In this document: in pieces, positions 1-64,000 of the stretch
Numbering within the stretch: the first letter of the stretch is position 1
Layout of the letters: every line of letters starts with the position of its first letter
Origin: Candidatus Nitronereus thalassa
Lineage (GTDB): Bacteria > Nitrospirota > Nitrospiria > Nitrospirales > UBA8639
Reading direction: 5' to 3'
NCBI RefSeq assembly: GCF_032191465.1
Contig: NZ_JAQOUE010000001.1
Coordinates: forward strand, 1,860,001 to 1,924,000
Length of the DNA: 64,000 nucleotides
Program-made: the position numbers and the translations under genes
Notes under the pieces: model-generated
What the model was told of the DNA's origin: nothing
What the model saw: the letters and a program-made list of their open reading frames with translations, nothing else
Databases searched by the model: none

Positions 1-366
1 GACCAAGATGCCCGGCATCTTCTTGAACAGTATCAGTACCCAGGAAACATTCGAGAGTTAGAAAATATCATTGAACGGGCGGTCATTTTTTGTCATAGCA
101 GCACCTTATCGATTGGAGATCTTCCAAGGGAACTTCATGAGGAACCAAAAAAAATCATATCCACCTCCACACAATCTGAAGAACAGGTCCTTAGACTCGA
201 GATGGTACTAGGGAAGCAAACTCTGGCAGAGACGGAATATGCCATTATTGAAGAAGTCATGAAGCTATGCGGGCAAAACAAAAGTTTAGCCGCGCAAAAA
301 CTCGGCTTGACTCGGTTTGCACTCGATCGTCGACTCAAAAAAATTATAGATGAGTCGGACGATTAA
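1..366 (+). CDS. C-terminal part of a sigma-54-dependent (NtrC-type) activator
   Basis: The 5' end lies outside the window, leaving the last 121 codons. The frame opens inside the end of an AAA+ domain, with the hallmark YPGNIRELENIIERAV, and ends in a Fis-type helix-turn-helix (NKSLAAQKLGLTRFALDRRLKK). In this family the AAA+ domain remodels sigma-54 RNA polymerase and the Fis domain binds upstream DNA. The N-terminal sensor is missing, so the signal cannot be named. The next gene, a SulP transporter, converges on it from the other strand with a 21-bp gap. Confidence 0.9.
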   Translation, partial: DQDARHLLEQYQYPGNIRELENIIERAVIFCHSSTLSIGDLPRELHEEPKKIISTSTQSEEQVLRLEMVLGKQTLAETEYAIIEEVMKLCGQNKSLAAQKLGLTRFALDRRLKKIIDESDD

Positions 367-387
367 CAAAACGTTTCCTGCCCCGAA

Positions 388-2049
388 TTAATCCTGAGGC
401 ATATCGTCGGGATGGGTGGACCCCGTCTCATGGGCCGCATGCTGCAAGGCATCAAGACGGAACGCATATCGATGGCCAGGCCGAATCAAGTTCAATACGC
501 CCAACCCATCCAGTACCTCCGCAACCTTGGGGTGCATTCCGGAAAAAAATAAGTGTTGCTTATTGAATTGGATCATTCGCAACATGTCTTCAATAGCTAA
601 CGCCGCTGTTCCGTCAATCATGGGGACATCGGAGAGATCCAACACCACGCTTTTAAACGTACGCAGTTCCGGAATGCGCTCCAACCGCCGCACCATATTT
701 TTCGCCGATCCAAAACTCATTGGGCCATCGACATGAATCAACACGATCTTTCCCTTATTGCGATCGAGGACCGCCTGCTCTGCCCTGGAAAGTGGCGCTT
801 CTTCCGACGTCCCGGTAATGACTCGGAGATTTGCTAATTCTAAGTCCGCCATTTCTTTGACGAACAGCACACTCGCCATCACGATTCCCACCCCCACCGC
901 GGTAACCAGATCCACGAGCACCGTGACGAGAAACACCACGGCCATGATCAAGACATCCGCACGAGGCGCCTGAAACACATGACGCAAAAATCGCCAGTCA
1001 ATAATATCGAGGCCGACTTTGAACAACAGCCCTGCCAACACGGCGAGAGGGATTTGTTCGGCCATCGGACCCAGGCCTAATAACACCGCCAATAACACCA
1101 GAGCCATGGTCATTCCGGAAATCGGCGTCCGGCCTCCCGTTTGTATATTCGCGACGGTTCGCATGGTAGCACCAGCGCCGGGCAACCCGCCGAAGAGCCC
1201 ACAGACCATATTGCCAATTCCCTGTCCGATGAGTTCTCGATTCGAATCATGATGGGTCCGGGTCATGTTGTCAGCGACTAATGAAGTCAACAGACTATCG
1301 ATACTTCCCAGCAGCGCCAACACCATCGCACCTTCAATCACGAACACGAGACCATCCATATGCAGCGTCGGAATGATAGGAAACGGAAAACCGCCTGGCA
1401 CATGACCAATGAGGGGTGCGGAAGGAAAGAAATAAAAGGTCGCCAGCGACCCTGCCAGGAGGGCCAATAAGGTCGGAGGCACAATGTTTCCAATGAAAGA
1501 CGGAGTGAAGTACACGATGGCAAGCGTGATCAACCCAGCAAACAGGGCTTGAACATTGGGGTCACTCACAAATTCAGGAATCGCCATTAAATTCGGCAGG
1601 ACTCCACCCCTCATGGCGGCATGCCCCATGAGCGGACCCACCTGTAATATTAGAATGATTCCCCCGATCCCACTCATGAATCCTGAAATCACCGGATAAG
1701 GAACCAGCGCAATAAATCGTCCCACTCCGAAGAACCCCAACAGGATTTGAAGACCTCCGCCCAATATGATGATGGTAAATACCAAAGCCGGCTCTTCCCC
1801 CAATTGTGAGAAGAGGCCCGCCACAACCACAGTCATCGGTCCGGTGGGGCCTGAAGCTTGGGCAGGAGTTCCCCCAAACAACGCCGCAAAAAATCCCAAA
1901 AATATCGCCCCGTACAACCCCGCGATGGCGCCCACCCCGGAGGCCACCCCAAACGCCAAGGCCAGCGGCAATGCCACGACCGCGGCCACCACACCACCAT
2001 AGATGTCGCCTCGAAGGTTATTGAAATGAAGACCGTGAATGAACGTCAT
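388..2049 (-). CDS. SulP-family anion transporter with STAS domain
   Basis: A 553-residue inner-membrane permease. The N-terminus (RGDIYGGVVAAVVALPLALAF) is the SulP signature helix, followed by about a dozen hydrophobic helices including the conserved ASGPTGPMTVVVAG stretch. A STAS domain fills roughly the last 110 residues (VVLDLSDVPMIDGTAALAIED). SulP proteins carry sulfate, bicarbonate or other anions. The sequence does not decide which, although sulfur oxidation genes occur elsewhere in the window. I chose the ATG before TFIHGLHF because the SulP homology begins there; the longer frame adds about 40 residues without family features. This ATG overlaps the stop of a 7-codon reading frame. 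Confidence 0.88.
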   Translation of the reverse strand: MTFIHGLHFNNLRGDIYGGVVAAVVALPLALAFGVASGVGAIAGLYGAIFLGFFAALFGGTPAQASGPTGPMTVVVAGLFSQLGEEPALVFTIIILGGGLQILLGFFGVGRFIALVPYPVISGFMSGIGGIILILQVGPLMGHAAMRGGVLPNLMAIPEFVSDPNVQALFAGLITLAIVYFTPSFIGNIVPPTLLALLAGSLATFYFFPSAPLIGHVPGGFPFPIIPTLHMDGLVFVIEGAMVLALLGSIDSLLTSLVADNMTRTHHDSNRELIGQGIGNMVCGLFGGLPGAGATMRTVANIQTGGRTPISGMTMALVLLAVLLGLGPMAEQIPLAVLAGLLFKVGLDIIDWRFLRHVFQAPRADVLIMAVVFLVTVLVDLVTAVGVGIVMASVLFVKEMADLELANLRVITGTSEEAPLSRAEQAVLDRNKGKIVLIHVDGPMSFGSAKNMVRRLERIPELRTFKSVVLDLSDVPMIDGTAALAIEDMLRMIQFNKQHLFFSGMHPKVAEVLDGLGVLNLIRPGHRYAFRLDALQHAAHETGSTHPDDMPQD

Positions 2050-2069
2050 GATTGATTCTGCGTAGACAT
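2046..2069 (-). other. Possible 7-codon leader peptide coupled to the SulP gene
   Basis: ATG TCT ACG CAG AAT CAA TCA TGA encodes MSTQNQS. GGAG lies about 6 nt before its ATG, whereas the SulP start itself has no clear Shine-Dalgarno. The TGA overlaps the SulP ATG as ATGA, so ribosomes finishing this peptide could restart on the transporter. It may equally be chance. Only conservation in relatives would support it. Confidence 0.3.
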
Positions 2070-2236
2070 GGTTATTCTCCAAAAAGGCAATGAGGCCAGG
2101 TAAAAAAATTATCCGCTTCAGGGAAATATTGTACCATGTTGGGCGCTTTCGAGAATTTCTTCCCGCATGATACAATCGGCCTTTCTTTGAACACGGCGCA
2201 AATCTCTATCGGAAGATACAAGACAATTGTTCCCCC

Positions 2237-2596
2237 ATGGAATCACACATTCCACCCAATAAATATCAACTAGCGGGCGTCGACGACCTTGACCGGGGCT
2301 TTAATCGACAAGCGGAAATTCGATGGATCGAAGGGCAATGTCACGCCATTTTTCAGTACGAAAAATTTTTCTTGGAAAGCCCACCACAAACTTCTGAACA
2401 GGAAGCCCTCACCATGCTCATTGCTCAGCTCCACGAGCGAGGCTATACGCAGCTACGCACGCGCTTACAATTTCGGGGAGAGGAATACTTAGGCAATCAA
2501 GAAATTTGGGAGGAACATCGGGATCCTCAAGCAGGCAATGTGTTGTTACGTTTGTTCGGTTATATTCGTCAGTTCTGGCAGAATGCCCGAACGTGA
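2237..2596 (+). CDS. Conserved-looking hypothetical protein, 119 aa
   Basis: A soluble, acidic 119-residue protein with no signal peptide, membrane segment or motif that I recognise. The middle is helical (SEQEALTMLIAQLHERGYTQL) and the C-terminus aromatic (LLRLFGYIRQFWQ). It is diverged from the SulP gene, and its stop is 6 bp short of the convergent kinase gene, so there is no room for a separate terminator. No good Shine-Dalgarno precedes the ATG. Codon use resembles its neighbours, which is why I accept it as a gene, but no function can be given. Confidence 0.55.
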   Translation: MESHIPPNKYQLAGVDDLDRGFNRQAEIRWIEGQCHAIFQYEKFFLESPPQTSEQEALTMLIAQLHERGYTQLRTRLQFRGEEYLGNQEIWEEHRDPQAGNVLLRLFGYIRQFWQNART

Positions 2597-2602
2597 CGCC
2601 CT

Positions 2603-5600
2603 TCACAACAGGCGAGAAGGCAACCCCACTAACTCTTCCTTCAATGCCGCCTCCGCCTCGGTAAACTCTTGACGCACAAGGGCGAGTTGATCCGGAATAG
2701 ATTCGATTTGCGCTTCGCGTCCCATTTTTTCTAATTCAGAACAGGCTTCTCCCAAACGCATGGTTCCGATATTTTTTCCGCTTCCTTTTAGCGTATGAGC
2801 CGCCCCGGCAAGCGCTTCGAAATTTCCTTCACTCAGGGCCTGTTGGATGTTATCAAGAAGCACACTCGATCGCTCCAAAAATTGATGGATCAAATCGGCA
2901 AGGAAACCCGAATCGTCAAGAGACAGATCTCGTAATTCACCGATCGTTGCTTCATCAAGCACCGACATCTCATCCAAAACTGGATCACGACGGGATGCCC
3001 GAGGGGACGCTGTGATACGAGGGACACCAGAGACTTCAGGCGGAGTCGTCATCTTCACAGGAATCCAAAGCTGTAACACTCGACTTAACTCTTCCAATGC
3101 GACCGGCTTGGAAATAAAATCATCCATTCCTGCCTTTAAACATTTTTCACGATCTCCTTTCATCGCATTCGCAGTCATGGCGATGATGGGCACGTGAAGC
3201 CTTGCTCGTCGCTCGTCGCTCGTCGCTCGTATCTCTTCAGACGCACCAGATATCTCTTGGTTTCCGAGCGACGATCCTCGAGCAACAAGCGACAATTCTT
3301 TTGTTCTTATCTGCCTCGTCGCTTCAAATCCATCCATTTCCGGCATTTGGCAATCCATTAACACCAAGTCATAAGAAGTCTGCAGTAATGCTTGAACGGC
3401 TTGTTCTCCGTTGTCCACCACATCTGCGGAGCATCCCAGTTTTTCTAACATCAGGACCGCCACTTTTTGATTGACCAGATTATCTTCCGCCAATAGAATT
3501 TTCATTTGCGACCGTCTCTCAACCTCATCCACACTGTACTGGGTAATCAGGGGTGAGTGTGGTGCCATACCTGGCGTTCCATCCGCACCGTCCTTTCCCA
3601 TTACCAAACACAGGGCTTTATAGAGCCGATCTTCATGCATGGGTTTTGTCAGGTAGGCAGCAAAGCCCATTTCTTGGATGGTATGCGCATCTCCCCGTTG
3701 ACCAAATGCCGTAAGCAACACCAGCTGGGGTGAGGGGCCTCCACATGCATCCTTTACCTGTTGCGCCAGATCCATATCCTGTATTTCTGTGCCATGAAGA
3801 TCACAGATCACAATATCGAATGGTTTGTGCTTGACGACGGCCAAACGAATTTTCGTCAAGGCCGAATCCATGGATTCGGCAACGACCACCTGCATGCCCC
3901 ACGCTTCCAGGTAATGAACCAACGCTTGTCGACTGGCGGCATGCTCACTCATACAACACACAGACAGCCCGGCTAAACTTTCTCGGACAATCCTAAGGTC
4001 AGAAGATCGCTCCTTGGACATTTGCAAAGGGAGGAAAAACCAAAATTGACTTCCGACCCCAGGCTCGCTCGAAAAATGAATGTCTCCTCCCATTAATTCC
4101 ACAAGCTGTCTTGAAATCGCCAACCCTAATCCGGTCCCCCCAAACTTTCGAGAGGTAGAACCATCGGCTTGGGTAAATGATTGGAATAAACGGCCATGAG
4201 CTTCAGGTGGAATCCCCACACCAGTGTCCGTGACATCAAATCGAACCACAACCCGCTCTTCCGATATCGAAGTCCCCTTCACTTGAATGACCACTTCCCC
4301 GTGATCCGTAAACTTCACGGCATTTCCGACGATATTCGTTAATACTTGCCGAATTCGACCGGGATCTCCCTTCAGGATTGTTGGAATATCGGGGGACACC
4401 AGTCCTACCAATTCCACTCCTTTCTCGTGGGCTTTTTCAGCCAGCAAATCCAGCACGTGGTTCATCGTCGACCGAACATCAAAGTCAATGACTTCAATAT
4501 CGAGTTTTCCCGCCTCGATTTTGGAGAAATCAAGAATGTCATTAATAATTGTCAACAACGCCCTCCCAGAAAATTGGACCGTTTCAGCCAATTCTCGCTG
4601 TCGAGCATCCAAGTTTGTATCCAAGAGCAACCCGTTCATGCCCATGACGCCATTCATGGGTGTCCGAATTTCATGACTCATGGTGGCCAAGAATTCAGAT
4701 TTCAGCCTGGCGGCCTCCAATGCCTGGTCACGAGCTTTTCCTAACTCAACATTCCGCAACTGAAGATGTCGAGCTGCTTCAGCCACTCGTTTTTGCGCTT
4801 GCCGTTTTTGCGCAAATTGCCCAATCTGTAGACCCCAAACCTCCATGATCTCCAGTAACTTCTCATCAGGCTCCTCGACAGACTGACTATAAAATTCGAT
4901 CACCCCGTACACTCTTCCCTCCGTATGAAAGGGAAAGGCAAATGCGCCGTGGAGATCCACGGCATGGGCCAATTGTGATCGAGGAAAATTGGAATCCTCC
5001 ACCACATCCTGAACCCAGGTAGGCTGGTTGTTCGCCCAGACCCTTCCGGGCAACCCCACACCGAGCGCAAACGTGGTAATCCGGGTTCGCTGAGAAAATT
5101 CAGTTAATGCGGCATCCCCTCCATCCCAGACCTCCACGCAATACAACACATTTTCTTCCTCATCGACTCGCCACATCGCGCCAAATTTCCATCCCAAAGT
5201 TTTACACACCATCTCCATCATTTGTGGTGCGGCCTCCCGAAGAGAGGGCGCTCCGGCCAACGCAATGGTAACCCCCCGTTGAATATTTAACCGTCGTTCA
5301 ATCGCTGCACGCTCTTCCAGTTCAGGACCAAATCCGCGAGCCACAGCCACGTATTCCCAGGCCAACCCACAGAACGGTACAAAATACGCCAGCACCTTGA
5401 ATCCATAGGCCAGACCCACTTGAGGTTCAAGGTCTGAAATGGAACCAAGAACCAAACCCTGCGCGGTCAGGTGAAAACCCATGCCAATAAAAAAGGCTTG
5501 GGCAAAGGGTCCCGATTTGATTGCACAACTTTTGAACCACCACATCACAACTCCAAGCACAAAGCCACACAATGGGATTAGTGCATAAGGACGAGTCAGC

Positions 5601-6073
5601 ACCGCATTGGGGAAGATGAGCTCAGGCCGTGGATCGCCTGATGCCATCCATCCATACACTCCATACCCAATCAGGCCCAACACCGCACTCGAACCAAGCA
5701 AGGCGAGGATTTTTTCGGAAAACGTATTCAGAAATGGTGTGACGAGAACACCCACCCCGATCAACAACACCAGTGCCTCCACACCACGAGAAATCGTCCA
5801 TGCCACTTGAGTCGCCCATTCAGGGTCCAAGCGGGCATCAATCCAAGATGCACCGACAAACGCAAGAAAAACGCTCCAAGTGGCAGCCACACACAAAGTG
5901 GCACTAAGAAGAGGTGCGGCTGGTTCGCGTGTAATTGTGAAATGCAGCACAGAAAACGCCACAGTAAAAAACGCGATAACAAAAATCGCCCAATCAAAAA
6001 GCATCAACCAGGTATTGGTCATGACCATTTCAGAAAGTGTAAGAGGAAGGACAAAAGCGTCTTGCGCGAACAC
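2603..6073 (-). CDS. Hybrid sensor histidine kinase (7TM-GAF-HisKA-HATPase-REC-REC-HPt)
   Basis: About seven hydrophobic helices (residues 20-260) precede a GAF domain (about 275-430) and a short coiled coil. The HisKA motif ATMSHEIRTPMNG places the phospho-acceptor His near residue 467. An HATPase domain follows (DTGVGIPP, GGTGLGLAIS). The first receiver (about 700-825) is divergent. The second (about 855-1000) is canonical, with ILLAEDN, LVLMDCQMPEMDG and SKPV. A C-terminal HPt domain has AAHTLKGSG near residue 1089. The loop before the VPIIAMTANA strand of the second receiver is about 26 residues longer than in the kinase at 30.5 kb, and the extra DNA is a heptamer repeat element. The start may be at 6028 or 6022 rather than 6073. 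It neighbours a paralogous kinase. Confidence 0.9.
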   Translation of the reverse strand: MFAQDAFVLPLTLSEMVMTNTWLMLFDWAIFVIAFFTVAFSVLHFTITREPAAPLLSATLCVAATWSVFLAFVGASWIDARLDPEWATQVAWTISRGVEALVLLIGVGVLVTPFLNTFSEKILALLGSSAVLGLIGYGVYGWMASGDPRPELIFPNAVLTRPYALIPLCGFVLGVVMWWFKSCAIKSGPFAQAFFIGMGFHLTAQGLVLGSISDLEPQVGLAYGFKVLAYFVPFCGLAWEYVAVARGFGPELEERAAIERRLNIQRGVTIALAGAPSLREAAPQMMEMVCKTLGWKFGAMWRVDEEENVLYCVEVWDGGDAALTEFSQRTRITTFALGVGLPGRVWANNQPTWVQDVVEDSNFPRSQLAHAVDLHGAFAFPFHTEGRVYGVIEFYSQSVEEPDEKLLEIMEVWGLQIGQFAQKRQAQKRVAEAARHLQLRNVELGKARDQALEAARLKSEFLATMSHEIRTPMNGVMGMNGLLLDTNLDARQRELAETVQFSGRALLTIINDILDFSKIEAGKLDIEVIDFDVRSTMNHVLDLLAEKAHEKGVELVGLVSPDIPTILKGDPGRIRQVLTNIVGNAVKFTDHGEVVIQVKGTSISEERVVVRFDVTDTGVGIPPEAHGRLFQSFTQADGSTSRKFGGTGLGLAISRQLVELMGGDIHFSSEPGVGSQFWFFLPLQMSKERSSDLRIVRESLAGLSVCCMSEHAASRQALVHYLEAWGMQVVVAESMDSALTKIRLAVVKHKPFDIVICDLHGTEIQDMDLAQQVKDACGGPSPQLVLLTAFGQRGDAHTIQEMGFAAYLTKPMHEDRLYKALCLVMGKDGADGTPGMAPHSPLITQYSVDEVERRSQMKILLAEDNLVNQKVAVLMLEKLGCSADVVDNGEQAVQALLQTSYDLVLMDCQMPEMDGFEATRQIRTKELSLVARGSSLGNQEISGASEEIRATSDERRARLHVPIIAMTANAMKGDREKCLKAGMDDFISKPVALEELSRVLQLWIPVKMTTPPEVSGVPRITASPRASRRDPVLDEMSVLDEATIGELRDLSLDDSGFLADLIHQFLERSSVLLDNIQQALSEGNFEALAGAAHTLKGSGKNIGTMRLGEACSELEKMGREAQIESIPDQLALVRQEFTEAEAALKEELVGLPSRLL
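3203..3293. repeat. Heptamer-armed inverted repeat inside a receiver-domain codon stretch
   Basis: On the plus strand three CGTCGCT words and one CGTATCT (3207-3234) lead into a core containing CACCAGATATCTCTTGG. The core is followed by the complementary words CGAGCGA, CGATCCT, CGAGCAA and CAAGCGA (3265-3292). The arms can pair, so this is a hairpin with 7-nt periodic arms. It is read in frame by the kinase on the minus strand without a stop. Its core is nearly identical to that of the copy at 6.8 kb. Confidence 0.8.
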
Positions 6074-6197
6074 GTTTACTATTTCCGGTCATCAGAATAT
6101 AAAAGTGCTGATCGTTCGATAGGGATATCGAGTGTATGAATGAAATCTTAAGCGACGACAGAAGGTATCACAGTCATGAAGGAACCGGGACATGCGG

Positions 6198-9100
6198 TTA
6201 AGTCGAAGAGATGGAAATTTTAGCTAATTCGGCCTCGAGCGCAATTTTCACACGCGCATATTCTTTCGATAATTCAGAGAAAGTTCCCTCTAATTGAACC
6301 GCATCGCCTCCACGACCTTTTTCTTCCAATTCCGAGCACAGTTTTCCCAACGTCAGTGCGCCCATATTGCGGCAACTTCCTTTGAAACCATGGGCGGCCT
6401 TCATCAGCGCATCGGCATTACTCTGTTCCGCAGCTTGCTCGATGGCCGAAATATGTTCAGGGCCATCAACCAGGAACTGTTGGATGACCTCTGCGAGAAA
6501 CGTCGGATCATCACCAGACAACTCCCGTAACCCGTCAAGTGTTTCGGCATCCAGGGAAGATGAGACCGATTGGTCATCAGGTTGGACAGTCATAGTTCTG
6601 TTTTCTCCATGTTGAAGGTTGTGTTCAGCATTATCTTGGGTTGAAAGCTCTTTTGGTTTGACCCATTCCATCAGAACGGCTTCTAAGGCTTCGATTTTCA
6701 CGGGCTTTGACACAAAATCATCCATCCCGGCTTTGAGACAATTTTCTCGATCTCCTGGCATCGCATTCGCGGTCATGGCGATGATGGGGACCCGCCGCTG
6801 GTCGCTGGTTGCTCGTCTCTCGTCAGACGCACCAGATATCTCTTGGTCTCCGAGCGACGAGTCACGAGCGACGAGCAACGACTCTCGTTTTCTAATCTCC
6901 TGTGTGGCTTCGAAGCCATCCATCTCCGGCATTTGACAGTCCATGAGCACCGCATCATAGGTAATGCGGGAGACCGCTTCCACGGCTTCGCTTCCATTGG
7001 CCACCACATCAACTCGATAGCCCAATTTCTCTAACATGCGCACGGCGACCTTTTGATTCACAATATTATCATCGGCAACCAAGAGCCGGCCCTCTTGCCG
7101 TCGCTGGGCCTCACGCAGGGTATACTTCGTAATCAAATCTTTCCCCCCTCCCACCGGACCTTTTATCACCTGCTCTAAACAGTCACGGAGCTGATCGTGG
7201 TGCAGTGGCTTGGTGAGATACGCGGCAATCCCCGCCTCTTTCGCCGCTGCAGCATCTCCCCGCCTTCCCAGAGAAGTGACCAAAACGATCTTAATGTCGT
7301 TGAGCGCCGGATCGGCTTTCACTTGTCTAGCCAATTCCAACCCGCTCATTTCCGGCATTTGATAAGCCAGCACCAACAGATCACAGGGCTGCCCTTGAGC
7401 CTTCGCGTCTCTCAAAAATGTCAGCGCCTCGAACCCAGATTCGGCGCTGAGGCAGGTCATCCCCCAGGCCTGCGCGTAATGATGCATGAGGAGCCGATTG
7501 GTATCGTTATCATCCACCACGCACACCCGCCGCCCTTTGAGGCTTGTGCTCATCGTGATCTTGTTATTTTTCTGGTTGACTTGCTTTTCAAGTTGAATGG
7601 TAAACCAAAACCGACTGCCATGGCCGGGGGTGCTCTCCACGCCAATCTGACCATGCATGAGTTCGGTTAATTGCTTGCAAATCGCCAAGCCCAGCCCGGT
7701 GCCACCAAACTTTCGAGTGGTTGAGCTATCCGCTTGGGTAAACGGTTGAAAAAGGCGTTGCTGCGCTTCAGCGGTCAATCCAATCCCCGTATCCATCACC
7801 TCGATTCGAATCGTCACCATTTCCGGAGTTTCGTTTTCAGGAACGACTTGGATGACGATTTCTCCCTGTTCCGTGAATTTGATGGCATTGCCCACGAGGT
7901 TCAGCAAAATTTGCCGAACTCGTCCTGGATCGCCACGAACCGCCGTCGGCACTGAGGCATATACCAACCCCACCAACTCCAACCCTTTCTCCTGGGCCTT
8001 GGCCCCTACAAGGTCGAGCACATCTTCAATGGCAATCCGCAAATCAAAATCGAGCGTTTCAATGTCCAGTTTGCCAGACTCTATCTTGGAAAAATCAAGA
8101 ACATCATTGATGATACTCAACAAGGCATCCGCCGAATGCTGGACGGTCTCGGCACATTCCCGCTGATCCTTGGTCAAATTGCTTTCCAATAACATGCCCG
8201 TCATGCCTAACACGCCATTCATGGGCGTCCGAATTTCATGGCTGACCATCGCCAAAAATGCCGATTTCAGGCGGACGGCCTCAAAAGCCTGATCACGGGC
8301 TTCCACCAAATGGGCTTCAAACTGTTTTCGTTCCGTGATGTCACGGACAATCCCAGCGAACACTCGTCGTGAATCCATGTGTACGACGCTAAGGGAAAGA
8401 TCCAACGGGAAGACAGACCCATCCTTCCGCCGGCCCTCAACTTCTCTTCCTTTTCCAATAATTTTCCCTTCCCCTGCTTCTTCATAACGTGTCCAATATC
8501 CATCATGCTCTTCATGATGGGGTGATGGCATCAGCATAGACACATTGTGACCCAAGACCTCATTTGGTTCATATCCAAATATATCCTGCGCCGCTTTGTT
8601 AAAGGATTCGATAGCACCGGCTTCGTCAATGGTAATGATCCCATCCCCTGCCGTATCCACAATGCCCTGTGTTAAGCTCATGGCATCGAGTAATTCAGCT
8701 TCCACTTTCTTTCGTTGGGTGACGTCTCGAAAGGTCACGACCGCGCCCACCATTTCTCCGAGAGAATTTCGTTGAGGAGTGCTGGCATATTCCACAGGGA
8801 AACTGGTCCCATTTTTTCGCCACAATACCTCATCGTCCACATAATGAACCGAGCCTTCATTGAAGGCCGCATACATCGGGCAGTCTTCACGAGGATATGG
8901 GGTGCCATCCGCATGAGTATGGTGCACCGTGGCATGCATAGGCATACCAATGAGTTCATCGGGATCATAGCCCAACATCCGCGCAGCAGCGGGATTGACA
9001 AATGTGGTCACTCCATTCAGATCAAGGCCATAAATCCCTTCAGCCGCAGAATCGAGAATGATGGCATTTCGTGCCCACAGCTCTTTGTTTTCTTCTAGAA

Positions 9101-10955
9101 TATGCCCTAATTGTGTGGCATTGGTTTGAGCCACCTCCAAGGCCTCTATCGTGGCCTTTTTCGACCTTTCGAGACGGCGAACCATGATCAACAACGTTCC
9201 AAACAGGGGGAGAATCATGGCGACGCCGGCCAGACCTAACTTCATCTCGATCTCTTGAATCGCTGCGAGAATACTCGCTTTATCTCGGCGAATGAGCACC
9301 CCCCAATGAAACCCCGGCACCTCTGGAATGGCTCGCACTTTCGCATACCCCGTCAACACAGGAGTGTTTCGACGGGTATGGAACTCTTCCACAAACCCCG
9401 CCCGATTGGAAGTCACGGCCCAAGCAGAAGGCACAAATTTATCGCGTAAATTGACTATCCCTTCCTGAGATAACACATTTTCCAAGAGCACCATGCCCGT
9501 CTGGCTCAAAAGCTGCCATTCCAGTTGGGAAGAAGTGTTTCTGCGGTCAAACATCGAGTCAGCCGCAATACGAAAAATGTGGCGCATATGATCGATATTA
9601 ATATAGGCAACCACGATTCCGATAACATTTCCCCCTGGATCCATCACAGCATTGACCAACGTCAGGACCAACGAATTGCCGAGCCAGGGATTGGGTTGAA
9701 CATCTTGCAGGTCCAAGTTCGGATGGACCTCTCCCAAGTACCATGCGAGATCCTCACCGAGATTCTGTCCCACCATCTGAGGAAGATTGGACGCGACCAC
9801 CTCACCATCAGGATTGATAAAACTCAATCCAGAAAACGATGGAGAGGAGTTGGCCACACGAGAGAGGTAGTCACCGATTACTGTAGGATCACGCTGTTGC
9901 AAAAAGGGGGATTTGGCAATGAAGTGCATATCCCCTCGGCGTTCCAACAAATTTTGGTGCAATTGGTCTGCGATGCTTTCCGACATCATGGCCAATCGCT
10001 CTCCTTCCCTGGCGACTAAAAACGCATGCACCTGGAACGTGGTGCCGGCACCAACCCCCACCACCACCAGCACCATGGCCACAATCACCATCGGCAGCCA
10101 GTTGGTCAGGGGCTGTTTGTCCGAATATCTTGGTGGCTGGGAAATACTCTCATTTGATGCGAAGGACCTCGATGCATCACCTCGTTGTGAAAGGCTCATC
10201 ACGCATTGAAGACCAGTTCCATAGGCCGCCAACCTCAGAACATGCCACCACCACCATCCCGCATCCCACAATGTGGAGAGTTCGAACAAGATCCCAGCGG
10301 CGCCGAATAACAGACAATGAATGGAAAACAACCATTCGTCGATGTGACCGGACTCACGAAACTCCCGAATAAATCCTATGGCAGCCAAAAGAAATCCAAG
10401 CCCGCCAATGATATTGAGTCCTCTGGCCAGGGGGGTGAATTCTCTTCCTTCCACCATGATGGGAAGAAAGTCGGCCATGGCCAATGAGGCAAGGCTGAAG
10501 ACGATCACACCACATCCAATACCGACGGGGAAGGCGAAGCGGTAGCAGGGTGAAACGCTTTTCCGAAGGTACGATCCCAACATAAACAATGTACCCCCGA
10601 AAAACACGGCCGTACTGTGGAACCAGACGAAGGTATTCCCAGGATTCATGAATGCATGAATGGCATCCAACACGCCCATACCAACCATTCCACAAGCCAC
10701 CCAAAGATACAGACTCTTGGTCTTCGTCTGTTCATGACCCAACAAAATAATAGCCAGACACAAGGCCAAGAGCGCACCGATGCATTCAATAAATGTATGA
10801 AATGCATGATCCTTCCATCTCCAGTCCGGATACATCACGTCCGAAACCAGGCTTCCCATAATGGGCAAGCCCAATCCCAACAGCACAAGGAGTGCCAGCC
10901 CTGTGGAGAAGGGAAGGAACCTCATGTCACCGGAAACTGTCGATTGGTTAGTCAT
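6198..10955 (-). CDS. Hybrid sensor histidine kinase (MASE-like 7TM, dCache-like, PAS-PAS-HisKA-HATPase-REC-REC-HPt)
   Basis: A 1585-residue membrane kinase. Residues 1-270 form about seven helices of a MASE-like sensor (HAFHTFIECIGALLAL, DAIHAFMNPGNTF). After another helix comes a periplasmic Cache-type region (about 320-590), then two PAS domains (about 635 and 765 onward). HisKA has AMVSHEIRTPMNG near residue 905 and the HATPase has MDTGIGL. Two receivers follow (CVVDDNDTNR; LLVADDNIVNQKVAV with MDCQMPEMDG), then an HPt with AAHGFKGSC near 1520. The second receiver has the same enlarged loop (about 33 residues before VPIIAMTANA) as the downstream paralogue, again made of heptamer repeat DNA. 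I chose the ATG three codons after an in-frame TTG. The 240 bp upstream hold no gene. Confidence 0.9.
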   Translation of the reverse strand: MTNQSTVSGDMRFLPFSTGLALLVLLGLGLPIMGSLVSDVMYPDWRWKDHAFHTFIECIGALLALCLAIILLGHEQTKTKSLYLWVACGMVGMGVLDAIHAFMNPGNTFVWFHSTAVFFGGTLFMLGSYLRKSVSPCYRFAFPVGIGCGVIVFSLASLAMADFLPIMVEGREFTPLARGLNIIGGLGFLLAAIGFIREFRESGHIDEWLFSIHCLLFGAAGILFELSTLWDAGWWWWHVLRLAAYGTGLQCVMSLSQRGDASRSFASNESISQPPRYSDKQPLTNWLPMVIVAMVLVVVGVGAGTTFQVHAFLVAREGERLAMMSESIADQLHQNLLERRGDMHFIAKSPFLQQRDPTVIGDYLSRVANSSPSFSGLSFINPDGEVVASNLPQMVGQNLGEDLAWYLGEVHPNLDLQDVQPNPWLGNSLVLTLVNAVMDPGGNVIGIVVAYINIDHMRHIFRIAADSMFDRRNTSSQLEWQLLSQTGMVLLENVLSQEGIVNLRDKFVPSAWAVTSNRAGFVEEFHTRRNTPVLTGYAKVRAIPEVPGFHWGVLIRRDKASILAAIQEIEMKLGLAGVAMILPLFGTLLIMVRRLERSKKATIEALEVAQTNATQLGHILEENKELWARNAIILDSAAEGIYGLDLNGVTTFVNPAAARMLGYDPDELIGMPMHATVHHTHADGTPYPREDCPMYAAFNEGSVHYVDDEVLWRKNGTSFPVEYASTPQRNSLGEMVGAVVTFRDVTQRKKVEAELLDAMSLTQGIVDTAGDGIITIDEAGAIESFNKAAQDIFGYEPNEVLGHNVSMLMPSPHHEEHDGYWTRYEEAGEGKIIGKGREVEGRRKDGSVFPLDLSLSVVHMDSRRVFAGIVRDITERKQFEAHLVEARDQAFEAVRLKSAFLAMVSHEIRTPMNGVLGMTGMLLESNLTKDQRECAETVQHSADALLSIINDVLDFSKIESGKLDIETLDFDLRIAIEDVLDLVGAKAQEKGLELVGLVYASVPTAVRGDPGRVRQILLNLVGNAIKFTEQGEIVIQVVPENETPEMVTIRIEVMDTGIGLTAEAQQRLFQPFTQADSSTTRKFGGTGLGLAICKQLTELMHGQIGVESTPGHGSRFWFTIQLEKQVNQKNNKITMSTSLKGRRVCVVDDNDTNRLLMHHYAQAWGMTCLSAESGFEALTFLRDAKAQGQPCDLLVLAYQMPEMSGLELARQVKADPALNDIKIVLVTSLGRRGDAAAAKEAGIAAYLTKPLHHDQLRDCLEQVIKGPVGGGKDLITKYTLREAQRRQEGRLLVADDNIVNQKVAVRMLEKLGYRVDVVANGSEAVEAVSRITYDAVLMDCQMPEMDGFEATQEIRKRESLLVARDSSLGDQEISGASDERRATSDQRRVPIIAMTANAMPGDRENCLKAGMDDFVSKPVKIEALEAVLMEWVKPKELSTQDNAEHNLQHGENRTMTVQPDDQSVSSSLDAETLDGLRELSGDDPTFLAEVIQQFLVDGPEHISAIEQAAEQSNADALMKAAHGFKGSCRNMGALTLGKLCSELEEKGRGGDAVQLEGTFSELSKEYARVKIALEAELAKISISST
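6794..6888. repeat. Second heptamer-armed inverted repeat, in the paralogous receiver loop
   Basis: Left arm GCTGGTC, GCTGGTT, GCTCGTC, TCTCGTC (6796-6823); core with GACGCACCAGATATCTCTTGG; right arm with CGAGCGACGAG and CGAGCGACGAGCAACGA (6851-6882). The core differs from the 3.2-kb copy at very few positions, and both sit at the same place in the receiver domain. The whole stretch is stop-free in the kinase frame. Confidence 0.8.
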
Positions 10956-11198
10956 AATCAATAGATACGTGAGGACGAATGGTTTGGTGCCATCGTCTGC
11001 GTAACATTTTTATTCCTTTTGATTAAAAGAAATAGGGTCGTCTATCACTTACAGAGCTATGAAGAATATCTTCGGTTCTCAAGCAACATAAATTAATAAA
11101 TATTGACCAGATTTTGGGATTCACACATGGAGCGGTGGTTCTGCCGTGACATTTGACAGGGAGAAGGTGACAGTAAAAGCGGAGGCGGGGTTTTTTGT

Positions 11199-12383
11199 TC
11201 AGGCCGCTTCTAATCGAATAATTCGTTCGAGCACCTTTTTTCGGGCAGCCTGGTAGGGTGGTTGGCCTTCAGTCATGTTGAGAAAATTCTGGTAATGTTG
11301 AACAGCCACCCCAACCTGGCCTTGCGCTTCAAGAGAATAGGCTAAATTTAACTGGACCTCCGGTAAATCAGGTGCAATCATTTCTGCTTGCCGTAGCGCT
11401 TCGACAGCCTCCCCATAGAGCCCGCGCTGCTGACTCACCAAGGCCCGTTGCACCCACAAATGTGGGATGGCGGCGTTTCGCGACAACCCTTCCAAAAAGG
11501 CTTCTTCCGCTTCTTCAAATTGTTCCAGCCCCAGATAGGCGGTTCCCAACCAAAACCATGGTTCCCACGTTTCCGGTGGCGTCACGAAGAGCGGTTTGAG
11601 GAGGGTCATGGCATGACCATACCGACGTTTTTGTATCAGATATTTAGCCTGAATCAATTTGGCTTCCGTCGGCGTGGACGTATGGATCCTTGGTTTGCCC
11701 GAGGCCTTCACAGATTTTGATGGTGTGACTTCAGAGGAAGGCTCAGACAACGGTGTCTCCCCAATGGAAGGGGGTTGCAAAACTTCTGACGATATCGCTT
11801 CCTTTTTCTGAGTTTCCTTGGGCAAAGACTTGGGCGTGCTCGCAATTTCTTTCTTCTCGCGCGGGGCCTCCTTGACGACCTCCATCGGTTTCGGTGGAAG
11901 GCTGGCTACTTCTTCGGACTCGATTGGTTGAGCCTCTTGCGTTGAGATCTCAGGGCTGGCTGTTTCGGAACTCGCTGCATCCCGCGACTCCGAATTCGCA
12001 TCAGACACTTGCCCTTCTGTAGCTGTGACGTCAGCCTCCTTGGCTACTTGGGGAGAAGCAGCACTTTCCTCAAGAGGCGGCGGGCTTACCGGCTTCGGAA
12101 TCACTTCTTGATCTGGACTGACTCTCGCCACCTCAGGCATGAGAGTCAGCCCCCAGAGATAGGCCCCTACGCCGACGGAGACCACCCCAACAATAATGAG
12201 GGACCATCGCAGAATATTTCGAATGGTTTTTGATGAGGTCTGGGGAGAAAAAAAATTGGGTTTGGAAGCATTGGAAGCAGGCGAGGAAGGATTTCCCTCG
12301 GTCTTGGTTGCGGGCTCAACACTCCCTGAAGGACGAGCCCGCTCAGCCTGTATTCGATTCAACGCATCGGTGACAATACTCAT
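11199..12383 (-). CDS. TPR protein of the pilus locus (MshN/GspB-like architecture)
   Basis: A bitopic inner-membrane protein of 394 residues. The N-terminus MSIVTDALNRIQAER is the motif found at the start of MshN/GspB-type proteins. A single transmembrane helix follows near residues 60-80 (LIIVGVVSVGVGAYLWGL). Then comes a long Pro/Ser/Glu-rich linker and a C-terminal TPR block from about residue 260 (AKYLIQKRRYGHAMTLLKPL, WFWLGTAYLGLEQFEEAEEA). In MSHA systems MshN helps assemble the inner-membrane platform. The longer frame from a TTG at 12425 would add 14 residues encoded by the repeat element, so I took the ATG. That ATG has no Shine-Dalgarno because the repeat ends 5 nt upstream of it. 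Confidence 0.75.
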   Translation of the reverse strand: MSIVTDALNRIQAERARPSGSVEPATKTEGNPSSPASNASKPNFFSPQTSSKTIRNILRWSLIIVGVVSVGVGAYLWGLTLMPEVARVSPDQEVIPKPVSPPPLEESAASPQVAKEADVTATEGQVSDANSESRDAASSETASPEISTQEAQPIESEEVASLPPKPMEVVKEAPREKKEIASTPKSLPKETQKKEAISSEVLQPPSIGETPLSEPSSEVTPSKSVKASGKPRIHTSTPTEAKLIQAKYLIQKRRYGHAMTLLKPLFVTPPETWEPWFWLGTAYLGLEQFEEAEEAFLEGLSRNAAIPHLWVQRALVSQQRGLYGEAVEALRQAEMIAPDLPEVQLNLAYSLEAQGQVGVAVQHYQNFLNMTEGQPPYQAARKKVLERIIRLEAA

Positions 12384-12387
12384 GATT

Positions 12388-12490
12388 TGTATTTCGTCGT
12401 TCGTATCTCGTCTTGCGTGAAGCAATTCACGTCGTGCGCATTCCGATTTATATGTTTTTACGAGATACGTTTCACGAAATACGAGATACG
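12388..12490. repeat. Heptamer inverted repeat between the ExeA-like and TPR genes
   Basis: In 7-nt register on the plus strand: TGTATTT, CGTCGTT, CGTATCT, CGTCTTG, CGTGAAG, CAATTCA, CGTCGTG (12388-12436). The opposite arm reads ACGAGAT, ACGTTTC, ACGAAAT, ACGAGAT (12460-12487). It contains the CGTGAAG punctuation word seen in the larger arrays. It fills almost the whole gap between the upstream stop and the downstream start, so it occupies the ribosome-binding region of the TPR gene. Confidence 0.75.
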
Positions 12491-12498
12491 TTTTTTTC

Positions 12499-13326
12499 TT
12501 AATTCATTCCGGCAATTTCCCGTTTCGCCCGCCAGAGCATGAACGCATTCACGTCAAACCGATGATTGGCATAGGCCGCTAGTAGGGCGCGGTCACAGAG
12601 TTGGTTGATGCGGCGAGGCACGCCGCCGGTGATGTAATGCGCAAGCATCATGGCCCGATGCGGAAATTGAAACCGCGCATGTTTGCCGGCCCTATTGAGC
12701 CGATGCTGGATATACTGCATGGTGTCATGCCATTCAAAGGGCATCAGTCGAAACCGGACACTGATGCGCTGAGACAGGGGACGCAATACCCGATTCGCCA
12801 ATGTGCGTTCCAATTCAGGCTGCCCCACAAACAACAAACACATCAGTTTTTCTTTTTCCGTATCCAAGTTTGACAACAACCGGAGTCCTTCCAAAACTTT
12901 GGGGCTTAATCGGTGCGCCTCATCTACCAAGACGGCCACCCGCTCTCCACTTTCGGCGAGCTTGAGCAACACTTCCGGCAACACTCGCTGCAACCCCCCA
13001 ATGCTGCGATCTTCCGGCACCAGGCCGGTGAGGTCTTGGTAGATGGAGGTTAACAAATCCGCATAGGATTGGTCGGGATTCAACAGATAGGCAAACCGCA
13101 CGCCTTCCGGCGGATGACGCAACAGGTACCGACAGAGCAAGGTTTTGCCAACACCGACTTCCCCCGTCAGCATGGTCAGCCCCCCACTGGCGACACCATA
13201 TCGAAGGTGATCGAGGGCTTCTTTATGATGCTGACTCGGAAAGAAGTAATCGGTATCCGGCGTGATGCGAAACGGCGATTCTTCAAACCCTAATTGTTCG
13301 TAGCATAGTTGAAGGTCAGAAGTCAT
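12499..13326 (-). CDS. ExeA/MshM-like AAA+ ATPase of the pilus locus
   Basis: A 275-residue cytoplasmic ATPase. It opens with the family motif LGFEESPFRITPDTDYFF, then Walker A GEVGVGKT (about residue 55), Walker B VAVLVDEAH, and a C-terminal region with GGVPRRINQLCDRALLAAY. ExeA, GspA and MshM proteins of this type help install the secretin or pilus machine through the peptidoglycan, although this copy has no periplasmic peptidoglycan-binding domain. It starts 2 bp after the secretin stop, so the two are co-transcribed and probably coupled. Confidence 0.85.
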   Translation of the reverse strand: MTSDLQLCYEQLGFEESPFRITPDTDYFFPSQHHKEALDHLRYGVASGGLTMLTGEVGVGKTLLCRYLLRHPPEGVRFAYLLNPDQSYADLLTSIYQDLTGLVPEDRSIGGLQRVLPEVLLKLAESGERVAVLVDEAHRLSPKVLEGLRLLSNLDTEKEKLMCLLFVGQPELERTLANRVLRPLSQRISVRFRLMPFEWHDTMQYIQHRLNRAGKHARFQFPHRAMMLAHYITGGVPRRINQLCDRALLAAYANHRFDVNAFMLWRAKREIAGMN

Positions 13327-13328
13327 AG

Positions 13329-14909
13329 TTAGGTTACCTTCACGATTTTGGCTCTCAGGAAAATAACGAGTTCGCTTTTGCGTTTTGCTTGAAAACTACC
13401 CTTGAATAGCCGCCCCAACCCTGGAATATCTCCCAATATCGGGACCTTGCGCTCAGTATCGGAAAGCTGATCTTGAATCAACCCGCCAATGATCACCATT
13501 TCTCCATCCCGCACCCGAACTAATCCTCCCGATTGTTTGACATCGATGGTCGGAGCAGTAGACCCATTCGGCGACACCACCGGAGTCCCCAAGGTCGTAA
13601 TGATGGGAGACACATCCATCATGATCCATCCATCTTGCGAAATCTGTGGCGTCACCGATAAGACAAGACCGGAAGTCACCGTTCGCACTTGTTCAGTAAT
13701 GATATTGCCCGATCCACCCACACCCTGCGTGGTGGTCGAGGAAAAAAAGGATTGATCGGTTCCAACCTTAATCAACGCCGGTTGATTATTGAGGGTCAGG
13801 ATTCTGGGTTGGGAGACAATTTTGACTTGCCCCTGTTCATGCAACGCTTGCAAGACCACATCGAAACTCCCATCGGCAAACGAGATCGCCGCGGTCGCGG
13901 CTGGGATCGCGAATCCACCAGCCGCCGCCGTCACAATATTGGTCAAGTCGATGGTGCCATTGGTGCTTCCATTTGTTTGGTTAAATTCAATCTGATTCCA
14001 ATTGATCCCCAAACTATAATCATCGCTGAGTGAAACCTCATAAATGCGAGCTTCGATTTCGACTTGCCGGTAGAGCGACTGGCGGACATTCACCAAAAAT
14101 TGGCTGACTTCTTCAATACGTTTATGCAGGTCCGTCACTTGAATCGTGCCCGAAAGGCGATTGACGACGAGTCGCCCATCCTGGGACAGCAAGGCTTTCA
14201 CCTGGGTCTCGAGTTCTTCCCAAAATTTGATTTGGTCTGATTGGCTCAAGGACACCTCACCGGCATCTTGGCCGCCGCCGGAACCTGAGGTCACTTGGGC
14301 TTTATTCCGTCCTGACCCTCCACGCTCTAAACGAATATAATCTAATGTGAAAGTCCGGGTTTCCAATCGGCGGACCACAATCAGATCGTCTTGCTTTTCC
14401 CAATAGAATCCATGTGTCTCCAACAATGCAGCCATGGCCCGATCTAATGACAGCCCCTGGAAATCCACAGTGACTTCACCCTCCACATCAGGGCCCACCA
14501 CAAGATTCAATTCATTCACGCGTGAAAAAAGTCGCAACGCATCGGCAAGGGGCATGCCTTGTGCACGAAAACTAAAAATTTGTTTTGTAGGTGCCGATTT
14601 GTTAAATCCCTCACCCGGTTTCCCCAACGGCATTCGATCTTCGAGAGAAAAGGGTTGGGGAGAAGCCACAGTTGATGACGCTTTCCCCTCACCATCACGT
14701 TGATCCTTGGCATTATTGCTCTCCAGGGCTTTCCCAACCTCCGAGGGAGGGAGGGGTTTCATTTCCGACATGGATGACGAGTCGGGAGAGGTGGCACAAC
14801 TACCCAGAGCACCGACCAGCACCAACCCCGTCACCAAGGCCGTGAGGGAATTCCAGTGTTCCTGCCCACTCAACAATGTCTGAATACGAAATGATTCTTT
14901 TTTAACCAT
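13329..14909 (-). CDS. Secretin of the MSHA/type II secretion family (MshL-like lipoprotein)
   Basis: A 526-residue outer-membrane channel protein. From the chosen ATG (MVKKESFRIQ) there is a hydrophobic signal and a lipobox LGSC with Cys near residue 38. An STN/N0 domain follows (IFSFRAQGMPLADALRLFSRVNELN, read in two parts), then a secretin domain with VKIVSQPRILTLNNQPA and the C-terminal VRDGEMVIIGGLIQD...VPILGDIPGLGRLFK signature. The longer frame would overlap the upstream gene by 125 bp and has no secretion signal. This ATG sits 20 nt after the upstream stop with GGAA before it. It follows the PilP-like gene and precedes the ExeA-like gene. Confidence 0.88.
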   Translation of the reverse strand: MVKKESFRIQTLLSGQEHWNSLTALVTGLVLVGALGSCATSPDSSSMSEMKPLPPSEVGKALESNNAKDQRDGEGKASSTVASPQPFSLEDRMPLGKPGEGFNKSAPTKQIFSFRAQGMPLADALRLFSRVNELNLVVGPDVEGEVTVDFQGLSLDRAMAALLETHGFYWEKQDDLIVVRRLETRTFTLDYIRLERGGSGRNKAQVTSGSGGGQDAGEVSLSQSDQIKFWEELETQVKALLSQDGRLVVNRLSGTIQVTDLHKRIEEVSQFLVNVRQSLYRQVEIEARIYEVSLSDDYSLGINWNQIEFNQTNGSTNGTIDLTNIVTAAAGGFAIPAATAAISFADGSFDVVLQALHEQGQVKIVSQPRILTLNNQPALIKVGTDQSFFSSTTTQGVGGSGNIITEQVRTVTSGLVLSVTPQISQDGWIMMDVSPIITTLGTPVVSPNGSTAPTIDVKQSGGLVRVRDGEMVIIGGLIQDQLSDTERKVPILGDIPGLGRLFKGSFQAKRKSELVIFLRAKIVKVT

Positions 14910-14928
14910 TCTGGGATTCCATCTTTTT

Positions 14929-15489
14929 CTAAGAAGCTTCCGGTGTCTCTTTCTGGACACCACCAAACTCCAGCCATCGGGGTTCATTCTTACCCAAGAG
15001 TCGAACTCCATCCCGTTGGATTCGATCAACAACATAACCGTGAATCTGTTCACCCTCTCTCACCAATTCCCGATTGATCATGGCGAGGCGGGTTGACCCA
15101 TCGACGAACACCGCATGCAGATTGATGGCCGATGGAGTCACCGATCGAACCGTTCCACCTTCCTGATTCCCCACTTCCTGAAAAAATTCGCCTTGAAGGA
15201 GTGAATCCGTGGCAGCAGGCTGAAAGGGATCACCGCTAATTTCCTTGGGCCAGCCCACCGTAATGGGCTGAGACGGGACAGTATCCAAGGAGGCAACCTG
15301 GTTGACCGGTGACGCGGCCACCGGAGTCGGAGGAACAGGTGCGGGGGTCGGAGCAGGTGCAGGAACCTGCGCCACTTCCACCGCCAAAGGGGAGGGCGAC
15401 TTCGAATCAAACACCCGGACGTAAACGGTAATGAGTGCCAACACACAAAGCGCGCCGACGACCCACGGATTGTTCAGAAGGTTTCTCAT
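14929..15489 (-). CDS. PilP/MshK/GspC-like inner-membrane protein
   Basis: 186 residues: an N-terminal transmembrane helix (VVGALCVLALITVYV), a Pro/Ala-rich linker, and a small periplasmic domain near residues 115-175 (AINLHAVFVDGSTRLAMI, REGEQIHGYVVDRIQRDGVRL). That domain resembles the HR/PilP fold that contacts the secretin N-domain. Its position between PilO-like and secretin genes matches mshJ-mshK-mshL order. Its ATG overlaps the PilO-like stop as ATGA, indicating translational coupling. The family is poorly conserved, so the exact name is uncertain. Confidence 0.7.
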   Translation of the reverse strand: MRNLLNNPWVVGALCVLALITVYVRVFDSKSPSPLAVEVAQVPAPAPTPAPVPPTPVAASPVNQVASLDTVPSQPITVGWPKEISGDPFQPAATDSLLQGEFFQEVGNQEGGTVRSVTPSAINLHAVFVDGSTRLAMINRELVREGEQIHGYVVDRIQRDGVRLLGKNEPRWLEFGGVQKETPEAS

Positions 15490-16082
15490 ACCGGTTGCTG
15501 TAAAAACGTATGGAGTCGAAGTTCCATTTTCAGGGCACCTTGCCCCAACCCCAGGAGTTCGATGGATTCAAAGTTCATCTTCAAGGTCTCTTCGCTCAAG
15601 GTTCTGACAAATTGCATGAACTGGTGATAACCCTGCGCAGGACTTTTGGCTTGCAGCGTCATCTCCATAGCCACGCGTTGGACATCTGGCACACCCTGAA
15701 CCGGACTTGAGGCTTCATCGATTCGGTAAGTGAGTTCCAGCCCCAGAGACTGGGCCTGGACATTCATCTGGGCCACCCAGTGGACCAATTCCGGGTAATG
15801 CTCAAAACTCCCTTTTTTCGCCGCCGCCCATTCATTCCTTACCGCCTCTGCCTCATCTTCCGACCATAATTCTTCCAATGAGGCCACCTGCCGACCCAGA
15901 CTAAACGAGGTGTACATGTGAGATTGCGCCTCCGTCACCAAGGACAATCGAAAGGTGATAGACCAGAGGACAAGGAGGAGACAGCCAAAGATCAGGCTCC
16001 CGGCGCTCACACGTTTCACCAGTTCAGGCGACAACGATCCCTTTTTAAGAAAACTATTGAATGGTTGAACCATGTTCATCAT
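15486..16082 (-). CDS. PilO/MshJ-like inner-membrane protein
   Basis: 198 residues from the ATG of MMNMVQPF: a short cytoplasmic segment, one transmembrane helix (LIFGCLLLVLWSITFRLSL), a helical stretch, and a periplasmic ferredoxin-like domain (about 95-195) typical of PilO/MshJ. It should pair with the PilN part of the upstream protein. The open frame continues about 50 codons further upstream, but those codons come from a heptamer repeat (RATSDERR-like peptides) and overlap the previous stop, so I leave them out. The ribosome-binding site is weak. Confidence 0.7.
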   Translation of the reverse strand: MMNMVQPFNSFLKKGSLSPELVKRVSAGSLIFGCLLLVLWSITFRLSLVTEAQSHMYTSFSLGRQVASLEELWSEDEAEAVRNEWAAAKKGSFEHYPELVHWVAQMNVQAQSLGLELTYRIDEASSPVQGVPDVQRVAMEMTLQAKSPAQGYHQFMQFVRTLSEETLKMNFESIELLGLGQGALKMELRLHTFLQQPV

Positions 16083-16111
16083 CTCGTTCACCGTTGACGT
16101 GGCTCGAACTC

Positions 16112-16212
16112 GTTCGCTCGTCGCTGGTTGCTGGTCGCTCGGACAAGAAAAGGAAGTACGACAATTTTTTTCTCGAGTAGCGAGCAACGAGACCCGAGCG
16201 ACGAGCGACATT
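16112..16212. repeat. Heptamer inverted repeat between the PilMN-like and PilO-like genes
   Basis: Left arm GTTCGCT, CGTCGCT, GGTTGCT, GGTCGCT (16112-16139). Right arm TAGCGAG, CAACGAG, ACCCGAG, CGACGAG (16178-16205). The 38-bp loop is unrelated to the loops of the kinase copies, so the arms are conserved while the cores differ. It separates two genes that are normally adjacent or overlapping in MSHA operons. Confidence 0.78.
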
Positions 16213-16233
16213 GGTTGTTTGCGAGCGACTCCT

Positions 16234-17649
16234 TCATCCAATCACTCCCTTGATCGCGAAACTTCTCGTTTCCTGCTTATCCCCAAATCTCACTCCCCGG
16301 CGCAGGGCATCAACCCAATGCTCTCTCCAGCCCTTGGTCATCACCATATGAAAAGGACCGTCCGTGAATTCTTGTTCCAGGCGGGTCAGTTGTTCCGCAT
16401 TTCGGGTAAAGTCTTCACTCCCTTTTCCTGTCATTTCCACCACCCAACGACCTTCGGTACGTCGAAGAGCCACTTTGGTGAGAATCAAATCTTTGGGAAC
16501 AACCTGGCCCAGATAGGCCATAAACCATGCCGGAATAGGCGGCTCGTATTGGTCCTGCAAGACCTGAGTCTTTGTTCGGATGTCCGCCAATTCGGCGTAT
16601 CGGGCTTGCCAGGCATCTCGCTCCTGGGCCAACTCCAGGGTTTTAGGTTCCACGGAAGCGGTTAATTTTTGCCCTTGCTCAATGAGCCCCTCGATGACGC
16701 CCGTCGTACTGATCGACAAACAGGCCAACCCGACCATGACCGCCGCACTCACCTTGCGCATGGCCCTTCGTTGAGGAGCTTTGCGCACTTCTGCGGGAAT
16801 AAAATTACAAGGATGGTTTGCCGCCAACGTAAGACTCACCCAAATCCAGTAAGCCGGATCCGGCACAATCGGGCTGGGCATTACGGGAACTGTGACATGA
16901 GATTGAAGAGATTCCGCCGTCAGCCATTCATCTTCACCCATGAGCCATACTTGGCTGACTCGTTGCCCCAGTTGCTGTGTGGCAAAGAGCAAGGAGCGCG
17001 TGATTTCTCGGCCGATTCGTTCGGGTTGAATTCGACTGTGCTCGTTGGACATGAGGAAGCGATCAAACAACGGTTTGCCATCCCCAGTCGCCACCACGAA
17101 CACCACCCTATCCCAGGCTTTGGTGATGAGAAGCACGACTTCCTCGGGCTCGGCACCTACCGTCAAAATTTGATCCATAAACGCGGCGGACAAGGGAAAC
17201 ATTTGTATAGGCTGTAACTGTTGTTCTTCGCAGGCCCGTATGAGTTGTTCCACATGATCTTTGGGCCAGACATCAAGTAAAAATCCCACACGACCGCGAC
17301 CGGCTAAGGCTTTGCGATACCGCCAGACCGCCGGGCCCTCACAGGCCTTTTCCTGGTCGGACATCCGTTTGAGATACGTGTCCATGTCGGCGGGTTTCAT
17401 GGGCGGCACCAAATGGTATTGATGCACACAGGCCAGATCTTCGACGAGAAAGCCGACTCGCTTCCCTTTGAAATTCGTCGCCTGCACTGCCTCGGCTAAG
17501 ACTTCTCCTAAATGATCAAACGAATCCAGGGGACGTGGACATACCCAACTTCCGACAGTCTTGCCTTTCACCACAGCGAGGGCACGAAATTGTCCGTGGA
17601 TCAAACTGACCCCTAACATGGTTTTTTTAAATGGTTTTCCACTGGCCAT
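16234..17649 (-). CDS. PilM-PilN fusion-type protein (MshI-like)
   Basis: 471 residues. The first 280 or so resemble the actin-like PilM fold (LGVSLIHGQFRALAVVKG, VVLLITKAWDRVVFVVATGDG). A transmembrane helix at about 300-320 (VSAAVMVGLACLSISTTGVI) leads into a coiled coil and a PilN-like periplasmic domain (LGQVVPKDLILTKVALRRTEGRWVVEMTG, in parts). MshI proteins combine both parts and anchor the pilus platform. It is probably the first gene of the lower part of the operon, since 250 bp separate it from the diverging PilZ gene. I see no strong promoter there. Confidence 0.75.
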   Translation of the reverse strand: MASGKPFKKTMLGVSLIHGQFRALAVVKGKTVGSWVCPRPLDSFDHLGEVLAEAVQATNFKGKRVGFLVEDLACVHQYHLVPPMKPADMDTYLKRMSDQEKACEGPAVWRYRKALAGRGRVGFLLDVWPKDHVEQLIRACEEQQLQPIQMFPLSAAFMDQILTVGAEPEEVVLLITKAWDRVVFVVATGDGKPLFDRFLMSNEHSRIQPERIGREITRSLLFATQQLGQRVSQVWLMGEDEWLTAESLQSHVTVPVMPSPIVPDPAYWIWVSLTLAANHPCNFIPAEVRKAPQRRAMRKVSAAVMVGLACLSISTTGVIEGLIEQGQKLTASVEPKTLELAQERDAWQARYAELADIRTKTQVLQDQYEPPIPAWFMAYLGQVVPKDLILTKVALRRTEGRWVVEMTGKGSEDFTRNAEQLTRLEQEFTDGPFHMVMTKGWREHWVDALRRGVRFGDKQETRSFAIKGVIG

Positions 17650-17899
17650 TTGTCAATCCTCGATTTTCAGGGTTCCGTGGACAGCCCACGAGTCTCCTCC
17701 AACAGGAACTAGTCCTTCATGTTCTGTTTCGGAAAGTCTGATGGATTTCTTGACCGTTAATAGTGATTAGCGCTCAAAAGAGGAGAAATTCAGGGTTCCG
17801 GCAGGTACGATTCGGAGAATTGTCCAAAATATTGCGGAAAATTTTAACTATTTGGACCTTGGGACCGAAAAGGACAGAGAACAAATTGATTAGTCCCAC

Positions 17900-18343
17900 A
17901 TGAAACACTTCATAAACTATCTGATCGGTTCTCAATCACCAAAAACCAGTCCGTCGATTTCGAGGGAAGGGACGGAGATTGCCGATCGCCGAAAATTTCC
18001 ACGCTTGGAGGTACCACAAGGGGTGCCCCTTGAAGCAGAATTCATAACGCAGGACGAGATCTTGTGGGAGACTCGATGCATCGATATCAGCTCCGAGGGA
18101 GCCCAGATCGAATGTTCTGAAGACGGGTACCCGAAGGCGGAGGAAGGTGACAAGGCACTGCTTAAGCTCCAATTAGGCGGAGTGAAAGTCGATCTTCCTA
18201 CTATTGTCATGAGTCGGGAAAAAAACCGGATCAACTTGTTCCTCCCTCTCGATATGATCTCCCAAAATCAAGAGCAAGAAGAAAAGTTCTTTCGCATTCT
18301 TCTGACCCTGGACCGGGCTATCCGGCGAAGAAAGTTTCAGTAA
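17900..18343 (+). CDS. PilZ-domain c-di-GMP receptor-like protein
   Basis: A 147-residue cytoplasmic protein. A disordered N-terminus is followed by the PilZ signature: R31-K-F-P-R35 supplies the RxxxR c-di-GMP loop, and DISSEGAQ supplies the (D/N)xSxxG strand about 35 residues later. Both ligand motifs are intact, so binding is expected. It is diverged from the pilus genes and close to three proteins with GGDEF or EAL domains, which suggests it passes the c-di-GMP signal to pilus function. No good Shine-Dalgarno is visible. Its partner cannot be told from sequence. Confidence 0.82.
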   Translation: MKHFINYLIGSQSPKTSPSISREGTEIADRRKFPRLEVPQGVPLEAEFITQDEILWETRCIDISSEGAQIECSEDGYPKAEEGDKALLKLQLGGVKVDLPTIVMSREKNRINLFLPLDMISQNQEQEEKFFRILLTLDRAIRRRKFQ

Positions 18344-18635
18344 TTTTCAATTCCGCTCCCTGCCAGTCATTCCCAATCAAATACCTTTCAATTTCTATCA
18401 AATACAAAAACGAGAACCGAAAAACCTACCGCCTTATTCCAGGAGAAAAATCATGAGACCAATACCCCAAGAGATGTTTGCACTCTTCGTGAACAATTTC
18501 GCGAGTTCAAGTTAGAGTGAGGAGTACATCAGAAGAACTTAAGGCAGATGGATGGACTTCTTCCGGAGAAAGGCAACGTAATCAGAAATGGTTGATTAAT
18601 GAAGATAGAAAGATGAGGCCACTACGCTCGCGACT
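18344..18635. other. Convergent intergenic gap without a recognisable gene
   Basis: This lies between the PilZ stop and the HDOD-GGDEF stop. It contains a 20-codon frame at 18453-18515 (MRPIPQEMF...) with AGGAG 9 nt upstream, and an ATG-less frame ending TLREQFREFKLE. The first faintly resembles the start of some tyrosine recombinases, but it stops at once. It is either a decayed gene or chance. I see no clear terminator hairpin. Confidence 0.4.
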
Positions 18636-20147
18636 TCAATCAAAAGCCACGTATTGGTTTCTTCCATTCCCTTTGGCGACATACACCGCTTGATCAGCGG
18701 CATGGATAAGCTCATCTACGTTGGGGAAGGATTTTTCCTTAGAATGTGTGGCCACTCCGATAGAAGCCGTGACGGTAATATATTGTCCAGGAGAAATTTC
18801 ATGAGAGAGTTGGCTCAACCTTTTCAAGAGACGCTGAAAGAGAATAAAAGCACCTTGCGAATTTGTGCCTGGCAGGACGACCAAAAATTCCTCTCCCCCA
18901 TACCGCCCGACTACATCACTGGATCTGACTTGCTCCATTAAAAATTCTCCCACGCCCATAAGAACTTGGTCCCCAGCAGCATGGCCATGGGTGTCGTTCA
19001 CCGACTTAAAATGATCAAGGTCCACAAAACCCACACTGAGTGGAGTCTCATCTCGTAAGGATTTATGAAACGCTTGCGTGAGAAATTCTTGGAGAAAGCC
19101 ACGATTGAAGGTTTTTGTGAGCGGGTCCCTTCGGGATGAATGCTGTAAATGATGAAATTCGGATTCAAGATCGACCGTACTGCTTTTTAACTTTTCCACT
19201 TCCTGGCACATTTGCAAATTTTGAAACAATTGGCCTTCACGCGCCATGTCAATCAGGTCCGCAGGATTCACATCCTTCACGATATTCATATCAAACAGTT
19301 GGTCCACCTCAGTAATCGCCGGGAGCATCTGATCGAGCAGATCGGACAGGAAGTCCATAGGAAGTCCCAGCCACACCTCTAACTTGTTTCCCGTCTCCTG
19401 AAGAAGAGAGTCGGTGATTCCATTCATGAACAAGGTTGCCAGGGCACCGGCACCAGCGACACACCGCACAAACTTGGAACGCTCATCTTCAGGCGGCAAT
19501 TGTAAGGGGTCCTCACTATAGGCCACGGCCAGATGCAAGCGTTCCGGGAGATTCCATTGCCCCAACAGCCATCCACCGACCGTGGCGTGATGAACCCCGA
19601 ATATCTTTTGTTCATGGGACACCACTTGTCGGTGATCGTGCTGAGGCAGATCGGAGGCCCCATAAAAATCAGGACACACGTGGTTCAGCGCCAGCATCCC
19701 AATATCTTGAAGCAAACAAGCGATGAAGAGTTCTTCCCGGTCTCGCAATCCACAATACTGGCCTAATACCTGGCTTGCTGCGGCAGCAATACCCGACCGT
19801 TTCCAATAGAGGGAATAGTCAAGACCCCCTTCCTCGTTTTGACGCAATCCTTTGACCAGAGAAAAGGAAAGCGCCAGGGAGGTCGTCGCATTCAGCCCAA
19901 GCAATAAGGTCGCCAATTGAAGGCTTTCGACCTTTCGTACCATCGCGTACATCGGCGAGTTCGCCGTCCGAAGAATTTTACCGACAATCGCCGGATCGCG
20001 GGAAAACACCCTGATCGCTTTATCAATATCTACTTCCGGATCATTGGCCATTTCAATGACCTGTAAGGCATAGGCCGGGGGGCTGGGCAGATTTCGGCAA
20101 GTCTTCAGTTTGGTTTCCAAGTCTGCCGGTATGAGTTCGTACGTCAT
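18636..20147 (-). CDS. HDOD-GGDEF protein (probable diguanylate cyclase)
   Basis: 503 residues. An HDOD domain spans about 10-210 (CRNLPSPPAYALQVIEMAND, DPAIVGKILRTANSPMY), followed by a helical linker to about 320. A GGDEF domain spans about 340-500 with VGFVDLDHFKSVNDTHGH and the active-site RYGGEEF, so cyclase activity is expected. HDOD domains regulate signalling and are often fused to such outputs. It sits inside the pilus region, whose ATPase has a c-di-GMP-binding-type N-terminus. The start ATG matches the family N-terminus. Confidence 0.88.
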   Translation of the reverse strand: MTYELIPADLETKLKTCRNLPSPPAYALQVIEMANDPEVDIDKAIRVFSRDPAIVGKILRTANSPMYAMVRKVESLQLATLLLGLNATTSLALSFSLVKGLRQNEEGGLDYSLYWKRSGIAAAASQVLGQYCGLRDREELFIACLLQDIGMLALNHVCPDFYGASDLPQHDHRQVVSHEQKIFGVHHATVGGWLLGQWNLPERLHLAVAYSEDPLQLPPEDERSKFVRCVAGAGALATLFMNGITDSLLQETGNKLEVWLGLPMDFLSDLLDQMLPAITEVDQLFDMNIVKDVNPADLIDMAREGQLFQNLQMCQEVEKLKSSTVDLESEFHHLQHSSRRDPLTKTFNRGFLQEFLTQAFHKSLRDETPLSVGFVDLDHFKSVNDTHGHAAGDQVLMGVGEFLMEQVRSSDVVGRYGGEEFLVVLPGTNSQGAFILFQRLLKRLSQLSHEISPGQYITVTASIGVATHSKEKSFPNVDELIHAADQAVYVAKGNGRNQYVAFD

Positions 20148-20331
20148 AGTTTCATTGCCCGAGTATGTGTGGGCTTTTGCCTTAATGAGTCAATTAGGGA
20201 CAATCTATAACTTCGGTCTTGGAGACGGCTATCTTTAAGCGACAAGATAACCCAATAACCAAAATTTCTTAAAATCAACCAACAACCAACCCCAAACCAC
20301 TATGGCAATTCCTGCGGAATTGTGATTGCGA

Positions 20332-22251
20332 TCATTCCGCCAAGGTGACAGCAGCAATATTTTCCTGGGTGGTGTTTAAGCCAACATCATTACCCTCCAA
20401 GACGATAGAGGCTAAGGCCGTGGTGTTGCCCGTTATCCCCATGGTGGTGGTCACGGCATTCAAGGCAAAAATATCATGGTATTGCACAGAAATAGGAACC
20501 GTCCCGACTGTCGCATCATGCCAATCCAATGTAGCGAGGATCGTGCCCGGCAACAACACCCGTCCTCCCATTGTCGTGGTATCCTCTACCAGGTAAACAC
20601 CGTAGACATATCGATTATTGTCAATATTAATATCCGACCCTTCTAGTAAAATAGCTGTGGTTCCCGAAGTGCTTCCAGCACCCACACTGGTCGGGACATA
20701 ATGGTGAATATCATTCCTTCCGGTTTTGGAAGAAGCGTAAAGAAAAGTCCCGGCAGGCAATATTACATCTCCTACAAGCGTGTTTTTTTCCACGACGGAA
20801 ATACCCGAAATTATCCCGTTAATGGGATTTTCCAATAACATATAAAAGGTACCTGAAGAATAGTCACCCGGTGTCGCTGGCCGGAAGACAAACACATCCT
20901 TCCACGTCACGCTCAAGGTATTGAGACTGGTCAAGGTGGCATTAAACTCTGTAGAGAGGAGAAGGTCTCCCGGTAATAAATCAAATGTGGTGGTGGTCCC
21001 TACAGTCACCCCAGTTTTTACATAATCAACGGCATCGATTTGTAGGCCCCCACTGGAAAATGTTCTAAAATTTTGCAATGAAGAAAACGTACCATTGGTA
21101 GTCCCTGGCTCCAATGCTAAATTCGGGTCGGAAAAACGAAGAACATCAGCATTCGTCCAAGAATCTAGCCCCGGAGCGCCGCTTGGGGAACCCACATCTC
21201 CGAAGGTCGCGAGCAGAATGCCGCCAAGACCGCTTCCGCATCCGCTGACTCCACCCGAACAGGCTTGAACTAAGATGGGGCCGCTTCGCCATTGCACTCC
21301 CGCCGGGCGGCAAGGGTTAAAATGATGAGTGGTATCTTCATTCGCAATGAATTGAATTTCCGGCACCGCATAAGGTATAGCTTCATCCACTCCAACTCGT
21401 GTGCCAATAAGATGATACCGGAGGTGACTGAGGGTAATGCCACAGCCGGAATTGGTGACGGTCCCGTCAATACTGTAACTCCCCCCTGTGGTATCGGCCA
21501 GCAAATTGACGAGCCGGAACAAATGGCCCACGCTGCCGCGTTCGATGAATAGATCCGGGGTCGAAGTTTCATTGGTATTCCACCATGCATCAAACTCCGT
21601 GGCGTTGGTAATGGTCGGGGCTGCATCCGCATTCAAATTTGAGATGAGGAGATATCGCGTATCCGGAATTTCGTTTTCCGCAATCCCTGCGGCATTGCTG
21701 AACGCCGCCATGGTGGGATGCAAGACGTAATACCGAGGAAAGCCTCGATCGTTTTGCAACAATCGCGTGTCCCCCATTTGCAGATATTTCGGACTCAATG
21801 CAGACAGATCTGCCGGCCAGGCATGGGTCTCCTGCAAAGACAATTCAATGGCTTGTGCAATAGCCTGAAGGTTGCTCTTCTCCGCAGTCCTTGTGGCGTC
21901 ATCGAGTCGGTTGATGAAATTGGGAAGGATGATTGCAGCAAGAATGCCAACGACGGCTAATACGCCGACAACTTCGAGGAGGGAGAAACCGTGGGATGAT
22001 CGTAGCTCGTATTTCGTATCTCGTATCTCGTGAAGAAACAGACGTCGCTCGTCGCTCGTCGCTGGTCGCTCGGGAGACGTATCTCGTATTTCGTCGCTCG
22101 TATTTCGTGAACATAAAGATATCGATGGTCCTCCGGAAAGAGTATTTCGTATCTCGTATTTCGTATTTCGTGAAGAAACAGACGTCGCTTGTCGCTCGTG
22201 AAGAGTATCTCGTATTTCGTATCTCGTATTTCGTGTCTTGGTGAGTCTCAT
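20332..22251 (-). CDS. Large prepilin-like protein 1 with repeat-encoded leader
   Basis: The class III prepilin signature HG|FSLLEVVGVLAVVGILAAII follows an 88-residue leader counted from the first ATG. Leaders are normally 6-25 residues. The whole leader is read from heptamer repeats (RNTKYEI- and TSDERR-type peptides), and no ATG, GTG or TTG lies between the array and the cleavage site. The globular part has a domain shared with the next two prepilins (WWNTNETSTPDL...) and a C-terminal half with recurring 'GSD/GND' strands (GTTAILLEGSDINI, ASIVLEGNDVGL). Probably a minor pilin or tip adhesin of the MSHA-like pilus. The true start is unknown and the gene may be disrupted. Confidence 0.7.
   Translation of the reverse strand: MRLTKTRNTRYEIRDTLHERQATSVSSRNTKYEIRNTLSGGPSISLCSRNTSDEIRDTSPERPATSDERRLFLHEIRDTKYELRSSHGFSLLEVVGVLAVVGILAAIILPNFINRLDDATRTAEKSNLQAIAQAIELSLQETHAWPADLSALSPKYLQMGDTRLLQNDRGFPRYYVLHPTMAAFSNAAGIAENEIPDTRYLLISNLNADAAPTITNATEFDAWWNTNETSTPDLFIERGSVGHLFRLVNLLADTTGGSYSIDGTVTNSGCGITLSHLRYHLIGTRVGVDEAIPYAVPEIQFIANEDTTHHFNPCRPAGVQWRSGPILVQACSGGVSGCGSGLGGILLATFGDVGSPSGAPGLDSWTNADVLRFSDPNLALEPGTTNGTFSSLQNFRTFSSGGLQIDAVDYVKTGVTVGTTTTFDLLPGDLLLSTEFNATLTSLNTLSVTWKDVFVFRPATPGDYSSGTFYMLLENPINGIISGISVVEKNTLVGDVILPAGTFLYASSKTGRNDIHHYVPTSVGAGSTSGTTAILLEGSDINIDNNRYVYGVYLVEDTTTMGGRVLLPGTILATLDWHDATVGTVPISVQYHDIFALNAVTTTMGITGNTTALASIVLEGNDVGLNTTQENIAAVTLAE
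22001..22238. repeat. Heptamer array of 34 consecutive units
   Basis: 238 bp divide exactly into 34 seven-base units without a slip. Most begin with CGT (CGTATTT, CGTATCT, CGTCGCT). Even the unlike units (CGGGAGA, ATAAAGA, TATCGAT, GGTCCTC, CGGAAAG) hold the register. CGTGAAG followed by AAACAGA occurs twice (22029 and 22169), each time leading into CGTCGCT words. One base out of register, further CGTTGCT, AGTCGCT and GGTTATC units continue to about 22274. All clear words point the same way. The array covers the 5' part of the first large prepilin gene. Confidence 0.9.
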
Positions 22252-22354
22252 TTCGTTGCTAGTCGCTGGTTATCGGTTGATGGGAATGCGTAAGGCGTAC
22301 CCCCGCATAGCCACCTTCGTATTTCGTACCTTGCTGGTATGATGGCGACGTGTC

Positions 22355-24271
22355 CTATTCACTTAAATACATGCCAATGCCGTTTAGGTCGATCCCATCC
22401 AAACTCACATCCGACCCATCAAAGAACAAATAAGCGTTCGCTTCGGACTGAAAGCTCAGCAGGCCAAGTTCGGTCTTTGTCACATCCAAAATGAAAATAT
22501 CTTCCCTCTCTGTTGCGATTGAATTATCACCAACCGACGAGTCATCAGCGTCTAAAGTGACGAGAATTTGTCCAGCCAAGAGAGTGGTGCCTCCAATGGT
22601 CCTCTCTGATTCAATGAGTTCGATGCCGGTAATGTCCTGACTCAAATTAAAATCACTGCCATCGAGGAGAAGTTGCGTCGTCCCGACCGTCAAGGTGCCC
22701 ATCCTTAACGGGGTAAAGAGATAAAGATCCTCACTTGTTTCACTCAACAGCAATGTGCCGGCCTGCAGCGTGGTATCACCCACGAATGTATCCTGTTCGA
22801 CCAGAGAAACTCCCTGAGTCGAACCAAACCCAACATCGCTCGCATCAAAAAACATGATAAACGTTCCCGACGAATAATCTCCCGGTTGATCCGGACGGAA
22901 AATAAATACATCGTTATCATCGACCGAGAGGCTATTCGTGCTGTTCAACGTTTCATCCCCTTGGGTAGAAAGCAGCAAATCCCCTCTATAGAGATCGAGT
23001 GTGATGAGGGAACCCACAGTCAGATTTCTTGACACATAATGAATTGCATCGATATCGGCCTGGCCCGTAAAATTTTCGAGTTTAAAGATGGCACCATATT
23101 GACCTGCCGTGGTGCCACCCGGCGGCGAGGTCTCAAAACTCAGATTCGGATTGTCAAAGGAAACAATTTCGTCCTCACCCCAGCTCCCGATTTCCGGTAT
23201 CCCGCTCGTATCACTCGCAGTGGTCAGCCACAACACTTCACATGGCGCTGCTGGAAGCGGTGCAACAACCCATCGATCACCGATGGACCGGCACGGATCA
23301 AATTGATAGGACACATTGGTGGTGAGGGCGAACTCAATTTCCGGAGTGCCATAGGGAGTGTCTTCATCCAACGACACCACCGTTCCGGCCACATGGTACT
23401 GATTGTAATCCGTCAGCGTGCCTCCGCTTGAATCGGTCGTGGTTCCATCAATTTGGTAACTCGCGCCGGGACCAAGAAACGTCAAGTTCACCTGGTGAAA
23501 GAGGCTGGCCAGATTGCCGCGATAAATTTTAAGATCGGGCGTGGCGGTTTCATCAGTGGCCCACCAGGTTTCAAACTCGGTGGCGTTCGTGATGGTCGGC
23601 GCGGCATCTTGGCTTAAGTTTGAAACAAGCAAAAAGCGAAGCGCGATCAGATCACTTGCCGCGAGTCCCGCTCCGTTGTTAAAGGTGGCCGTGGTCGGAT
23701 GAGCCGCATAATACCGGGGGAACCCGCGAGGATTCTGCAACAACTGGGCACTATCCAATGGCACATACTCCGGACTGTGCGCGGCCAGGGTTGGTGCCCA
23801 TGCGCGATTGCGGCGTAAGTAAAGTTCGGTGCCCTCCGCGATGCCACTTAGACTCTGTAATTCCTGATCCGTGCTGAGGCGATCGTTGAGCGACACCAAA
23901 TTCGGCGCAAACACCGCCGCCAAAATCGTCATCACCGCAAGAATACCGACCATCGCGAGGAGGGTGAAACCGGGGGAAGATCGTATCTCGTATTTCGTAT
24001 CTCGTATTTCGTTATTTGGGAAGAAAGGACAACATTCGTGTTTCGTATTTCGTATTTCGTATTTCTTTAAAGGATAAAGATGAGGGACAAAAGACGAAAG
24101 AAGTATCTTCTTTGCGAGATACGAAATACGAGATACGAGATACGTCAGTTTCTTCACGAAATACGAGATACGAGATACGAACGACGTTCTTTTTATCGCG
24201 AGATACGAGCGACGAGCGACGAGCGACGTTTGTTCTCCCATCACGAACATTGCTGTCCTTGAACCAGCCAT
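22355..24271 (-). CDS. Large prepilin-like protein 2, leader repeat-encoded, lacks Glu5
   Basis: The prepilin N-helix SPG|FTLLAMVGILAVMTILAAVF is preceded by about 101 residues translated from heptamer arrays in both orientations (SRISYFV-type and KYEIRNT-type peptides). No usual start codon lies between the array and the cleavage site. Position +5 after the cleavage is Ala instead of the Glu that nearly all pilins need for subunit docking; such a change is seen in GspK-like tip subunits. The globular part is paralogous to its neighbours (ATDETATPDLKIYRGNLA). A C-terminal half has repeated FDGSDV strands (MFFDASDVGF, LLLDGSDFNL, LFFDGSDVSL). It overlaps the 3' end of prepilin 3 as drawn; the real start is unknown. 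Confidence 0.65.
   Translation of the reverse strand: MAGSRTAMFVMGEQTSLVARRSYLAIKRTSFVSRISYFVKKLTYLVSRISYLAKKILLSSFVPHLYPLKKYEIRNTKHECCPFFPNNEIRDTKYEIRSSPGFTLLAMVGILAVMTILAAVFAPNLVSLNDRLSTDQELQSLSGIAEGTELYLRRNRAWAPTLAAHSPEYVPLDSAQLLQNPRGFPRYYAAHPTTATFNNGAGLAASDLIALRFLLVSNLSQDAAPTITNATEFETWWATDETATPDLKIYRGNLASLFHQVNLTFLGPGASYQIDGTTTDSSGGTLTDYNQYHVAGTVVSLDEDTPYGTPEIEFALTTNVSYQFDPCRSIGDRWVVAPLPAAPCEVLWLTTASDTSGIPEIGSWGEDEIVSFDNPNLSFETSPPGGTTAGQYGAIFKLENFTGQADIDAIHYVSRNLTVGSLITLDLYRGDLLLSTQGDETLNSTNSLSVDDNDVFIFRPDQPGDYSSGTFIMFFDASDVGFGSTQGVSLVEQDTFVGDTTLQAGTLLLSETSEDLYLFTPLRMGTLTVGTTQLLLDGSDFNLSQDITGIELIESERTIGGTTLLAGQILVTLDADDSSVGDNSIATEREDIFILDVTKTELGLLSFQSEANAYLFFDGSDVSLDGIDLNGIGMYLSE
23982..24232. 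repeat. Large heptamer inverted repeat at a prepilin gene junction
   Basis: The left arm (23982-24064) has CGTATCT/CGTATTT words with one register slip. The right arm (24114-24232) is 17 units in perfect register in the opposite orientation (GCGAGAT, ACGAAAT, ACGAGAT, ACGTCAG, TTTCTTC ... ACGAGCG, ACGTTTG). The 49-bp centre holds ordinary sequence. The reverse complement of the right arm contains CGTGAAG-AAACTGA, the same punctuation as other arrays. It covers the leader region of prepilin 2 up to the stop of prepilin 3. Confidence 0.88.
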
Positions 24272-25161
24272 TTCGGGGTTCCCTGACAGTTAGGGTCAAA
24301 CTGATACCCGGCGTCCATCGTCAAGTTCAACTCGACTTCCGGAGTGGAGTAGGAATCACTCGTATCCAGCTTTACCGGAGTGCCCACTACATGGTAGCGG
24401 TTGTGAAGCGCCAGGGTTTGATTGCCGGGAGTACCGGTCGAGGTTCCGTCGATCTGGTAACTTCCACCCGGGCCAACTGGGCTCAGGCTCACCAAATGAA
24501 ACATATTGCCTAAATGCCCGCGATAAATTTTCAGATTCGGCGTGGAGGTTTCATCCGTATTCCACCAGGCATTAAATTGTGTGGCATTGGCAATCGTAGG
24601 ACTGGCATTCGCACTGATATCTGAAATCAGCAAAAACCGCATATCCGGCAACGCACTTTCAGCGAGACCGGTGGCATTGGAAAAACCTGCGGTGGTGGGA
24701 TGGGCAAAATAGTACCGGGAATACCCTCGGCTATTTTGAAGTAGCTGGGCCGAGCCAAAAGACACATATTTAGGACTGAGGGCCGCAAGGTTGGGAGGCC
24801 AGGTTCGGTTTTCCCGAAAATACACCTTCACCCCTTCGGCTATGGCCTGGAGGTTTTTGGTTTCCTCGGTTTGTTCGGCACGGTCAAAGACATCTATGAC
24901 ATTGGGAATCGCAATCGCCGCCAGCGTCGCCATAATCGCCAACACCCCGATGACTTCGATGAGGGTGAAACCGGCGGCGTTAAGCGCCGCGCATCTCGTA
25001 TTGCGTATTTCGTATTTCGTATTTCGTGAAGAGAAAAACGTCTCTCGTATCTGGGGAGAAGTATCTTGTATCTTGTATCTCGTATCTCGTGAAGAAAAGA
25101 ACGTATCTTGTATCTCGTATTTCGTATCTCGTTTTTTCAGAAAAGATGCTTGAAAAGTCAT
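24241..25161 (-). CDS. Large prepilin-like protein 3 (short form), repeat-encoded leader
   Basis: 306 residues. The signature NAAG|FTLIEVIGVLAIMATLAAI has the normal Glu5. The leader from the first ATG is 64 residues, of which about 45 come from the 20-unit heptamer array. The ATG itself lies outside the array. The globular domain is paralogous to prepilins 1 and 2 (NTDETSTPNLKIYRGHLG, HNRYHVVGTPVKLD) but ends at the Cys-containing tail without the extra C-terminal half. The three genes probably arose by tandem duplication. No Shine-Dalgarno precedes the ATG, so an alternative start or a disrupted gene remains possible. Confidence 0.7.
   Translation of the reverse strand: MTFQASFLKKRDTKYEIQDTFFSSRDTRYKIQDTSPQIRETFFSSRNTKYEIRNTRCAALNAAGFTLIEVIGVLAIMATLAAIAIPNVIDVFDRAEQTEETKNLQAIAEGVKVYFRENRTWPPNLAALSPKYVSFGSAQLLQNSRGYSRYYFAHPTTAGFSNATGLAESALPDMRFLLISDISANASPTIANATQFNAWWNTDETSTPNLKIYRGHLGNMFHLVSLSPVGPGGSYQIDGTSTGTPGNQTLALHNRYHVVGTPVKLDTSDSYSTPEVELNLTMDAGYQFDPNCQGTPKWLVQGQQCS
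24997..25136. repeat. Heptamer array of 20 units, left flank of the four-helix gene
   Basis: 140 bp in perfect 7-nt register, plus orientation: CGTATTG, CGTATTT x3, CGTGAAG, AGAAAAA, CGTCTCT, CGTATCT, GGGGAGA, AGTATCT, TGTATCT x2, CGTATCT, CGTGAAG, AAAAGAA, CGTATCT, TGTATCT, CGTATTT, CGTATCT, CGTTTTT. The CGTGAAG plus A-rich punctuation occurs twice. It lies downstream of the four-helix-bundle gene and inside the leader region of prepilin 3. Confidence 0.9.
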
Positions 25162-25184
25162 GGGTCACGTTAAAATCTATTTGA

Positions 25185-25556
25185 TTAGGTAGATACGTTT
25201 ATCTTCTTTATAAGGCTTTTGAGCATTCGGGATTCATGGTCCAATTTTTCCAAAAGGTTTCCTTTGCCCCTACTTGGTAAAAATCCTAAATCACAACTCA
25301 ATTCCACTTGGGTTTCTAACTCGGCACAAGACCCAAGTGCCATGTACAAAAATTGCCGATATTCCTTGTTGTGAATTCGGATAAATCCTTCGGCGATATT
25401 CGACGGGATTGAAACCGCAGCGCGTCGCATTTGAGACACTAATCCATACATTTCTTCTTTGGGAAAACTCTTACTCGACTGATACACCTCCAAAGCAATT
25501 TCTTTTCCTAGTCTCCATACCTCAAGATCCCTAAAACTTTTTATCTTTGTTGCCAT
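25185..25556 (-). CDS. Four-helix-bundle protein (23S rRNA intervening-sequence protein / bAvd-like family)
   Basis: 123 residues, the usual length of the family (PF05635/TIGR02436). Motifs: IKSFRDLEVWRLGKEIALEVY, MRRAAVSIPSNIAEGF and LGSCAELETQVELS. Relatives are encoded in intervening sequences of some 23S rRNA genes and as stand-alone genes. The same fold serves as the Avd accessory protein of diversity-generating retroelements, where it forms basic pentamers that bind nucleic acid. No reverse transcriptase, variable repeat or rRNA is nearby. The gene interrupts a pilus operon between GspF-like and prepilin genes, has no Shine-Dalgarno, and is bracketed by heptamer arrays pointing in opposite directions. 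I infer that it belongs to the repeat element rather than to the pilus. Its role is unknown. Confidence 0.85.
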   Translation of the reverse strand: MATKIKSFRDLEVWRLGKEIALEVYQSSKSFPKEEMYGLVSQMRRAAVSIPSNIAEGFIRIHNKEYRQFLYMALGSCAELETQVELSCDLGFLPSRGKGNLLEKLDHESRMLKSLIKKINVST

Positions 25557-25570
25557 CAATCGTTTTTTTT

Positions 25571-25605
25571 ACGAAATACTAAATACGAGATACGAAATAC
25601 GTTCT
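25571..25605. repeat. Heptamer array of 5 units, right flank of the four-helix gene (inverted)
   Basis: ACGAAAT, ACTAAAT, ACGAGAT, ACGAAAT, ACGTTCT followed by a T-run. The words are the reverse complement of those on the left flank. ACGTTCTTTT mirrors the AAAAGAACGT junction in the left array. The array lies just upstream of the four-helix ATG and 12 bp past the GspF-like stop. Confidence 0.82.
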
Positions 25606-25617
25606 TTTTTAACGTTT

Positions 25618-26826
25618 TTATCTGATCCCTCCCACCAGGCTCATCATGGGGAGGAAGATCGACACCGCGACGAAGCCGAGGAGCACGATGAGTCCAACCG
25701 TGACCAGAGGTTCGACTAACCCAAAGACGCGCTTCATGCGGCGGGGAATTTCTTCGTTGTAATAATCCGAGACATTGGCCATGGTTTGGCCCAATCGCCC
25801 GGATGACTCACCCACCGTGACCATCTGCAACACCATGGGAGGAAAGACCGAATATCGACTTAAGCAGGCACTCAACGTCTTGCCTTCGGAGACTCCCTTT
25901 TCAGTTTCAATGAGAGCTTTTTCCACGACCCGATTTCCCACCAACGACTGGCACAGCTTAAGGCAGCGTAAAATCGGCACCCCCGAGCGAAACAACACTC
26001 CGAAATTCTGGGCGAAGCGCGAAATGACTAACATGCGAACGACTTCTCCAAAAATGGGGAGTTTGAGCTTCAAGGCATCGAGTTGGTATCCGACTTCCGG
26101 AGAATTTCGACCTAATAACACCACAATGGGAATCAGCAGGAGGGCGGTTCCCCAATACATCCAGGTCGCCACTAGCAAGTCACTCGCATGCATGATCACG
26201 ATGGTGGGAAGGGGTAACGGCACTTTGAGGCTGACCAAGACCGTTGAAAACCGAGGGATCACAAACGTAAACAGGAGGATCATAAACAGGAATAGGCCGC
26301 CCAATACTAACGAGGGATAGATGGTCGCCTGCCGGACATCACCAATCATCCGATCCACCCATTCCAAATACCGTCGAAGCTCCCCAAAGGTGTCGGCTAA
26401 GGTTCCGCTTTCTTCCCCGGCCTGCACCAAATGGGCCATTTCTTCAGGAAAATAGGATGGGTGTTCTTTGAGCGCTTCATGGAGGGGCACTCCCGTCTCG
26501 ATCCGCTTCCATATCGCGAGCATGACTTTTTTGAATTGAGGATCGGTCGCCTGGTCCGCAAAGCCTTTAATCGCCGGAGAGACCTGCACGCCCGCGGAGA
26601 GAAGACTGTTCATATGAATGCCAAAGACAATCAGCAATTGCCGCTTGGCACGATTAAACCGTGTCTTTTTTTGTGCTCCCGCACCTGTCTTACTTTCCTT
26701 CGCCTCGACCAACCACAGTCCATTCCCTTCCAGTTGTGATTGCAGGGCTTCCATATTCGACGCCGACAAGAAGCCCTCCACCGGCTGGCCTTGGGCATCG
26801 ACGGCGCGATAGGCGAATTTAACCAT
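25618..26826 (-). CDS. mshG: GspF/PilC-family inner-membrane platform protein (MshG-like)
   Basis: 402 residues with two T2SSF domains and three membrane segments: ATIYPSLVLGGLFLFMILLF (about 170-190), WMYWGTALLLIPIVVLLG, and a C-terminal helix LVTVGLIVLLGFVAVSIF. The N-terminus FAYRAVDAQGQPVEGFLSA is the usual GspF/PilC opening, and VPLHEALKEHP and EAGEESGTLADT-like segments are conserved. It forms the platform that couples ATPase movement to pilin assembly. Its ATG overlaps the GspE-like stop by 8 bp. The pilus operon is interrupted immediately downstream by the four-helix gene and its arrays. Confidence 0.88.
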   Translation of the reverse strand: MVKFAYRAVDAQGQPVEGFLSASNMEALQSQLEGNGLWLVEAKESKTGAGAQKKTRFNRAKRQLLIVFGIHMNSLLSAGVQVSPAIKGFADQATDPQFKKVMLAIWKRIETGVPLHEALKEHPSYFPEEMAHLVQAGEESGTLADTFGELRRYLEWVDRMIGDVRQATIYPSLVLGGLFLFMILLFTFVIPRFSTVLVSLKVPLPLPTIVIMHASDLLVATWMYWGTALLLIPIVVLLGRNSPEVGYQLDALKLKLPIFGEVVRMLVISRFAQNFGVLFRSGVPILRCLKLCQSLVGNRVVEKALIETEKGVSEGKTLSACLSRYSVFPPMVLQMVTVGESSGRLGQTMANVSDYYNEEIPRRMKRVFGLVEPLVTVGLIVLLGFVAVSIFLPMMSLVGGIR

Positions 26827-28504
26827 GAATCACCCGCAGCACTTCTTCCACCGTGGTGACTCCGTTCAAGGCCTTATCAATGCCATCCTCGATCATCGTG
26901 CGCATCCCGGCTTCCTTGGCCAATCGTGCAATTTCCTTGAGATCCGGTCCGTGGAGTATCGCTTCGTGATACCGTTCATCGAACGCCAAAATTTCAAAAA
27001 TTCCAATTCTGCCTCGGTATCCGGATCCCCCACACAATTCACATCCCTTGCCCTCCCACAATCGTGGCGACATACCAGGGGGAACCTTTACTTCCGCAGC
27101 TTGGAGCACCAGCTCCGCATCGGGGCGCTCGCTTTTGCAATGGTCGCACAAACGCCGGATCAACCGTTGCCCGATAATGGCAATCAAGGAAGGTGGCAGA
27201 AGAAACGGCTCGACGCCCATATCCATGAGTCGTGGTAAGGCACCAATGGCATCGTTCGTATGCAGGGTGGAAAGCACCAAATGGCCGGTGAAGGCCGCGC
27301 GAATGGACAGCTCCGCCGTTTCGCGGTCACGGATTTCCCCGACCATGATGACATCGGGATCTTGACGAAGGAGAGCGCGCAATCCCACAGGAAAGGTCAT
27401 CCCGATATCCGAATTGATTTGGGTTTGGCGAACCAGGGGCAGCTCATATTCGATAGGATCTTCGAGAGTAAAGACACTGCGTTCTTCGGTATTGATCGCT
27501 TGGAGTCCCGTATATAACGTGGTGTTCTTTCCGCTTCCCGTCGGTCCAGTCACGAGCACAATCCCATGCGTACGCTTCATCGCCTGCTCAAATATCGTCT
27601 GATTGCGTTCAGACAGACCCAGGGCGACCATCTCATGCTTGACGCTTGATTTATCCAAAATCCGCATCACCACACTCTCTCCGAAACTGGTGGGGAGTGA
27701 GGAAATACGAAGGTCCACCGGCCGATGCCCTGCGGTAAAGGTAATATGTCCATCTTGCGGCAAGCGTTTTTCCGTGACATTGAGATTCGCCATGAGCTTG
27801 AACCGGGCAATCACCGGAGCTTGCAACTGCTTGGGCATAAGAACTTCTTGCCGCAGCACACCATCGACGCGTAATCGCACACGAAGAATTTTTTCGTCCG
27901 GCTCGATATGAATATCCGTGGCCCGATCTTTAATCGCGAGGGAAATAATCTGATTGCACAGACGAATCATCGGGGCTTCAATCCCCGATCCCTCTTCCAA
28001 TTGTTCGAGCCCCTGACGGAGAAGTTGGTCTACGGTTTCGTCGATGGTTCCGCTTTGTGCATAAAATTGGTCCACCGCATCTAACAAAGTCGTCAGTGGC
28101 GCTGATACCACATTGACGACCAGCCCGGTCTTCCGCTCCAGGGTATCCACGGCCACGACGTCCATGGTGTTCACCAGGGCCACGGTCAGAACATCCCCTA
28201 CCCGTTTAATGGGAAGCGTGGGTAGGCGTTTCGCCAATTCATAGGGCACGAGATCCAACACCTCACGCTCAACATAGACGTTGGCCAAATCGATGACGGC
28301 CGAGGCTGTTTGCTGGGCCAGAAAAGCGCTGAGTACATCCTGGGTAATAAACCCAAGATTGATCAGGGTTTCTCCAAGATGGCCCCCTAACCGCTGAAGT
28401 TCCCGGAGCGCGAGGCTGAGTTGATCCTCGGTGAGAAATCCGGCCTCTAATAGCCGTTGGCCTAGGGGTTTCGTTTTAGTTGGGGATGCTGTGTCGGTCG
28501 TCAC
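26819..28504 (-). CDS. mshE: GspE/PilB-family assembly ATPase with MshEN domain (MshE-like)
   Basis: 561 residues. The N-terminus carries two tandem c-di-GMP-binding-type motifs of MshEN domains (LGQRLLEAGFLTEDQLSLAL and LGETLINLGFITQDVLSAFL). The C-terminal ATPase has DIMVGEIRD-type Walker B (VIMVGEIRDRETAELSIRAA), His box LVLSTLHTNDA, and a tetracysteine zinc motif (CDHC...CELC). Walker A reads GPTGSGKNTTLY: residue 327, normally Ser or Thr, is Asn. It powers pilin polymerisation, and c-di-GMP binding would link it to the nearby GGDEF/EAL proteins. It lies between small prepilin genes and the GspF-like gene. Confidence 0.9.
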   Translation of the reverse strand: MTTDTASPTKTKPLGQRLLEAGFLTEDQLSLALRELQRLGGHLGETLINLGFITQDVLSAFLAQQTASAVIDLANVYVEREVLDLVPYELAKRLPTLPIKRVGDVLTVALVNTMDVVAVDTLERKTGLVVNVVSAPLTTLLDAVDQFYAQSGTIDETVDQLLRQGLEQLEEGSGIEAPMIRLCNQIISLAIKDRATDIHIEPDEKILRVRLRVDGVLRQEVLMPKQLQAPVIARFKLMANLNVTEKRLPQDGHITFTAGHRPVDLRISSLPTSFGESVVMRILDKSSVKHEMVALGLSERNQTIFEQAMKRTHGIVLVTGPTGSGKNTTLYTGLQAINTEERSVFTLEDPIEYELPLVRQTQINSDIGMTFPVGLRALLRQDPDVIMVGEIRDRETAELSIRAAFTGHLVLSTLHTNDAIGALPRLMDMGVEPFLLPPSLIAIIGQRLIRRLCDHCKSERPDAELVLQAAEVKVPPGMSPRLWEGKGCELCGGSGYRGRIGIFEILAFDERYHEAILHGPDLKEIARLAKEAGMRTMIEDGIDKALNGVTTVEEVLRVIHG

Positions 28505-28542
28505 GGGGAGAACTCCCGCGAAGGAATTAAGAAAAATACCAA

Positions 28543-29250
28543 CTATCGATGTGCAAGATAGAGATACAGGGTACTGGTCGCCGTGTCGTACTTCGCCCGA
28601 CCCCTGAGTTGTTTCGTGGCCGTCGTCGTGCCGATATCCCGATCCACAATAGAATCGAGACGATCAAAGTCTTCCGTACTGATACCCACCAACCGGTAAT
28701 AGGCCACATTGGCTCCAGTGGGGATATCGCTATTGCCATCATCACCTTTGAGGTCCCACCCCACGTTGGTCGCCGTGACGGCCGTTCCATAAGCCACGCC
28801 CGCGGCACAAGGCAGGTACATGGTCGTTCCCAATGCGGCTGGACTCGTGGTATCAAATTTTTCTAAATATGGCCCTCGAAATTTCGGCCACATGCCGGCG
28901 GCGGTGACCAGGGCATCGGACCGGGACAACGTCAATCGTGCAGCCAAAGAGGTGACTGTCGCACTATCTCCTGTGGCTTCAACAGTGGGCACCCCGGAAG
29001 CATCGAGCGGCAGCAGGGACCCGATGTCCCCATAATATTTCATCACGGCGGTCTCATAGGCTTTCACAGAAGCCGCCAAGGCATTCACTCTGGATTCCGC
29101 GATTACATCGAAAACCTTGGGTAAAACCAGCGCCGCGAGCACCGCCACCACGGCGAGCACCCCGATCATTTCGATCAGCGTGAACCCGCGCGAGTCATGC
29201 CCCATCAGACTCGGACTTCTCTCATCTATTTGAATTTTTTTCATGCGCAC
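28543..29250 (-). CDS. Small type IV prepilin-like protein
   Basis: The prepilin signature SRG|FTLIEMIGVLAVVAVLAALVLP has Glu5. The globular region is close to two other small prepilins in the window (AYETAVMKYYGDIGSLLPLD, GWDLKGDDGNSD, RLVGISTEDFDRLD). The leader is 22 residues from the ATG of MRMKKIQ or 6 residues from the later MGHDSRG (29205); both are plausible. It is probably a major or minor MSHA-type pilin. It lies directly upstream of the GspE-like gene and, unlike the large prepilins, has no repeat in its leader. Confidence 0.85.
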   Translation of the reverse strand: MRMKKIQIDERSPSLMGHDSRGFTLIEMIGVLAVVAVLAALVLPKVFDVIAESRVNALAASVKAYETAVMKYYGDIGSLLPLDASGVPTVEATGDSATVTSLAARLTLSRSDALVTAAGMWPKFRGPYLEKFDTTSPAALGTTMYLPCAAGVAYGTAVTATNVGWDLKGDDGNSDIPTGANVAYYRLVGISTEDFDRLDSIVDRDIGTTTATKQLRGRAKYDTATSTLYLYLAHR

Positions 29251-29396
29251 CAGTCACCGTCCTTGGCTTTGGTATCATTCTCGTTTCGGTTCACATTTGT
29301 TCGACCTTTAGCCATTCGGTTTTTATGCATGGCCAAGCCGAAAGTTGGAAATCATTCAATTCTTTATGGTGCTTGAAAAACGGTGACTCCTTGAAT

Positions 29397-30080
29397 CTAT
29401 CGATGCGCGAGATACAGATACAAAGTCCCACCGGACCCTGAATGCCATTTGGCCCTTCCGCGTACTTCCTTTTCCGCATCAGTGCCTCCCACATCGGCAT
29501 CCAACATCCGATCCAGTTCAAGGAAATCTTCCTCACCTAATCCTGTCAATCGAAAATATACGACATTGGCGCCCGTATTCAGATCGCTATTCCCATCGTC
29601 TCCCTTTAAATCCCACCCAAGGTTATTGCCGGTCACGGACGTGCCGTAGGACACCGCCGTCCTGGCAGGTATATACATGGCTGTACCAAGGCCAGGCGGG
29701 GAGGTCGTATCAAATTTTTCCAGATAGGGTCCATTGAACTTTGCCCAAAGATTGGCGCCCGTGTTGAGAGAATCGGAACTGGACAGAGTCAACCGGGCCG
29801 CCAGAGAACGCACGGTGGCACTGTCGCCGCTATTTTCCGTCTGCGGAACTCCGGATGCATTCAAGGGCAACACCGACCCAATATCCGTATAATATTTCGT
29901 GACCGCCGTTTCATAGGTTTTCACAGCCGCGCCCAACGCATCAATTTTTGACGATGCAATAATGTCGAACACCTTCGGAATAATCATCGCAGCCAGGACG
30001 GCGACCACCGCCAACACCCCGATCATTTCAATCAAAGTAAAGCCCTGATCTTTTTGGGATTGCCGCTTATTCAAATTCAT
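29397..30080 (-). CDS. Small type IV prepilin-like protein
   Basis: 227 residues from the ATG of MNLNKRQ, which has AAGGG upstream and gives a normal 13-residue leader ending KDQG|FTLIEMIGVLAVVAVLAAMI. The longer frame adds about 40 residues with no function. The globular part is paralogous to the next gene (TYETAVTKYYTDIGSVLPLN, GWDLKGDDGNSDLNTGAN). It is the first gene of the minus-strand pilus locus, diverged from a kinase gene, so its upstream gap should hold the operon promoter. Likely the structural pilin, though expression level cannot be read from sequence. Confidence 0.85.
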   Translation of the reverse strand: MNLNKRQSQKDQGFTLIEMIGVLAVVAVLAAMIIPKVFDIIASSKIDALGAAVKTYETAVTKYYTDIGSVLPLNASGVPQTENSGDSATVRSLAARLTLSSSDSLNTGANLWAKFNGPYLEKFDTTSPPGLGTAMYIPARTAVSYGTSVTGNNLGWDLKGDDGNSDLNTGANVVYFRLTGLGEEDFLELDRMLDADVGGTDAEKEVRGRAKWHSGSGGTLYLYLAHR

Positions 30081-30500
30081 AACGTTCTGACCCTTTTCAA
30101 TATTGACCCACAATGAGACTCGATGTACTTCATCCCTGGCTACTTCGGTCACCTGAGGAAAAATATTAATAGTTCTATAGATTTTTGTTCCGTTTATTGC
30201 TTGCACTCAACCCCTTTTCCCCTTTGGCCTTTTCCCCGTGGATTTGGGGACTTACGTTCCCGGACTTGTCCGACCAGACTCCTGGCCCTCTTCCTGCCGT
30301 CAATAAAGAAACCTTTAAAAAATCCCGACAACACACCAGAAATATATTTATTCATACAATCCATGGAACAAACGAACGATGGTGGCTTCCCCTAGCTCCA
30401 CAGGGACACCTACGGAGGGAATTCTTACGCGTATTTATTCAGTACTGGCGGCAAGCTACGTGAATGCTCATTATGAAAAAGTGGTGGAATATCTCTGCCC
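30081..30500. other. Divergent intergenic region between pilin and kinase genes
   Basis: 420 bp without a supported gene. It must hold promoters for the leftward pilus operon and the rightward kinase. I see no sigma-54 -24/-12 element and no heptamer array. The only open frames lack ribosome-binding sites or family features. Confidence 0.5.
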
Positions 30501-33500
30501 ATGATCACACCATTCAAAAATTTCTCTCTCCGTCACAAACTTCTCAGCATTATCATGGTGACATGCAGCGGGGCATTAATCCTGGCCTGTGCTGTGATTG
30601 TCCTGTATGACCTTTTGCTCTATCGAGAGGATCTGTCACAGCAGCTCTCGGTTGAAGCTGACATCATTGGTGCCAACAGCACCTCGGCCCTACAACAGCA
30701 GGACACCGATGCCGCTTCCAAAACGTTACAGACTCTTCGATATCAACCCAGCATCATTAAGGCCGCCATGTATGCCCAAGATGGATCTTTGGTCGCCACC
30801 TATTATCCTACACTCCACGATTCCTCAATTTCCCTCTTATCCACTGAGGTAAAAGATTTTCAATTTCTGACCCTGGATCTTGTTCGAGAAATTATTCACG
30901 AGGGAGAACGCGTCGGAACGATTTATCTTCAGGCAAGTTTAGAACCTGCCTTTGAACGTTGGATCGCGTTTGGCACGATTGTCATGGGCATTATCTTTGC
31001 CTCCTGTCTCTTTGCCTTTCTCCTTTCCAATCGGTTACAGGCACTGATCTCCGCCCCCATCCTGCGACTCACCAAGTTAGCCCACCAAATCTCCACGGAA
31101 AAAAACTATTCCCTTCGTGAGCAAAAGGACAGCCAAGACGAAATTGGCACGTTGATTGATGGCGTGAATGACATGTTGGACCAAATCCAACATCGAGACC
31201 GGCAATTACAGGATCACCAAGAGGCTCTGGAAGACCTCGTGGCTCAACGCACCTCGGAACTCGAACGTTTACACCGACAAGTAGAATTGATTTTGAAAAC
31301 GGCAGGAGAGGGCATTATTGGGCTGAACAACCAGGGGGAAATCACGTTTGCGAATCCCGCAGCTTCGTACATGTTGCAATGGCCACCCGAAGAATTACAG
31401 GGCCAAGACCTCCACCACATCGTCCATGAACACTCTGCCAACGATACACCTTGCGCTCAACCGGATTGTCAACTCCATCAAGTCACCAAGGAAACGACCC
31501 TGTCATCTGAAGGACATGACGTCTTTTGGCGAAAAGATGGCACTCCGTTTCCCGTGGAATATCTGAGTGCGCCTATTCGTGATTCCGACAGTCTCGTCAT
31601 CGGCATGGTGATGACCATCCGGGACATCACAGAACAAAAGCGATTTGAGGCGGCACTCTTTGAGGCTATGCAAAAGGCCGAACAAGCCAATCATGCCAAA
31701 TCGCGATTTCTCGCCAACATGAGCCACGAAATTCGTACACCAATGAACGGCCTCTTGGGCATGTCTGAACTTTTACTCCAATCCACCCAAACGCCAAAGC
31801 AGCGGCAATTTACCGAATCCCTGCATCGGTCAGGACAGCATTTACTCGGCATCATTAATGATATCTTGGACTTTTCCAAAATCGAGGCTCAAAAACTTGA
31901 ATTGGAAACCATCGACTTTTCTCTTCATCAAACCATTGAAGATACCGTACAATTGTTTGCAGAACCCGCTCAAAAAAAAGAGCTTGAACTCATTTGCCAT
32001 ATTGAGCCAACGGTTCCCAATGCCGTGCAGGGCGACCCTGGGCGAATTCGACAAATTCTCACCAACCTCGTTGGCAACGCCATCAAATTCACCGCTTCTG
32101 GAGAAATATACGTACATGCTTCGCTTCACCACACCGAAGGAGAGACTCTGGAAATTCAATTTGAAGTCGAGGATACCGGCATGGGCATTCCCGATGAAGC
32201 CCAATCCCGAATCTTTGACTCTTTCTCCCAGGCCGACGGTTCAACCACCCGAAAGTTTGGCGGAACTGGCCTGGGCCTGACAATTGCGAAACAACTCGTG
32301 GAACTCATGGGCGGCCACATCTCTGTTATGAGCCATGAAGGGAGAGGCACCACTTTTCTATTTACGATCACTCTATACCAGGGAACCTCTCAAACTTTGG
32401 CAGATCAGAGTTCTTGCTCGCTCGAAGGCCTCAGAGTACTTTTAATTGAAGACAACCATCGGGCCCAATTGGCTTTTCAGGATATGGCCTCTTTATGGGG
32501 TGTTCATGCAGAATCAGCCTCAAGTGGCGAACGAGTCCTCGACCGTTTGCACCAGTCCCCAACTCTGCCCCACTTATTTGCCGGGATTTTCATTGACGAC
32601 ACTCTTCCGGATCTTGACAGTATTGCTTTGGCGAAACAGATCAAATCTCTTCCCTCCCTTTCAGACATCCCACTCGTCCTTCTGACTCCTTGGCACACAT
32701 CGGAGGAATACCTTCACCAAGCTTCACTCGCTGGCCTCCACCGACAAATGCTCAAACCTATTCGTCAGCAGGATCTGTATGAACAGTTTCGAGCATTGAG
32801 AGAACACTCACCCTCCTTGGTCGACTCAGCTATAAATTTCACTCCTCCTGAGAATCACACCTCATTGTCTTCAGCTTCTATCCTGTTGGCGGAAGATCAT
32901 GAGGTCAACCAAGAAATCGTTAAAGCCATGGCTGACCGTTTGGGCTGTCAACTGGAGATTGTCAATAACGGCGTGGAGGCCGTGAAAGCCCTCTCCCGCA
33001 AAGCGTTCGACCTCGTCCTCATGGACTGGCAAATGCCAGAACTCGATGGGCTTGCTGCGACGTTGGAAATCCGGGAACAAGGCGTCGAGGCACGACACCA
33101 ATCCCATTTACCTATTATTGCCATCACGGCCCATACCTCTGCACAAGATCGACAGACCTGCTTGGAGGCCGGTACGGATGATGTCCTGCCCAAACCCTTT
33201 TCCCTTGACCAACTACAAAACAAATTACGTCAATGGTTACCGCCATCACTAGCAAACGGAAATTCGTTTCAGCAGGAACAGAATAGGCCTCCTTCATCTG
33301 GTCACTCGTCGCAGGCTTCGCCGATGGAGGGAGAGGTATTAGATGAATCAGCACTTGCTCGAATTCGAAACCTACAACAGCCCAACACCCCAAATCTTGT
33401 CGGGAAAGTACTCACACAATTTTTGACACATTCGCCGAAACTTTTAGCCGATCTCCAGGACGGCCTTCAGACCGCAGACTCGTCCTTGCTCCTTCAGGCC

Positions 33501-33692
33501 TCCCACGCTCTAAAATCCAGCAGCGCCAATATCGGAGCCCTGCGATTGTCGGGAAAATGCAAAGCCTTAGAGCAACTTGTCCGGTCCTCTCACACCATCA
33601 TGGAAACAGAATCGATGCTCAAAGAGATTCGGCTGGAATTCGAAACCGTACAACCGATCTTGGCTGCCCGGGTCACAAAGGAAACTGTATGA
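30501..33692 (+). CDS. Hybrid sensor histidine kinase (periplasmic sensor-HAMP-PAS-HisKA-HATPase-REC-REC-HPt)
   Basis: 1063 residues. Two membrane helices (about 12-35 and 152-175) flank a periplasmic sensor of roughly 115 residues. HAMP (about 176-240), a coiled coil and one PAS domain follow. HisKA has ANMSHEIRTPMNG with His near 406; the HATPase has EDTGMGIP and GGTGLGLTIA. The first receiver has LLIEDN but weaker later motifs. The second has ILLAEDHEVNQ, LVLMDWQMPELDG and LPKPF. A C-terminal HPt has ASHALKSSS near 1002. Its second-receiver loop is short (11-12 residues), the normal form against which the repeat-enlarged loops of the other two kinases can be judged. Its stop overlaps the next start as ATGA. 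Confidence 0.9.
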   Translation: MITPFKNFSLRHKLLSIIMVTCSGALILACAVIVLYDLLLYREDLSQQLSVEADIIGANSTSALQQQDTDAASKTLQTLRYQPSIIKAAMYAQDGSLVATYYPTLHDSSISLLSTEVKDFQFLTLDLVREIIHEGERVGTIYLQASLEPAFERWIAFGTIVMGIIFASCLFAFLLSNRLQALISAPILRLTKLAHQISTEKNYSLREQKDSQDEIGTLIDGVNDMLDQIQHRDRQLQDHQEALEDLVAQRTSELERLHRQVELILKTAGEGIIGLNNQGEITFANPAASYMLQWPPEELQGQDLHHIVHEHSANDTPCAQPDCQLHQVTKETTLSSEGHDVFWRKDGTPFPVEYLSAPIRDSDSLVIGMVMTIRDITEQKRFEAALFEAMQKAEQANHAKSRFLANMSHEIRTPMNGLLGMSELLLQSTQTPKQRQFTESLHRSGQHLLGIINDILDFSKIEAQKLELETIDFSLHQTIEDTVQLFAEPAQKKELELICHIEPTVPNAVQGDPGRIRQILTNLVGNAIKFTASGEIYVHASLHHTEGETLEIQFEVEDTGMGIPDEAQSRIFDSFSQADGSTTRKFGGTGLGLTIAKQLVELMGGHISVMSHEGRGTTFLFTITLYQGTSQTLADQSSCSLEGLRVLLIEDNHRAQLAFQDMASLWGVHAESASSGERVLDRLHQSPTLPHLFAGIFIDDTLPDLDSIALAKQIKSLPSLSDIPLVLLTPWHTSEEYLHQASLAGLHRQMLKPIRQQDLYEQFRALREHSPSLVDSAINFTPPENHTSLSSASILLAEDHEVNQEIVKAMADRLGCQLEIVNNGVEAVKALSRKAFDLVLMDWQMPELDGLAATLEIREQGVEARHQSHLPIIAITAHTSAQDRQTCLEAGTDDVLPKPFSLDQLQNKLRQWLPPSLANGNSFQQEQNRPPSSGHSSQASPMEGEVLDESALARIRNLQQPNTPNLVGKVLTQFLTHSPKLLADLQDGLQTADSSLLLQASHALKSSSANIGALRLSGKCKALEQLVRSSHTIMETESMLKEIRLEFETVQPILAARVTKETV

Positions 33693-36600
33693 ACATTTCA
33701 TCTTCCCAGTTTGCACGCTCCGTGATTCTCGTTGCGGATGATGATCCCACGATTCGTCTTCTTGTCAGTGAAGCCTTGGGTGGAGTGGGCTACCAAGTCG
33801 AAGAAGCGGAGGATGGCAACCAAGCCCTGGCCATCTTGGGTGTAATGAAAGCCGACCTCATCCTTCTGGATGTGACCATGCCCGGTAAGTCAGGATTTGA
33901 AGTCTGCGAGGCCTTACGCCGCATTCCAGGGTATGAACAAATACCGGTGCTCATGGCAACAGGGCATGATGATGTTGAGTCCATCAGAAAAGCATTTGAA
34001 GTCGGCGCCTCAGATTTTCTCACCAAACCTATTAACTGGGAACTCCTTCCCCATCGAATTAACTTCTTGATTCGGGCTCACCGGGATGAAAAAGAGCGCA
34101 AGCGCGCTCAAGAAGAAATCCTCCGCCTGAATCACCAAACACAGTTGCTTCTAAACTCGGCTGGGGAAGGCATTTGTGGCTTAGACACCTCTGGACGAAT
34201 CACATTCATGAATACATCGGCTTCCCAATTGCTCGGGTATGAGCAGGGCGAACTTCTGAGTGAACCCATCCATAAGCTGTTGTCCCAGACCATGGAGCTT
34301 TCCCACCCTCATGACCTTTCCACCATACCCATCTATCTTCCTCTGGTGGACCAAAGAATCCACCGAAGCTCAGAGGAAATCTTTTTCAGGAAAGATCATA
34401 CTCCATTGATGGTCGAATACGTCTGCACGCCCACGAAACTCGGCGATCAGATTACCGGAGCCGTTGTGGTCTTTCGAGATATCAGCGCCAAAAGCGCCAT
34501 GGAGCGCCGGGAACGGGCCCATTATACGATCACCAGAATTCTGGCCGAATGCCCGAATGCTGATGAAGCGCTTCCTCGCATTGTGGAATCCATTTGTCAC
34601 ATTTTGAACTGGGATTTGGGCATTATCTGGAAAGCCAGCCAGGACAAATCGTTTTTAACGTTTTTGGATGCTCGGTCGCCTTCGTCACCACAATTCGTCT
34701 CGTTCATTGACCACTGCCAACACACCTCCATTCCCCTCGGCATGGGTTTAGCCGGACAGGTGTGGGCCTCGGGAAATCCAGAGTGGGTTGAAGAACTCCA
34801 CGCCGCGAAGGGTTTCCTCGAATGGGAATCCTTCGACCATTCAGAACTCACTAGTGCGTTTGGTTTTCCGATCATGGCGGGAAAATCCATCGTGGCCATC
34901 ATGGAGTTTTTTAGTCGAACCCCTCAAAAAATTGATGAGGATTTATTGGCCTTATTTCAAGCCGTGGGCAGTCAAGTCGGCCACTTGCTAGATAGGAAAC
35001 AAGCCGTCGATGCCCTTCGAGAAAGTCAAAATCAACTGATTCAAGCCCAAAAGATTGCCCAACTTGGTTACTGGCAATGGGATTTAAGCTCCTCCACCTT
35101 CCATATTTCAGAGGAAACCCGCCGATTACTTGGCGAAACCTTTACCAGCTTCACCGGCACCCATGAAGAATTTGTCCAAGCCATTCACCCCAATGATCGT
35201 GAAGACCGCAACCAAACCATTCAACAGGCCCTGAATGCCCGAACATCCTATAGCCTGGAGTACCGACTCGTGGGTGAAGAGGGCCAAGAACGAATCATTT
35301 CCGAATTAGGCGAACTGATTCTCGATGATCTCGGGAGACCCATTCAAATCACCGGTGTCATTCAAGACATTACCGAACGCAAATACAAAGAATATCAAAT
35401 TCACACCCTCGCGCATTACGACACGCTCACGAATCTTCCGAATCGGCTGATGTTTCACACGTTACTGGAGCAATCTCTCGCCACCAGCCAGCGACAGAAT
35501 CAACCCCTGGCTATCTTGCTGCTGAACATCGATCGGTTTACGCGCATTAATGAAACCCTGGGATATCGCACCGGAGACCTGCTCCTCCAGGAAATTGGGA
35601 AACGATTACTTCGATCAATTCGCCGGACTGATGCGGTAGCCCGACATAACGAAACCGACTCCTCGACGACGATTTCCCGATTTGGGGGTGATGAGTTTAC
35701 TATTCTGCTCACCAGTTTCAAATCGGTGGAAAACGCCGCCAAGGTTGCCCGACGTGTGATTGCCCGACTGGCCCAACCCTTTCACATTGGAAGCCAAGAG
35801 ATCTTTATCACCACTAGCATTGGGATCAGCCTTTATCCCAACGATGGCAACAACGAGGAAACGCTCCTCCAAAATGCCCAAGTCGCGCTCCAACATGCCA
35901 AAGACAATGGTCGCAATATCAGCCATTATTTTTCACCAAACATGAATGCGTCTTCCTCCGCCAAGCTCACCATGGAAAGTAATTTACATAAGGCCATCGA
36001 ACGGTCGGAGTTTCTCCTCTACTATCAACCGCAAATTGATATTCAAGAAAGACAGATCGTGGGAGTGGAAGCCCTGATTCGTTGGCAGCATCCGGAACTC
36101 GGCATCGTATCGCCGGGAGATTTTATTCCGTTGGCCGAAGAATCTGGACTGATTAAATCCATCGGAGAATGGGCCTTACACACCGCCTGCCAGCAACACC
36201 AACGATGGCAGGAACAAGGCCTTCCTCCCATCCGTATCGGGGTCAACCTCTCCAGTTTGCAATTTCGAGATCAGGATTGGGTCATGACCATTGACAAGGT
36301 TCTGAAAGAAGGTCTGCTCGACCCACGCTATCTTGAACTTGAGCTGACCGAAGGAATTGTCATGCGAGACGTGGAAGAAACCATGAACACCCTCCACTAC
36401 CTGAAAAAGTTGGGCATCAAATTAGCCATTGATGATTTTGGCACCGGATATTCTTCGCTGAGTTATCTTAAACGCTTGCCACTCGATACGATTAAAATTG
36501 ACCAGGCCTTCATTAAAGACCTCACCACCAACGAACAGGATGCGTCGATCACCAAAGCCATTATCGCCTTAGGCCACAGCCTGGATCTTCGGGTCATCGC

Positions 36601-36766
36601 CGAAGGCGTCGAAACCGAGGGACAGTTTCGCCATCTCGAAGAACAGGGCTGTGACGAAATTCAGGGGTACTTTTTTAGCCCCGCGGTTCCTGCCAATGCC
36701 ATCGTGCAATTGTTCGAATCACAATTCGCCGCTCTCCTTCCACACCCAGACTTGATACTGGCGTAG
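33689..36766 (+). CDS. REC-PAS-GAF-PAS-GGDEF-EAL response regulator (c-di-GMP turnover)
   Basis: 1025 residues. The receiver (about 10-130) has VADDDPTIR, LLDVTMPGKSGF and TKPI, so it should be phosphorylated, most simply by the co-transcribed kinase. A PAS, a GAF (about 285-435) and a second PAS follow. GGDEF (about 570-745) has an intact FGGDEF; EAL (about 760-1015) has VEALIRWQHPELG and IDDFGTGYSSLSYLKRLPLD. Both catalytic motifs are present, so it may make and degrade c-di-GMP. I chose the ATG that overlaps the kinase stop; the longer frame lies inside the kinase gene. A short insert (HNETDSSTTI) precedes the GGDEF motif, and the usual RxxD inhibitory site is not evident. Confidence 0.9.
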   Translation: MNISSSQFARSVILVADDDPTIRLLVSEALGGVGYQVEEAEDGNQALAILGVMKADLILLDVTMPGKSGFEVCEALRRIPGYEQIPVLMATGHDDVESIRKAFEVGASDFLTKPINWELLPHRINFLIRAHRDEKERKRAQEEILRLNHQTQLLLNSAGEGICGLDTSGRITFMNTSASQLLGYEQGELLSEPIHKLLSQTMELSHPHDLSTIPIYLPLVDQRIHRSSEEIFFRKDHTPLMVEYVCTPTKLGDQITGAVVVFRDISAKSAMERRERAHYTITRILAECPNADEALPRIVESICHILNWDLGIIWKASQDKSFLTFLDARSPSSPQFVSFIDHCQHTSIPLGMGLAGQVWASGNPEWVEELHAAKGFLEWESFDHSELTSAFGFPIMAGKSIVAIMEFFSRTPQKIDEDLLALFQAVGSQVGHLLDRKQAVDALRESQNQLIQAQKIAQLGYWQWDLSSSTFHISEETRRLLGETFTSFTGTHEEFVQAIHPNDREDRNQTIQQALNARTSYSLEYRLVGEEGQERIISELGELILDDLGRPIQITGVIQDITERKYKEYQIHTLAHYDTLTNLPNRLMFHTLLEQSLATSQRQNQPLAILLLNIDRFTRINETLGYRTGDLLLQEIGKRLLRSIRRTDAVARHNETDSSTTISRFGGDEFTILLTSFKSVENAAKVARRVIARLAQPFHIGSQEIFITTSIGISLYPNDGNNEETLLQNAQVALQHAKDNGRNISHYFSPNMNASSSAKLTMESNLHKAIERSEFLLYYQPQIDIQERQIVGVEALIRWQHPELGIVSPGDFIPLAEESGLIKSIGEWALHTACQQHQRWQEQGLPPIRIGVNLSSLQFRDQDWVMTIDKVLKEGLLDPRYLELELTEGIVMRDVEETMNTLHYLKKLGIKLAIDDFGTGYSSLSYLKRLPLDTIKIDQAFIKDLTTNEQDASITKAIIALGHSLDLRVIAEGVETEGQFRHLEEQGCDEIQGYFFSPAVPANAIVQLFESQFAALLPHPDLILA

Positions 36767-36772
36767 AAAAAT

Positions 36773-36929
36773 TGTCGCTCGTTGCTGGTCGCTGGCAAAA
36801 AAGACGTGTCTCTAGGCTTGCGTCTGTTTCTCTCAGGAATATTTCTGGATTGTGGTTTGCGTAAACGGGAGAAGGAAAGACGGGTGAGATTGTCTGGTTA
36901 CCAGCAACGAGCGACTAGCAACCAGCAAC
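36773..36929. repeat. Heptamer-armed inverted repeat filling a convergent gene gap
   Basis: Left arm TGTCGCT, CGTTGCT, GGTCGCT (36773-36793); right arm CAGCAAC, GAGCGAC, TAGCAAC, CAGCAAC (36902-36929). The core is about 108 bp, longer than in other copies, and shows no gene. It occupies the space between the EAL-protein stop and the stop of the facing prepilin gene, where it could also act as a bidirectional transcription barrier. Confidence 0.78.
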
Positions 36930-36939
36930 TGAATTTTTA

Positions 36940-37620
36940 CTATCGATGAGCTATATACAGAAGGAGAGTACCCTCGTTGGCTACGTCCCATTTGGCCCGG
37001 CCTCGGAGTTTCCGCTCGGCATCGGTCGTTCCAATTAACGGATCAATCACTTTGTCCAGTTTCAGAAAATCCTCTTCTCCAATGCCCTGAAGTTTGAAAA
37101 AGGCCACATGAGCATCCGTGGGGATATCGCTGTTTCCATCATTCCCTTTGAGATCCCAGCCGATATTGCTGGGCGTGACGGGAGTCAGGAGAGGGACGGG
37201 AATGCTTGTAGGAAGAAACATTTTCGTCCCGATCTCGGGGGGCAGAGAGGAATTGAATTTCTCCAAATAGGGACCTTGAAATTTTGGCCACAGGTTGGTG
37301 CCTAATACAAGTGGATCGGTCGAACTCAAGGTCAACCGTGACGCCAAGGAGGTCTCGATCGTTGAATCTCCCGTGCCCTCTACCTGCGGGACACCAACCG
37401 AATCGAGCGGAAGCAGCGAACCGACATCCCCATAATATTTCGTCACACCGATTTCATAGGTGTGTGTGGCCGTCGCCAACGCATCAATCTTCGAATCGGT
37501 AATGACATCAAAGACACGGGGAATTATCATGGCCGCTAACACCGCAATCACGCCAAGGACACCGATCATTTCGATCATCGTCATTCCGTGAGGATTTCGA
37601 ATCTTCCACATCATATCCAT
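36940..37620 (-). CDS. Small type IV prepilin-like protein (orphan, away from the pilus operon)
   Basis: 226 residues from the ATG of MDMMWKIRN, which has AAAGG 5 nt upstream. The 12-residue leader ends NPHG|MTMIEMIGVLGVIAVLAAMI, so the first mature residue is Met rather than Phe, while Glu5 is present. The globular part matches the two pilins at 28.5-30.1 kb (TYEIGVTKYYGDVGSLLPLD, GWDLKGNDGNSDIPTDAHV). It is separated from the assembly genes by the c-di-GMP signalling pair, so it may be an alternative pilin switched independently. Confidence 0.85.
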   Translation of the reverse strand: MDMMWKIRNPHGMTMIEMIGVLGVIAVLAAMIIPRVFDVITDSKIDALATATHTYEIGVTKYYGDVGSLLPLDSVGVPQVEGTGDSTIETSLASRLTLSSTDPLVLGTNLWPKFQGPYLEKFNSSLPPEIGTKMFLPTSIPVPLLTPVTPSNIGWDLKGNDGNSDIPTDAHVAFFKLQGIGEEDFLKLDKVIDPLIGTTDAERKLRGRAKWDVANEGTLLLYIAHR

Positions 37621-37888
37621 TACGACCTTTCCCAAAATTTTTGATTTACCCCTTGTGCGTGAAATGAATGAGGGTACACTTGTATGCCATCCCATCGGAT
37701 TATTCCTTCCTATTCTTAAGGAGACAGACTGAGAAAATCTTCAATTTATTCAGGCGAGTCAGGACCCAACCATCAACAAGTCCCGCCCACACCTGTGGCT
37801 TGGGAACCGAAAAAAGTCTTTCTGTAGACGGAAGAAAGGAGTGTAAAGAATGATGGCAAGAGGTGGGGAGTTCTAAAAATTATCGACC

Positions 37889-38674
37889 CTACCACACAAC
37901 ATGATGGAGGGTTTCTAGAATCATTCCGGTTCCAATGATGCCGGTCATCATACCGAATACCGTGGCAAAGCGTCGCTGATCAATTTTCTTACTCAACGAG
38001 ATTCCTGCAAAAATCCCTAAAACGCTTCCCGCGACCACAATGGCCGTCAGTCCCAATTCCATCGAAGCAATTTCCAAGTGACCAAGAATGCCACCCACCG
38101 TCGTGAGCGCAATGATCATCAATGACGTTCCAACCGCGTAATGAGCCGGGAAGCCCAATACCCCGATCAACGCCGGGACGATGAGAAACCCTCCTCCAAT
38201 GCCAAAAAATCCAGTGAGGATTCCCACCCCAAAACCAATACTCAACGCCCGGCCCACACACATCAGAGAAAATTCCCGGGCACATCCCTCCACTTGTTCG
38301 GGTACGGGAAAATTTCTCCGCACCAACGACCAGACACTCACCCCAACCATCAAGACACCGAACAAAAGCAGGATCGTGTTTTCCTGAATCCATGTATGCC
38401 CAAAGGCACCAACCCAGGCTCCTAACAATCCCGTTGAACTAAAGACCAAGGCGGCTCTTCCTTTCACGTGATGATCACGATTTTTCCTTAACACCCCTAA
38501 TAAGGAGGAACACCCGACCACCACAAGGGAAGTCAGTGTCGCTTCTTGAACAGGGACCCCTACCAGATACACCAACAGGGGAATCGCCAGAATCGAACCG
38601 CCAGCGCCGGTGGCCCCAAGGATTATGCCGACCACCCCACCGGTTAGTAGAGCCAGGAAAGTTTGCAGATCCAT
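37889..38674 (-). CDS. TauE/SafE-family sulfite/anion exporter
   Basis: 261 residues, about eight membrane helices in two halves. The N-terminal GATGAGGSILAIPLLVYLVG and the mid-protein FGIGGGFLIVPALIGVLG are the duplicated Gly-rich family motifs. The family exports sulfite, sulfoacetate or related organosulfur anions. It is the last gene of the operon containing the SorA/SorB-like sulfite dehydrogenase, which supports movement of sulfite or sulfate across the inner membrane. AAGG lies 7 nt before the ATG. Confidence 0.85.
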   Translation of the reverse strand: MDLQTFLALLTGGVVGIILGATGAGGSILAIPLLVYLVGVPVQEATLTSLVVVGCSSLLGVLRKNRDHHVKGRAALVFSSTGLLGAWVGAFGHTWIQENTILLLFGVLMVGVSVWSLVRRNFPVPEQVEGCAREFSLMCVGRALSIGFGVGILTGFFGIGGGFLIVPALIGVLGFPAHYAVGTSLMIIALTTVGGILGHLEIASMELGLTAIVVAGSVLGIFAGISLSKKIDQRRFATVFGMMTGIIGTGMILETLHHVVW

Positions 38675-38723
38675 TAAAGAACCTTGTTCATTCCAACAAC
38701 GTATGCGGGCATGTCACCAAACA

Positions 38724-39860
38724 TCATTCCACGCGCACTCTCTTCTGATATGCTTTTACCATGATGATCGTCAGGCCGACTCCTAGAAGCATCATGATGG
38801 CCACAATGAAAAAAACCGTCCATTGGTCTTTGGCCCCAAGGGCAGCGGTTTCATACTGCTGAGACAACCACGTCACCCGCACGGCATGGCGCACAATCAT
38901 CATCAAACACATCGTCACGACCAAACTCAGCATTCCACCAATAGCCAACCCTCGGGCTTGTGGGACCATCAATGCCGCATTGAGTAACACCAGACTCAAT
39001 AACGCCGCTGTCAAGGCGAGAAAAAATGCGAGGGACCCGAAACTTTGCCCACTCACCAAATCTCCACGAACAAATGAAGGAAGGGACAAAAGGAGCCAAG
39101 GTCCTACCACAATCTGCGGAATGGCCCCGGTCAACGTCCAAGCCACGCCATATTGCCTTACCCACGTCGCATATCGATCTTTTGGATCTTCGTCCCTGAA
39201 AGCTTGACCACTCGGGGATAAAAAGAGCCCATAACACACTAGAAAGATTCCCATGCCTGCCATTGCAGCCAACATTAAATGTCCATATCTGGGAAGGAGA
39301 GAAGGAAGGCTCAACACAGCTGAGAACCCCTGCGATCGTACGTTTTCCCATTGTTCAGGATGAAGCATAAGCACGCTGGCCGAGACGAACACCAACGCCA
39401 CCCCAAGGAACATCACTGAAATACCAACTCCCAGTGCCAATTGAAGACTCGGTCGTTGTTCAAGAAATCCACGCCAATGACTATATCCATACAACCCGGC
39501 ATACCCCACCATGGCTGCGAGAAACGCCACGATCCAATGGTCTCCGAGAATACTCACCGTGGGAGCAAATAATGGGCCGTAGAGAACCTGAACGAAGACC
39601 AATGGCATGACTCCCAACACGACCGCCACCCCTAAAAATCCAGGAAGCCAATTAGCCAAGGTGCTAGCCAATTGCCGGTAGTCACCACGTGCGGTGACCA
39701 CCCCAATCGCCTCAGTGATCACCATGACGAAGGTTCCACCCACAACCAAATTCATAAATATGGCATGCACGAAAAACGCCAGGATGACAAATCCATGAAC
39801 GAGGGGATCGGATTCCGGGAGAGTAAGTGATGGGGTTGCAGGAAGGGAGCCAAAGGCCAT
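38724..39860 (-). CDS. Polytopic membrane protein of the sulfite operon, possibly haem-binding
   Basis: 378 residues with about nine hydrophobic helices. Conserved-looking His residues lie in or near helices (PLVHGFVILAFFVHAIF, GDHWIVAFLAAMVG, PRYGHLMLAAMAGMG, IVRHAVRVTW), which recalls b-haem membrane cytochromes such as the cytochrome bd subunit I group. It lacks enough similarity for me to name it. Its place between the SorB-like cytochrome and the exporter suggests either electron transfer from sulfite oxidation into the membrane or a second transporter. I rate the gene as certain and the function as open. Confidence 0.5.
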   Translation of the reverse strand: MAFGSLPATPSLTLPESDPLVHGFVILAFFVHAIFMNLVVGGTFVMVITEAIGVVTARGDYRQLASTLANWLPGFLGVAVVLGVMPLVFVQVLYGPLFAPTVSILGDHWIVAFLAAMVGYAGLYGYSHWRGFLEQRPSLQLALGVGISVMFLGVALVFVSASVLMLHPEQWENVRSQGFSAVLSLPSLLPRYGHLMLAAMAGMGIFLVCYGLFLSPSGQAFRDEDPKDRYATWVRQYGVAWTLTGAIPQIVVGPWLLLSLPSFVRGDLVSGQSFGSLAFFLALTAALLSLVLLNAALMVPQARGLAIGGMLSLVVTMCLMMIVRHAVRVTWLSQQYETAALGAKDQWTVFFIVAIMMLLGVGLTIIMVKAYQKRVRVE

Positions 39861-39913
39861 ACCTACACGATAAAGCGATTTGGCGTTTAGCTCAAGGCGG
39901 GAAATTTTTCTTT

Positions 39914-40579
39914 TTACAATGCAAGCGTTCGTATATAGGCAAGGACGTCAAGAATGTCTTGAGTGGAGAGATCATTTTTCCACGAAGGCATAGCAGTCCC
40001 TGGCCGCCCCTTTCGAATGGCATCCAGGATTTCATTATCTGATTTTTTCCCAAGCAGCGTCAGGTTTGCTGCTGGAGGGACGAGTGATTGTCCAATGGGT
40101 CCATCCCCTTTTCCCAATTGTCCGTGGCAATTCACACAATACGTGCCAAATACTCTTTTTCCACTGCTTGCATTACCAGAGGAAGATGGGCTCTCCTGAA
40201 CAGCTTCCAAGGCGGGTTCGGCTTTCACTTTTTTCAATTCGACCCGAGGCTGAATCTTATTTTGACTGACCAAATACGTCGAAAGGGCTGGAATGTCAGA
40301 TTCAGGAATGGGACAGCCAAACACCTGTTTCATTTTGAGAACGATTTCCTCCCACCTTTCGCGTGGATGGGGCGGCTGCATGTATACATATTCCGCAGAA
40401 TGGCAAATCAGACAATATGAGGTGGCTATTTGACTCCCAGGCGCAGATTGAAACGTGATGGGATCTAAAGGAAAGGTAATCGTGGATTGACGTTCTTTCT
40501 TATTGAAAGCGTCAACGCTCACCGAGAACCCCAACACCATCAACGCGATGATCACGAATATTTGCATTCGATTTATCAT
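39914..40579 (-). CDS. SorB-like diheme cytochrome c
   Basis: 221 residues with an N-terminal signal helix (IFVIIALMVLGFSVSVDAF) for export. The first CxxCH (CLICHSAEY, about residue 55) with RERWEEIVLKMKQVFGCPI resembles SorB, the cytochrome subunit of bacterial sulfite dehydrogenase. A second class I domain has CVNCHGQLGKGDGP (about 150) and a Met-ligand region PGTAMPSW. It should accept electrons from the SorA-like enzyme encoded 7 bp upstream. The second domain is not found in classical SorB, so this is an extended form. Confidence 0.82.
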   Translation of the reverse strand: MINRMQIFVIIALMVLGFSVSVDAFNKKERQSTITFPLDPITFQSAPGSQIATSYCLICHSAEYVYMQPPHPRERWEEIVLKMKQVFGCPIPESDIPALSTYLVSQNKIQPRVELKKVKAEPALEAVQESPSSSGNASSGKRVFGTYCVNCHGQLGKGDGPIGQSLVPPAANLTLLGKKSDNEILDAIRKGRPGTAMPSWKNDLSTQDILDVLAYIRTLAL

Positions 40580-40586
40580 TCCTTTC

Positions 40587-41819
40587 TTAGGCGCCTCTGA
40601 CCGTCAGCGTTTCCACAGCATTACGAAGATATCCGCTTGGGTTCCATCGTGCGCTGAACCGTTGAGATTCACCTATCCGATTCACCGCAAGCGACTGCAA
40701 GGTATAGGTTTGGCCTCTCACAGGGGTAAACTGCGCTTCCCATGGACGGAAACTATAGTCGCCATAATCCTGACCCAATCGAGCGGTCTGCCAATGCACC
40801 CCGCCATCTAATGAGAAGAGGACTCGATCAATACCATATCCTTCATCAAATGCGATACCTTTGATAGTCGTAGAGACTCCACTTGGCACCGTTCCTCCTT
40901 GCGTCACATTCGTGATAAACGAGCGTACTGTCATTTTTCCAATCGGAACCGAACGCGTAAGGGAATCTCCAGGTTGAATACACCCGCAGGGATCGGCTGG
41001 CAATCGATAGGCTTTTCCCATCCAAAAATTATGATCAGGTTCATTGAGCACTTCGATATCACTGAGCATCTTGATCCAATAGGTTGCATACCATCCCGGC
41101 ACAACCAGTCGAAGAGGAAAGCCATTTAACAATGGCAATGGCTCACCATTCATCGTATGCGCCACCAACACATCAGGGTGCATCGCAACATCAAGATCCA
41201 ATGACTTTTTAAAATCCGGAGTCACGTCCGCGACAGGCTGATCGAGTCCGTCAAACCGGACGTGCATGGCATCTTCAGGAATGCCAGCTCTTTCCAGTAC
41301 ATCTCGAAGTCGAACGCCTACCCATTTGGCGTTTCCCATTGCCCCGTTTCCCCATTGTCCACCAGGCACACGCGGCTCAAAAAATCCACGACTATTGCCT
41401 CCACATTGACACACGGCCGCGACTTCGACTTGCTCAAATTTGTTCTTGAGATCTTCTAGGCTGAGCGACAAGGTCTGATTCACTCGTCCTCGTACCGCAA
41501 GACGAAATGTCTGAACATCAACCGAGGCCGGGATGTTTGCCAAATGCCACCGAACAAAAAACGCATCGTTTGGTGTAAAGATATGTTCGTTAAAAATATG
41601 AAACGGCGTTTCTAATTGTGGAGGTCTGGTGGTCATGACCATTAAAGGTCGCTTTTGTGGAAATGCCACGAGCGGACGACGGCCCCGAGCAAACGGCAAA
41701 TCTACATAAGGCGCTTCGCTGGCCATCAGACTCTTCGGGTTGATGAGTCCGACAGCCCCAAGAGCCACCCCTGTCCTCAAAAATCTCCGACGGCTGATTC
41801 CGACAGGCCATTCATCCAT
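40587..41819 (-). CDS. sorA: SorA-like molybdenum sulfite dehydrogenase catalytic subunit
   Basis: 410 residues. A Tat signal (SRRRFLRTGVALGAVGL) directs folded export to the periplasm. The molybdopterin domain contains AVCQCGGNSRGFFEP near residue 140, where a Cys ligates Mo in the sulfite oxidase family, and a C-terminal Mo-co dimerisation domain (EVLNEPDHNFWMG; PIGKMTVRSFIT). The predicted reaction is sulfite to sulfate with electrons passed to cytochrome c. I preferred the ATG of MDEWPVG (GAGGG 7 nt upstream) over one 7 codons earlier. It is flanked by tetraheme and diheme cytochrome genes in one operon. Confidence 0.85.
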   Translation of the reverse strand: MDEWPVGISRRRFLRTGVALGAVGLINPKSLMASEAPYVDLPFARGRRPLVAFPQKRPLMVMTTRPPQLETPFHIFNEHIFTPNDAFFVRWHLANIPASVDVQTFRLAVRGRVNQTLSLSLEDLKNKFEQVEVAAVCQCGGNSRGFFEPRVPGGQWGNGAMGNAKWVGVRLRDVLERAGIPEDAMHVRFDGLDQPVADVTPDFKKSLDLDVAMHPDVLVAHTMNGEPLPLLNGFPLRLVVPGWYATYWIKMLSDIEVLNEPDHNFWMGKAYRLPADPCGCIQPGDSLTRSVPIGKMTVRSFITNVTQGGTVPSGVSTTIKGIAFDEGYGIDRVLFSLDGGVHWQTARLGQDYGDYSFRPWEAQFTPVRGQTYTLQSLAVNRIGESQRFSARWNPSGYLRNAVETLTVRGA

Positions 41820-41846
41820 TTGGGTTCCCTCGGATTTCATGAAACT

Positions 41847-43277
41847 TTATTTCGCCAAGGTCCTAATGTAATGAATTAACTGCCAGATTTGGTTATCCGG
41901 CATCATAGGAAAGGCCATCATGCCTGTACCCTTGGACCCGTTTTTAATAATCCAAAACATCTGTCCATCGGAAATATCTTTCATGGTTTCGCCACAAGTG
42001 AAATTTCGTGGATGCGGATTCAAAGCCCCCCCCATGGGTCCCTTCCCATCGCCTTTCACCCCATGACAATTCATGCAGGCCAATGGTTGAGCGGTTTGCT
42101 GAAAGAGGGTTTCCCCGGCTTTGATATTGGTTGAATCCGCTGGTAACGGGTTGGTCATGTTTCGAATGTTACCTGGGGCGTTTTTTGTTTTACGTGGTTG
42201 TGGACACACGCCCGACGGCCCCTCTCCGGTGGTCGCTGCGGCCATTTCCGGTGAGCCCTTAAAAGTCACCTTCAGGTAGGCAATGACATCAGCCACCCCT
42301 TGCTGGTGAATGGTGAGACTCCAATAGGGCATGCTGGTAGATTTCCCTACGCTGCGTCCACCGTGATAGATCACATTGTAGAGATACTCCATGGGCAATT
42401 TATCAAAGGCCATGTTCGCATGAATCGCCGGCTTGGGACTTAATCCGGAAGCGCCTGGACCGTCTCCTTTTCCGGTCGCGCCATGACATTGTGAGCAATA
42501 TTCTTTGTAGATGACTTTTCCTCGATCCACACTTGCCATCTGAAACTCTGGGCTCTTCCATGGTTCATAAAATTTAAAATCGGGGACGCCCAGCGTCATT
42601 AAATATCCGATAACGCTTCGGAGCTGAGGTTCCGTGGCATCTGCCAGAAATTCTCCGCTGTGCGGGGTGAAATCTTGCGGATTAATCCCAAACCGAAATA
42701 GCCAATCCTGGTTATATCGCCTTCCCGATTCAGATAAATCCACGCTCTGGGGTCCTCCCACCAGCTGACCATTTTCTTCAATCGTGTGGCATCCGATGCA
42801 CGCATGTTCCTTATAAATGAACGCCCCATCCTGAAAATCTTTTTTCGTCACCTTGGTGAGATCAAAGGCGCCAACTTTCACTCGTGGATCAATGTAATGT
42901 TTTTCCAAATAGGCGGCGATCGCTTCGGCTTGGTCCTCAGGAAGCTTGATATGCACATCCGGCTCCCAGCCCTGATCCCACCGATAGCTCTTGACATAGA
43001 GCATTTTTTCCTTGCCCATCAGAAAGTCGACCAACCATTTATGCTGGTATTTACTTCCTCCCCACATGAGGTCGGGGGCTTTCAAATTAAACCGGCTTTC
43101 CGGATCACCCTGGAATTTATGGCACGTCGCGCAGACATTCTTGACCATCATTTCAGCCTGTTGTTCGTCAGCTGCCCACAGATTGGTGCTACAACCCAAC
43201 ATAAGAACGAGACTTCCCATCAATGCCAATCTCATGTTTGTCCAACCTTTACCGGCCCGATGCGAGAATACCTTCAT
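41847..43277 (-). CDS. Tetraheme c-type cytochrome, first gene of the sulfite operon
   Basis: 476 residues with an N-terminal signal (LMGSLVLMLGCSTNLWAA) that could be a lipoprotein or a standard signal. Four CxxCH sites: CATCH (about 48), CIGCH (about 160), CSQCH (about 262) and CMNCH (about 403), each in a class I domain. The last domain (ALNPHPRNFTC, GSKGTGMMAF) belongs to the same family as the single-heme cytochromes at 47 and 57 kb. It probably relays electrons from sulfite dehydrogenase. GGAGGAAACAATC precedes the chosen ATG, five codons into the longest frame. A sigma-54 promoter lies about 120 bp upstream. Confidence 0.82.
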   Translation of the reverse strand: MKVFSHRAGKGWTNMRLALMGSLVLMLGCSTNLWAADEQQAEMMVKNVCATCHKFQGDPESRFNLKAPDLMWGGSKYQHKWLVDFLMGKEKMLYVKSYRWDQGWEPDVHIKLPEDQAEAIAAYLEKHYIDPRVKVGAFDLTKVTKKDFQDGAFIYKEHACIGCHTIEENGQLVGGPQSVDLSESGRRYNQDWLFRFGINPQDFTPHSGEFLADATEPQLRSVIGYLMTLGVPDFKFYEPWKSPEFQMASVDRGKVIYKEYCSQCHGATGKGDGPGASGLSPKPAIHANMAFDKLPMEYLYNVIYHGGRSVGKSTSMPYWSLTIHQQGVADVIAYLKVTFKGSPEMAAATTGEGPSGVCPQPRKTKNAPGNIRNMTNPLPADSTNIKAGETLFQQTAQPLACMNCHGVKGDGKGPMGGALNPHPRNFTCGETMKDISDGQMFWIIKNGSKGTGMMAFPMMPDNQIWQLIHYIRTLAK

Positions 43278-43397
43278 GATTGTTTCCTCCATACTTCCCT
43301 ATCCATCATTGTGTATAAGTTCCCCACTAGGTTTCACTTCAATGTGTTGCGATTTTCATCACTTTCAGGTGAATATTTGCTCTATACCTTTCATACA

Positions 43398-43412
43398 GCA
43401 AAAATGAAGCCA
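43398..43412 (-). promoter_or_regulatory. Predicted sigma-54 promoter of the sulfite operon
   Basis: On the minus strand TGGCTT-CATTT-TTGC fits the TGGCAC-N5-TTGC consensus with exact spacing; the GG and GC core dinucleotides are intact and only the AC of the -24 box is changed. It lies upstream of the tetraheme cytochrome gene and 92-123 bp downstream of paired GTTAAC palindromes. Confidence 0.6.
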
Positions 43413-43503
43413 GGAAATTTTTATTTAACCTACAAAATTTTTTCTTTAAATTTTGGGAGGATACTATGGGAGACGAAAGGAATAAGAGTAGAAAAACAGA
43501 AAC

Positions 43504-43535
43504 GTTAACCCTTAACTGTTCAGTGTTAACTTAAC
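43504..43535. promoter_or_regulatory. Predicted activator sites (GTTAAC palindromes) of the sulfite operon
   Basis: GTTAAC-CC-TTAAC and GTTAAC-TTAAC, two palindromic sites 21 bp apart. They resemble the sites GTTAAC-AC-GTTAAC and TTAAC-C-GTTAA upstream of the persulfide operon at 60.5 kb and lie at the same distance from the -24 box. This suggests binding of one Fis-type activator. Confidence 0.55.
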
Positions 43536-43592
43536 AATTGAGGAAGGGAAAGGGCACCTGAAATTGAGACAAAGGGGGAAAAAATCGCTAAA

Positions 43593-45254
43593 TTACTTTT
43601 TTCCATTAAAGCTCAATATCCCGCCCGTGAGATTGTAAACTTTCTGAAACCCATGCTGCAGTAAGATTCTGCATGCCTGGTATCCTCGCAACCCAACCCG
43701 ACAATACACGATAGTTTCCTTCGTCTGGTCGAGATCATCCAGATGATCTCGCAACTCATCTACCGGAATAAGCCATGCTTGAGGAATATGTGTCTCATGA
43801 AATTCAGCCTGCGTACGAACATCGAGCAACTGAAGAGGCTCCTTGGCCGCAAGTTTCTTCTGCAATTCCTCGCCAGTCATGGTTTGGACCTCTCCCCGCA
43901 AAATATTGGCCGCCACAAACCCCGCCATAATTACCGGCCCTTTGGCAGAACTAAATTGCGGGGCGTAAGCCAAATCTAAGTGTTCCAGACCTTCGACCGT
44001 CATTCGTGCGCTAATCGCGGTGGCTAAGACATCGATTCGCTTGTCCACACCCTGCTCTCCGATGATTTGCGCGCCGAGAAGTCGCCCCGTCGTCTTTTCC
44101 ACAATGAGTTTCATATGGAGAGCTTCGGCTCCCGGGTAGTAATCCGCATGGTCAAGCGGATGCGTCACGGATACGAAAAAGTTAAACCCCTGCGATTGCG
44201 CTTCGCGTTCCGATAGGCCAGTCTTGGCCGCCATCATACCCAGAGATTCCACAATCGCAGTTCCAATGGCACCTGGAAATTTCAAATGGCCACCGGCCGC
44301 GTTTGCCCCAGCAACTCGCCCCTGCTTATTGGCAGGTCCAGCGAGAGGAATGCGTGCGGGTTTGCCAGTCACCAAGTGCACAATTTCCACCGCATCACCC
44401 GCCGCGTAGATATTGGGGTCTATGGTCTGTTGATATTCATTCACCACTATGCCGCCGGATTCGCCAATCGCGAGCCCAGCGTCTTTCGCTAATTTCAATT
44501 CGGGACGTACGCCTATGGAAAGAATAGCCAGATCACAGGGCAATCGCGTACCACTTTCCAATTCGGCTTCCTCAGCCAGCCCATCTTTTGTGTGAAAGAC
44601 CGTCACGGCATCTCCGACAATGATGTTCACGCCTTGTTCCTGGAGATGTACCGCCATTAACATAGCCATATCTTTGTCAAAGGGAGGCAAAATCTGTGGC
44701 GCTAATTCCACTAATGTCACCGTCATGCCTAGATTCATTAAGGCCTCAGCCGTTTCCAGGCCAATGAAGCCTCCACCGACTACCAGCGCGCGTTTCGCGC
44801 GATGGTTCGCAAGGAATTGTTTAATGGCATCGGAATCCGGAACCGTTTTAACGGTAAAGATATTGCGGGCATGAATTCCTGGAATCTCCGGGACAACCGC
44901 GCCTGCCCCGGGAGCAAGAATGAGTTTGTCATAGGTCACGTCAAACGTTTCACCCGACTCAAGATTCTTCACGGCTACCGTTCGCTCCGGACGATGAATC
45001 GACAACACTTCATGGCGAATTTTTACGGTGATCCGAAACCGTTTCCAAAACTTTTCCGGTGTCTGCAACAACAAATCATTGCGGTCCACTATCGTGTTGC
45101 CGACATAATACGGCAGTCCACAATTGGCAAACGACACATAGGGCCCACGTTCAAACATGGTTATTTCAGCCGATTCATTCACACGTCGGGCTTTGGCTGC
45201 GGCACTTGCACCTCCCGCGACCCCTCCGACTATGACAATTTTCAAGGAACTCAT
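43593..45254 (-). CDS. CoA-disulfide/persulfide reductase-like flavoprotein with C-terminal rhodanese domain
   Basis: 553 residues. FAD site VIVGGVAGGASAAAKARR at the N-terminus and active-site SFANCGLPYY with Cys45, as in CoA-disulfide reductases. NAD-binding motif RALVVGGGFIGLETAEAL; second FAD motif YAAGDAVE. A rhodanese domain from about residue 460 has the active loop VYCRVGLRG. Enzymes of this fusion type reduce CoA persulfide or polysulfide with NAD(P)H. It lies upstream of the sulfite operon on the same strand, separated by over 300 bp with a promoter, so it is probably a separate unit. The Shine-Dalgarno is weak. Confidence 0.85.
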   Translation of the reverse strand: MSSLKIVIVGGVAGGASAAAKARRVNESAEITMFERGPYVSFANCGLPYYVGNTIVDRNDLLLQTPEKFWKRFRITVKIRHEVLSIHRPERTVAVKNLESGETFDVTYDKLILAPGAGAVVPEIPGIHARNIFTVKTVPDSDAIKQFLANHRAKRALVVGGGFIGLETAEALMNLGMTVTLVELAPQILPPFDKDMAMLMAVHLQEQGVNIIVGDAVTVFHTKDGLAEEAELESGTRLPCDLAILSIGVRPELKLAKDAGLAIGESGGIVVNEYQQTIDPNIYAAGDAVEIVHLVTGKPARIPLAGPANKQGRVAGANAAGGHLKFPGAIGTAIVESLGMMAAKTGLSEREAQSQGFNFFVSVTHPLDHADYYPGAEALHMKLIVEKTTGRLLGAQIIGEQGVDKRIDVLATAISARMTVEGLEHLDLAYAPQFSSAKGPVIMAGFVAANILRGEVQTMTGEELQKKLAAKEPLQLLDVRTQAEFHETHIPQAWLIPVDELRDHLDDLDQTKETIVYCRVGLRGYQACRILLQHGFQKVYNLTGGILSFNGKK

Positions 45255-46170
45255 AGTCTTATGGATTATCAATCAACCGGTGAATAAACCCATACCTCTT
45301 TCAGACCCCCAAAACCACCACCTGCCACAGATCACAACCCGTGAATCTCTTCTTCGATTGGGAGACCAAACTGTCCTGAACCTTTCCCCATCACCTAACC
45401 CTTCTTATAAGCAACTAAAGTACCACTATTACTACTCGAACTTTTCAATAAATAAATTGGCGAGTTAAAGGCCATCCTTTTAAAACCAAGGCTGTAACCT
45501 TGCCCCCCTTTGCCGCACATACCTTCTCAATCGGAACCCAAAATTCCTCAACCTCTCTAAATTCATCATTATAAAAATTTCTTCATGATCTCGAATACAG
45601 CAAAACTCATTAATAATTGATTGGGATTTGCCAAACATCCACTGGGCATCAATCTTGCTCACTATTTAAGATAAAGGCCTGGAGTAGAAACATGATTGAG
45701 AAAAGAAAGTAACAAGACACACCAAAAAAGTGGGGAGGGAGGAGCTATTATCCCCAGCTTTTATGCCAAAGATACTTCATTGGGAACTAAATTTCTAACT
45801 CATTACTGGAGGGATTTATTGAAGGCCAACCTATTTTTAAAAATTTTTCTATCATCTTGGGAGTTCTGATCGCAGAGTTGAGTGTTGGCTATGCGCATAT
45901 AGGACACCACGGAATTTCAAAGGAAGGCAAAGCGAATTCAAAGGAAATCAAAATAGGATAAGACTTTTGTTCATTTGAGCCGCCTGAACAGAAACACTTG
46001 TCAGCAAAAAGGCATAAACAATGATTAACAAGGGGCAAGAATTTCCGGATGAAATAGTGAACTTCCCATAAGCAATGAATGTGCAATCTCCACAACCAAA
46101 CTAAGAACGATATATGGAATAGGCCCCTAAAGAGGCATCACGTTTCAATGGAAAATAAAAGGAGGCCATC
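45255..46170. other. Long intergenic region, possibly with a decayed gene
   Basis: About 900 bp without a supported gene. Minus-strand frames at 45480-45662 and 45889-46095 lack a ribosome-binding site and recognisable motifs. On the plus strand, a frame ending about 45960 reads NFSIILGVLIAELSVGYAHIG with a signal-peptide-like helix but has no ATG; a GGAGG precedes an ATT codon. It may be the remnant of a small exported protein. The region is more A+T-rich than its neighbours. Confidence 0.4.
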
Positions 46171-46602
46171 ATGCCTACTCAAGGGATTTCAGTGGCACTT
46201 GCCAAAACTGTCGGTCAAATTGTGCCAACCAATCTAGTGAAGTTTCGAGAAGACCAAAGTGGAATGGCGATTGCCACTGAACTCTTGACGCACTATATGC
46301 CAGGAGGAGTAGTGGTCAATGAGTCCGATGAACTGATGGGGTTTATTAGTGAATTTGATCTGATAAAAGCCCTCGACGAAGGAAAGGATTTACACACCTT
46401 GACTGCGAAGAATCTTATGGTGACAGACCGTATCAGCATTGAAGATTCCGCCTCCATACAGGAGGCCATCAACGTCATGAAACATCACCGGTTGCTGAAC
46501 TTGCCGGTCGAACACAACGGCAAAGTGGTCTACACCATTACCAGACATGACCTGCTACGGGCATGGATTGGTGCTGGGAATAGGAAAAAAGGCGGTACAT
46601 AA
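46171..46602 (+). CDS. Tandem CBS-domain protein, copy 1
   Basis: 143 residues forming one CBS pair: MPGGVVVNESDELMGFISEFDL in the first motif, MVTDRISIEDSASIQEAINV and LPVEHNGKVVYTITRHDLLRAW in the second. Such pairs bind adenine nucleotides and act as regulatory or redox/energy sensors. AAGGAGG lies 6 nt before the ATG, a strong site. The next gene is a close paralogue, and cytochrome c genes follow, so it may sense energy status for that respiratory cluster. The partner is unknown. Confidence 0.85.
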   Translation: MPTQGISVALAKTVGQIVPTNLVKFREDQSGMAIATELLTHYMPGGVVVNESDELMGFISEFDLIKALDEGKDLHTLTAKNLMVTDRISIEDSASIQEAINVMKHHRLLNLPVEHNGKVVYTITRHDLLRAWIGAGNRKKGGT

Positions 46603-46689
46603 TCAAATCAACTGAAGCCTATCCCTTCTACTGGAAAAAAGAAAGTATGGGTTAGCGTACAGGATTCACATTTTACTAAGGAGGCAAGC

Positions 46690-47127
46690 ATGACTGTTCA
46701 AGGGATTCCAGCAGGTGGATATAAAACCGTAGGTCAAATTGTGCCAACCAATGAAGTGAAATTTCGAGAGAACCAAAACGGGATGGCCGTCGCGGTTGAG
46801 CTCCTCTCCGAACATACACCAGGAGGAGCGGTAGTGGATGAGAAAAACCATTTTGTCGGATTTATTAGTGAATATGATGTCCTTCGCGCATTGGAAGCGG
46901 GGAAAAATTTAAATACGCTCACCGCCAAGGACATCATGGTTAAAGACCGGATTAGCATCACAGACTCCACCTCCATCAAAGAGGCCGTAAAAATCATGGA
47001 AGATAAACGGTTGTTAAATCTGCCGGTCGAGCGGGATGGCGAAGTGGCCTATACCATCACCAGACATGATCTGTTACGGGCCTGGGTTGGTTTGGGATTA
47101 GGTGGCGAGTTTAAGGGCGAAGATTAA
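46690..47127 (+). CDS. Tandem CBS-domain protein, copy 2
   Basis: 145 residues and collinear with the preceding gene from start to end (VGQIVPTNEVKFRENQNGMA; ISITDSTSIKEAVKIMEDKR; LPVERDGEVAYTITRHDLL), so the pair arose by recent tandem duplication. AAGGAGG precedes the ATG. Retained duplicates may form a heterodimeric CBS ring. Its end is followed within 50 bp by a cytochrome c gene with its own strong ribosome-binding site. Confidence 0.85.
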   Translation: MTVQGIPAGGYKTVGQIVPTNEVKFRENQNGMAVAVELLSEHTPGGAVVDEKNHFVGFISEYDVLRALEAGKNLNTLTAKDIMVKDRISITDSTSIKEAVKIMEDKRLLNLPVERDGEVAYTITRHDLLRAWVGLGLGGEFKGED

Positions 47128-47173
47128 GTTTGAAAGTGAGCCCTGTTTTTTTTTGAAAGAAGGAGCGAATCTC

Positions 47174-47629
47174 ATGTCCATGAAATTGGTGATATTCATT
47201 GCGGTGTCTTGGCTACAGGTCTCTACACTCGGATGGGCTCAGGAAAATATGTATCCTCCTATTGTCCCACCGGATGAACTCATGGCAGCTAGGTCGCTGA
47301 AGAACCCTTTCACGACAAGCCAAGAGGCTATTGATCAAGGAAAAACGCTCTACGAGGGTCGTGTATTTTGCGCTGCCTGCCACGGGAAGGATGGCACGGG
47401 TCTACCTTCTGACGTGGATCCTACAACAGCAAGATACCCCTTTCCACGAGATTTTACCGACCCTAAGTGGCAAACCGCTCGGACAGATGGGGAATTATTT
47501 TGGGTGCTCACCGAAGGCAGTCATGGCACGGATATGGCTTCATTCCTTCCCATGTATCTTGCGGAAAAAGATGCATGGCAAATCATCATGTACATCAGAA
47601 CTTTTGTGAAATTTAGTGAAAAGTTGTGA
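47174..47629 (+). CDS. Monoheme c-type cytochrome
   Basis: 151 residues from the ATG after AAGAAGGAG; a longer frame reaches back into the CBS gene and is rejected. The signal helix LVIFIAVSWLQVSTLGWAQ directs export. The heme site is VFCAACHGKDGTG and the probable Met ligand is in GSHGTDMASF. It is closely related to the cytochrome at 56.9 kb (TARTDGELFWVL versus TRTDGELFWILK). It is a periplasmic electron carrier; the donor and acceptor are not known. Confidence 0.85.
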   Translation: MSMKLVIFIAVSWLQVSTLGWAQENMYPPIVPPDELMAARSLKNPFTTSQEAIDQGKTLYEGRVFCAACHGKDGTGLPSDVDPTTARYPFPRDFTDPKWQTARTDGELFWVLTEGSHGTDMASFLPMYLAEKDAWQIIMYIRTFVKFSEKL

Positions 47630-47658
47630 CTAACAACCTTAAAAAAGTGGGGGATCAC

Positions 47659-48264
47659 ATGGGTTTGATAAAAATTGTGTTGCTGAGCATGACGAGTGTG
47701 TTTCTCATAATGCTTCCGGCTTTCGGAGCTGGTCAACATATGATGCAACCTCGGGTACCTGCCGATAAACTTGACGAGGCACGCGCCTTGACTAATCCCC
47801 TTAAAGCAACACCAGAAATACTTGCAAAAGGAAAGACCTTGTATGAGGGAAAGGGCACCTGTTTCAATTGCCACGGCATGAGTGGACGGGGTGATGGCCC
47901 TGGCGCTGCCACCCTTAATCCTCCACCCCGCGTCTTTAAATCTCATGGTTTTTGGAAGCACCGCACAGAAGGGGAAATATTTTGGGTGATTAAGCATGGC
48001 TCACCGGGCACGGCCATGATTTCGTTTAGTGGACTTCTCTCTGATGAAGAAATTTGGTCAGTCATGCTCTACGAACGTAGCTTTGCAGGAGGGCGAGGGC
48101 ACGGTGGTGGTCGGCATGGCGCCTCAGGAATGAAAGGAGGTCAAGGACGACATCAAGGGTCGGACTGTAAAGGAGAACAAGAAATGATGCAGGGCCGCGG
48201 CATGCAAGGGCATCAGGATGGTGACTGCCAATCTCAGGGTATGGGTCACCATAAGGAACGCTAG
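47659..48264 (+). CDS. Monoheme c-type cytochrome with Gly/His-rich tail
   Basis: 201 residues from the ATG of MGLIKIV (GGGGGA upstream). A signal peptide ends near AFGA. The class I heme domain has TCFNCHGMSGRGDGPG and the Met ligand region SPGTAMISF, again of the local cytochrome family. After the fold ends (about residue 140) a tail of about 60 residues rich in Gly, His, Gln and Met (GRGHGGGRHGASGMKGG, GMQGHQDGDCQSQGMGHH) contains two extra Cys and looks metal-binding. The tail is unusual for the family. An in-frame GTG at 47626 overlaps the previous stop but fits the signal peptide less well. Confidence 0.82.
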   Translation: MGLIKIVLLSMTSVFLIMLPAFGAGQHMMQPRVPADKLDEARALTNPLKATPEILAKGKTLYEGKGTCFNCHGMSGRGDGPGAATLNPPPRVFKSHGFWKHRTEGEIFWVIKHGSPGTAMISFSGLLSDEEIWSVMLYERSFAGGRGHGGGRHGASGMKGGQGRHQGSDCKGEQEMMQGRGMQGHQDGDCQSQGMGHHKER

Positions 48265-48273
48265 GGGCAGGCG

Positions 48274-48561
48274 ATGAATGCTAAATCACAAAAGTGTGTG
48301 AAAATCAGAGTGCATGAAGGACGTGATCCGTGTGAGTGGGAACTTTTTGCACCAGATGGAACGTTGATTGATGGATGGCATCTCATGTCCGTGGGACGTG
48401 ATCATTCGGGAAGGCACTCGCTGCAAATCACATTTGGGCAATTTGAATGTGTAAATGCGGAAGGCCAACCAATGGAAGTGCATCTGAGCTGTCCCACAGC
48501 CAAGCTCCATGAAGAGTTGGCTCCTCTCCCCAGCGCCCGGACCCATAAGCATCGCCCTTAA
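48274..48561 (+). CDS. Small hypothetical protein, 95 aa
   Basis: A soluble 95-residue protein beginning 9 bp after the previous stop with AGGGG before its ATG, so it is co-transcribed with the cytochromes. No motif is recognised. It has three Cys (SQKCVKI, RDPCEWELF, GQFECVN) and a fourth in LSCPTAK, with a His-rich end (ARTHKHRP), which could suit metal or heme handling, but nothing in the sequence proves it. Confidence 0.55.
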   Translation: MNAKSQKCVKIRVHEGRDPCEWELFAPDGTLIDGWHLMSVGRDHSGRHSLQITFGQFECVNAEGQPMEVHLSCPTAKLHEELAPLPSARTHKHRP

Positions 48562-48594
48562 TAGAGGGAACCAGATGAAAACTTTTATAGATAC

Positions 48595-49101
48595 TTGGAG
48601 ATCTCAAATCAAAAGGAAATTGACTCAGTGCTAGATAGTACTACAAAAGGTGAACGCATTCTTTGGAAAGCATATCCCTCCTGGAAGCACTTCACGTGGC
48701 TTTACCTGTTCAGTGCCCTTTCGGCCTTACGTGCGGGTTTGTTTTTATATTTTGGAATCCCGACTTGGGAAATGTGGATTGCCGGGGCAATTTTTCTGCT
48801 GAGTTGTGTCTTCGTGATTCGCCACTGGGCTCGCTATTTCGTCACTTCAGCGAAGGTTGAAATTAAAAATGGTTACACAGGGAAAGAAATTGATGCCATC
48901 AATCTCGAACAGATCCGAGATATTTCCATCCAACAAGGCTTTATCGCTGGAAAACTTGGCATTGGAACCCTTGTCATTCAGGATTCTGGGGGAGACCGTC
49001 GGCTACAATTTCGCGGGGTTCGGGATCCTGAAGTAATCAAAGCACGAATTGACGCGTTAAGGCCACCGCTTGACGAAGAGAAAGAGGGTCTGTCTCCGTA
49101 A
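48595..49101 (+). CDS. Membrane protein with bacterial PH-like domain
   Basis: 168 residues from a TTG codon. Two membrane helices (about 35-75: YLFSALSALRAGLFLYFG and AGAIFLLSCVFVI) precede a bPH2/YdbS-type domain (YFVTSAKVEIKNGYTGKEID, INLEQIRDISIQQGF, VIQDSGGDRRLQFRGV). The better ribosome-binding site upstream belongs to an ATG at 48575 whose frame closes after 19 codons, so the true start is uncertain; GTG at about 48628 is another choice. Function unknown; related proteins sit in the inner membrane. Confidence 0.65.
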   Translation: MEISNQKEIDSVLDSTTKGERILWKAYPSWKHFTWLYLFSALSALRAGLFLYFGIPTWEMWIAGAIFLLSCVFVIRHWARYFVTSAKVEIKNGYTGKEIDAINLEQIRDISIQQGFIAGKLGIGTLVIQDSGGDRRLQFRGVRDPEVIKARIDALRPPLDEEKEGLSP

Positions 49102-49238
49102 TCTAAAATATCAAAGACAGAAGAAACTGCGTCGAAGAAAGGAAAAATAGGAAAGATGAAATTCTAAAATGGAAGCCTGCGGTGATGATACCATTCTTAA
49201 GCGCATAGTTTGAAAAAGTCTCGCAAGGTAAGGAATTC

Positions 49239-49622
49239 ATGAAAAATGCCTTCAACGTGGCAGCCCTAATTATTGTTACGACTTTAGCTTTCTCTCTAAC
49301 TGAAATTGGACGGGCAGAAACACCACTGAGTGTTGATGGACAATCTCCTAGGCCGCAGAGCGGGTCTTCAGAACCTCCTACTTCAAGGGAACAAATAACC
49401 CAAGGAAAGGCCCTTTATGAGGGTCGAGCCAGGTGTGTCCATTGCCATGGACGCAATGCCATGAGACGTCCCATTACTAAACAAGAACTTTTTTCAATCA
49501 TTAAATTCGGTGTGCCGGGCACTTCCCATATTCCTTTTACGCACCTGCTTTCAGATGAGGAAATTTGGTCAATTGTGTATTTTCAACTCAACGACAATTG
49601 TATGAATCCTTGTGAAGAATAA
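49239..49622 (+). CDS. Small c-type cytochrome with probable Met-to-His ligand change
   Basis: 127 residues with a signal peptide ending near GRAE and AAGGAATTC before the ATG. The heme site is ARCVHCHG. Its end matches the local cytochrome family (LFSIIKFGVPGTSHIPFTHLLSDEEIWSIVYF), but the segment after the heme is shortened by about 25 residues, and the position of the axial Met in relatives (PGTAMISF) is His (PGTSHIPF). Bis-His coordination and a lower potential would follow if that is correct. Two Cys near the C-terminus (NDNCMNPCEE) are extra. Confidence 0.75.
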   Translation: MKNAFNVAALIIVTTLAFSLTEIGRAETPLSVDGQSPRPQSGSSEPPTSREQITQGKALYEGRARCVHCHGRNAMRRPITKQELFSIIKFGVPGTSHIPFTHLLSDEEIWSIVYFQLNDNCMNPCEE

Positions 49623-49780
49623 GGGCGCAAGCCGCTCAAATTTCCGACATAGAGACTTTTGAAATTCATTCTATGCGACCAATAAACGATTCGTGTTTTG
49701 GGCATTGGATAGCTAGAGTTGTGAAAGTGAAAAATGTGCAATTCCACTCATTTTGATTTTTTTCTTACTCGGCTCGGATC

Positions 49781-50377
49781 GTGAGCATACCTATGACCTC
49801 TCTTTCCCAAAGGGCCAAGCTCATTGTGGGGCTCACAATTGCTGCAGTCATGATCGCACTAGGGCTTGAGATTCTTCTGAGTGTCAATCCCTATCGAGCC
49901 TTCGGGCATACCCAAACAGGTCACATTGTTGGTTGGATTGGTTTCGGGATGATTTTGCTCGCATGTGGGTACCCACTGAAACGATGGCTGTACCCGAATC
50001 ACGTGTGGTCCAAGACATGGTTCCAGATACATCAAGTCACGGGCATTGGCGGGCCCCTACTCATTTTTGTCCACTCAGGCGCTCACTTTCACGCCTTGGT
50101 ACCGGTCCTAGCCCTCATCATGATGGTCCTCGTGGTACTCAGCGGCATTGCTGGCCAAGCACTTCATCATCTGGCTTCTCAAACATTATACGAGCAGCGT
50201 CACGAACTTGCTCGACAAGGAGTTTCCAAAGACATTATTGAGGCCAAATTGTATGAACTCGCCCGAGACGAGAAAGCCTTACGATGGTGGCGATGCATTC
50301 ATGTTCCTTTGACATGGACCTTCTTCGCTCTCGCGTTACTGCATATCGTTGGAGCCCTATATTTAGGAGGCCTGTAA
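49781..50377 (+). CDS. b-type cytochrome-like membrane protein
   Basis: 198 residues from GTG, or 194 from the ATG 12 nt later. Four to five helices contain paired His residues suited to b-haem: HTQTGHIVGW, WFQIHQVTGIGGPLLIFVHSG, and CIHVPLTWTFFALALLHIVG. This resembles the ferric-reductase/cytochrome b561-type quinol modules. The next gene, a pentaheme cytochrome, begins two bases after its stop, so the two probably form a quinol- or haem-linked electron conduit. The substrate is unknown. Confidence 0.7.
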   Translation: MSIPMTSLSQRAKLIVGLTIAAVMIALGLEILLSVNPYRAFGHTQTGHIVGWIGFGMILLACGYPLKRWLYPNHVWSKTWFQIHQVTGIGGPLLIFVHSGAHFHALVPVLALIMMVLVVLSGIAGQALHHLASQTLYEQRHELARQGVSKDIIEAKLYELARDEKALRWWRCIHVPLTWTFFALALLHIVGALYLGGL

Positions 50378-50378
50378 C

Positions 50379-50954
50379 TTGCCCTGTATCCATCCATGGA
50401 TCTCAAGACTGATATATACCATTACGTTTTTGTTGATTGGATATATTGGATGGGCGTCACTGGATGATCCTGCCACCTTTTGGGCGCCAGGACATTTAAG
50501 TCGCCATCATACGGATATTGCGCAGTGTACCCAATGCCACGAACCATTTGTCGGCCCAACACCTCAAAAATGCCTTGCCTGCCATAGCCTTCAACAATTT
50601 ATGGCAAGCTCCAGAGTCGAGGTGAGCCACTTTCATGAGGGTGTCATCAAGCAAAACCAATCCTGTGTTATCTGCCACTCTGACCATCAAGGATTGGTCG
50701 CTCCGATTACCGTTGGATTGATGGAAAATCCTCATGGGGAATTTATTTTTCGTGTGACTGGCGCGAGATCCTGCTCGGATTGTCATGCAGTAGAGATTCG
50801 GGACAATGTCACGAATTTCACGCTATTGGAAAATTCACTCGTTCAGGATCTGATCCGTGAAGGGGAAAGTGCTCATCGCGCTGGTCGCTTTGCACATTGC
50901 CTGAGATGTCATATCGGCGGACAGGCCGACACAGAGGAAGAGGATGACGATTAA
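50379..50954 (+). CDS. Membrane-anchored pentaheme c-type cytochrome
   Basis: 191 residues. An uncleaved N-terminal helix (LIYTITFLLIGYIGWASL) is followed by five CxxCH sites: CTQCH, CLACH, CVICH, CSDCH and CLRCH. The spacing and HLSRHHTDIAQC opening recall multiheme proteins that exchange electrons with membrane b-type partners. The start codon is TTG, supported by a perfect AGGAGG at 50365-50370, 8 nt upstream and inside the preceding gene. The C-terminus is strongly acidic (EEEDDD). Confidence 0.82.
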   Translation: MPCIHPWISRLIYTITFLLIGYIGWASLDDPATFWAPGHLSRHHTDIAQCTQCHEPFVGPTPQKCLACHSLQQFMASSRVEVSHFHEGVIKQNQSCVICHSDHQGLVAPITVGLMENPHGEFIFRVTGARSCSDCHAVEIRDNVTNFTLLENSLVQDLIREGESAHRAGRFAHCLRCHIGGQADTEEEDDD

Positions 50955-51131
50955 ATCATTCAAGAATAGCATTAGTCGGGTCTGCCTTCTACTAGGGAGA
51001 CAAGACGACCTTTGGCAATCAGAGGTTTTTGTTCAAGATTCATACTTTCTCTCCAGGAATCAAACTAAAAATAATTTAAGACAGGGATTTTATTGCCATT
51101 ATCACTTTTCATAGAATTTTCTTAAGGCCCT

Positions 51132-51857
51132 ATGAACACTCACTTTTTAACAGCCTTTCTCGCCAGCATTTTAGCAGCACTGGTGACTTCAATTGGAATT
51201 TTCGTCATTCGGAGGTTTGAAGTCTGGGGTCGGAAAAACACAACATACTTTTCGTGTTTTGCCGCCGGGGTGCTGATCTCGGTTTCCTTCCTTCATATCA
51301 TTCCAAAATCTTTTCAAATGAATGAGCAAGCTCCGTTATACCTGCTTGGTGGGTATTTGGCATTGCATTTTTTCAATCGTTTTATCACCGCCTATGTCTG
51401 CGATAAAAATCCAGAAACTGCCATCGGTATTATTCCCATGCTCGGCATTGGGTTTCATTCTTTTATCGATGGGGTCGTTTACTCCATCACCTTTAGTGTG
51501 AGCATCTTTACTGGCACCTTGGCTGCCATAGGAATGGTGCTTCACGAGTTCCCAGAAGGCATTGTCACGTATGTGATGTTAATCCGAGGTGGATTTAGCC
51601 AAAAAAGTTCCATGGTGCTGGCCTTTGTGGCGGCCGCTCTCACCACACCCCTGGGGACCCTTCTTTCTTTTCCCATGATCAGCCAGATCGATAAATCATT
51701 TCTCGGAGCCTTATTGTCACTCTCCGCAGGAGCTTTGGTCTATGTGGGCGCTACGCATCTCCTCCCACAAGCCGAGCGAGAACATAAAAAATTCAGCTTG
51801 GTAGCGATGCTGGGAGGCATCCTAGTTGCGGTGGGTATTATTGTGAGCAAAACGTAA
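51132..51857 (+). CDS. ZIP-family divalent metal transporter
   Basis: 241 residues, about eight helices. The metal-binding helices IV and V are recognisable: GFHSFIDGVVYSITF and VLHEFPEGIVTYVML (HxxD and HEFPEG motifs). HIIPKSF near residue 57 and the late SLSAGALVYVGATHLLPQ are also family features. It imports or exports zinc, iron or similar metals; which one is not decided. It stands alone between the cytochrome cluster and the glycogen genes, with a weak ribosome-binding site. Confidence 0.88.
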   Translation: MNTHFLTAFLASILAALVTSIGIFVIRRFEVWGRKNTTYFSCFAAGVLISVSFLHIIPKSFQMNEQAPLYLLGGYLALHFFNRFITAYVCDKNPETAIGIIPMLGIGFHSFIDGVVYSITFSVSIFTGTLAAIGMVLHEFPEGIVTYVMLIRGGFSQKSSMVLAFVAAALTTPLGTLLSFPMISQIDKSFLGALLSLSAGALVYVGATHLLPQAEREHKKFSLVAMLGGILVAVGIIVSKT

Positions 51858-51987
51858 CTCGTAAGCCTATTTTAGGAATAGAAATACTATGACTGAAATG
51901 CAGGAGCAGAAATGTCATTCCCCATTAAGACTATGTCGTGCAAAGTGCCAAACTTTACTATTATTTGGAAAATAAAGGACTACTGGT

Positions 51988-54525
51988 ATGAATAACCATG
52001 GAGCATTGCCGACTTCATCATATTTCTTTCATCGTCCCATGCCAGAAGGGCTAGAGGGATTGAATGATCTGGCACTTGACCTCCGGTGGACATGGAGCCA
52101 TTTCAGCGATCGGCTCTGGGAACGATTGGATCATGAAACTTGGGAACGGACGGGCAACCCTTACTTTATTCTACAGAGTGTATCACAAGCCCGTCTGGAA
52201 GAAGCCGCACAAGATCTAGAATTACGACGTGACCTTCAATCATGGCTCAAAGAACGCAAGGACTATCTGAAAGAACCCGGATGGTTTGGCGCCACCCATG
52301 CCACGGAACTGCTTCAAAAAGTGGCGTACTTTAGTATGGAATTTGGCCTGAGCGAGGCCCTCCCAATTTATTCCGGAGGCCTGGGCATTTTGGCAGGGGA
52401 TCATCTCAAAACCGCGAGTGACCTTGGGGTCCCAATCGTCGGAATCGGCCTTTTATATCAGCAGGGCTATTTTCGGCAAATTTTGAGTCCCGAGTCCTGG
52501 CAGGCAGAAGCGTTTCCTTACAACGACCCCATCAGTCTTCCGGTCATGCCGGTTCCTAATCTGGAAGGCGGGTGGTTACGAGTGAAACTCCAATTACCCG
52601 GTCGAACCCTCCTGGTCAGGGTGTGGCAAGCCAATGTGGGAAAAGTACGATTGTTTCTTCTTGATTCCAACGATCCGCTCAATGCTCCACGTGATCGGAG
52701 CATCACCGCAAACCTATACCCTGGAGGTCAAGAACAACGCCTGATACAGGAAATGGTATTGGGAATTGGAGGATGGCATGTCTTAGAAGACTTGGGATAT
52801 CAAATAGACATCTGTCACCTCAACGAAGGACATGCAGCCTTTGTCGTTTTCGCACGGGCGAGGAGTTGCATGATGAACACGGGACTCTCCTTTTACGAAG
52901 CGTTGTGGACCACCAGAGCCGGAAATGTCTTTACCACCCATACTCCGGTTGAGGCGGCGTTCGATCGCTACGAGCCAACTCTTATTCGGCCTTATGCGGA
53001 CTATCTTGCGGACTTACTGAAAATTTCCAGGGACCAACTGTTGGCGATGGGACGACAGAATCCAAACAATGCCCACGAACCGTTTAATATGGCCTACCTG
53101 GCAATGCGGGGAAGTGGAGCCGTCAACGGAGTGAGTCAACTCCATGGACAGGTCAGTCGGAAAATTTTTCAAACCCTCTATGCCCGATGGCCAGAAGCTG
53201 AAATTCCGGTTGGGCATATCACCAATGGGGTGCACGTCCCCTCCTGGGATTCCCCGGCTGCCGACGCTCTCTGGACCAAGCACTGTAGAAAGGGTCGGTG
53301 GATTGGAACCTTGGACAACCTTTGTTCCAACATGTCCCAAGTCACCGACGAGGAGTTGTGGAACTTTCGAGTATCACAACGGCTGGAACTCATTCACTAT
53401 GTCCGTCGCCGCCTGGAACGTCAATTGCGGGAACATGGAGCGCATTCCGATCTCATTCAACAGGCACACCATGTGTTAGACCCCAATGTACTAACCTTAG
53501 GTTTTGCCAGGCGATTTACCGCATACAAACGGCCGACCTTGCTTCTATGGCAACGAGAGCGATTACTTCGCCTCCTAAGCGACCCACACCATCCGGTTCA
53601 ATTGATTGTGGCGGGAAAGGCTCACCCTCATGATGATGAAGGCAAACGACTGATTCAAACCTGGGCCCAATTCGCCACTCACGCAGATATTAGGGATCGG
53701 GTCGTATTTTTAGAGGATTACGAAATGGCGTTGGCACAGGAACTGGTGGCTGGTGTGGACGTGTGGCTGAATACACCACGGCGACCATTGGAAGCCTCGG
53801 GAACCAGTGGCATGAAAGTGCTCGTGAATGGAGGATTAAATCTTTCAGAACTCGATGGATGGTGGGCCGAAGCTTATACCCCCGAAGTGGGGTGGGAGAT
53901 CGGCGGGGAAGGAATTGACGTTCACCCTGAGCGAGATGCTTCCGAAGCTGAACGCTTATATCAATGTCTGGAAGACCACATCGTTCCGGAATTCTACGAC
54001 CGAGATCAGGAAGGTATCCCCAGGACATGGGTTCATCGTGTGCGCACCAGCATGTCGAAACTCACCCCGCAGTTTAGTAGTAATCGAATGATACGGGAAT
54101 ATGTCGAGCGCGTGTATCTGCCCGCAGCAGCGGCCTATCGTCATCGAAGTGGCGATGAAGGGAAACGGGCAAAGGACATCCAACAGTGGAAACATCAATT
54201 AGACGAACACTGGCCCTTAATCCGTTTTGGCGAAATTCAGATGGCTCCAGCCGAAGGTGGGTTTTTCCTGGAAGTTCAGGTGTATTGTGGTGAATGGAAT
54301 CCCCAATTCCTTTGTGTCGAACTCTATGCTGACGGTCTTGATCGAGCGGAACCGGAAGTGCATGTCATGGCACAAAGGGGATCTTTACCGGGCATGGTGA
54401 ACACATATGTTTATGCCTTACACCTTTCGACGCAGCGCCCATTCGACCATTACACTCCAAGAATTATACCTTTCCACCCTGATATTTCTGTTCCTTTGGA
54501 GATAGACTATATTATCTGGAAATAG
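51988..54525 (+). CDS. glgP: Alpha-glucan phosphorylase (GT35, short-type family)
   Basis: 845 residues. The N-terminal DLALDLRWTWSHFSDRLW and VAYFSMEFGLSEALPIYSGG are typical of the phosphorylase group that lacks the animal/plant regulatory N-terminus. LGFARRFTAYKRPTLLL, and the PLP-binding segment PLEASGTSGMKVLVNGG with its Lys, followed by LSELDGWWAEAY, confirm the family. It releases glucose-1-phosphate from stored glucan in the cytoplasm. AAGGA lies 8-9 nt before the ATG. The GH13 gene 800 bp downstream suggests a glycogen-use unit. Confidence 0.92.
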   Translation: MNNHGALPTSSYFFHRPMPEGLEGLNDLALDLRWTWSHFSDRLWERLDHETWERTGNPYFILQSVSQARLEEAAQDLELRRDLQSWLKERKDYLKEPGWFGATHATELLQKVAYFSMEFGLSEALPIYSGGLGILAGDHLKTASDLGVPIVGIGLLYQQGYFRQILSPESWQAEAFPYNDPISLPVMPVPNLEGGWLRVKLQLPGRTLLVRVWQANVGKVRLFLLDSNDPLNAPRDRSITANLYPGGQEQRLIQEMVLGIGGWHVLEDLGYQIDICHLNEGHAAFVVFARARSCMMNTGLSFYEALWTTRAGNVFTTHTPVEAAFDRYEPTLIRPYADYLADLLKISRDQLLAMGRQNPNNAHEPFNMAYLAMRGSGAVNGVSQLHGQVSRKIFQTLYARWPEAEIPVGHITNGVHVPSWDSPAADALWTKHCRKGRWIGTLDNLCSNMSQVTDEELWNFRVSQRLELIHYVRRRLERQLREHGAHSDLIQQAHHVLDPNVLTLGFARRFTAYKRPTLLLWQRERLLRLLSDPHHPVQLIVAGKAHPHDDEGKRLIQTWAQFATHADIRDRVVFLEDYEMALAQELVAGVDVWLNTPRRPLEASGTSGMKVLVNGGLNLSELDGWWAEAYTPEVGWEIGGEGIDVHPERDASEAERLYQCLEDHIVPEFYDRDQEGIPRTWVHRVRTSMSKLTPQFSSNRMIREYVERVYLPAAAAYRHRSGDEGKRAKDIQQWKHQLDEHWPLIRFGEIQMAPAEGGFFLEVQVYCGEWNPQFLCVELYADGLDRAEPEVHVMAQRGSLPGMVNTYVYALHLSTQRPFDHYTPRIIPFHPDISVPLEIDYIIWK

Positions 54526-54629
54526 CCACAGGATAAGGAAGTTGATCTCCTCCACTTGAGATGAACATCCTTCTCCTTGTCATGAATAATGTTAGAGCAT
54601 GTGGGACGCCATGAGGGAGGTGGCCACGT

Positions 54630-55154
54630 ATGAAGATTCTGGTGATTACCTTTCAGGAAGACTTTCGAGCGCAATTGGTTCCCTTTTTAGAAAAGCAGGG
54701 GTTCGAGGTATGCGTACCTCCACATCGTGGAGATGTCCTCCCAATGGCCAAGGACACACAACCGTTGGTGGTGGTCTTAGATATGTATGTGAGTAGCCCC
54801 AACGGAATTGAAGTGCTTCAACAATTGCGGACACTAGGGTACAAGGGGCAAGTTGTCTTGCTAGGAGGCAGTTCCGTCTCTTCTCTCATTTCACAGGCAT
54901 TTCGCTTTGGAGTCGACCAAGTCGTTGGAGGACCCCAAAGGGTGGGAGATCCCATAAACCTCGGGCAAGTGGAGTCTGCCATTCGCGCTTCTTTGCATTC
55001 CCTTATTGCCACACGAGCACTCGAATTGTACGAGTCACGAGGCAGAATTGATGGACATGATTTGGATGATTGGTTGAAGGCAGAGTGTGAAGTTTTGAAA
55101 AGCCCTACCTCGCCTCAAAAGCAAAATCGCTCGCGGCACGAAAGCGCCTCATAG
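54630..55154 (+). CDS. Receiver-like protein with C-terminal DUF2934 domain
   Basis: 174 residues. A receiver-type fold occupies about 1-120 (MKILVITFQEDFRAQLV, PLVVVLDMYVSSPNGIEVL), with Asp in LDMY at the phosphorylation position, but the acidic pair normally near residue 8 is reduced (QED) and the late Lys is not clear. The tail RALELYESRGRIDGHDLDDWLKAECEV matches the DUF2934 motif. There is no DNA-binding domain, so it probably acts by protein contact. AGGGAGG precedes the ATG. It sits between two glucan-metabolism genes. Confidence 0.78.
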   Translation: MKILVITFQEDFRAQLVPFLEKQGFEVCVPPHRGDVLPMAKDTQPLVVVLDMYVSSPNGIEVLQQLRTLGYKGQVVLLGGSSVSSLISQAFRFGVDQVVGGPQRVGDPINLGQVESAIRASLHSLIATRALELYESRGRIDGHDLDDWLKAECEVLKSPTSPQKQNRSRHESAS

Positions 55155-55339
55155 AAGTCGTGGATTGAGGAAGATGAGAAAAAGATGAAGGCGTGAAGGG
55201 TATTGATGGATACCAACCCTATCCCCAAAGAATTTTCTTCTCTGCCACTTCGAAGAACTATACAGCCTGGTGAGTGGGTATTCTATTCAAGATTTCATTC
55301 CGCTTGGAAATCATCATCGACTCGGAAAGTCTCACCCTC

Positions 55340-56845
55340 ATGAACACTTCTTCTCCTCGCCCATCTCTTCGCACACACCCTCACCTGTATGAGATTCCAA
55401 CCTGGGTGTGGCTCGGCGAACTTTCTAGAAAATATGGCCGCCTTATTCGCTTGGGGAATGTCCCGGACCAAGAATGGGATACCCTTGCGGCCAAGGGATT
55501 TGACTGTATCTGGCTCATGGGTATGTGGCAAAGAAGCCAAGCCAGCCGCTCCATAGCAACGGCTGATGCCGAATTGCGGAAAGATTACGATCGCACGTTA
55601 CCGGATTGGAAACCTACAGATGTCGTAGGCTCGCCCTATGCGATTCATGCCTACCGCCCGGATTCTTCATTCGGCACATGGGCCGATCTTGATCACGTTT
55701 TAGACCAACTTCATCACCGCGGCATGAAATTGATTTTGGACTTTGTTCCGAACCATACCGGGCTCGATCATGACTGGGTGAGTTCCCATCCTGAGTTTTA
55801 TATTCAAGGAACTGCGAGAGATTATGAAAATTCGCCCTCAGACTTTCTTCCCATAGAACGGCAACCCCACACTCAATATTTGGCCCATGGGAAAGATCCT
55901 TACTTTCCCCCATGGACCGATACCCTTCAGTTGAACTATGCTCACGAACCCACCCGCCAAGCCCTTCTGCAAAAACTCCAACACATTGCCCAACATTGCG
56001 ATGGGGTTCGCTGTGACATGGCCATGTTAGTCTTGAACAACGTATTCAAGAATACCTGGGCGCATGTGTTGCCTGAATATCCAACTCCAGCACAGGAGTT
56101 CTGGGCCGAGGCCACACACATGCTTCCAGAATTTATTTGGATCGCAGAAGTCTATTGGGATCTTGAATGGGAATTGCAGCAGCTAGGTTTTGATTTTACG
56201 TATGACAAACGATTGTATGATCGCTTCAGACATTCGCCACCTCAAGACATTGCGCTCCATCTCACGGCAGATGTCGCCTATCAGAATCGACTGGTAAGAT
56301 TTTTAGAAAATCATGATGAACCGCGAAGTGCGAAGACCTTTGGAATAGAACGCCTTCCAGCCTTTGTCACACTGGCCGGGACTTTGCCAGGCATGCGCAT
56401 GTACTTCCAGGGTCAACTCGAAGGGGCGAAAATTCGAACTCCAGTCCAACTGGGCAGACGTCGGGACGAGTCTATTAATCAGGACATTATGACCCTCTAT
56501 GAGCGTCTCTTACTCATAACCAATGAGGAGGTTTTTCACAACCGAGAATGGCGTCTTCTCTCCACAAGACCGGCAGGAAACGAAACATTTCAAAACCTCA
56601 TCGCGTATCAATGGCAATCCTCCACGGCATGGAAGATCGTCATTGTGAATGTGAGTGATGTCCTCTCACAAGGACATGTTGAATTATCAGAGGTATTACC
56701 TTCTTCATACCGAGGGTATTGCTTTGTGGACCAGTTAACCCGAAAACGGTTTACTTATGCCTACGGCTTGCTCGCAAAACAAGGGCTCCCCATTTTGCTA
56801 GATCCATTTTCAGCCCACATATTCGATGTATCCATAGAAACATAA
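55340..56845 (+). CDS. GH13 alpha-amylase-family enzyme
   Basis: 501 residues with the GH13 barrel: LILDFVPNHTG (region I), GVRCDMAM with the nucleophile Asp (about 224), FIWIAEVYWD with the acid Glu (about 268), and FLENHDEPRSA with the third Asp (about 323). All three catalytic residues are present. It acts on alpha-glucans or related oligosaccharides; without a signal peptide it should be cytoplasmic and may work with the nearby phosphorylase. I chose the ATG of MNTSSPRP (GGAAAG upstream) over a GTG 22 codons earlier. The exact substrate is open. Confidence 0.85.
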   Translation: MNTSSPRPSLRTHPHLYEIPTWVWLGELSRKYGRLIRLGNVPDQEWDTLAAKGFDCIWLMGMWQRSQASRSIATADAELRKDYDRTLPDWKPTDVVGSPYAIHAYRPDSSFGTWADLDHVLDQLHHRGMKLILDFVPNHTGLDHDWVSSHPEFYIQGTARDYENSPSDFLPIERQPHTQYLAHGKDPYFPPWTDTLQLNYAHEPTRQALLQKLQHIAQHCDGVRCDMAMLVLNNVFKNTWAHVLPEYPTPAQEFWAEATHMLPEFIWIAEVYWDLEWELQQLGFDFTYDKRLYDRFRHSPPQDIALHLTADVAYQNRLVRFLENHDEPRSAKTFGIERLPAFVTLAGTLPGMRMYFQGQLEGAKIRTPVQLGRRRDESINQDIMTLYERLLLITNEEVFHNREWRLLSTRPAGNETFQNLIAYQWQSSTAWKIVIVNVSDVLSQGHVELSEVLPSSYRGYCFVDQLTRKRFTYAYGLLAKQGLPILLDPFSAHIFDVSIET

Positions 56846-56880
56846 ACTTCGAGGCTTTTCCTTTTATCTAGGATCTGTCC

Positions 56881-57327
56881 TTATTGTCCAAACGAGCGCA
56901 CATACAGCAGGACGTGCCAGGCTTCTTCTTCCGTCAACACTAATGGGACAAACGAGGCCATGTCTGTCCCCGGACTCCCGTTTTTCAAAATCCAAAACAA
57001 TTCGCCATCCGTTCGGGTGGCTTGCCAGGCTTTATCTGTAAAGTTTCTAGGCAACTTACCTCGAAGGCCTGGGATGTTGCCCAAGCCCGTTCCATCTTTT
57101 CCATGGCACGTTACGCAGAAAGCTTTTCCATGAAAGATGTTTTTGCCAATTTCAATATTCTCCGGTGTATTGGGGAACGGGTTCTGCCAGGTTTTTGCTT
57201 CATCGATTTGATCTGCTGGGACCCGGGGTTTTAAGACATTCGGGTCTCCTGCAACCACCAGATTCGCCGTTCCAACAAGGACCCATCCCAACGCTGTAAT
57301 ACACGCACCCCTCCTGACGAATTCCAT
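56881..57327 (-). CDS. Monoheme c-type cytochrome
   Basis: 148 residues from the ATG of MEFVRRG, which has AGGAAG 5 nt upstream. A signal peptide ends near VVAGD. The heme site is AFCVTCHGKDGTG and the Met ligand region is SPGTDMASF. It is paralogous to the cytochrome at 47.2 kb over the whole mature length. As the last gene of the run containing persulfide dioxygenase and rhodaneses, it may carry electrons from sulfur oxidation. The longer frame runs through the hairpin into the previous gene and is rejected. Confidence 0.85.
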   Translation of the reverse strand: MEFVRRGACITALGWVLVGTANLVVAGDPNVLKPRVPADQIDEAKTWQNPFPNTPENIEIGKNIFHGKAFCVTCHGKDGTGLGNIPGLRGKLPRNFTDKAWQATRTDGELFWILKNGSPGTDMASFVPLVLTEEEAWHVLLYVRSFGQ

Positions 57328-57355
57328 ACCCACTTCCTTTCTAGGTGAATAGAGA

Positions 57356-57374
57356 GGGCCCCAGACCGGGGCCC
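57356..57374. terminator. GC-rich stem-loop between DUF1264 and cytochrome genes
   Basis: GGGCCCC-AGACC-GGGGCCC forms a perfect 7-bp stem with a 5-nt loop. No T-run follows on either strand, so it is not a classical intrinsic terminator. It could attenuate transcription or protect an mRNA end between the two minus-strand genes. Confidence 0.45.
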
Positions 57375-57392
57375 CCTTAACAAAATGAACGA

Positions 57393-57989
57393 TTACTGAG
57401 GTTGCGGAAAACTGTGGCCTAAGGATTGCGGAAACGAAACAGAGCCATCCGGGAAAGCGAGACCTTTTTTCCAAAGATGGTAAATCACACCATCGGTGGC
57501 TGAAGCCGCTTCCGCGATCGCTTTGACTTTGGCTGGATCGTCAATGTCTAAAATCTGCACGCGACCGGTCGCGATTTCTACTTTATGATCGTGGAAATAG
57601 CGATGCCATTGAATCACCGGAAGAGTTCGTGCCAAATCCTTGGCAACAAAATATTCAACGGCCACGAGTGGCGCATTAGCAGCGGTGGATTCAAACAACA
57701 AACATTGCAGAATTTTGTCTGAGATACCTTTACAGTAGTGATGGTATGGGCCACCGGGGGTGCCGTCCTCCATCATATGCGGGGCTTGAACATGAATATC
57801 ATATCCAACCGCCGGACTTCCGCCCCCCATATCGTGGCTTGAGCTAGAGGCACTTTTACTTTCCATATCAGCCGTAGGAGCAGAAGCTCCGCCAGGGGTA
57901 AAATACTGCAGCTCCCCAAACGCCTGACCTCCGAATAACAGAAATACCAAAGCACTTGCTGCAGTGAATAATCGAACCGTGTGTATCAT
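57393..57989 (-). CDS. Exported DUF1264 (oil-body-associated-protein-like) family protein
   Basis: 198 residues from the ATG of MIHTVRLF (GGAGGTTGCC upstream). A signal peptide ends near GQAFG, so it is periplasmic. The domain has PYHHYCKGISDKILQCLLFES, AVEYFVAKDLARTLP, WHRYFHDHKVEIATGRVQIL and VIYHLWKKGLAFPDG, which I recognise as DUF1264. Its biochemical role is unknown; the many His residues (HHYC, WHRYFHDHK) could bind metal. It lies 122 bp after the rhodanese gene. Confidence 0.72.
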   Translation of the reverse strand: MIHTVRLFTAASALVFLLFGGQAFGELQYFTPGGASAPTADMESKSASSSSHDMGGGSPAVGYDIHVQAPHMMEDGTPGGPYHHYCKGISDKILQCLLFESTAANAPLVAVEYFVAKDLARTLPVIQWHRYFHDHKVEIATGRVQILDIDDPAKVKAIAEAASATDGVIYHLWKKGLAFPDGSVSFPQSLGHSFPQPQ

Positions 57990-58111
57990 GGCAACCTCCA
58001 TTGAAGAAGAATAAAAAAACAGGTGACCTTCTGTTCAAGCAATTATACGCTTAGTGGTGCCGGTTACAAAACTACGGATGTTTTCAAAAACAATCGCCGA
58101 TTCAATAGGCC

Positions 58112-58657
58112 TTATTTTCTATTGAACGGTAATTTTGCCAACACCATTCCCATTAGGCAGGAATCCGTATATCCCGCATGAAATAACCCGAGACCCACAC
58201 CAGCCGGTAGGAGTAAGAACCAAGGATTGACCGCCACCCCAAGGAGTGTCCCAACCACGATCAAGACCCCCGCCGCCATTCTGACCTGACCTTCCAAGGA
58301 AATGGCACGCTGGCCTTGGACCACCGGATGCCCAGCAGTCTTCCATGCGGTGATCCCGCCTTCCAGCAAATGACAATGATTCGGTTGTGGTAATTGGTCA
58401 TAGGCCAGTTTGATCCGATTTTGGGTTCGGCACATGAACACAATGGGCTTCTCTTCGCTCTTCGCTTTAAGTTCGGAAAGATGAGCGGGAATATCGGCCA
58501 AGGGAATATTGACCGCGCCAGGAACATGGGCCTCCTGAAATTCAGCAGGCGTTCGAACATCAACAACTTGAAAATCCGCTCGAACTTTTCCCTCGTGTAA
58601 AATGTCTTGCGCACGAACCCAGGGATAAACTTTCTCTTGCACGGCAGTTTCCATCAT
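58112..58657 (-). CDS. Rhodanese with C-terminal DUF2892 membrane domain (YgaP-like)
   Basis: 181 residues. The rhodanese domain (about 25-115) has VRTPAEFQEAHVPGAVNIPL and the active loop VFMCRTQNR with the catalytic Cys. Two helices follow (VRMAAGVLIVVGTLLGVAV and WFLLLPAGVGLGLFHAG) ending in TDSCLMGMVLAKLPF, the DUF2892 motif of YgaP. It transfers sulfane sulfur at the inner membrane. AAGGAGAGAGCT precedes the ATG, and the gene starts 21 bp after the dioxygenase stop. Confidence 0.87.
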   Translation of the reverse strand: MMETAVQEKVYPWVRAQDILHEGKVRADFQVVDVRTPAEFQEAHVPGAVNIPLADIPAHLSELKAKSEEKPIVFMCRTQNRIKLAYDQLPQPNHCHLLEGGITAWKTAGHPVVQGQRAISLEGQVRMAAGVLIVVGTLLGVAVNPWFLLLPAGVGLGLFHAGYTDSCLMGMVLAKLPFNRK

Positions 58658-58678
58658 AGCTCTCTCCTTATCACAGGC

Positions 58679-60097
58679 CTACACATGACATTCCACTTTC
58701 GAGGATTTACCCGGCCTTCCCCAAATTTTCTCCCATGCCTCATAGCCGCCAATCAAATCAATCGCCTGCACCTTTTTTGTATTCTCCAAGAGACTTGCGG
58801 CAATCGAGGAACGGTATCCACTCGCACAATGCACGACCAGGGGTTGTTCCTTCGGAACTTCCTGCCAACGCTGCATTAAATGGGGAAGAGGAATATTGAG
58901 ACTATGATCAATATGTCCTTCTTCCCACTCTTTTTCCGTCCGCACATCCAACACCGTCGGAGGATGAGTGGTGCAAAGTTCAGCAGCCAAAGCCGCCGCG
59001 GTAATCCTCAGGGTTTCTTGGACCAGTTCAGGGCGAGCTGCCAAGGCTTGCATCCCTCCTTCTAAATAACCCACTACACGATCAAACCCGATTCGCCCCA
59101 GTCTTGTGATCGCCTCTTCTTCACGGCCTTGTTCGGTTATCAGGATAATAGGATCTTCCGGATTCAGAATAATGCCCGCCCATGTGGCAAACTTACCGTT
59201 CAACCCTATATTGAAACTCCCATGCAGGTGTCCTCCAGCAAATTCTAAAGGATCGCGAACATCCACCACCTGAGCCCCGCCCTCTTGAAGTTCAAGCAAT
59301 GTCTCAAGAGTGATGGGCTTAAGACTTTTGTGAAGGGTTTCGGTTAACGAGACATGCTCTTCTTTATTCAGTTGCGCATCATATCCAAAATAGGCAGGCG
59401 CCTCAGGTTGGCCTTTGGTCATCAAGCCAATAAATTCTTCTTTGGCCATGGGTTGGAGTGCATAATTTTCTGACCGTTGCTGGCCAATGGTGGACACCGT
59501 TTCCTTGCTCAAATTCCGTCCACACATGGACCCCGCTCCATGAGCTGGATACACCAAGGTGTTGTCGGGCAATTTTAAGAGTTTGCGGTGAAGAGAATCG
59601 TACAGCTTACCGGCCAATTCCACATCACTGAATCCAGCCGACGCCATGAGGTCGGGACGCCCAACATCTCCGATAAACAAGGTATCTCCGGTCAGCACCG
59701 CATGGGGGGTTGTATCACATTTGGTCAGATCATAGACTGCCAGTGATATTCCTTCCGGAGTGTGGCCTGGTGTCTCAATAATCGTTATTCGAACATCCCC
59801 AAATTCAACAGCGTCCCCTTCTTTCAAGGCAGTGAAAGGATAAGTCGCCTTGGCTTCGGCCCCTAAGCAAATTTGAGCTCCTGTGCGTTGGTGCATTTCC
59901 AGATGTCCGGCCACAAAGTCCGCGTGAAAATGGGTCAGAAACACATACTTGATTTTTAACCCTTGACTATCGGCGTCTTTGAGGTATTGCTGAATGTCAC
60001 GTTGAGGGTCGACGACAGCGGCGATTTTTGTGCTTTCATCCGCAATCATATATGACGCATGGGCTAAGCATCCCAGATAATATTGTTTGAAAATCAT
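58679..60097 (-). CDS. Persulfide dioxygenase (ETHE1/Blh-like MBL fold) fused to two rhodanese domains
   Basis: 472 residues. The metallo-beta-lactamase part (1-240) has THFHADFVAGHLEMH, ETPGHTPEGIS, TGDTLFIGDVGRPDL and VYPAHGAGSMCG, the Fe-binding pattern of persulfide dioxygenases. Rhodanese domain 1 (about 265-350) lacks a catalytic Cys (LITEQGREE). Domain 2 (about 370-465) has VVHCASGYRSS and should be active. The enzyme oxidises persulfide to sulfite, the substrate of the SorA-like enzyme at 41 kb. AAAGGAG precedes the ATG. It is the second gene of an operon with a sigma-54 promoter. Confidence 0.9.
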   Translation of the reverse strand: MIFKQYYLGCLAHASYMIADESTKIAAVVDPQRDIQQYLKDADSQGLKIKYVFLTHFHADFVAGHLEMHQRTGAQICLGAEAKATYPFTALKEGDAVEFGDVRITIIETPGHTPEGISLAVYDLTKCDTTPHAVLTGDTLFIGDVGRPDLMASAGFSDVELAGKLYDSLHRKLLKLPDNTLVYPAHGAGSMCGRNLSKETVSTIGQQRSENYALQPMAKEEFIGLMTKGQPEAPAYFGYDAQLNKEEHVSLTETLHKSLKPITLETLLELQEGGAQVVDVRDPLEFAGGHLHGSFNIGLNGKFATWAGIILNPEDPIILITEQGREEEAITRLGRIGFDRVVGYLEGGMQALAARPELVQETLRITAAALAAELCTTHPPTVLDVRTEKEWEEGHIDHSLNIPLPHLMQRWQEVPKEQPLVVHCASGYRSSIAASLLENTKKVQAIDLIGGYEAWEKIWGRPGKSSKVECHV

Positions 60098-60176
60098 GGT
60101 GATCGCTCCTTTTTCCTTGGAAATTCTCGCTCCTCAACCAGCCATCGTGACTATCCGTGAGTGTGGCCCACCCATG

Positions 60177-60389
60177 TTAGGTTTTTCGTTGTATTGAACA
60201 GGTGTTGATGCCGAATATCGTCCACAATGGGCAATAGCCGGTGCTCCCCGTGACTAAGGCAATAACCCCTACGGCCCCCAGAACCACGGCACCCCATGTG
60301 GGAAGTTCAGCCAATGCTGCAATTCCTAAGGCCAGGAGCCCCAGCAATAACCGTCCCTTTTGATCCACTCCACCAACATTTTTATTCAT
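60177..60389 (-). CDS. Small DUF2892 membrane protein
   Basis: 70 residues from the ATG after AAAGGAGGTGTCACC. Two helices (GRLLLGLLALGIAALAEL, WGAVVLGAVGVIALVTG) lie between NVGGVDQ at the start and the family motif GYCPLWTIFGINTC with two Cys. Such proteins accompany rhodaneses and dioxygenases in sulfur operons. It is the first gene after the sigma-54 promoter, with a 5' leader of about 37 nt. Confidence 0.85.
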   Translation of the reverse strand: MNKNVGGVDQKGRLLLGLLALGIAALAELPTWGAVVLGAVGVIALVTGSTGYCPLWTIFGINTCSIQRKT

Positions 60390-60437
60390 GGTGACACCTC
60401 CTTTTGTGTTTAATTCCATTGTATACCTTTATACAAG

Positions 60438-60452
60438 GCAAACATGGTGCCA
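60438..60452 (-). promoter_or_regulatory. Sigma-54 promoter of the persulfide operon
   Basis: On the minus strand TGGCAC-CATGT-TTGC is a perfect match to the -24/-12 consensus with correct spacing. Transcription should start near 60426. The activator gene lies immediately upstream. Confidence 0.85.
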
Positions 60453-60539
60453 CATTTTCCAAAATATAATTCATGACTATATTGTAAGTATTTCAATGAG
60501 TTATATTTTAAACTACAAAAGAATTGATGAATGGGGGCA

Positions 60540-60586
60540 TTAACCGTTAATCATGTCGCGTTAATACGTTAAGTTAACACGTTAAC
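60540..60586. promoter_or_regulatory. Predicted upstream activator sites of the persulfide operon
   Basis: TTAAC-C-GTTAA (60540-60550), GTTAATACGTTAA (60560-60572) and GTTAAC-AC-GTTAAC (60573-60586) lie 88-134 bp upstream of the -24 box, a normal place for sigma-54 activator binding. The closest matches elsewhere in the window are upstream of the sulfite operon. Confidence 0.7.
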
Positions 60587-60603
60587 TGGTCAAAGGGTAG
60601 GCG

Positions 60604-61980
60604 TTAGGAATGGAGGTCGAGTTTGTTCAGCTTTTTCCAGAGGGTGACCCGGCTCATCCCCAACAATTTTGCGGCTTGTGTTTTGCTTCCGTTGGCTTGA
60701 TCCAAGGCCTCGAGAATTTCACGACGTTCTTCTTTCTGTTCCGGGGTCAGGTTTGGCATTGGAGAACCCGAGCTTCCGGTCGGTGGGTGGGTCCGAAGCT
60801 CAGGAGGCAAATCATGGATGGTCAGCACATCGCCCGCCACTACCACAAAAGCATGCTCTATCGAGTTTTTTAATTCCCGAATATTTCCGGGCCAAGGATA
60901 ATTCATTAAATGTTGCATGGCATCTTTCGCAATATCCGTCACCGGGTGCCGATGGGTCTTCGAGCCTTCGGCAATAAAGTGATGCACCAGGAGAGGAATA
61001 TCTTCTCGACGTTCTCTCAGGGAAGGCAGGGTAATTTCAAAGACTCGAATCCGATAATAAAAATCTTCTCGCATAGCTCCGGTGGCCAACAGGTGTTTTA
61101 AATCCCTATTCGTCGCCGTGATGAGTCGCACATTCACCTTCAGGCCTTTGTCATCTCCAACCCGGCGAATTTCCCCTTCTTGCAACACACGAAGCAGTTT
61201 TAATTGCAGAAGCTGGCTGGTATCCCCAATTTCGTCAAGAAACAATGTTCCGCCATCGGAAGCTTGAAACACCCCGACTTTGTCACGAACTGCCCCAGTG
61301 AATGCCCCCTTCACATGTCCAAATAACTCGCTCTCCAGTAAGGTTTCGGGAATGGCAGAACAATTGATGGCAAAAAACGGACGATCGCTTCGGCCGCTTA
61401 ACGCATGAATGGCGCGTGCGGCTAGCTCTTTTCCCGTCCCCGATTCCCCGGTTAATAATACCGTCACATCACCCTGGGCAGCCAAACGCAACCGACGAAA
61501 GACCTCTTGCATAACCGGGCTTTTTCCCACCATCTGTTGAAACGCATCGCGCGACCGGGTCTGTTCTTCGAGGACTTGAATTTTTTCATTGGCCAGCACG
61601 AACGAGGTTAAATCGGTAAAGGTTCCCACCGCACCCGCCACCTCGCCATGTTCATCTCTCAAGATGGCCACGTTGCCGAACAAATACAGCTCTCGACCAT
61701 CTTTTCCCAGCACCTTGCATTCCTGATTACAGATACCCCACGGATAGGGAGATGGATTCTCCAAAAATTCGGTGAGTTTGCTGAACCCTTTACAATTTTG
61801 CCCTTCAAGAATGTGGCAGGATTTTCCCACGGTATCTTCGCTCGAATAACCTGTAATCCGCGAGGCCCCCACACTCCAAGCCACGATCGTCCCTTTGGCA
61901 TCGACAGTAAACACACCGTCTGCCATAGCATCGATCATAGTACTCAGCAAGTTGGGATTTTTTCGAAAATCTAATTCCAT
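60604..61980 (-). CDS. PAS-AAA+-Fis sigma-54-dependent activator of sulfur genes
   Basis: 458 residues. A PAS domain (about 10-115) carries four Cys (55, 63, 84, 88: [11 protein letters not shown] and GICNQEC). The AAA+ domain has Walker [14 protein letters not shown], the sigma-54 contact loop KGAFTGA and Walker [11 protein letters not shown]. The C-terminal helix-turn-helix is [20 protein letters not shown]. The overall plan resembles FisR, the persulfide-sensing activator of persulfide dioxygenase genes, but with PAS in place of the FisR receiver-like domain. It lies directly upstream of its likely target operon. Sulfane-sulfur sensing by the PAS Cys is my inference. Confidence 0.88.
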
Positions 61981-62155
61981 ATTGAGACCTTGGTCATTCG
62001 TATGGATATTTGAACGGCTTTTTTCCTCAAAAATATTTTACATGACTTGGCCCTGATCTTCCCTTCAAAAAGTGGGTTAAGATCCCCCAAGGATCGCCCG
62101 AAAACAAAAACATCGGCCGAACACATGCCACTCACCATTCTAAAGAGGCCCTCCC

Positions 62156-62572
62156 ATGCCCTCAACTAAGAATCGGTTCCAACAACAGGACACTCCCACA
62201 TGGATGGACGCAAGTTCAGCCGTACGCCTCTGGATCAGCTTCTGGCCTCAGCATGAACCAGCAGTCCACCATCTGAAACTGACCAATGTAAAAATTCATC
62301 CCTTTGGCCTTCAGTTTGAGACCCACCGCGAACTACCCTCAGGCACTCCGCTGGAAATTCGCCTCCTGTTGCCTCCCAAGACCGCCATGGCGTTGAAAGG
62401 CACGGTGACCCATACCCAGGCGGGAGCCCCCTCGCCACATAAATTTCTTACCTCGATTCGGTTTACCATGATTCGTGAAACCGATCGAAAGAGACTTGAC
62501 GATTTCGCCGTCAACCGCAGTATCACTCGTTTGCGAGCCCGCTGTTCACCTTCCCAAACTGTTTCTTCTTAA
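62156..62572 (+). CDS. Divergent PilZ-like protein
   Basis: 138 residues. A PilZ-like beta-barrel is suggested by LTNVKIHPFGLQFETHREL, GTPLEIRLLLPPKTAMALKG and SIRFTMIRETDRKRLDDFA, the usual ending of such domains. The RxxxR motif is absent and the (D/N)xSxxG strand is changed to NVKIHPFG, so c-di-GMP binding is doubtful. It is diverged from the sulfur regulator and followed by a hairpin with a T-run. GAGG lies before the ATG. Confidence 0.6.
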   Translation: MPSTKNRFQQQDTPTWMDASSAVRLWISFWPQHEPAVHHLKLTNVKIHPFGLQFETHRELPSGTPLEIRLLLPPKTAMALKGTVTHTQAGAPSPHKFLTSIRFTMIRETDRKRLDDFAVNRSITRLRARCSPSQTVSS

Positions 62573-62645
62573 CCCTCTTCAGGAAAACGTTAAAGTCCCG
62601 CCGGCAAAACGCTCTTCCTAACAATTAGTGTATTAAGTAAAAAAA

Positions 62646-62682
62646 GAGGCACCCCAGGAAGTCCTTCTTGCCTGATTTTTTT
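62646..62682 (+). terminator. Intrinsic terminator-like hairpin after the PilZ-like gene
   Basis: AGGCA (62647) pairs with TGCCT (62669), with a nested AGGA-AG-TCCT inside, followed by GATTTTTTT. A second small hairpin CCTGA...TCAGG spans the T-run. The position 75 bp after the stop fits termination of the plus-strand gene. Confidence 0.55.
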
Positions 62683-62766
62683 CAGGAAAGAAAAATTTTC
62701 TGTGGCCAATTTGTGAAGTGAATTTAGGGCGTTTTTAAAGACAAGGTTTTTTGTGAGGGGCAAGAA

Positions 62767-62825
62767 AGCCAGGTGCGCAAACCCAGAGTGTATTGGCAAA
62801 TACATGAGGATTTGCACGCCTGGCT
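62767..62825. repeat. Long hairpin in the convergent gap
   Basis: AGCCAGGTGCGCAAA (62767) faces TTTGCACGCCTGGCT (62811), 15 bp with two G-T-type mismatches. The 29-bp loop contains a second stem TGTATT...AATACA. It lies 43 bp before the stop of the minus-strand gene and probably marks a bidirectional transcript end. It contains no heptamer words. Confidence 0.6.
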
Positions 62826-62867
62826 GACACCGCCATTAGGGAAAAGGTCGGTTTCTGGATAAGCCCT

Positions 62868-64000
62868 TTAGGAATTGGACGTCAATAAGGACCGAAACGC
62901 AGGGTCGGTTTCTACCAAACCTTTCAAAGTATCATTTTGCAACATATAGGCCCATGATTGATTACTGGACCCAGGAATTTTTTCATACCATTGTTTGGCT
63001 TCGGTTAACAGTTCCAACATCGCGGCATTATCGCGTTCTGGACGAAAGGCAAGGCTATAGGCCTTGGCATAGCTTGCGGAAAATTTCACCAAGGGTTCAT
63101 TCGTGGTGTGAAAGGCTTCATCTGCTTCTTCATAACCACGGATAATATCAGGATCATCAAAATGACGATTCCAAGCAACTTTACTTATTCGAGACCATGC
63201 AATCGCCAATAGGGTTTTGGCTCGAAGTTGTTTGTAGTCTTGAGGCACTTCCGACAGCAACTGCTGAGGAGCCATAATGGACGTCACTTGGTCATTAGTC
63301 CACCGATACGCCGAGATCAGCCGTAACCGTGTTTCAAAATCTCCCGGTCGCAAGTCCACCAAGGTTTCCATCGCTGGAATCATGCGATACAAATAATCTG
63401 CGGGTGTGGGTTCAGATTTTCCTCCCATTTCCATATGCGTCGAAAGGTCGAACCGATCGGTTCCTGACTGAACGGTCCAGTACAATTCATTGAACTCTTC
63501 ATAGAGAGACTCACCCGAGACTTCCACTCCATGGGTCCGCGCGGCGAAAGCCAAGAGGCCCTCATACAATTCGTGGGTAATCGCTTCCAAGCCAGCGACA
63601 TGGTGTGGATCCACCGCGAGCACTCGATTGAGCATAGCAATACGCTCTCGTGAGGTGGGAAGGGCTTTCGCTTGCTCAACCCCTTCGCTCAACAGGGCGC
63701 CTGCCTCTTGAGCCTTCCAGTACTCCGTCGTGTTTTGCACGAAACCTCCAGATTCCACGACAAACGGAATAGGTGTCCCCATGGGCGACACCAGGGGCAT
63801 GTTCAATACGGCTGCATCGGTGGGAAACCCATGCTGTTTCAATCCTGTCAACACCACCCATTTGACAGTCACAGCCTTGATCGGATGCAGTGGTTTTTTA
63901 TAGGGAACGTTCCAATCCATTTCACCTGGACCGTTGGCCACAGGAGAGGTCATGGGATTGGGATACGCAATTCGCGTGCGCACGAACACAGTGGGAACGG
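62868..64000 (-). CDS. Hypothetical protein, 5' end outside the window
   Basis: At least 377 codons. The frame is open to the edge of the window, so the start is missing; the GTG at 63989 need not be the start. No family is recognised. The first part is beta-rich (AVTVKWVVLTGLKQHGFPTD, GTPIPFVVESGGFVQN). The rest is helical with TPR-like segments (ERIAMLNRVLAVDPHHVAGLEAI, FETRLRLISAYRWTNDQV, MLELLTEAKQWYEKIPG). It may be a periplasmic or cell-surface repeat protein, but the signal region cannot be seen. Confidence 0.6.
   Translation of the reverse strand, partial: VPTVFVRTRIAYPNPMTSPVANGPGEMDWNVPYKKPLHPIKAVTVKWVVLTGLKQHGFPTDAAVLNMPLVSPMGTPIPFVVESGGFVQNTTEYWKAQEAGALLSEGVEQAKALPTSRERIAMLNRVLAVDPHHVAGLEAITHELYEGLLAFAARTHGVEVSGESLYEEFNELYWTVQSGTDRFDLSTHMEMGGKSEPTPADYLYRMIPAMETLVDLRPGDFETRLRLISAYRWTNDQVTSIMAPQQLLSEVPQDYKQLRAKTLLAIAWSRISKVAWNRHFDDPDIIRGYEEADEAFHTTNEPLVKFSASYAKAYSLAFRPERDNAAMLELLTEAKQWYEKIPGSSNQSWAYMLQNDTLKGLVETDPAFRSLLTSNS

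What the first reader, a model, noticed from the sequence alone, without database searches (positions are those of the whole stretch)
22001..22238. 34 consecutive seven-base units held in strict register
All 238 bp split into 7-mers with no slip although several units share little sequence with the core words. Plain decay of a tandem repeat would be expected to bring indels as well as substitutions. Register is apparently maintained by the process that makes or keeps the array (slippage by whole units, templated copying, or selection on spacing).
Basis: seen in the sequence. Interest (0 to 1): 0.75.

Follow-up and report, generated by a model that had tools for sequence, protein, structure and literature searches.

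The report
Seven-base repeat arms of mobile hairpins
The run of 34 seven-base units is one arm cluster of a family of hairpin-shaped DNA insertions that, in this genome and in distant bacteria, are built of seven-base words and go together with a small gene known from insertions in ribosomal RNA genes, which would join two bacterial puzzles so far described separately.

Summary
In detail: 238 bp read as 34 heptamers; 23 lie within one mismatch of four core words, 11 are spacers; lag-7 identity 0.54 (shuffles 0.26). Register slips just outside, and block duplication explains part of it. The larger find is what the array belongs to. Heptamer islands are scattered in this genome; neighbouring opposite-strand islands are always convergent (39 of 39 in the stretches read of two genomes), i.e. 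hairpins. The genome's only S23/IVP gene (PF05635, window 25185-25559) lies between convergent heptamer arrays. In Nitrospirota, cyanobacterial plasmids and other phyla, lag-7 arrays, often inverted, are strongly enriched beside S23/IVP genes; the words differ, the period is nearly always 7. On plasmids, empty sites show that arms plus gene entered as one insert, and gene-less hairpins occupy two of those sites. In two close pairs of filled sites the only indels were 14 and 7 bp, in the arms. Heptamer repeats, convergent pairs (Xanthomonas) and heptamers before S23p (Coxiella) are in print; my searches listed no paper joining S23/IVP genes outside rRNA with heptamer arms. Not shown: how the insert moves and what S23/IVP does. 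The own genome has no Y1_Tnp or RVT_1 match.

The parts
22001..22238 (+). the reported array: 34 in-phase heptamers, a cluster of left-type (CGTNNYT) arms and spacers, upstream of a prepilin-like gene on the - strand
22254..22331 (+). two further islands, each one base out of phase with its neighbour
23982..24064 (+). left arms of the sister hairpin upstream of the next prepilin-like gene; the two islands are off phase by 6
24117..24228 (-). right arms of the same hairpin, three islands in 42-bp blocks
24990..25136 (+). left arm cluster of the gene-bearing element
25185..25559 (-). S23/IVP gene (PF05635, TIGR02436), the only PF05635 match in this genome, in the loop
25574..25601 (-). right arm of the gene-bearing element
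3200..3294 (.). heptamer hairpin in frame inside a hybrid kinase gene (receiver domain)
   Evidence: the right island is weak (each of its two units has a mismatch)
6793..6880 (.). heptamer hairpin in frame at the same place of the next hybrid kinase gene
12388..12490 (.). heptamer hairpin at a gene boundary
16119..16210 (.). heptamer hairpin at the 5' end of the ORF 15486-16241
36773..36930 (.). heptamer hairpin filling the gap between two convergent genes, A-run on the left and T-run on the right
20332..22251 (-). prepilin-like ORF whose only listed start lies beyond the array; GFSLLE begins at 21990, residue 88
   Evidence: (N_methyl)

Best explanation
The array is part of a family of hairpin-shaped insertion elements whose two arms are tandem heptamers reading toward each other and whose gene-bearing form carries an S23/IVP gene in the loop. 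In this genome the gene-bearing copy lies about 3 kb away (24990-25601), and gene-less hairpins are scattered between and even inside genes. SHOWN: heptamer arms; strict convergence in the stretches read; the S23/IVP gene between arms; enrichment of heptamer arrays beside S23/IVP genes in several phyla with other words; insertion of arms plus gene as one piece at cyanobacterial plasmid sites; gene-less hairpins at two of those sites; arm length changing by exactly one or two units in two pairs. INFERRED: arms grow and shrink by whole-unit slippage or recombination, which keeps the register, and block duplication carries spacers along in phase; the 34-unit run comes from arms copied with the tandem duplication of prepilin-like genes beside the gene-bearing copy and then enlarged; S23/IVP, a pentameric four-helix protein related to the Avd protein of diversity-generating retroelements, helps a single-stranded hairpin to be copied or inserted. 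The chemistry of insertion is unknown.
For: Convergent pairs 22 of 22 opposite-strand neighbours in own stretches and 17 of 17 in G001. Arms of one element share word class: 0.77 vs 0.56 (inner) and 0.54 (outer) with shuffled partners, 0 of 2000 shuffles reach it. One PF05635 gene in the genome, between convergent arrays. Lag-7 segments within 250 bp of 40 Nitrospirota S23/IVP genes: 13 in 20 kb (10 loci) vs 12 in 587 kb at 2-10 kb; lags 4-6 and 8-14 together 4. Plasmids: 18 segments in 12 of 16 loci within 150 bp; other lags 5-12 together 1. Other phyla: 20 in 8.9 kb (13 of 30 loci) vs 15 in 54.6 kb at 500-1500 bp. Inverted flanks (score >=14): 10 of 16 vs 0 of 96 control ORFs on plasmids, 17 of 40 vs 12 of 518 in Nitrospirota. 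Gap between the neighbouring genes 428-505 bp at five filled sites, -1 to 52 bp at their empty counterparts; arms lie inside the insert (alignment for L255/L323 and L249/L326; flanks read directly for L251/L331 and L262/L333). Gene-less hairpins at the same sites in L325 and L327. Whole-unit indels. Decayed S23/IVP copy between heptamer islands at the same gene boundary in L027.
Against: No movement was observed; empty sites could in principle be precise losses. Most S23/IVP loci do not pass the strict array test (30 of 40; 17 of 30), and in other phyla control ORFs also score inverted flanks in 3 of 25 (12 of 29 for S23/IVP). Own-word arrays occur in 2 of 12 relatives without a PF05635 match (G013, G032; G013's contig holds a relic), and 16 of 46 array-free relatives have the gene. 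A flank word was scattered through G249 (7 places) but not through G082. The reported array itself has no opposite arm beside it. No clear target-site duplication beyond one site. Transposase families other than Y1_Tnp were not searched.
Confidence: 0.7

Rival explanations
1. Ordinary heptanucleotide simple-sequence repeat expanded by polymerase slippage, with no link to a mobile element.
For: Changes by whole units; heptamer excess in bacteria is known and has been ascribed to the polymerase footprint (PMC4692102, passages).
Against: Convergent pairs only (39 of 39), matched arms, insertion with a gene as one piece, focus on one gene family.
Confidence: 0.12
2. REP/REPIN-type palindromes spread by a Y1 (RAYT) transposase.
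For: Short intergenic hairpins in many copies.
Against: No PF01797 match at E <= 0.001 in the own genome (98.7% complete), although 38 of 57 genomes searched have one; arms are tandem heptamers of variable number.
Confidence: 0.04
3. Reverse-transcriptase copying of an RNA hairpin, with S23/IVP acting like Avd in diversity-generating retroelements.
For: PMC10053308 says that alignments suggest homology of Avd (4DWL) and PF05635 (2GSC) (passage).
Against: No PF00078 match at E <= 0.001 in the own genome. The genome could have lost it, or another polymerase could serve.
Confidence: 0.1
4. Selected RNA or protein role at each site: terminators or processing hairpins, or prepilin leaders, keep the arrays and their spacing.
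For: No stop in three frames on the prepilin strand; modest outer A (34%, left 12 bases) and T (40%, right 12) bias; one hairpin fills a gap between convergent genes; in L027 an arm supplies a short leader MNDERRARNC before GFTLIEM.
Against: The other strand has 2, 0 and 4 stops; L028/L029 have short leaders (MIYSQR, MICSQK) 54-55 bp after the T2SSF gene and no array; the same words lie inside kinases and at many unrelated places. May be later use rather than origin.
Confidence: 0.15

Closest known systems
23S rRNA intervening sequences (IVS) with the S23p/IVP ORF
   Same: Small insert with inverted ends and the same protein family in the loop; in Coxiella 2-3 heptameric repeats stand directly before the ORF and vary between strains (PMC4990558, passages).
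   Different: Here outside rRNA, between or inside protein genes; long heptamer arms on both sides; many gene-less copies.
GGGAATC heptamer repeats of Xanthomonas and GGGGA(C/T)T of Nostoc (Rehm et al., PMC4692102)
   Same: Tandem heptamers, mostly intergenic; 70 and 75 convergent pairs in two Xanthomonas genomes (passages).
   Different: That paper reports no general association with mobile elements and the terms S23 and four helix do not occur in it; other words.
TAACTGA repeats of Beggiatoaceae, Cyanobacteria and Bacteroidetes (MacGregor, PMC4679880)
   Same: Seven-base direct repeats patchily spread over phyla (abstract and passages).
   Different: Mostly short direct sets before start codons, one inverted repeat reported; a translational role was proposed.
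STRR (short tandemly repeated repetitive) sequences of heterocystous cyanobacteria
   Same: Heptanucleotide repeats; name recalled, and PMC4692102 mentions Calothrix heptanucleotides.
   Different: No link to a gene recalled.
REP/REPIN and RPE-like palindromes (recalled families)
   Same: Small hairpins scattered between genes and sometimes inside genes in frame.
   Different: Arms are tandem heptamers of variable number; no Y1_Tnp in the own genome.

Membership tests
23S rRNA IVS / S23p element | S23p/IVP ORF in the loop | tested here: met
23S rRNA IVS / S23p element | inverted repeats at the ends | tested here: met
   convergent arms around the gene; inverted flanks in relatives
23S rRNA IVS / S23p element | inserted in a 23S rRNA gene | tested here: not met
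   no Rfam match in the window; the locus lies between T2SSF and a prepilin-like gene
23S rRNA IVS / S23p element | excision from RNA by RNase III | not testable with these tools
   no RNA data
heptamer simple-sequence repeat | tandem seven-base units | tested here: met
heptamer simple-sequence repeat | length changes by whole units between relatives | tested here: met
   2 of 2 close pairs on plasmids; a third pair at 71% identity was too diverged to judge; not tested for the window array itself
REP/REPIN | Y1 (RAYT) transposase in the genome | tested here: not met
diversity-generating retroelement | reverse transcriptase | tested here: not met
DNA transposon or MITE | target-site duplication | tested here: inconclusive
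   one plasmid site suggests GTAATTAA; the others are unclear
DNA transposon or MITE | clean empty sites in relatives | tested here: met
   plasmid elements only; for the window locus only distant relatives L028/L029

The most novel reading that the evidence does not exclude
Many heptamer repeats across bacterial phyla are arms, relics and gene-less offspring of one class of transposable hairpins moved with the help of S23/IVP, a small four-helix protein of the Avd kind that needs no linked transposase or reverse transcriptase; the seven-base step is set by that machinery, so that words drift freely while the period stays.
Probability: 0.35. Interest if true: 0.92.

Novelty: new variant of a known kind. 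Interest (0 to 1): 0.78.

Why it matters
S23/IVP is a widespread protein family without known function, known mainly from rRNA insertions, and the excess of heptamer repeats in bacteria is unexplained. Evidence that gene and repeats enter genomes as one piece gives the protein a testable role, gives the repeats a possible origin, and offers plasmids with matched empty and filled sites in which movement can be measured. It also shows such inserts taken into proteins: receiver-domain loops and prepilin leaders.

Tried and rejected
Rejected or weakened: a plain decaying repeat (no clear excess of 6- or 8-base steps); RAYT/REPIN; reverse transcription by an RVT_1 enzyme of the own genome; a known RNA family in the window (0 matches at gathering score); frame selection as origin (stops on one strand; the GGGAGTA words at the Nostoc locus L247, read TAG in one frame by inspection).

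Inconclusive: whether flank words are scattered through the host genome (G249 yes, 7 places including the gene's own; G082 no). Target-site duplication. The alignment of L254/L329 was poor and the aligner misplaced the downstream flanks of L331 and L333; for the last two I read the flanks directly, for L254 I rely on annotation. One search finds only the own words, so its absences say little about other words.

Overlaps and drops: the loci overlap in part (genes of G015, G053, G082, G249 and others are in two sets), so the sets must not be added. In one search lag 8 also rose (6 of 31 loci) and lag 14 (8 of 31) under a looser filter; lag 7 had 9 of 31. In one search lag 8 gave none within 250 bp. 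In one search, 30 close Nitrospirota loci gave 9 lag-7 segments within 150 bp (7 loci) vs 3 at 500-1500 bp, inverted flanks 8 of 30 vs 0 of 31 controls; in other phyla the nearby lags 6, 9 and 11 gave 3, 2 and 1. Islands of two units that both had a mismatch were dropped; one of 30 loci could not be scored for inverted arms. Of 39 plasmid records with the gene I fetched 16, all cyanobacterial. The own and G001 stretches were chosen around array matches. Structure prediction was not run.

Full report
OBSERVATION. The 238 bp at 22001-22238 read as 34 heptamers without a slip. 23 of 34 are within one mismatch of CGTATTT, CGTATCT, CGTCGCT or CGTTGCT; 11 are spacers. Lag-7 identity is 0.537 against 0.258 on average (maximum 0.359) in 2000 shuffles. 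The window holds 30 islands of two or more core-like units, 20 with three or more; ten shuffled windows gave 0-5 and 0. Register is not absolute: the next two islands to the right are each one base out, and of 17 same-strand neighbours in 200 kb of this genome 12 are in phase and 5 are not; 10 of the 12 lie in this prepilin cluster. A 22-bp piece with the spacer module recurs exactly at lag 140 and TRF fits a 63-bp period to 22059-22235 and a 42-bp period to the sister array 24114-24234, so copied blocks carry spacers along in phase. Over 350 kb of two genomes 6- and 8-base steps between core-like units (10 and 22) barely exceed shuffled sequence (9 and 17), whereas 7-base steps do (338 vs 38); adjacent units differ at 0.26 of positions, largely because a few standard words alternate.

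ORGANISATION. Neighbouring islands on opposite strands within 150 bp are all convergent: 22 of 22 in the own stretches, 17 of 17 in the same-genus genome G001 (stretches chosen around array matches). The typical element is an arm of 2-7 heptamers CGTNNYT, often followed by CGTGAAG or CGTAAA, a loop of 4-122 bp and a similar arm in reverse. The two arms share word class more than shuffled partners do (0.77 vs about 0.55; 0 of 2000). The reported array is a cluster of left-type arms without an opposite arm beside it; sister arrays lie upstream of the two neighbouring prepilin-like genes. Of these three ORFs two have a Pfam N_methyl match; the middle one has only the motif GFTLLA by eye.

INSIDE GENES. 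Two neighbouring hybrid kinases carry such a hairpin in frame just before 'PIIAMTANA' of the last receiver domain (place in the fold recalled). Many homologues in relatives split there: matches end near query residue 170 and resume near 200. Of the 10 loops that my motif caught, the shortest has 7 residues (L222), the two window kinases 34 and 38; others hold different inserts.

THE LINKED GENE. The own genome has one PF05635 match ('23S rRNA-intervening sequence protein'; TIGR02436 'four helix bundle protein'), at 25185-25559, between + islands 24990-25136 and a - island 25574-25601 and between a T2SSF gene and a prepilin-like gene. The one solved relative found by sequence is 2GSC of Xanthomonas, a homopentamer of four-helix bundles according to PMC4990558 (passage). 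181 of 295 Nitrospirota genomes searched have the family. In 40 such loci with up to 20 kb each, lag-7 segments number 13 within 250 bp of the gene (10 loci) against 12 at 2-10 kb, i.e. in 20 kb against 587 kb; lags 4-6 and 8-14 together give 4 within 250 bp. In 16 cyanobacterial plasmid loci (of 39 plasmid records with the gene) 12 have lag-7 segments within 150 bp. In 30 loci of 15 genomes from other phyla (of 40 genomes searched; Planctomycetota, Omnitrophota, Riflebacteria, deltaproteobacteria and others by the titles) 13 have them: 20 segments in 8.9 kb against 15 in 54.6 kb at 500-1500 bp. Words differ (GGGAGTA, GGGAACA, AGTGGCG, GTGAAAG, CGTGAAR and others). Flanks are often inverted: score 14 or more in 10 of 16 plasmid loci vs 0 of 96 control ORFs, 17 of 40 vs 12 of 518 in Nitrospirota, 8 of 30 vs 0 of 31 in close Nitrospirota and 12 of 29 vs 3 of 25 in other phyla. 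In 58 relatives own-word arrays occur in 12, of which 10 have the gene; of 46 without such arrays 16 have it; kinship was not corrected for.

INSERTION AS ONE PIECE. Five filled plasmid sites have relatives without the gene. The neighbouring genes are 428-505 bp apart when filled and -1 to 52 bp apart when empty (L255/L323, L249/L326, L254/L329, L251/L331, L262/L333). The arms lie inside the extra segment by alignment for the first two and by direct reading of the flanks for the last two; L254/L329 aligned poorly. L323 matches L255 at 98.5% over 75% of the query. At the first site Brasilonema (L325) has a gene-less heptamer hairpin and Nostoc C052 (L324) an arm with a truncated gene; at the second, L327 has a gene-less hairpin and L328 another insert. 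Several inserts fall between functionally related neighbours: cas6/cas4 (L248, L256), cas10/cmr3 (L254), ribonucleotide reductase genes (L247). In two pairs of related filled sites the only indels were 14 and 7 bp, both in arms, against 29 and 137 substitutions; a third pair, 71% identical, showed one 4-bp indel outside the arms and is too diverged to judge.

THE WINDOW LOCUS IN RELATIVES. In L028 and L029 (Nitrospirales MAGs) 54-55 bp separate the stop of the homologous T2SSF-like gene from the start of the prepilin-like gene, without array or S23/IVP match, and the leader is short (MIYSQR, MICSQK). In L027 the same gap holds heptamer islands around a decayed S23/IVP copy (tblastn E 2e-6 with gaps and a stop), and the arm supplies the leader MNDERRARNC. 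So arms plus gene seem to have arrived together here too; the order of events is inferred.

HOW IT MAY WORK. Change by whole units suffices to keep register. What inserts the hairpin is unknown: the own genome has no Y1_Tnp and no RVT_1 match at E <= 0.001; other transposase families were not searched. S23/IVP is the one linked gene; PMC10053308 says that alignments suggest its homology with the Avd protein of diversity-generating retroelements (passage). I favour help by S23/IVP in copying or inserting a single-stranded hairpin, as inference.

KNOWN AND NEW. Heptamer repeats in Xanthomonas and Nostoc, and convergent pairs in Xanthomonas, are in print (PMC4692102, passages); so are TAACTGA repeats across phyla (PMC4679880, abstract and passages) and variable heptamers before S23p in the Coxiella IVS (PMC4990558, passages). 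My ten paper searches (listings only, capped) listed no paper joining S23/IVP genes outside rRNA with heptamer arrays; the library holds openly licensed papers only.

Noticed in passing
2603-6073 and 6198-10961: Two neighbouring hybrid kinases with a heptamer hairpin in frame in the same receiver-domain loop; relatives have other inserts there or a 7-residue loop.
   Followed up: partly
20332-25161: Three prepilin-like ORFs in a row whose arrays stand where relatives L028/L029 have a short leader; GFSLLE, GFTLLA and GFTLIE begin at residues 88, 101 and 64 of the ORFs.
   Followed up: partly
L189 4513-9652: A second dense cluster of heptamer hairpins in the own genome, six convergent pairs within about 5.2 kb, richer in CGTCGCT words; no PF05635 match there.
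   Followed up: no
L027 12929-13167: Decayed S23/IVP copy between heptamer islands at the same gene boundary as in the window.
   Followed up: yes
L158 7930-7959 and 8827-8860: Octamer arrays (GTTCAAGN) 1-2 kb from an S23/IVP gene; a different period in the same neighbourhood.
   Followed up: no
L248, L254, L256: S23/IVP genes with heptamer or related flanks sit inside CRISPR-cas operons of cyanobacterial plasmids.
   Followed up: partly
36767-36939: Heptamer hairpin with outer A- and T-runs fills the gap between two convergent genes; it could act as a terminator in both directions.
   Followed up: no

Follow-up and report, generated by a model that had tools for sequence, protein, structure and literature searches.

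Introduction

Rickettsia palindromic elements (RPEs) are palindromic repeats that lie in frame within coding genes, at sites that tolerate them (Ogata 2000, 2002, reviewed in PMC10969869). In Coxiella, the intervening sequence (IVS) of the 23S rRNA holds the S23p ORF in a stem-loop, and the neighbouring heptamers vary in number between strains (PMC4990558). Dispersed heptameric repeats have been described in Xanthomonas, Nostoc and Calothrix (PMC4692102), as have the TAACTGA repeats of Beggiatoaceae (PMC4679880). Borg tandem repeats occur in ORFs and have unit lengths divisible by three (PMC9879509). Long prepilin leaders are known from S. sanguinis, other monoderm T4aP and type IVb pilins (PMC6916266, PMC10191384).

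The locus described here can be set beside each of these systems. As with RPEs, a palindromic repeat lies in frame in a coding gene, in this case as an insert in a receiver domain, which is a likeness of behaviour and not of sequence membership. RPEs form ~150-bp families with a conserved peptide, whereas here we found tandem heptamers of several sequences, some flanking an S23-family gene and several as putative leaders. As in the 23S IVS, an S23-family ORF lies in the loop of an inverted repeat with heptamers beside it, but the element stands in protein operons instead of rRNA, its arms are heptamer arrays, and copies lacking S23 exist. The arrays share with the dispersed heptamers a period of seven and a mostly intergenic position near gene ends; those repeats, however, have mostly been treated as regulatory or G-quadruplex sequences, while the present ones form inverted pairs, are tied to S23 and appear to be coding. 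Like other long-leader prepilins, those studied here have class III signal peptides well past 6–10 residues, but at 63–100 repeat-coded residues they exceed the quoted leader range of 6–51. Borg repeats, too, are DNA tandem repeats read as protein inside genes, and the Borg genes are functional; unlike in Borgs, the unit here is seven, so that the frame is kept only if units come in multiples of three. RPE-type inserts, S23 in inverted repeats, dispersed heptamers and long leaders are each already known, and their combination appears to be new: we found no paper in the open-access literature that joins in-frame palindromic elements, S23 inverted repeats, heptamers and long leaders.

Prepilin genes of the filament operon

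The window analysed here is a 64,000-nucleotide stretch of the genome of Candidatus Nitronereus thalassa, a Nitrospira-like bacterium from the sea; the genome comprises 4.0 Mb in two contigs. An operon-like run for a type IV filament machine occupies 13–30 kb of its minus strand, where HMM searches recognized a secretin, an ATPase with an MshEN domain, a GspF/PilC-like protein (25618..26826) and several prepilins. The secretin matched MshL best (TIGR02519, 237.2 bits), short of the NCBIfam cut-off of 250.2, and the pilus can therefore be called only MSHA-like. An Rfam scan of the window matched no family, rRNA included.

Three prepilin ORFs, all on the minus strand, come after the gspF-like gene: p1 (24241..25161), p2 (22355..24271) and p3 (20332..22251), with the codons of the cleavage glycine at 24970–24972, 23969–23971 and 21988–21990, respectively. 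The N_methyl model of Pfam (PF07963, cut-off 21.2) scored 22.4 bits in p1 and 22.5 bits in p3. The prepilin-like p2 fell below this cut-off; its motif is GFTLLA, with Ala in place of Glu5. Glu at +5 is missing from p2-type prepilins in all genomes seen, as in tip pseudopilins of the GspK kind. Both p2 and p3 have long beta-rich C-terminal parts, to which no family was assigned. The structural model of mature p1 (pLDDT 88) had type IV pilins and PulG as its top matches over residues 1–155 (Z 6.9), which gives moderate support to a predicted pilin fold because Z is below 8; matches to its C-terminal beta domain (residues 155–238) were weak and mixed.

The leaders that precede the cleavage glycine comprise 63 residues in p1 (24973–25161), 90–100 in p2 and 87 in p3 (21991–22251). 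For p2, the preferred start is ATG 24241 (90 residues), which overlaps the p1 TGA stop (TGATG) and has a Shine-Dalgarno sequence (SD); ATG 24271 is an alternative (100 residues). The ATGs of p1 and p3 have no SD. Most of the p1 leader is coded by a heptamer array, ACGARAT in gene sense (24996..25132), most of the p2 leader by an inverted pair of arrays in the p1–p2 spacer (23980..24230), and most of the p3 leader by arrays of a single orientation (22006..22234), all on the minus strand.

An earlier note on this DNA had reported three prepilin genes with array-coded leaders, and all three were recovered. Its statement that the leaders are nearly all array was too strong, as the heptamer-derived share is 54–67% by a period-7 criterion or 63–72% by similarity to the heptamer family. 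Its observation that no usual start separates array and cleavage site stands for all three genes: there is no ATG, GTG or TTG in this interval, and the in-frame GTG that p2 has 62 codons ahead of the glycine, without a counterpart in p1 or p3, is inside the array block. The 6–25 residues taken there as the normal leader length are too narrow a range, given the reviewed 6–51 (PMC6916266) and the 61–62 residues of array-free relatives.

With one mismatch allowed, the TCGTATYTCGTATY pattern has 33 matches in the window, where shuffles predict 0.08. Genome-wide counts were obtained by pattern searches. The exact 18-mer TCGTATYTCGTATYTCGT has 23 matches in the genome, 15 of them inside the 3.1-kb prepilin stretch, and a second heptamer family, CGTGAAG, was found at one site only in a search of the same genome. 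Units are mixed and interrupted, and the longest perfect run is 3.6 units. Folding of the p1–p2 spacer gives a long hairpin (−95 kcal/mol, z −8.5). Because the p3 leader gives none, we dropped the idea that hairpins play a role in all three leaders.

An S23 gene between inverted heptamer arms

Directly upstream of p1, between two heptamer arms, lies a gene of the S23/23S_rRNA_IVP four-helix-bundle family (25185..25559, minus strand), which scored 124 bits with Pfam PF05635 (cut-off 33.8) and 118 bits with TIGR02436 (cut-off 24). It is the sole S23 copy found in a search of the genome and sits outside any 23S rRNA gene. Its score against Avd of diversity-generating retroelements (NF033474, 18.8 bits) is below the cut-off of 80. 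The 3′ arm is the array that codes most of the p1 leader, and the 5′ arm (25574..25601, minus strand) reads TCGTATY in gene sense and is its inverted counterpart; the two pair in the fold of 24976–25615 (z −2.7, 20 shuffles). Arm, S23 gene and arm together take up the space from the gspF-like stop, which is the left edge of the element, to the p1 cleavage site. The arrays belong to inverted-repeat elements, whose arms they form; one of these heptamer elements has kept its S23/23S-rRNA-IVP gene. Our explanation differs from that of the earlier note, which had overlooked this gene and the inverted orientation of its arms; of the two alternatives given there, ours shares that of translated arrays.

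We scored the flanks of 53 S23 loci from the family and phylum against 20 shuffles. Inverted flank similarity exceeded that of any shuffle at 48 of the 53 loci, compared with 13 of 53 in direct orientation. Period-7 arrays made up 5.7% of near S23 flanks versus 0.34% of far flanks (17-fold enrichment); periods 8 and 9 were also raised, less than period 7. rRNA was absent from all 20 further S23 loci checked. The element upstream of p1 apparently arrived with its small S23-family gene, and the distribution of the S23-heptamer cassette, together with occupied and empty sites between species, suggests that it is mobile.

Some S23 loci show strong direct flank similarity (L201, score 108; L174, 86; L189, 74), perhaps from tandem duplications. 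In several g9 genomes (L137–L142, L146), S23 elements are flanked by a response-regulator gene on one side and a CheA-like gene on the other; there, S23 continues through the heptamer arm on its 3′ side and stops at the next start.

Junctions and leader lengths in relatives

A search of genome contigs with a pilin profile yielded 21 loci, all from Nitrospirota-type MAGs save one labelled Nitrospinota. The nearest named relatives sharing the locus were the Nitrospirales MAGs NPIRA01/02/04, OFTM51 and UBA8639. The single p1 protein as query against the genome contigs gave no match, whereas the profile query did.

In the element-free G004, 58 nt separate the gspF stop from the p1 glycine, consisting of TAA, one base, ATG and a 19-residue leader before the Gly codon; in G029 the distance is 127 nt and the leader 26 residues. 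By contrast, in G000, G015, G040, G041 and G013 this space is 404–658 nt and is filled by arm, S23 and arm right up to the cleavage site. Judging from these junctions, the element replaced the p1 start and leader and was not spliced into an intact leader.

In the g5 relatives, S23 copies stand ahead of p1 (G015 and G040; decayed in G041 and G013) and of p3 (G015), with heptamer arms that at times use another unit, e.g. TTCACGC or GCGACGA. In G013 and G041 the S23 gene upstream of p1 is frameshifted or decayed (L030 7994–8170; L095 6873–7020) while the arms persist, and the G041 remnant is in frame with p1. In g5, every p1 leader is in frame, with lengths of 38, 45, 62 and 82 residues. Those of G013 and G041 align without indels from a common ATG and then differ by 21 nt, or three heptamers. 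The idea in the earlier note that arrays act as leaders of repeat-dependent length is supported between species, with the pilin frame kept open. In G040 and G041, arrays or array remnants lie upstream of normal 12–16-residue leaders of p2 and p3, which means that arrays need not be coding.

In one g9 group, an ATG preceded by a conserved GGAGA-like stretch lies 31–46 codons before the glycine; the leader of this group often ends in heptamer-coded HASRLT, and two members have no nearer start. The other g9 group has no array, and its leader is constantly 62 residues (61 in one member) from a conserved ATG. For these array-free leaders of 61–62 residues, pN/pS was 0.66 in frame versus 1.17 and 0.89 in the other frames, with P 0.10 for the variable columns alone. 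Codon-position tests on leaders of ~39 residues gave no signal. As long leaders are predicted in both g9 groups, including the array-free one, they are common and ordinary in this pilin family. A g5 leader start, 'MxxECSxxSxKN', was rejected as a conserved leader: it is an out-of-frame reading of the conserved S23 tail, and only its frame relation to the pilin is evidence.

Reading frames through the arrays

A perfect heptamer array encodes one heptapeptide whichever frame is used, and ACGARAT/TCGTATY is stop-free on both strands, as are half of all heptamers, so that an open frame through an array proves little by itself. Interruptions in the arrays make a frame test possible. It was applied to those orthologues and paralogues, 17 in all, whose last 150 nt include 21 bp or more of array. 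The pilin frame was open for at least 40 codons in 14 of the 17, the other two frames in 4 and 5. All 13 informative genes had the pilin frame open (P 8e-5 if independent, an optimistic value because the orthologues are related); with the test limited to G000 plus g5, P was about 0.005. For G000 alone the test is weak, with p3 open in all three frames and p1 in two. The leaders read from the arrays are hydrophilic and net-basic (+5, +11 and +4).

The same heptamer element also occurs within a hybrid histidine kinase gene of the window (ORF 2603–6073), where an inverted pair (3197..3295, minus strand; hairpin z −3.8) adds 33 codons to the receiver domain and keeps the frame; in PDB 7c1j, the conserved blocks on its two sides are four residues apart. 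Through its reading frame, this insert shows repeat DNA translated inside an undoubted gene. In a second kinase of the same genome (L114 4012–4042), a loop of the ATPase domain contains SNEIRDTKDEIR in frame. For the prepilins, translation of the arms as leaders is the most likely reading. Since the repeats most likely encode long throw-away leaders, the genes look extended, not broken.

Proposed explanation and alternatives

We propose, as the probable though far from certain course of events, that heptamer inverted-repeat elements in spacers of the filament operon replaced starts and short leaders, that upstream starts now read the arms as leaders, and that the peptidase removes the repeat-coded residues. 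Ribosomes would start upstream of the arrays, at ATG 25161 for p1, ATG 24241 or 24271 for p2 and ATG 22251 for p3, the start at ATG 24241 being coupled to the p1 stop. The arm would be read as a hydrophilic, net-basic leader; the signal-anchor helix would do the targeting and insert as usual; and prepilin peptidase, as known prepilin biology suggests (PMC10191384), would cut off every repeat-coded residue. The leader may be a permissive site for elements, being a discarded segment that places few demands on length or sequence. The arrays would then be tolerated passengers of that segment, with selection on the pilin keeping the frame and leader length drifting with repeat number under this constraint.

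The weakest link of the upstream-start reading is the lack of an SD at the ATGs of p1 and p3, which speaks for untranslated arrays. Translation would then begin close to the glycine, either at a non-canonical codon such as ATA, ACG or CTG or at a site that escaped recognition, and the open frame would be a by-product of stop-free heptamers. Such arrays are indeed stop-free in all frames, and several relatives start 10–20 codons from the glycine. Nevertheless, all codons near the cleavage site lack an SD as well (best −3.0 kcal/mol), the other two frames are often closed where the pilin frame is open, and some relatives have a conserved distant start and no near one, all of which makes untranslated arrays unlikely. 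We give still less credence to a phase-variable switch, suggested in the earlier note and possible in principle, by which one heptamer gained or lost would turn a minor pilin on or off. A 7-nt change shifts the frame by one, leader length varies widely by species (38–82 codons in g5), and Coxiella S23 elements differ in heptamer number among strains (PMC4990558). The switch is nonetheless unsupported at this locus, as perfect runs do not exceed 3.6 units in arrays of mixed and interrupted units, all informative relatives are in frame instead of one third, and the one close comparison, G013 with G041, shows a three-unit change that keeps the frame.

The same note had also considered that the pilins were cut off from their starts, which would leave silent or decaying genes. 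The original start and leader, as in G004, are gone, S23 itself decays in G013 and G041, and spacer hairpins could block translation or serve as RNase III sites. However, the mature frames are intact at 242, 537 and 551 codons with ~50–60% identity to orthologues, and the array-leader state persists with intact genes in another genus, so that severed starts seem very improbable.

If the upstream-start reading is true, prepilin leaders of ~60–100 residues built from repeat elements still work, beyond the quoted 6–51, which shows the tolerance of prepilin targeting. It would also link orphan four-helix-bundle (S23) genes, dispersed heptamer arrays and in-frame palindromic inserts, and the S23 family would gain a testable context, namely binding or mobilising hairpins of its own flanking heptamers. 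Annotation that takes no account of such leaders would trim them or label the genes partial. A broader proposal, which we offer only tentatively, is that S23/23S-IVP genes outside rRNA are widespread mobile IVS-like cassettes ending in inverted heptamer arrays, and that S23-less derivatives spread in a MITE-like manner. Their usually stop-free arms might allow them to land in gene starts or loops and become coding, and here they may have re-leadered a minor-pilin set in at least two genera.

Heptamer arrays elsewhere in the window and genome

A further heptamer inverted pair (12400–12492) lies at the junction of ORFs 11199–12425 and 12499–13326 of the window, and the listed start of ORF 11199–12425 falls inside it. 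Elsewhere in the same genome, one array (L115 3973–4024) forms a small hairpin between convergent genes, and another (L116 3946–3979) lies directly ahead of a gene start.

Follow-up and report, generated by a model that had tools for sequence, protein, structure and literature searches.

The intervening sequences (IVSs) found in 23S rRNA genes of Leptospira and Coxiella are patchily distributed, carry an open reading frame for an S23 protein within an inverted terminal stem and have long been suspected to be mobile (PMC4990558). The IVS of Coxiella was called a selfish element, the terminal stem of which is processed by RNase III, and the S23 proteins (PF05635; IVP in the following) are without known function (PMC4990558). 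Dispersed tandem arrays of 7-nt units, variable in number, have been described for cyanobacteria, Xanthomonas and Beggiatoaceae, namely the cyanobacterial STRRs, the GGGAATC/GGGGAYT heptamers of Xanthomonas and Nostoc and TAACTGA of Beggiatoaceae, and the passages considered propose neither a protein maker nor a protein partner (PMC2670836, PMC4692102, PMC4679880). In REPIN/RAYT systems, the gene of a protein with a Y1/HUH transposase domain is flanked by REP palindromes and occurs together with many inverted copies that lack the gene. Rickettsia palindromic elements (RPEs) are palindromic repeats that occur within protein genes, in frame and at positions where an insert is tolerated.

The elements described here share with the rRNA IVSs the protein family, the inverted stem around an open reading frame and the patchy distribution. 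In contrast to them, they are located in protein operons and genes, their arms are tandem arrays of 7- or 8-nt units with a private word for each copy, and gene-less arrays are dispersed in the genome. They differ from the STRR-type heptamers in that such arrays form the arms of IVP genes, also on plasmids of Nostoc and Calothrix. As in REPIN/RAYT, a protein gene is flanked by repeats and accompanied by many inverted protein-less copies, an association that is only correlative here; the flanked gene, however, encodes a PF05635 four-helix bundle instead of a Y1/HUH transposase, and tandem heptamers, the word of which differs even between paralogues of one genome, take the place of the REP palindromes. 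Within open-access full texts, no paper was found that joins IVP and heptamer arrays.

An IVP gene between inverted heptamer arrays

The window, that is, the whole 64-kb stretch of DNA analysed here, contains the sole IVP gene of the 4.01-Mb genome at positions 25185..25556 on the minus strand. It starts with ATG, an alternative TTG start shifting this end to 25559, and no Shine-Dalgarno sequence was seen before it, as had been claimed in the original prediction. The predicted family and fold were likewise confirmed: the protein matched PF05635 (E=3.7e-36; 124 bits, cut-off 33.8), and its AlphaFold2 model is a confident four-helix bundle (pLDDT 93), for which Foldseek returned the S23 protein 2gsc (0.7 A, 40% identity) and 2rld as well as the Avd proteins 8ub7 and 4dwl (TM 0.75-0.8). 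2GSC is the S23 protein XCC0516 of Xanthomonas campestris, the genome of which is rich in GGGAATC heptamers.

The left arm (24997..25136, plus strand; downstream in the sense of the gene) comprises 20 CGTATTT-type units in the perfect 7-nt register that had been predicted. Units 1-10 are CGTATTG, CGTATTT (three times), CGTGAAG, AGAAAAA, CGTCTCT, CGTATCT, GGGGAGA and AGTATCT, followed in units 11-20 by TGTATCT (twice), CGTATCT, CGTGAAG, AAAAGAA, CGTATCT, TGTATCT, CGTATTT, CGTATCT and CGTTTTT. The right arm (25570..25601, minus strand; upstream in the sense of the gene) is an inverted CGTATTT-type array, expected to be the reverse complement in five units and measured at about 4.6. In the folded sense RNA, both arms pair with each other across the IVP gene (-149.9 kcal/mol, z = -2.6). 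Throughout the window, eleven arrays with a lag of 7 were counted and none with lags of 5, 6, 8, 9, 10 or 11.

The element is located between a PilC-type gene (25618..26826, minus strand), which served as the anchor for empty sites, and a pseudopilin gene (24241..25161, minus strand; N_methyl at residues 61-85), and not in a 23S or 16S rRNA gene. By location it is not an rRNA IVS, although the protein family and the inverted stem agree with one. The start codon of the pseudopilin gene is inside the element, and the left arm is translated as an N-terminal extension of the pseudopilin (RDTKYEIQDT...). Empty sites were measured as the distance from the PilC stop codon to the pseudopilin cleavage motif, which amounts to 645 bp in the window and to 658, 614 and 427 bp in the IVP-carrying relatives G022, G023 and G024, versus 58 bp in G020 and 72-74 bp in several genomes of another genus, all of which lack gene and arrays. 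The comparison with relatives that had been proposed as a check thus reveals gene and arrays as one insertion (645 vs 58-74 bp), and the pilus operon is indeed interrupted.

Pairing of IVP genes and arrays across phyla

PF05635 loci were gathered from the family and phylum of the window and from many phyla, and arrays were counted within 300 bp of 166 full-length unique loci (89 from Nitrospirota and 77 others). A period-7 or period-8 array was present beside 36 of the 89 Nitrospirota loci and 45 of the 77 loci elsewhere, compared to 1-3% of distant tiles. For lag 7 alone, 36 of 200 IVP flanks carried an array versus 1 of 185 tiles at a distance of 700-1000 bp (p = 2e-10); a further comparison gave 58/160 versus 14/561 (p = 3e-29). 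The enrichment in other phyla, by which the original prediction was to be judged, was therefore strong. None of 60 PIN-domain gene flanks from the same phylum had arrays, and lags of 4, 5, 11 and 12 yielded nothing beside IVP genes. A more sensitive test, in which the upstream flank was compared for common 7-mers with the reverse-complemented downstream flank, identified complementary inverted flanks in 99 of 168 IVP loci (59%) versus 2.2% of mismatched loci; approximately 40% of the IVP loci are without clear arms. Arrays also bracket or flank all of the six IVP genes examined on cyanobacterial plasmids, Nostoc and Calothrix included (AGTAGGG, AGGGAAC, AGGGTGT, GGGAAAA, AAAAGCT and TCAGAAT types), and are present at 13 of 22 IVP loci in IMG/VR contigs. 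The pairing of IVP and heptamer arrays is real and widespread. IVP genes were found in 181 of the 296 Nitrospirota genomes sampled, with a patchy distribution across the phylum, and in many other phyla; among 50,697 phage records there was no match, for which reason carriage by phages was rejected, although 33 putatively viral IMG/VR contigs hold an IVP.

Protein and heptamer arms had been predicted to form a mobile unit. The enrichment and the empty sites support this claim in part, but neither a transposition event nor a target duplication nor sharp element ends were found, the limits of the element being given approximately by twin copies and empty sites. Moreover, five near-identical IVP genes of Calothrix PCC 7103 (L403, L406, L410, L413 and L417) ride in an insertion sequence, presumably ISL3-like. 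These identical copies were rejected as proof of self-mobility since they are passengers of the insertion sequence, so that at least some of the movement is not due to the element itself.

Private words of the arms

The CGTATTT-type arms of the original prediction apply to the window locus, whereas each locus elsewhere has its own word, and even the paralogues of one genome differ in it, as exemplified by the arms in G062 (AGGTGAAG, ATGGAAT, AGGCTTT, AAATTTG and GGTTAA-type). In most of the two-sided loci (23 of 28, p = 0.0009), the arms were inverted, with the direct orientation fitting better in five. In the direction of the gene, the words are rich in G (36%) and poor in C (12%). Within most arrays, the variation is confined to one or two of the seven unit positions and consists chiefly of transitions. 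An 8-nt period was observed in some lineages (L196, L055, L063 and L097; TCCTAACC, GGTGAAGx), and the period of L319, a copy from G062, looks nearer to 6 nt.

Word similarity tracks protein similarity, also for proteins with less than 70% identity (Mantel r = 0.18, 0 of 2000 permutations). This correlation is weak in size, which led us to reject a strict word-protein code, and common descent could be part of its cause. The orthologous genes at the PilC site carry unlike words, CGTATTT in the window and CGTGAAG/GTGAAGT in G023 and G022, so that the arms change more quickly than the gene. In the twin copies of G062, the gene is identical at 313 of 315 positions, and the arms differ at approximately 13 of 83 (about 15%, p = 5e-8). 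The IVP protein is under purifying selection (dN/dS 0.05-0.31).

Dispersed arrays and the presence of the gene

Gene-less copies, the existence of which had been predicted, are numerous. With the pattern CGTATYT, allowing at most two mismatches over 19 bases, 78 hits at approximately 30 places were obtained in the window genome, and the reversed pattern gave one hit; genome-wide counts relied on such patterns and on 20-kb samples. These are dispersed, degenerate 7-nt tandem arrays of the STRR type, and in the clusters with both orientations close together the order, as read by eye, is the same in seven of seven. Relatives with an IVP have 58 (G027), 50 (G023), 40 (G022) and 19 (G024) such arrays. 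Among genomes without an intact IVP, G025 has five, and G021, G013, G014 and G016 have none, the count for the closest gene-free relative being 0. CGTGAAR arrays follow the same pattern across the relatives. At the PilC site of G025, a decayed IVP with eroded arms, the only recognisable copy there, is present as a pseudogene, and G025 therefore gives the impression of ongoing array loss after the loss of the gene. A word-free scan for period-7 or period-8 arrays detected 30 in 400 kb of G062, which has seven IVPs, and the IVP-free G013 had no such array over 280 kb. Compared with foreign word sets, the words at the IVP loci of G062 gave the better match to the dispersed words of this genome, a match reached by none of 1000 random sets. 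In three genomes with an IVP (G028, G029 and G019), the searched words were absent. In the tested lineages, the same words are dispersed only where the IVP is or recently was present. This is a correlation, from which shared ancestry has been incompletely removed because the co-occurrence stems largely from two related genera and two other genomes.

The other arrays of the window had been described as inverted pairs. This is correct for the forward arm at 23981..24065 (plus strand) with its reverse partner at 24114..24234 (minus strand), for the CGTCGCT-type pair at 3204..3290 (3204-3230/3260-3290), for the pair at 6800..6881 (6800-6825/6851-6881) and for the CGTATTT-type pair at 12400..12483 (12400-12422/12456-12483), but not for the cluster at 22000..22238 (plus strand), which has one orientation only and is located 5' of another pseudopilin gene. 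Some arrays of the pilus operon may reflect the duplication of a unit of array plus pseudopilin, and not an independent loss of the gene. The pair at 3204..3290 lies in frame in the receiver-domain part of a hybrid kinase and that at 6800..6881 at the matching place of a second one, in both cases ahead of the receiver-domain sequence VPIIAMTANAM. The array pairs of these paralogous kinases have an identical 24-bp centre in common (CAGACGCACCAGATATCTCTTGGT; window positions 3238-3261 and 6824-6847).

Proposed system and alternative explanations

We hypothesize here that the IVP is the basis of a selfish, word-specific repeat system similar to REPIN/RAYT, the full version of which consists of an IVP gene enclosed by oppositely oriented arrays of its private word and inserted on the sense strand of operons and genes; we assign this reading a probability of about 0.58. 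Given that a RAYT transposase is absent, the system would be a working analogue of REPIN/RAYT and not a member. The IVP would recognise the word of its own locus, on either DNA or RNA and perhaps with one unit per protomer, and a pentameric ring, as in the solved relative, might bring the two arms together. With the help of host enzymes, the arrays could then persist and be copied to other places, which would give rise to gene-less arrays, much as RAYT sustains REPINs. The IVP has no recognisable nuclease or polymerase, so the copying must borrow host replication or repair, and one conceivable, rather speculative route is template switching on single-stranded DNA.

This reading offers a testable role for the IVP family, to which no function has been assigned, and it may give one explanation for dispersed heptamer repeats, on which scattered descriptions have accumulated over decades with no maker being known. 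If the IVP reads its own word, each locus constitutes a natural pair of protein and nucleic acid recognition, and paralogous pairs could teach the code. If true, the system would furthermore spread by itself in the absence of any recognisable enzyme. A more far-reaching and tentative proposal, to which we give slightly less than even odds, is that of a new class of selfish elements across bacterial phyla, in which an enzyme-less ring protein recognises a private 7-8-nt word, sustains and spreads arrays, lets the words diverge from lineage to lineage and enters genes with their reading frames kept intact; this class would have left the heptamers of Nostoc, Calothrix, Xanthomonas and Beggiatoaceae as its footprints, and the rRNA intervening sequences would be an offshoot.

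The main rival to the selfish repeat system is a role at the RNA level, in which the arms form a transcript stem that is bound by the IVP, perhaps cut by RNase III, and sets the translation or stability of the host operon, the dispersed arrays being targets of a regulatory network. Both neighbours are co-directional with the IVP gene in 117 of 152 loci versus 53% of ordinary genes (p = 5e-8), and this sense-strand bias is in line with a function in the transcript, as are the pairing of the arms across the window gene and the location of IVP starts and downstream starts inside the element. The excision of rRNA IVSs by RNase III (PMC4990558) and the transcript stability or translation coupling suggested for STRR hairpins (PMC2670836) point in the same direction. 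Against such a role, the arrays occur in functionally unrelated host genes, also as in-frame coding inserts, the words change between orthologous PilC sites while the gene stays, and presence across the phylum is patchy. We consider an RNA-level module unlikely, albeit the strongest of the alternatives.

It is even less probable that IVP genes insert into pre-existing heptamer microsatellites and that the arrays arise by ordinary slippage unrelated to the protein. In favour of this, the arrays far outnumber the IVP genes in the window genome, but the arms are inverted and do not represent a split direct array, the empty sites are free of arrays, IVP-free relatives have few or none of them, and slippage alone gives no reason for periods of 7-8 only.

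A mechanism related to DGRs or telomerase, with the IVP as partner of a reverse transcriptase that uses a short template to synthesize the heptamers, is suggested by the fold shared with the Avd proteins of DGRs (8ub7, 4dwl), by the G-rich strand with its 7-8-nt period and by arm units that vary when the gene does not. However, the window genome, G022, G241 and G246 have an IVP and no RVT_1 match, which makes a reverse-transcriptase partner unlikely and led to its rejection, given that several of these genomes bear arrays. Adenine-specific mutagenesis of the units, also considered, was not seen, the variation being mainly by transitions, and we regard this mechanism as highly improbable. Chance or an annotation artefact, for which nothing speaks beyond the low complexity of the words, is practically negligible in view of p-values of 1e-10 to 1e-29 with matched controls, the period specificity and the independent collections.

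Insertion into host genes

The elements are found at tolerated positions, such as gene junctions and loops, with the host frames kept open. The start codon of the next gene is often inside the element, for example in the ArsA-like and CobQ-like genes of G062 (named from sequence by eye), and the arm thereby becomes an N-terminal extension. At seven loci from six lineages (L008, L012, L032, L131, L137, L151 and L184), belonging to several phyla, the element is located inside a DNA-methyltransferase gene, the frame of which is open through both arms and the IVP gene; it is the +1 relative frame, resulting in dual coding with the IVP gene. An intact empty homologue in G004 identifies the insertion site as a variable loop (LIGQPDV...VRGFDYYN). 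RPEs are alike in their in-frame insertion at tolerated places, but they have fixed sequences within a family and no gene of the IVP kind.

Other low-complexity inserts (SPSPQPSPSRGEG type) were observed in the same methyltransferase loop at L332 and L347; this loop may thus be an entry point for repeats in general. Three near-identical IVP copies of G062 (L061, L062 and L323) adjoin CRISPR-like repeats (GGGACTGAAAC), and on the Pseudanabaena replicon pPg_01 (L391) the IVP is located between cas6 and cas4.
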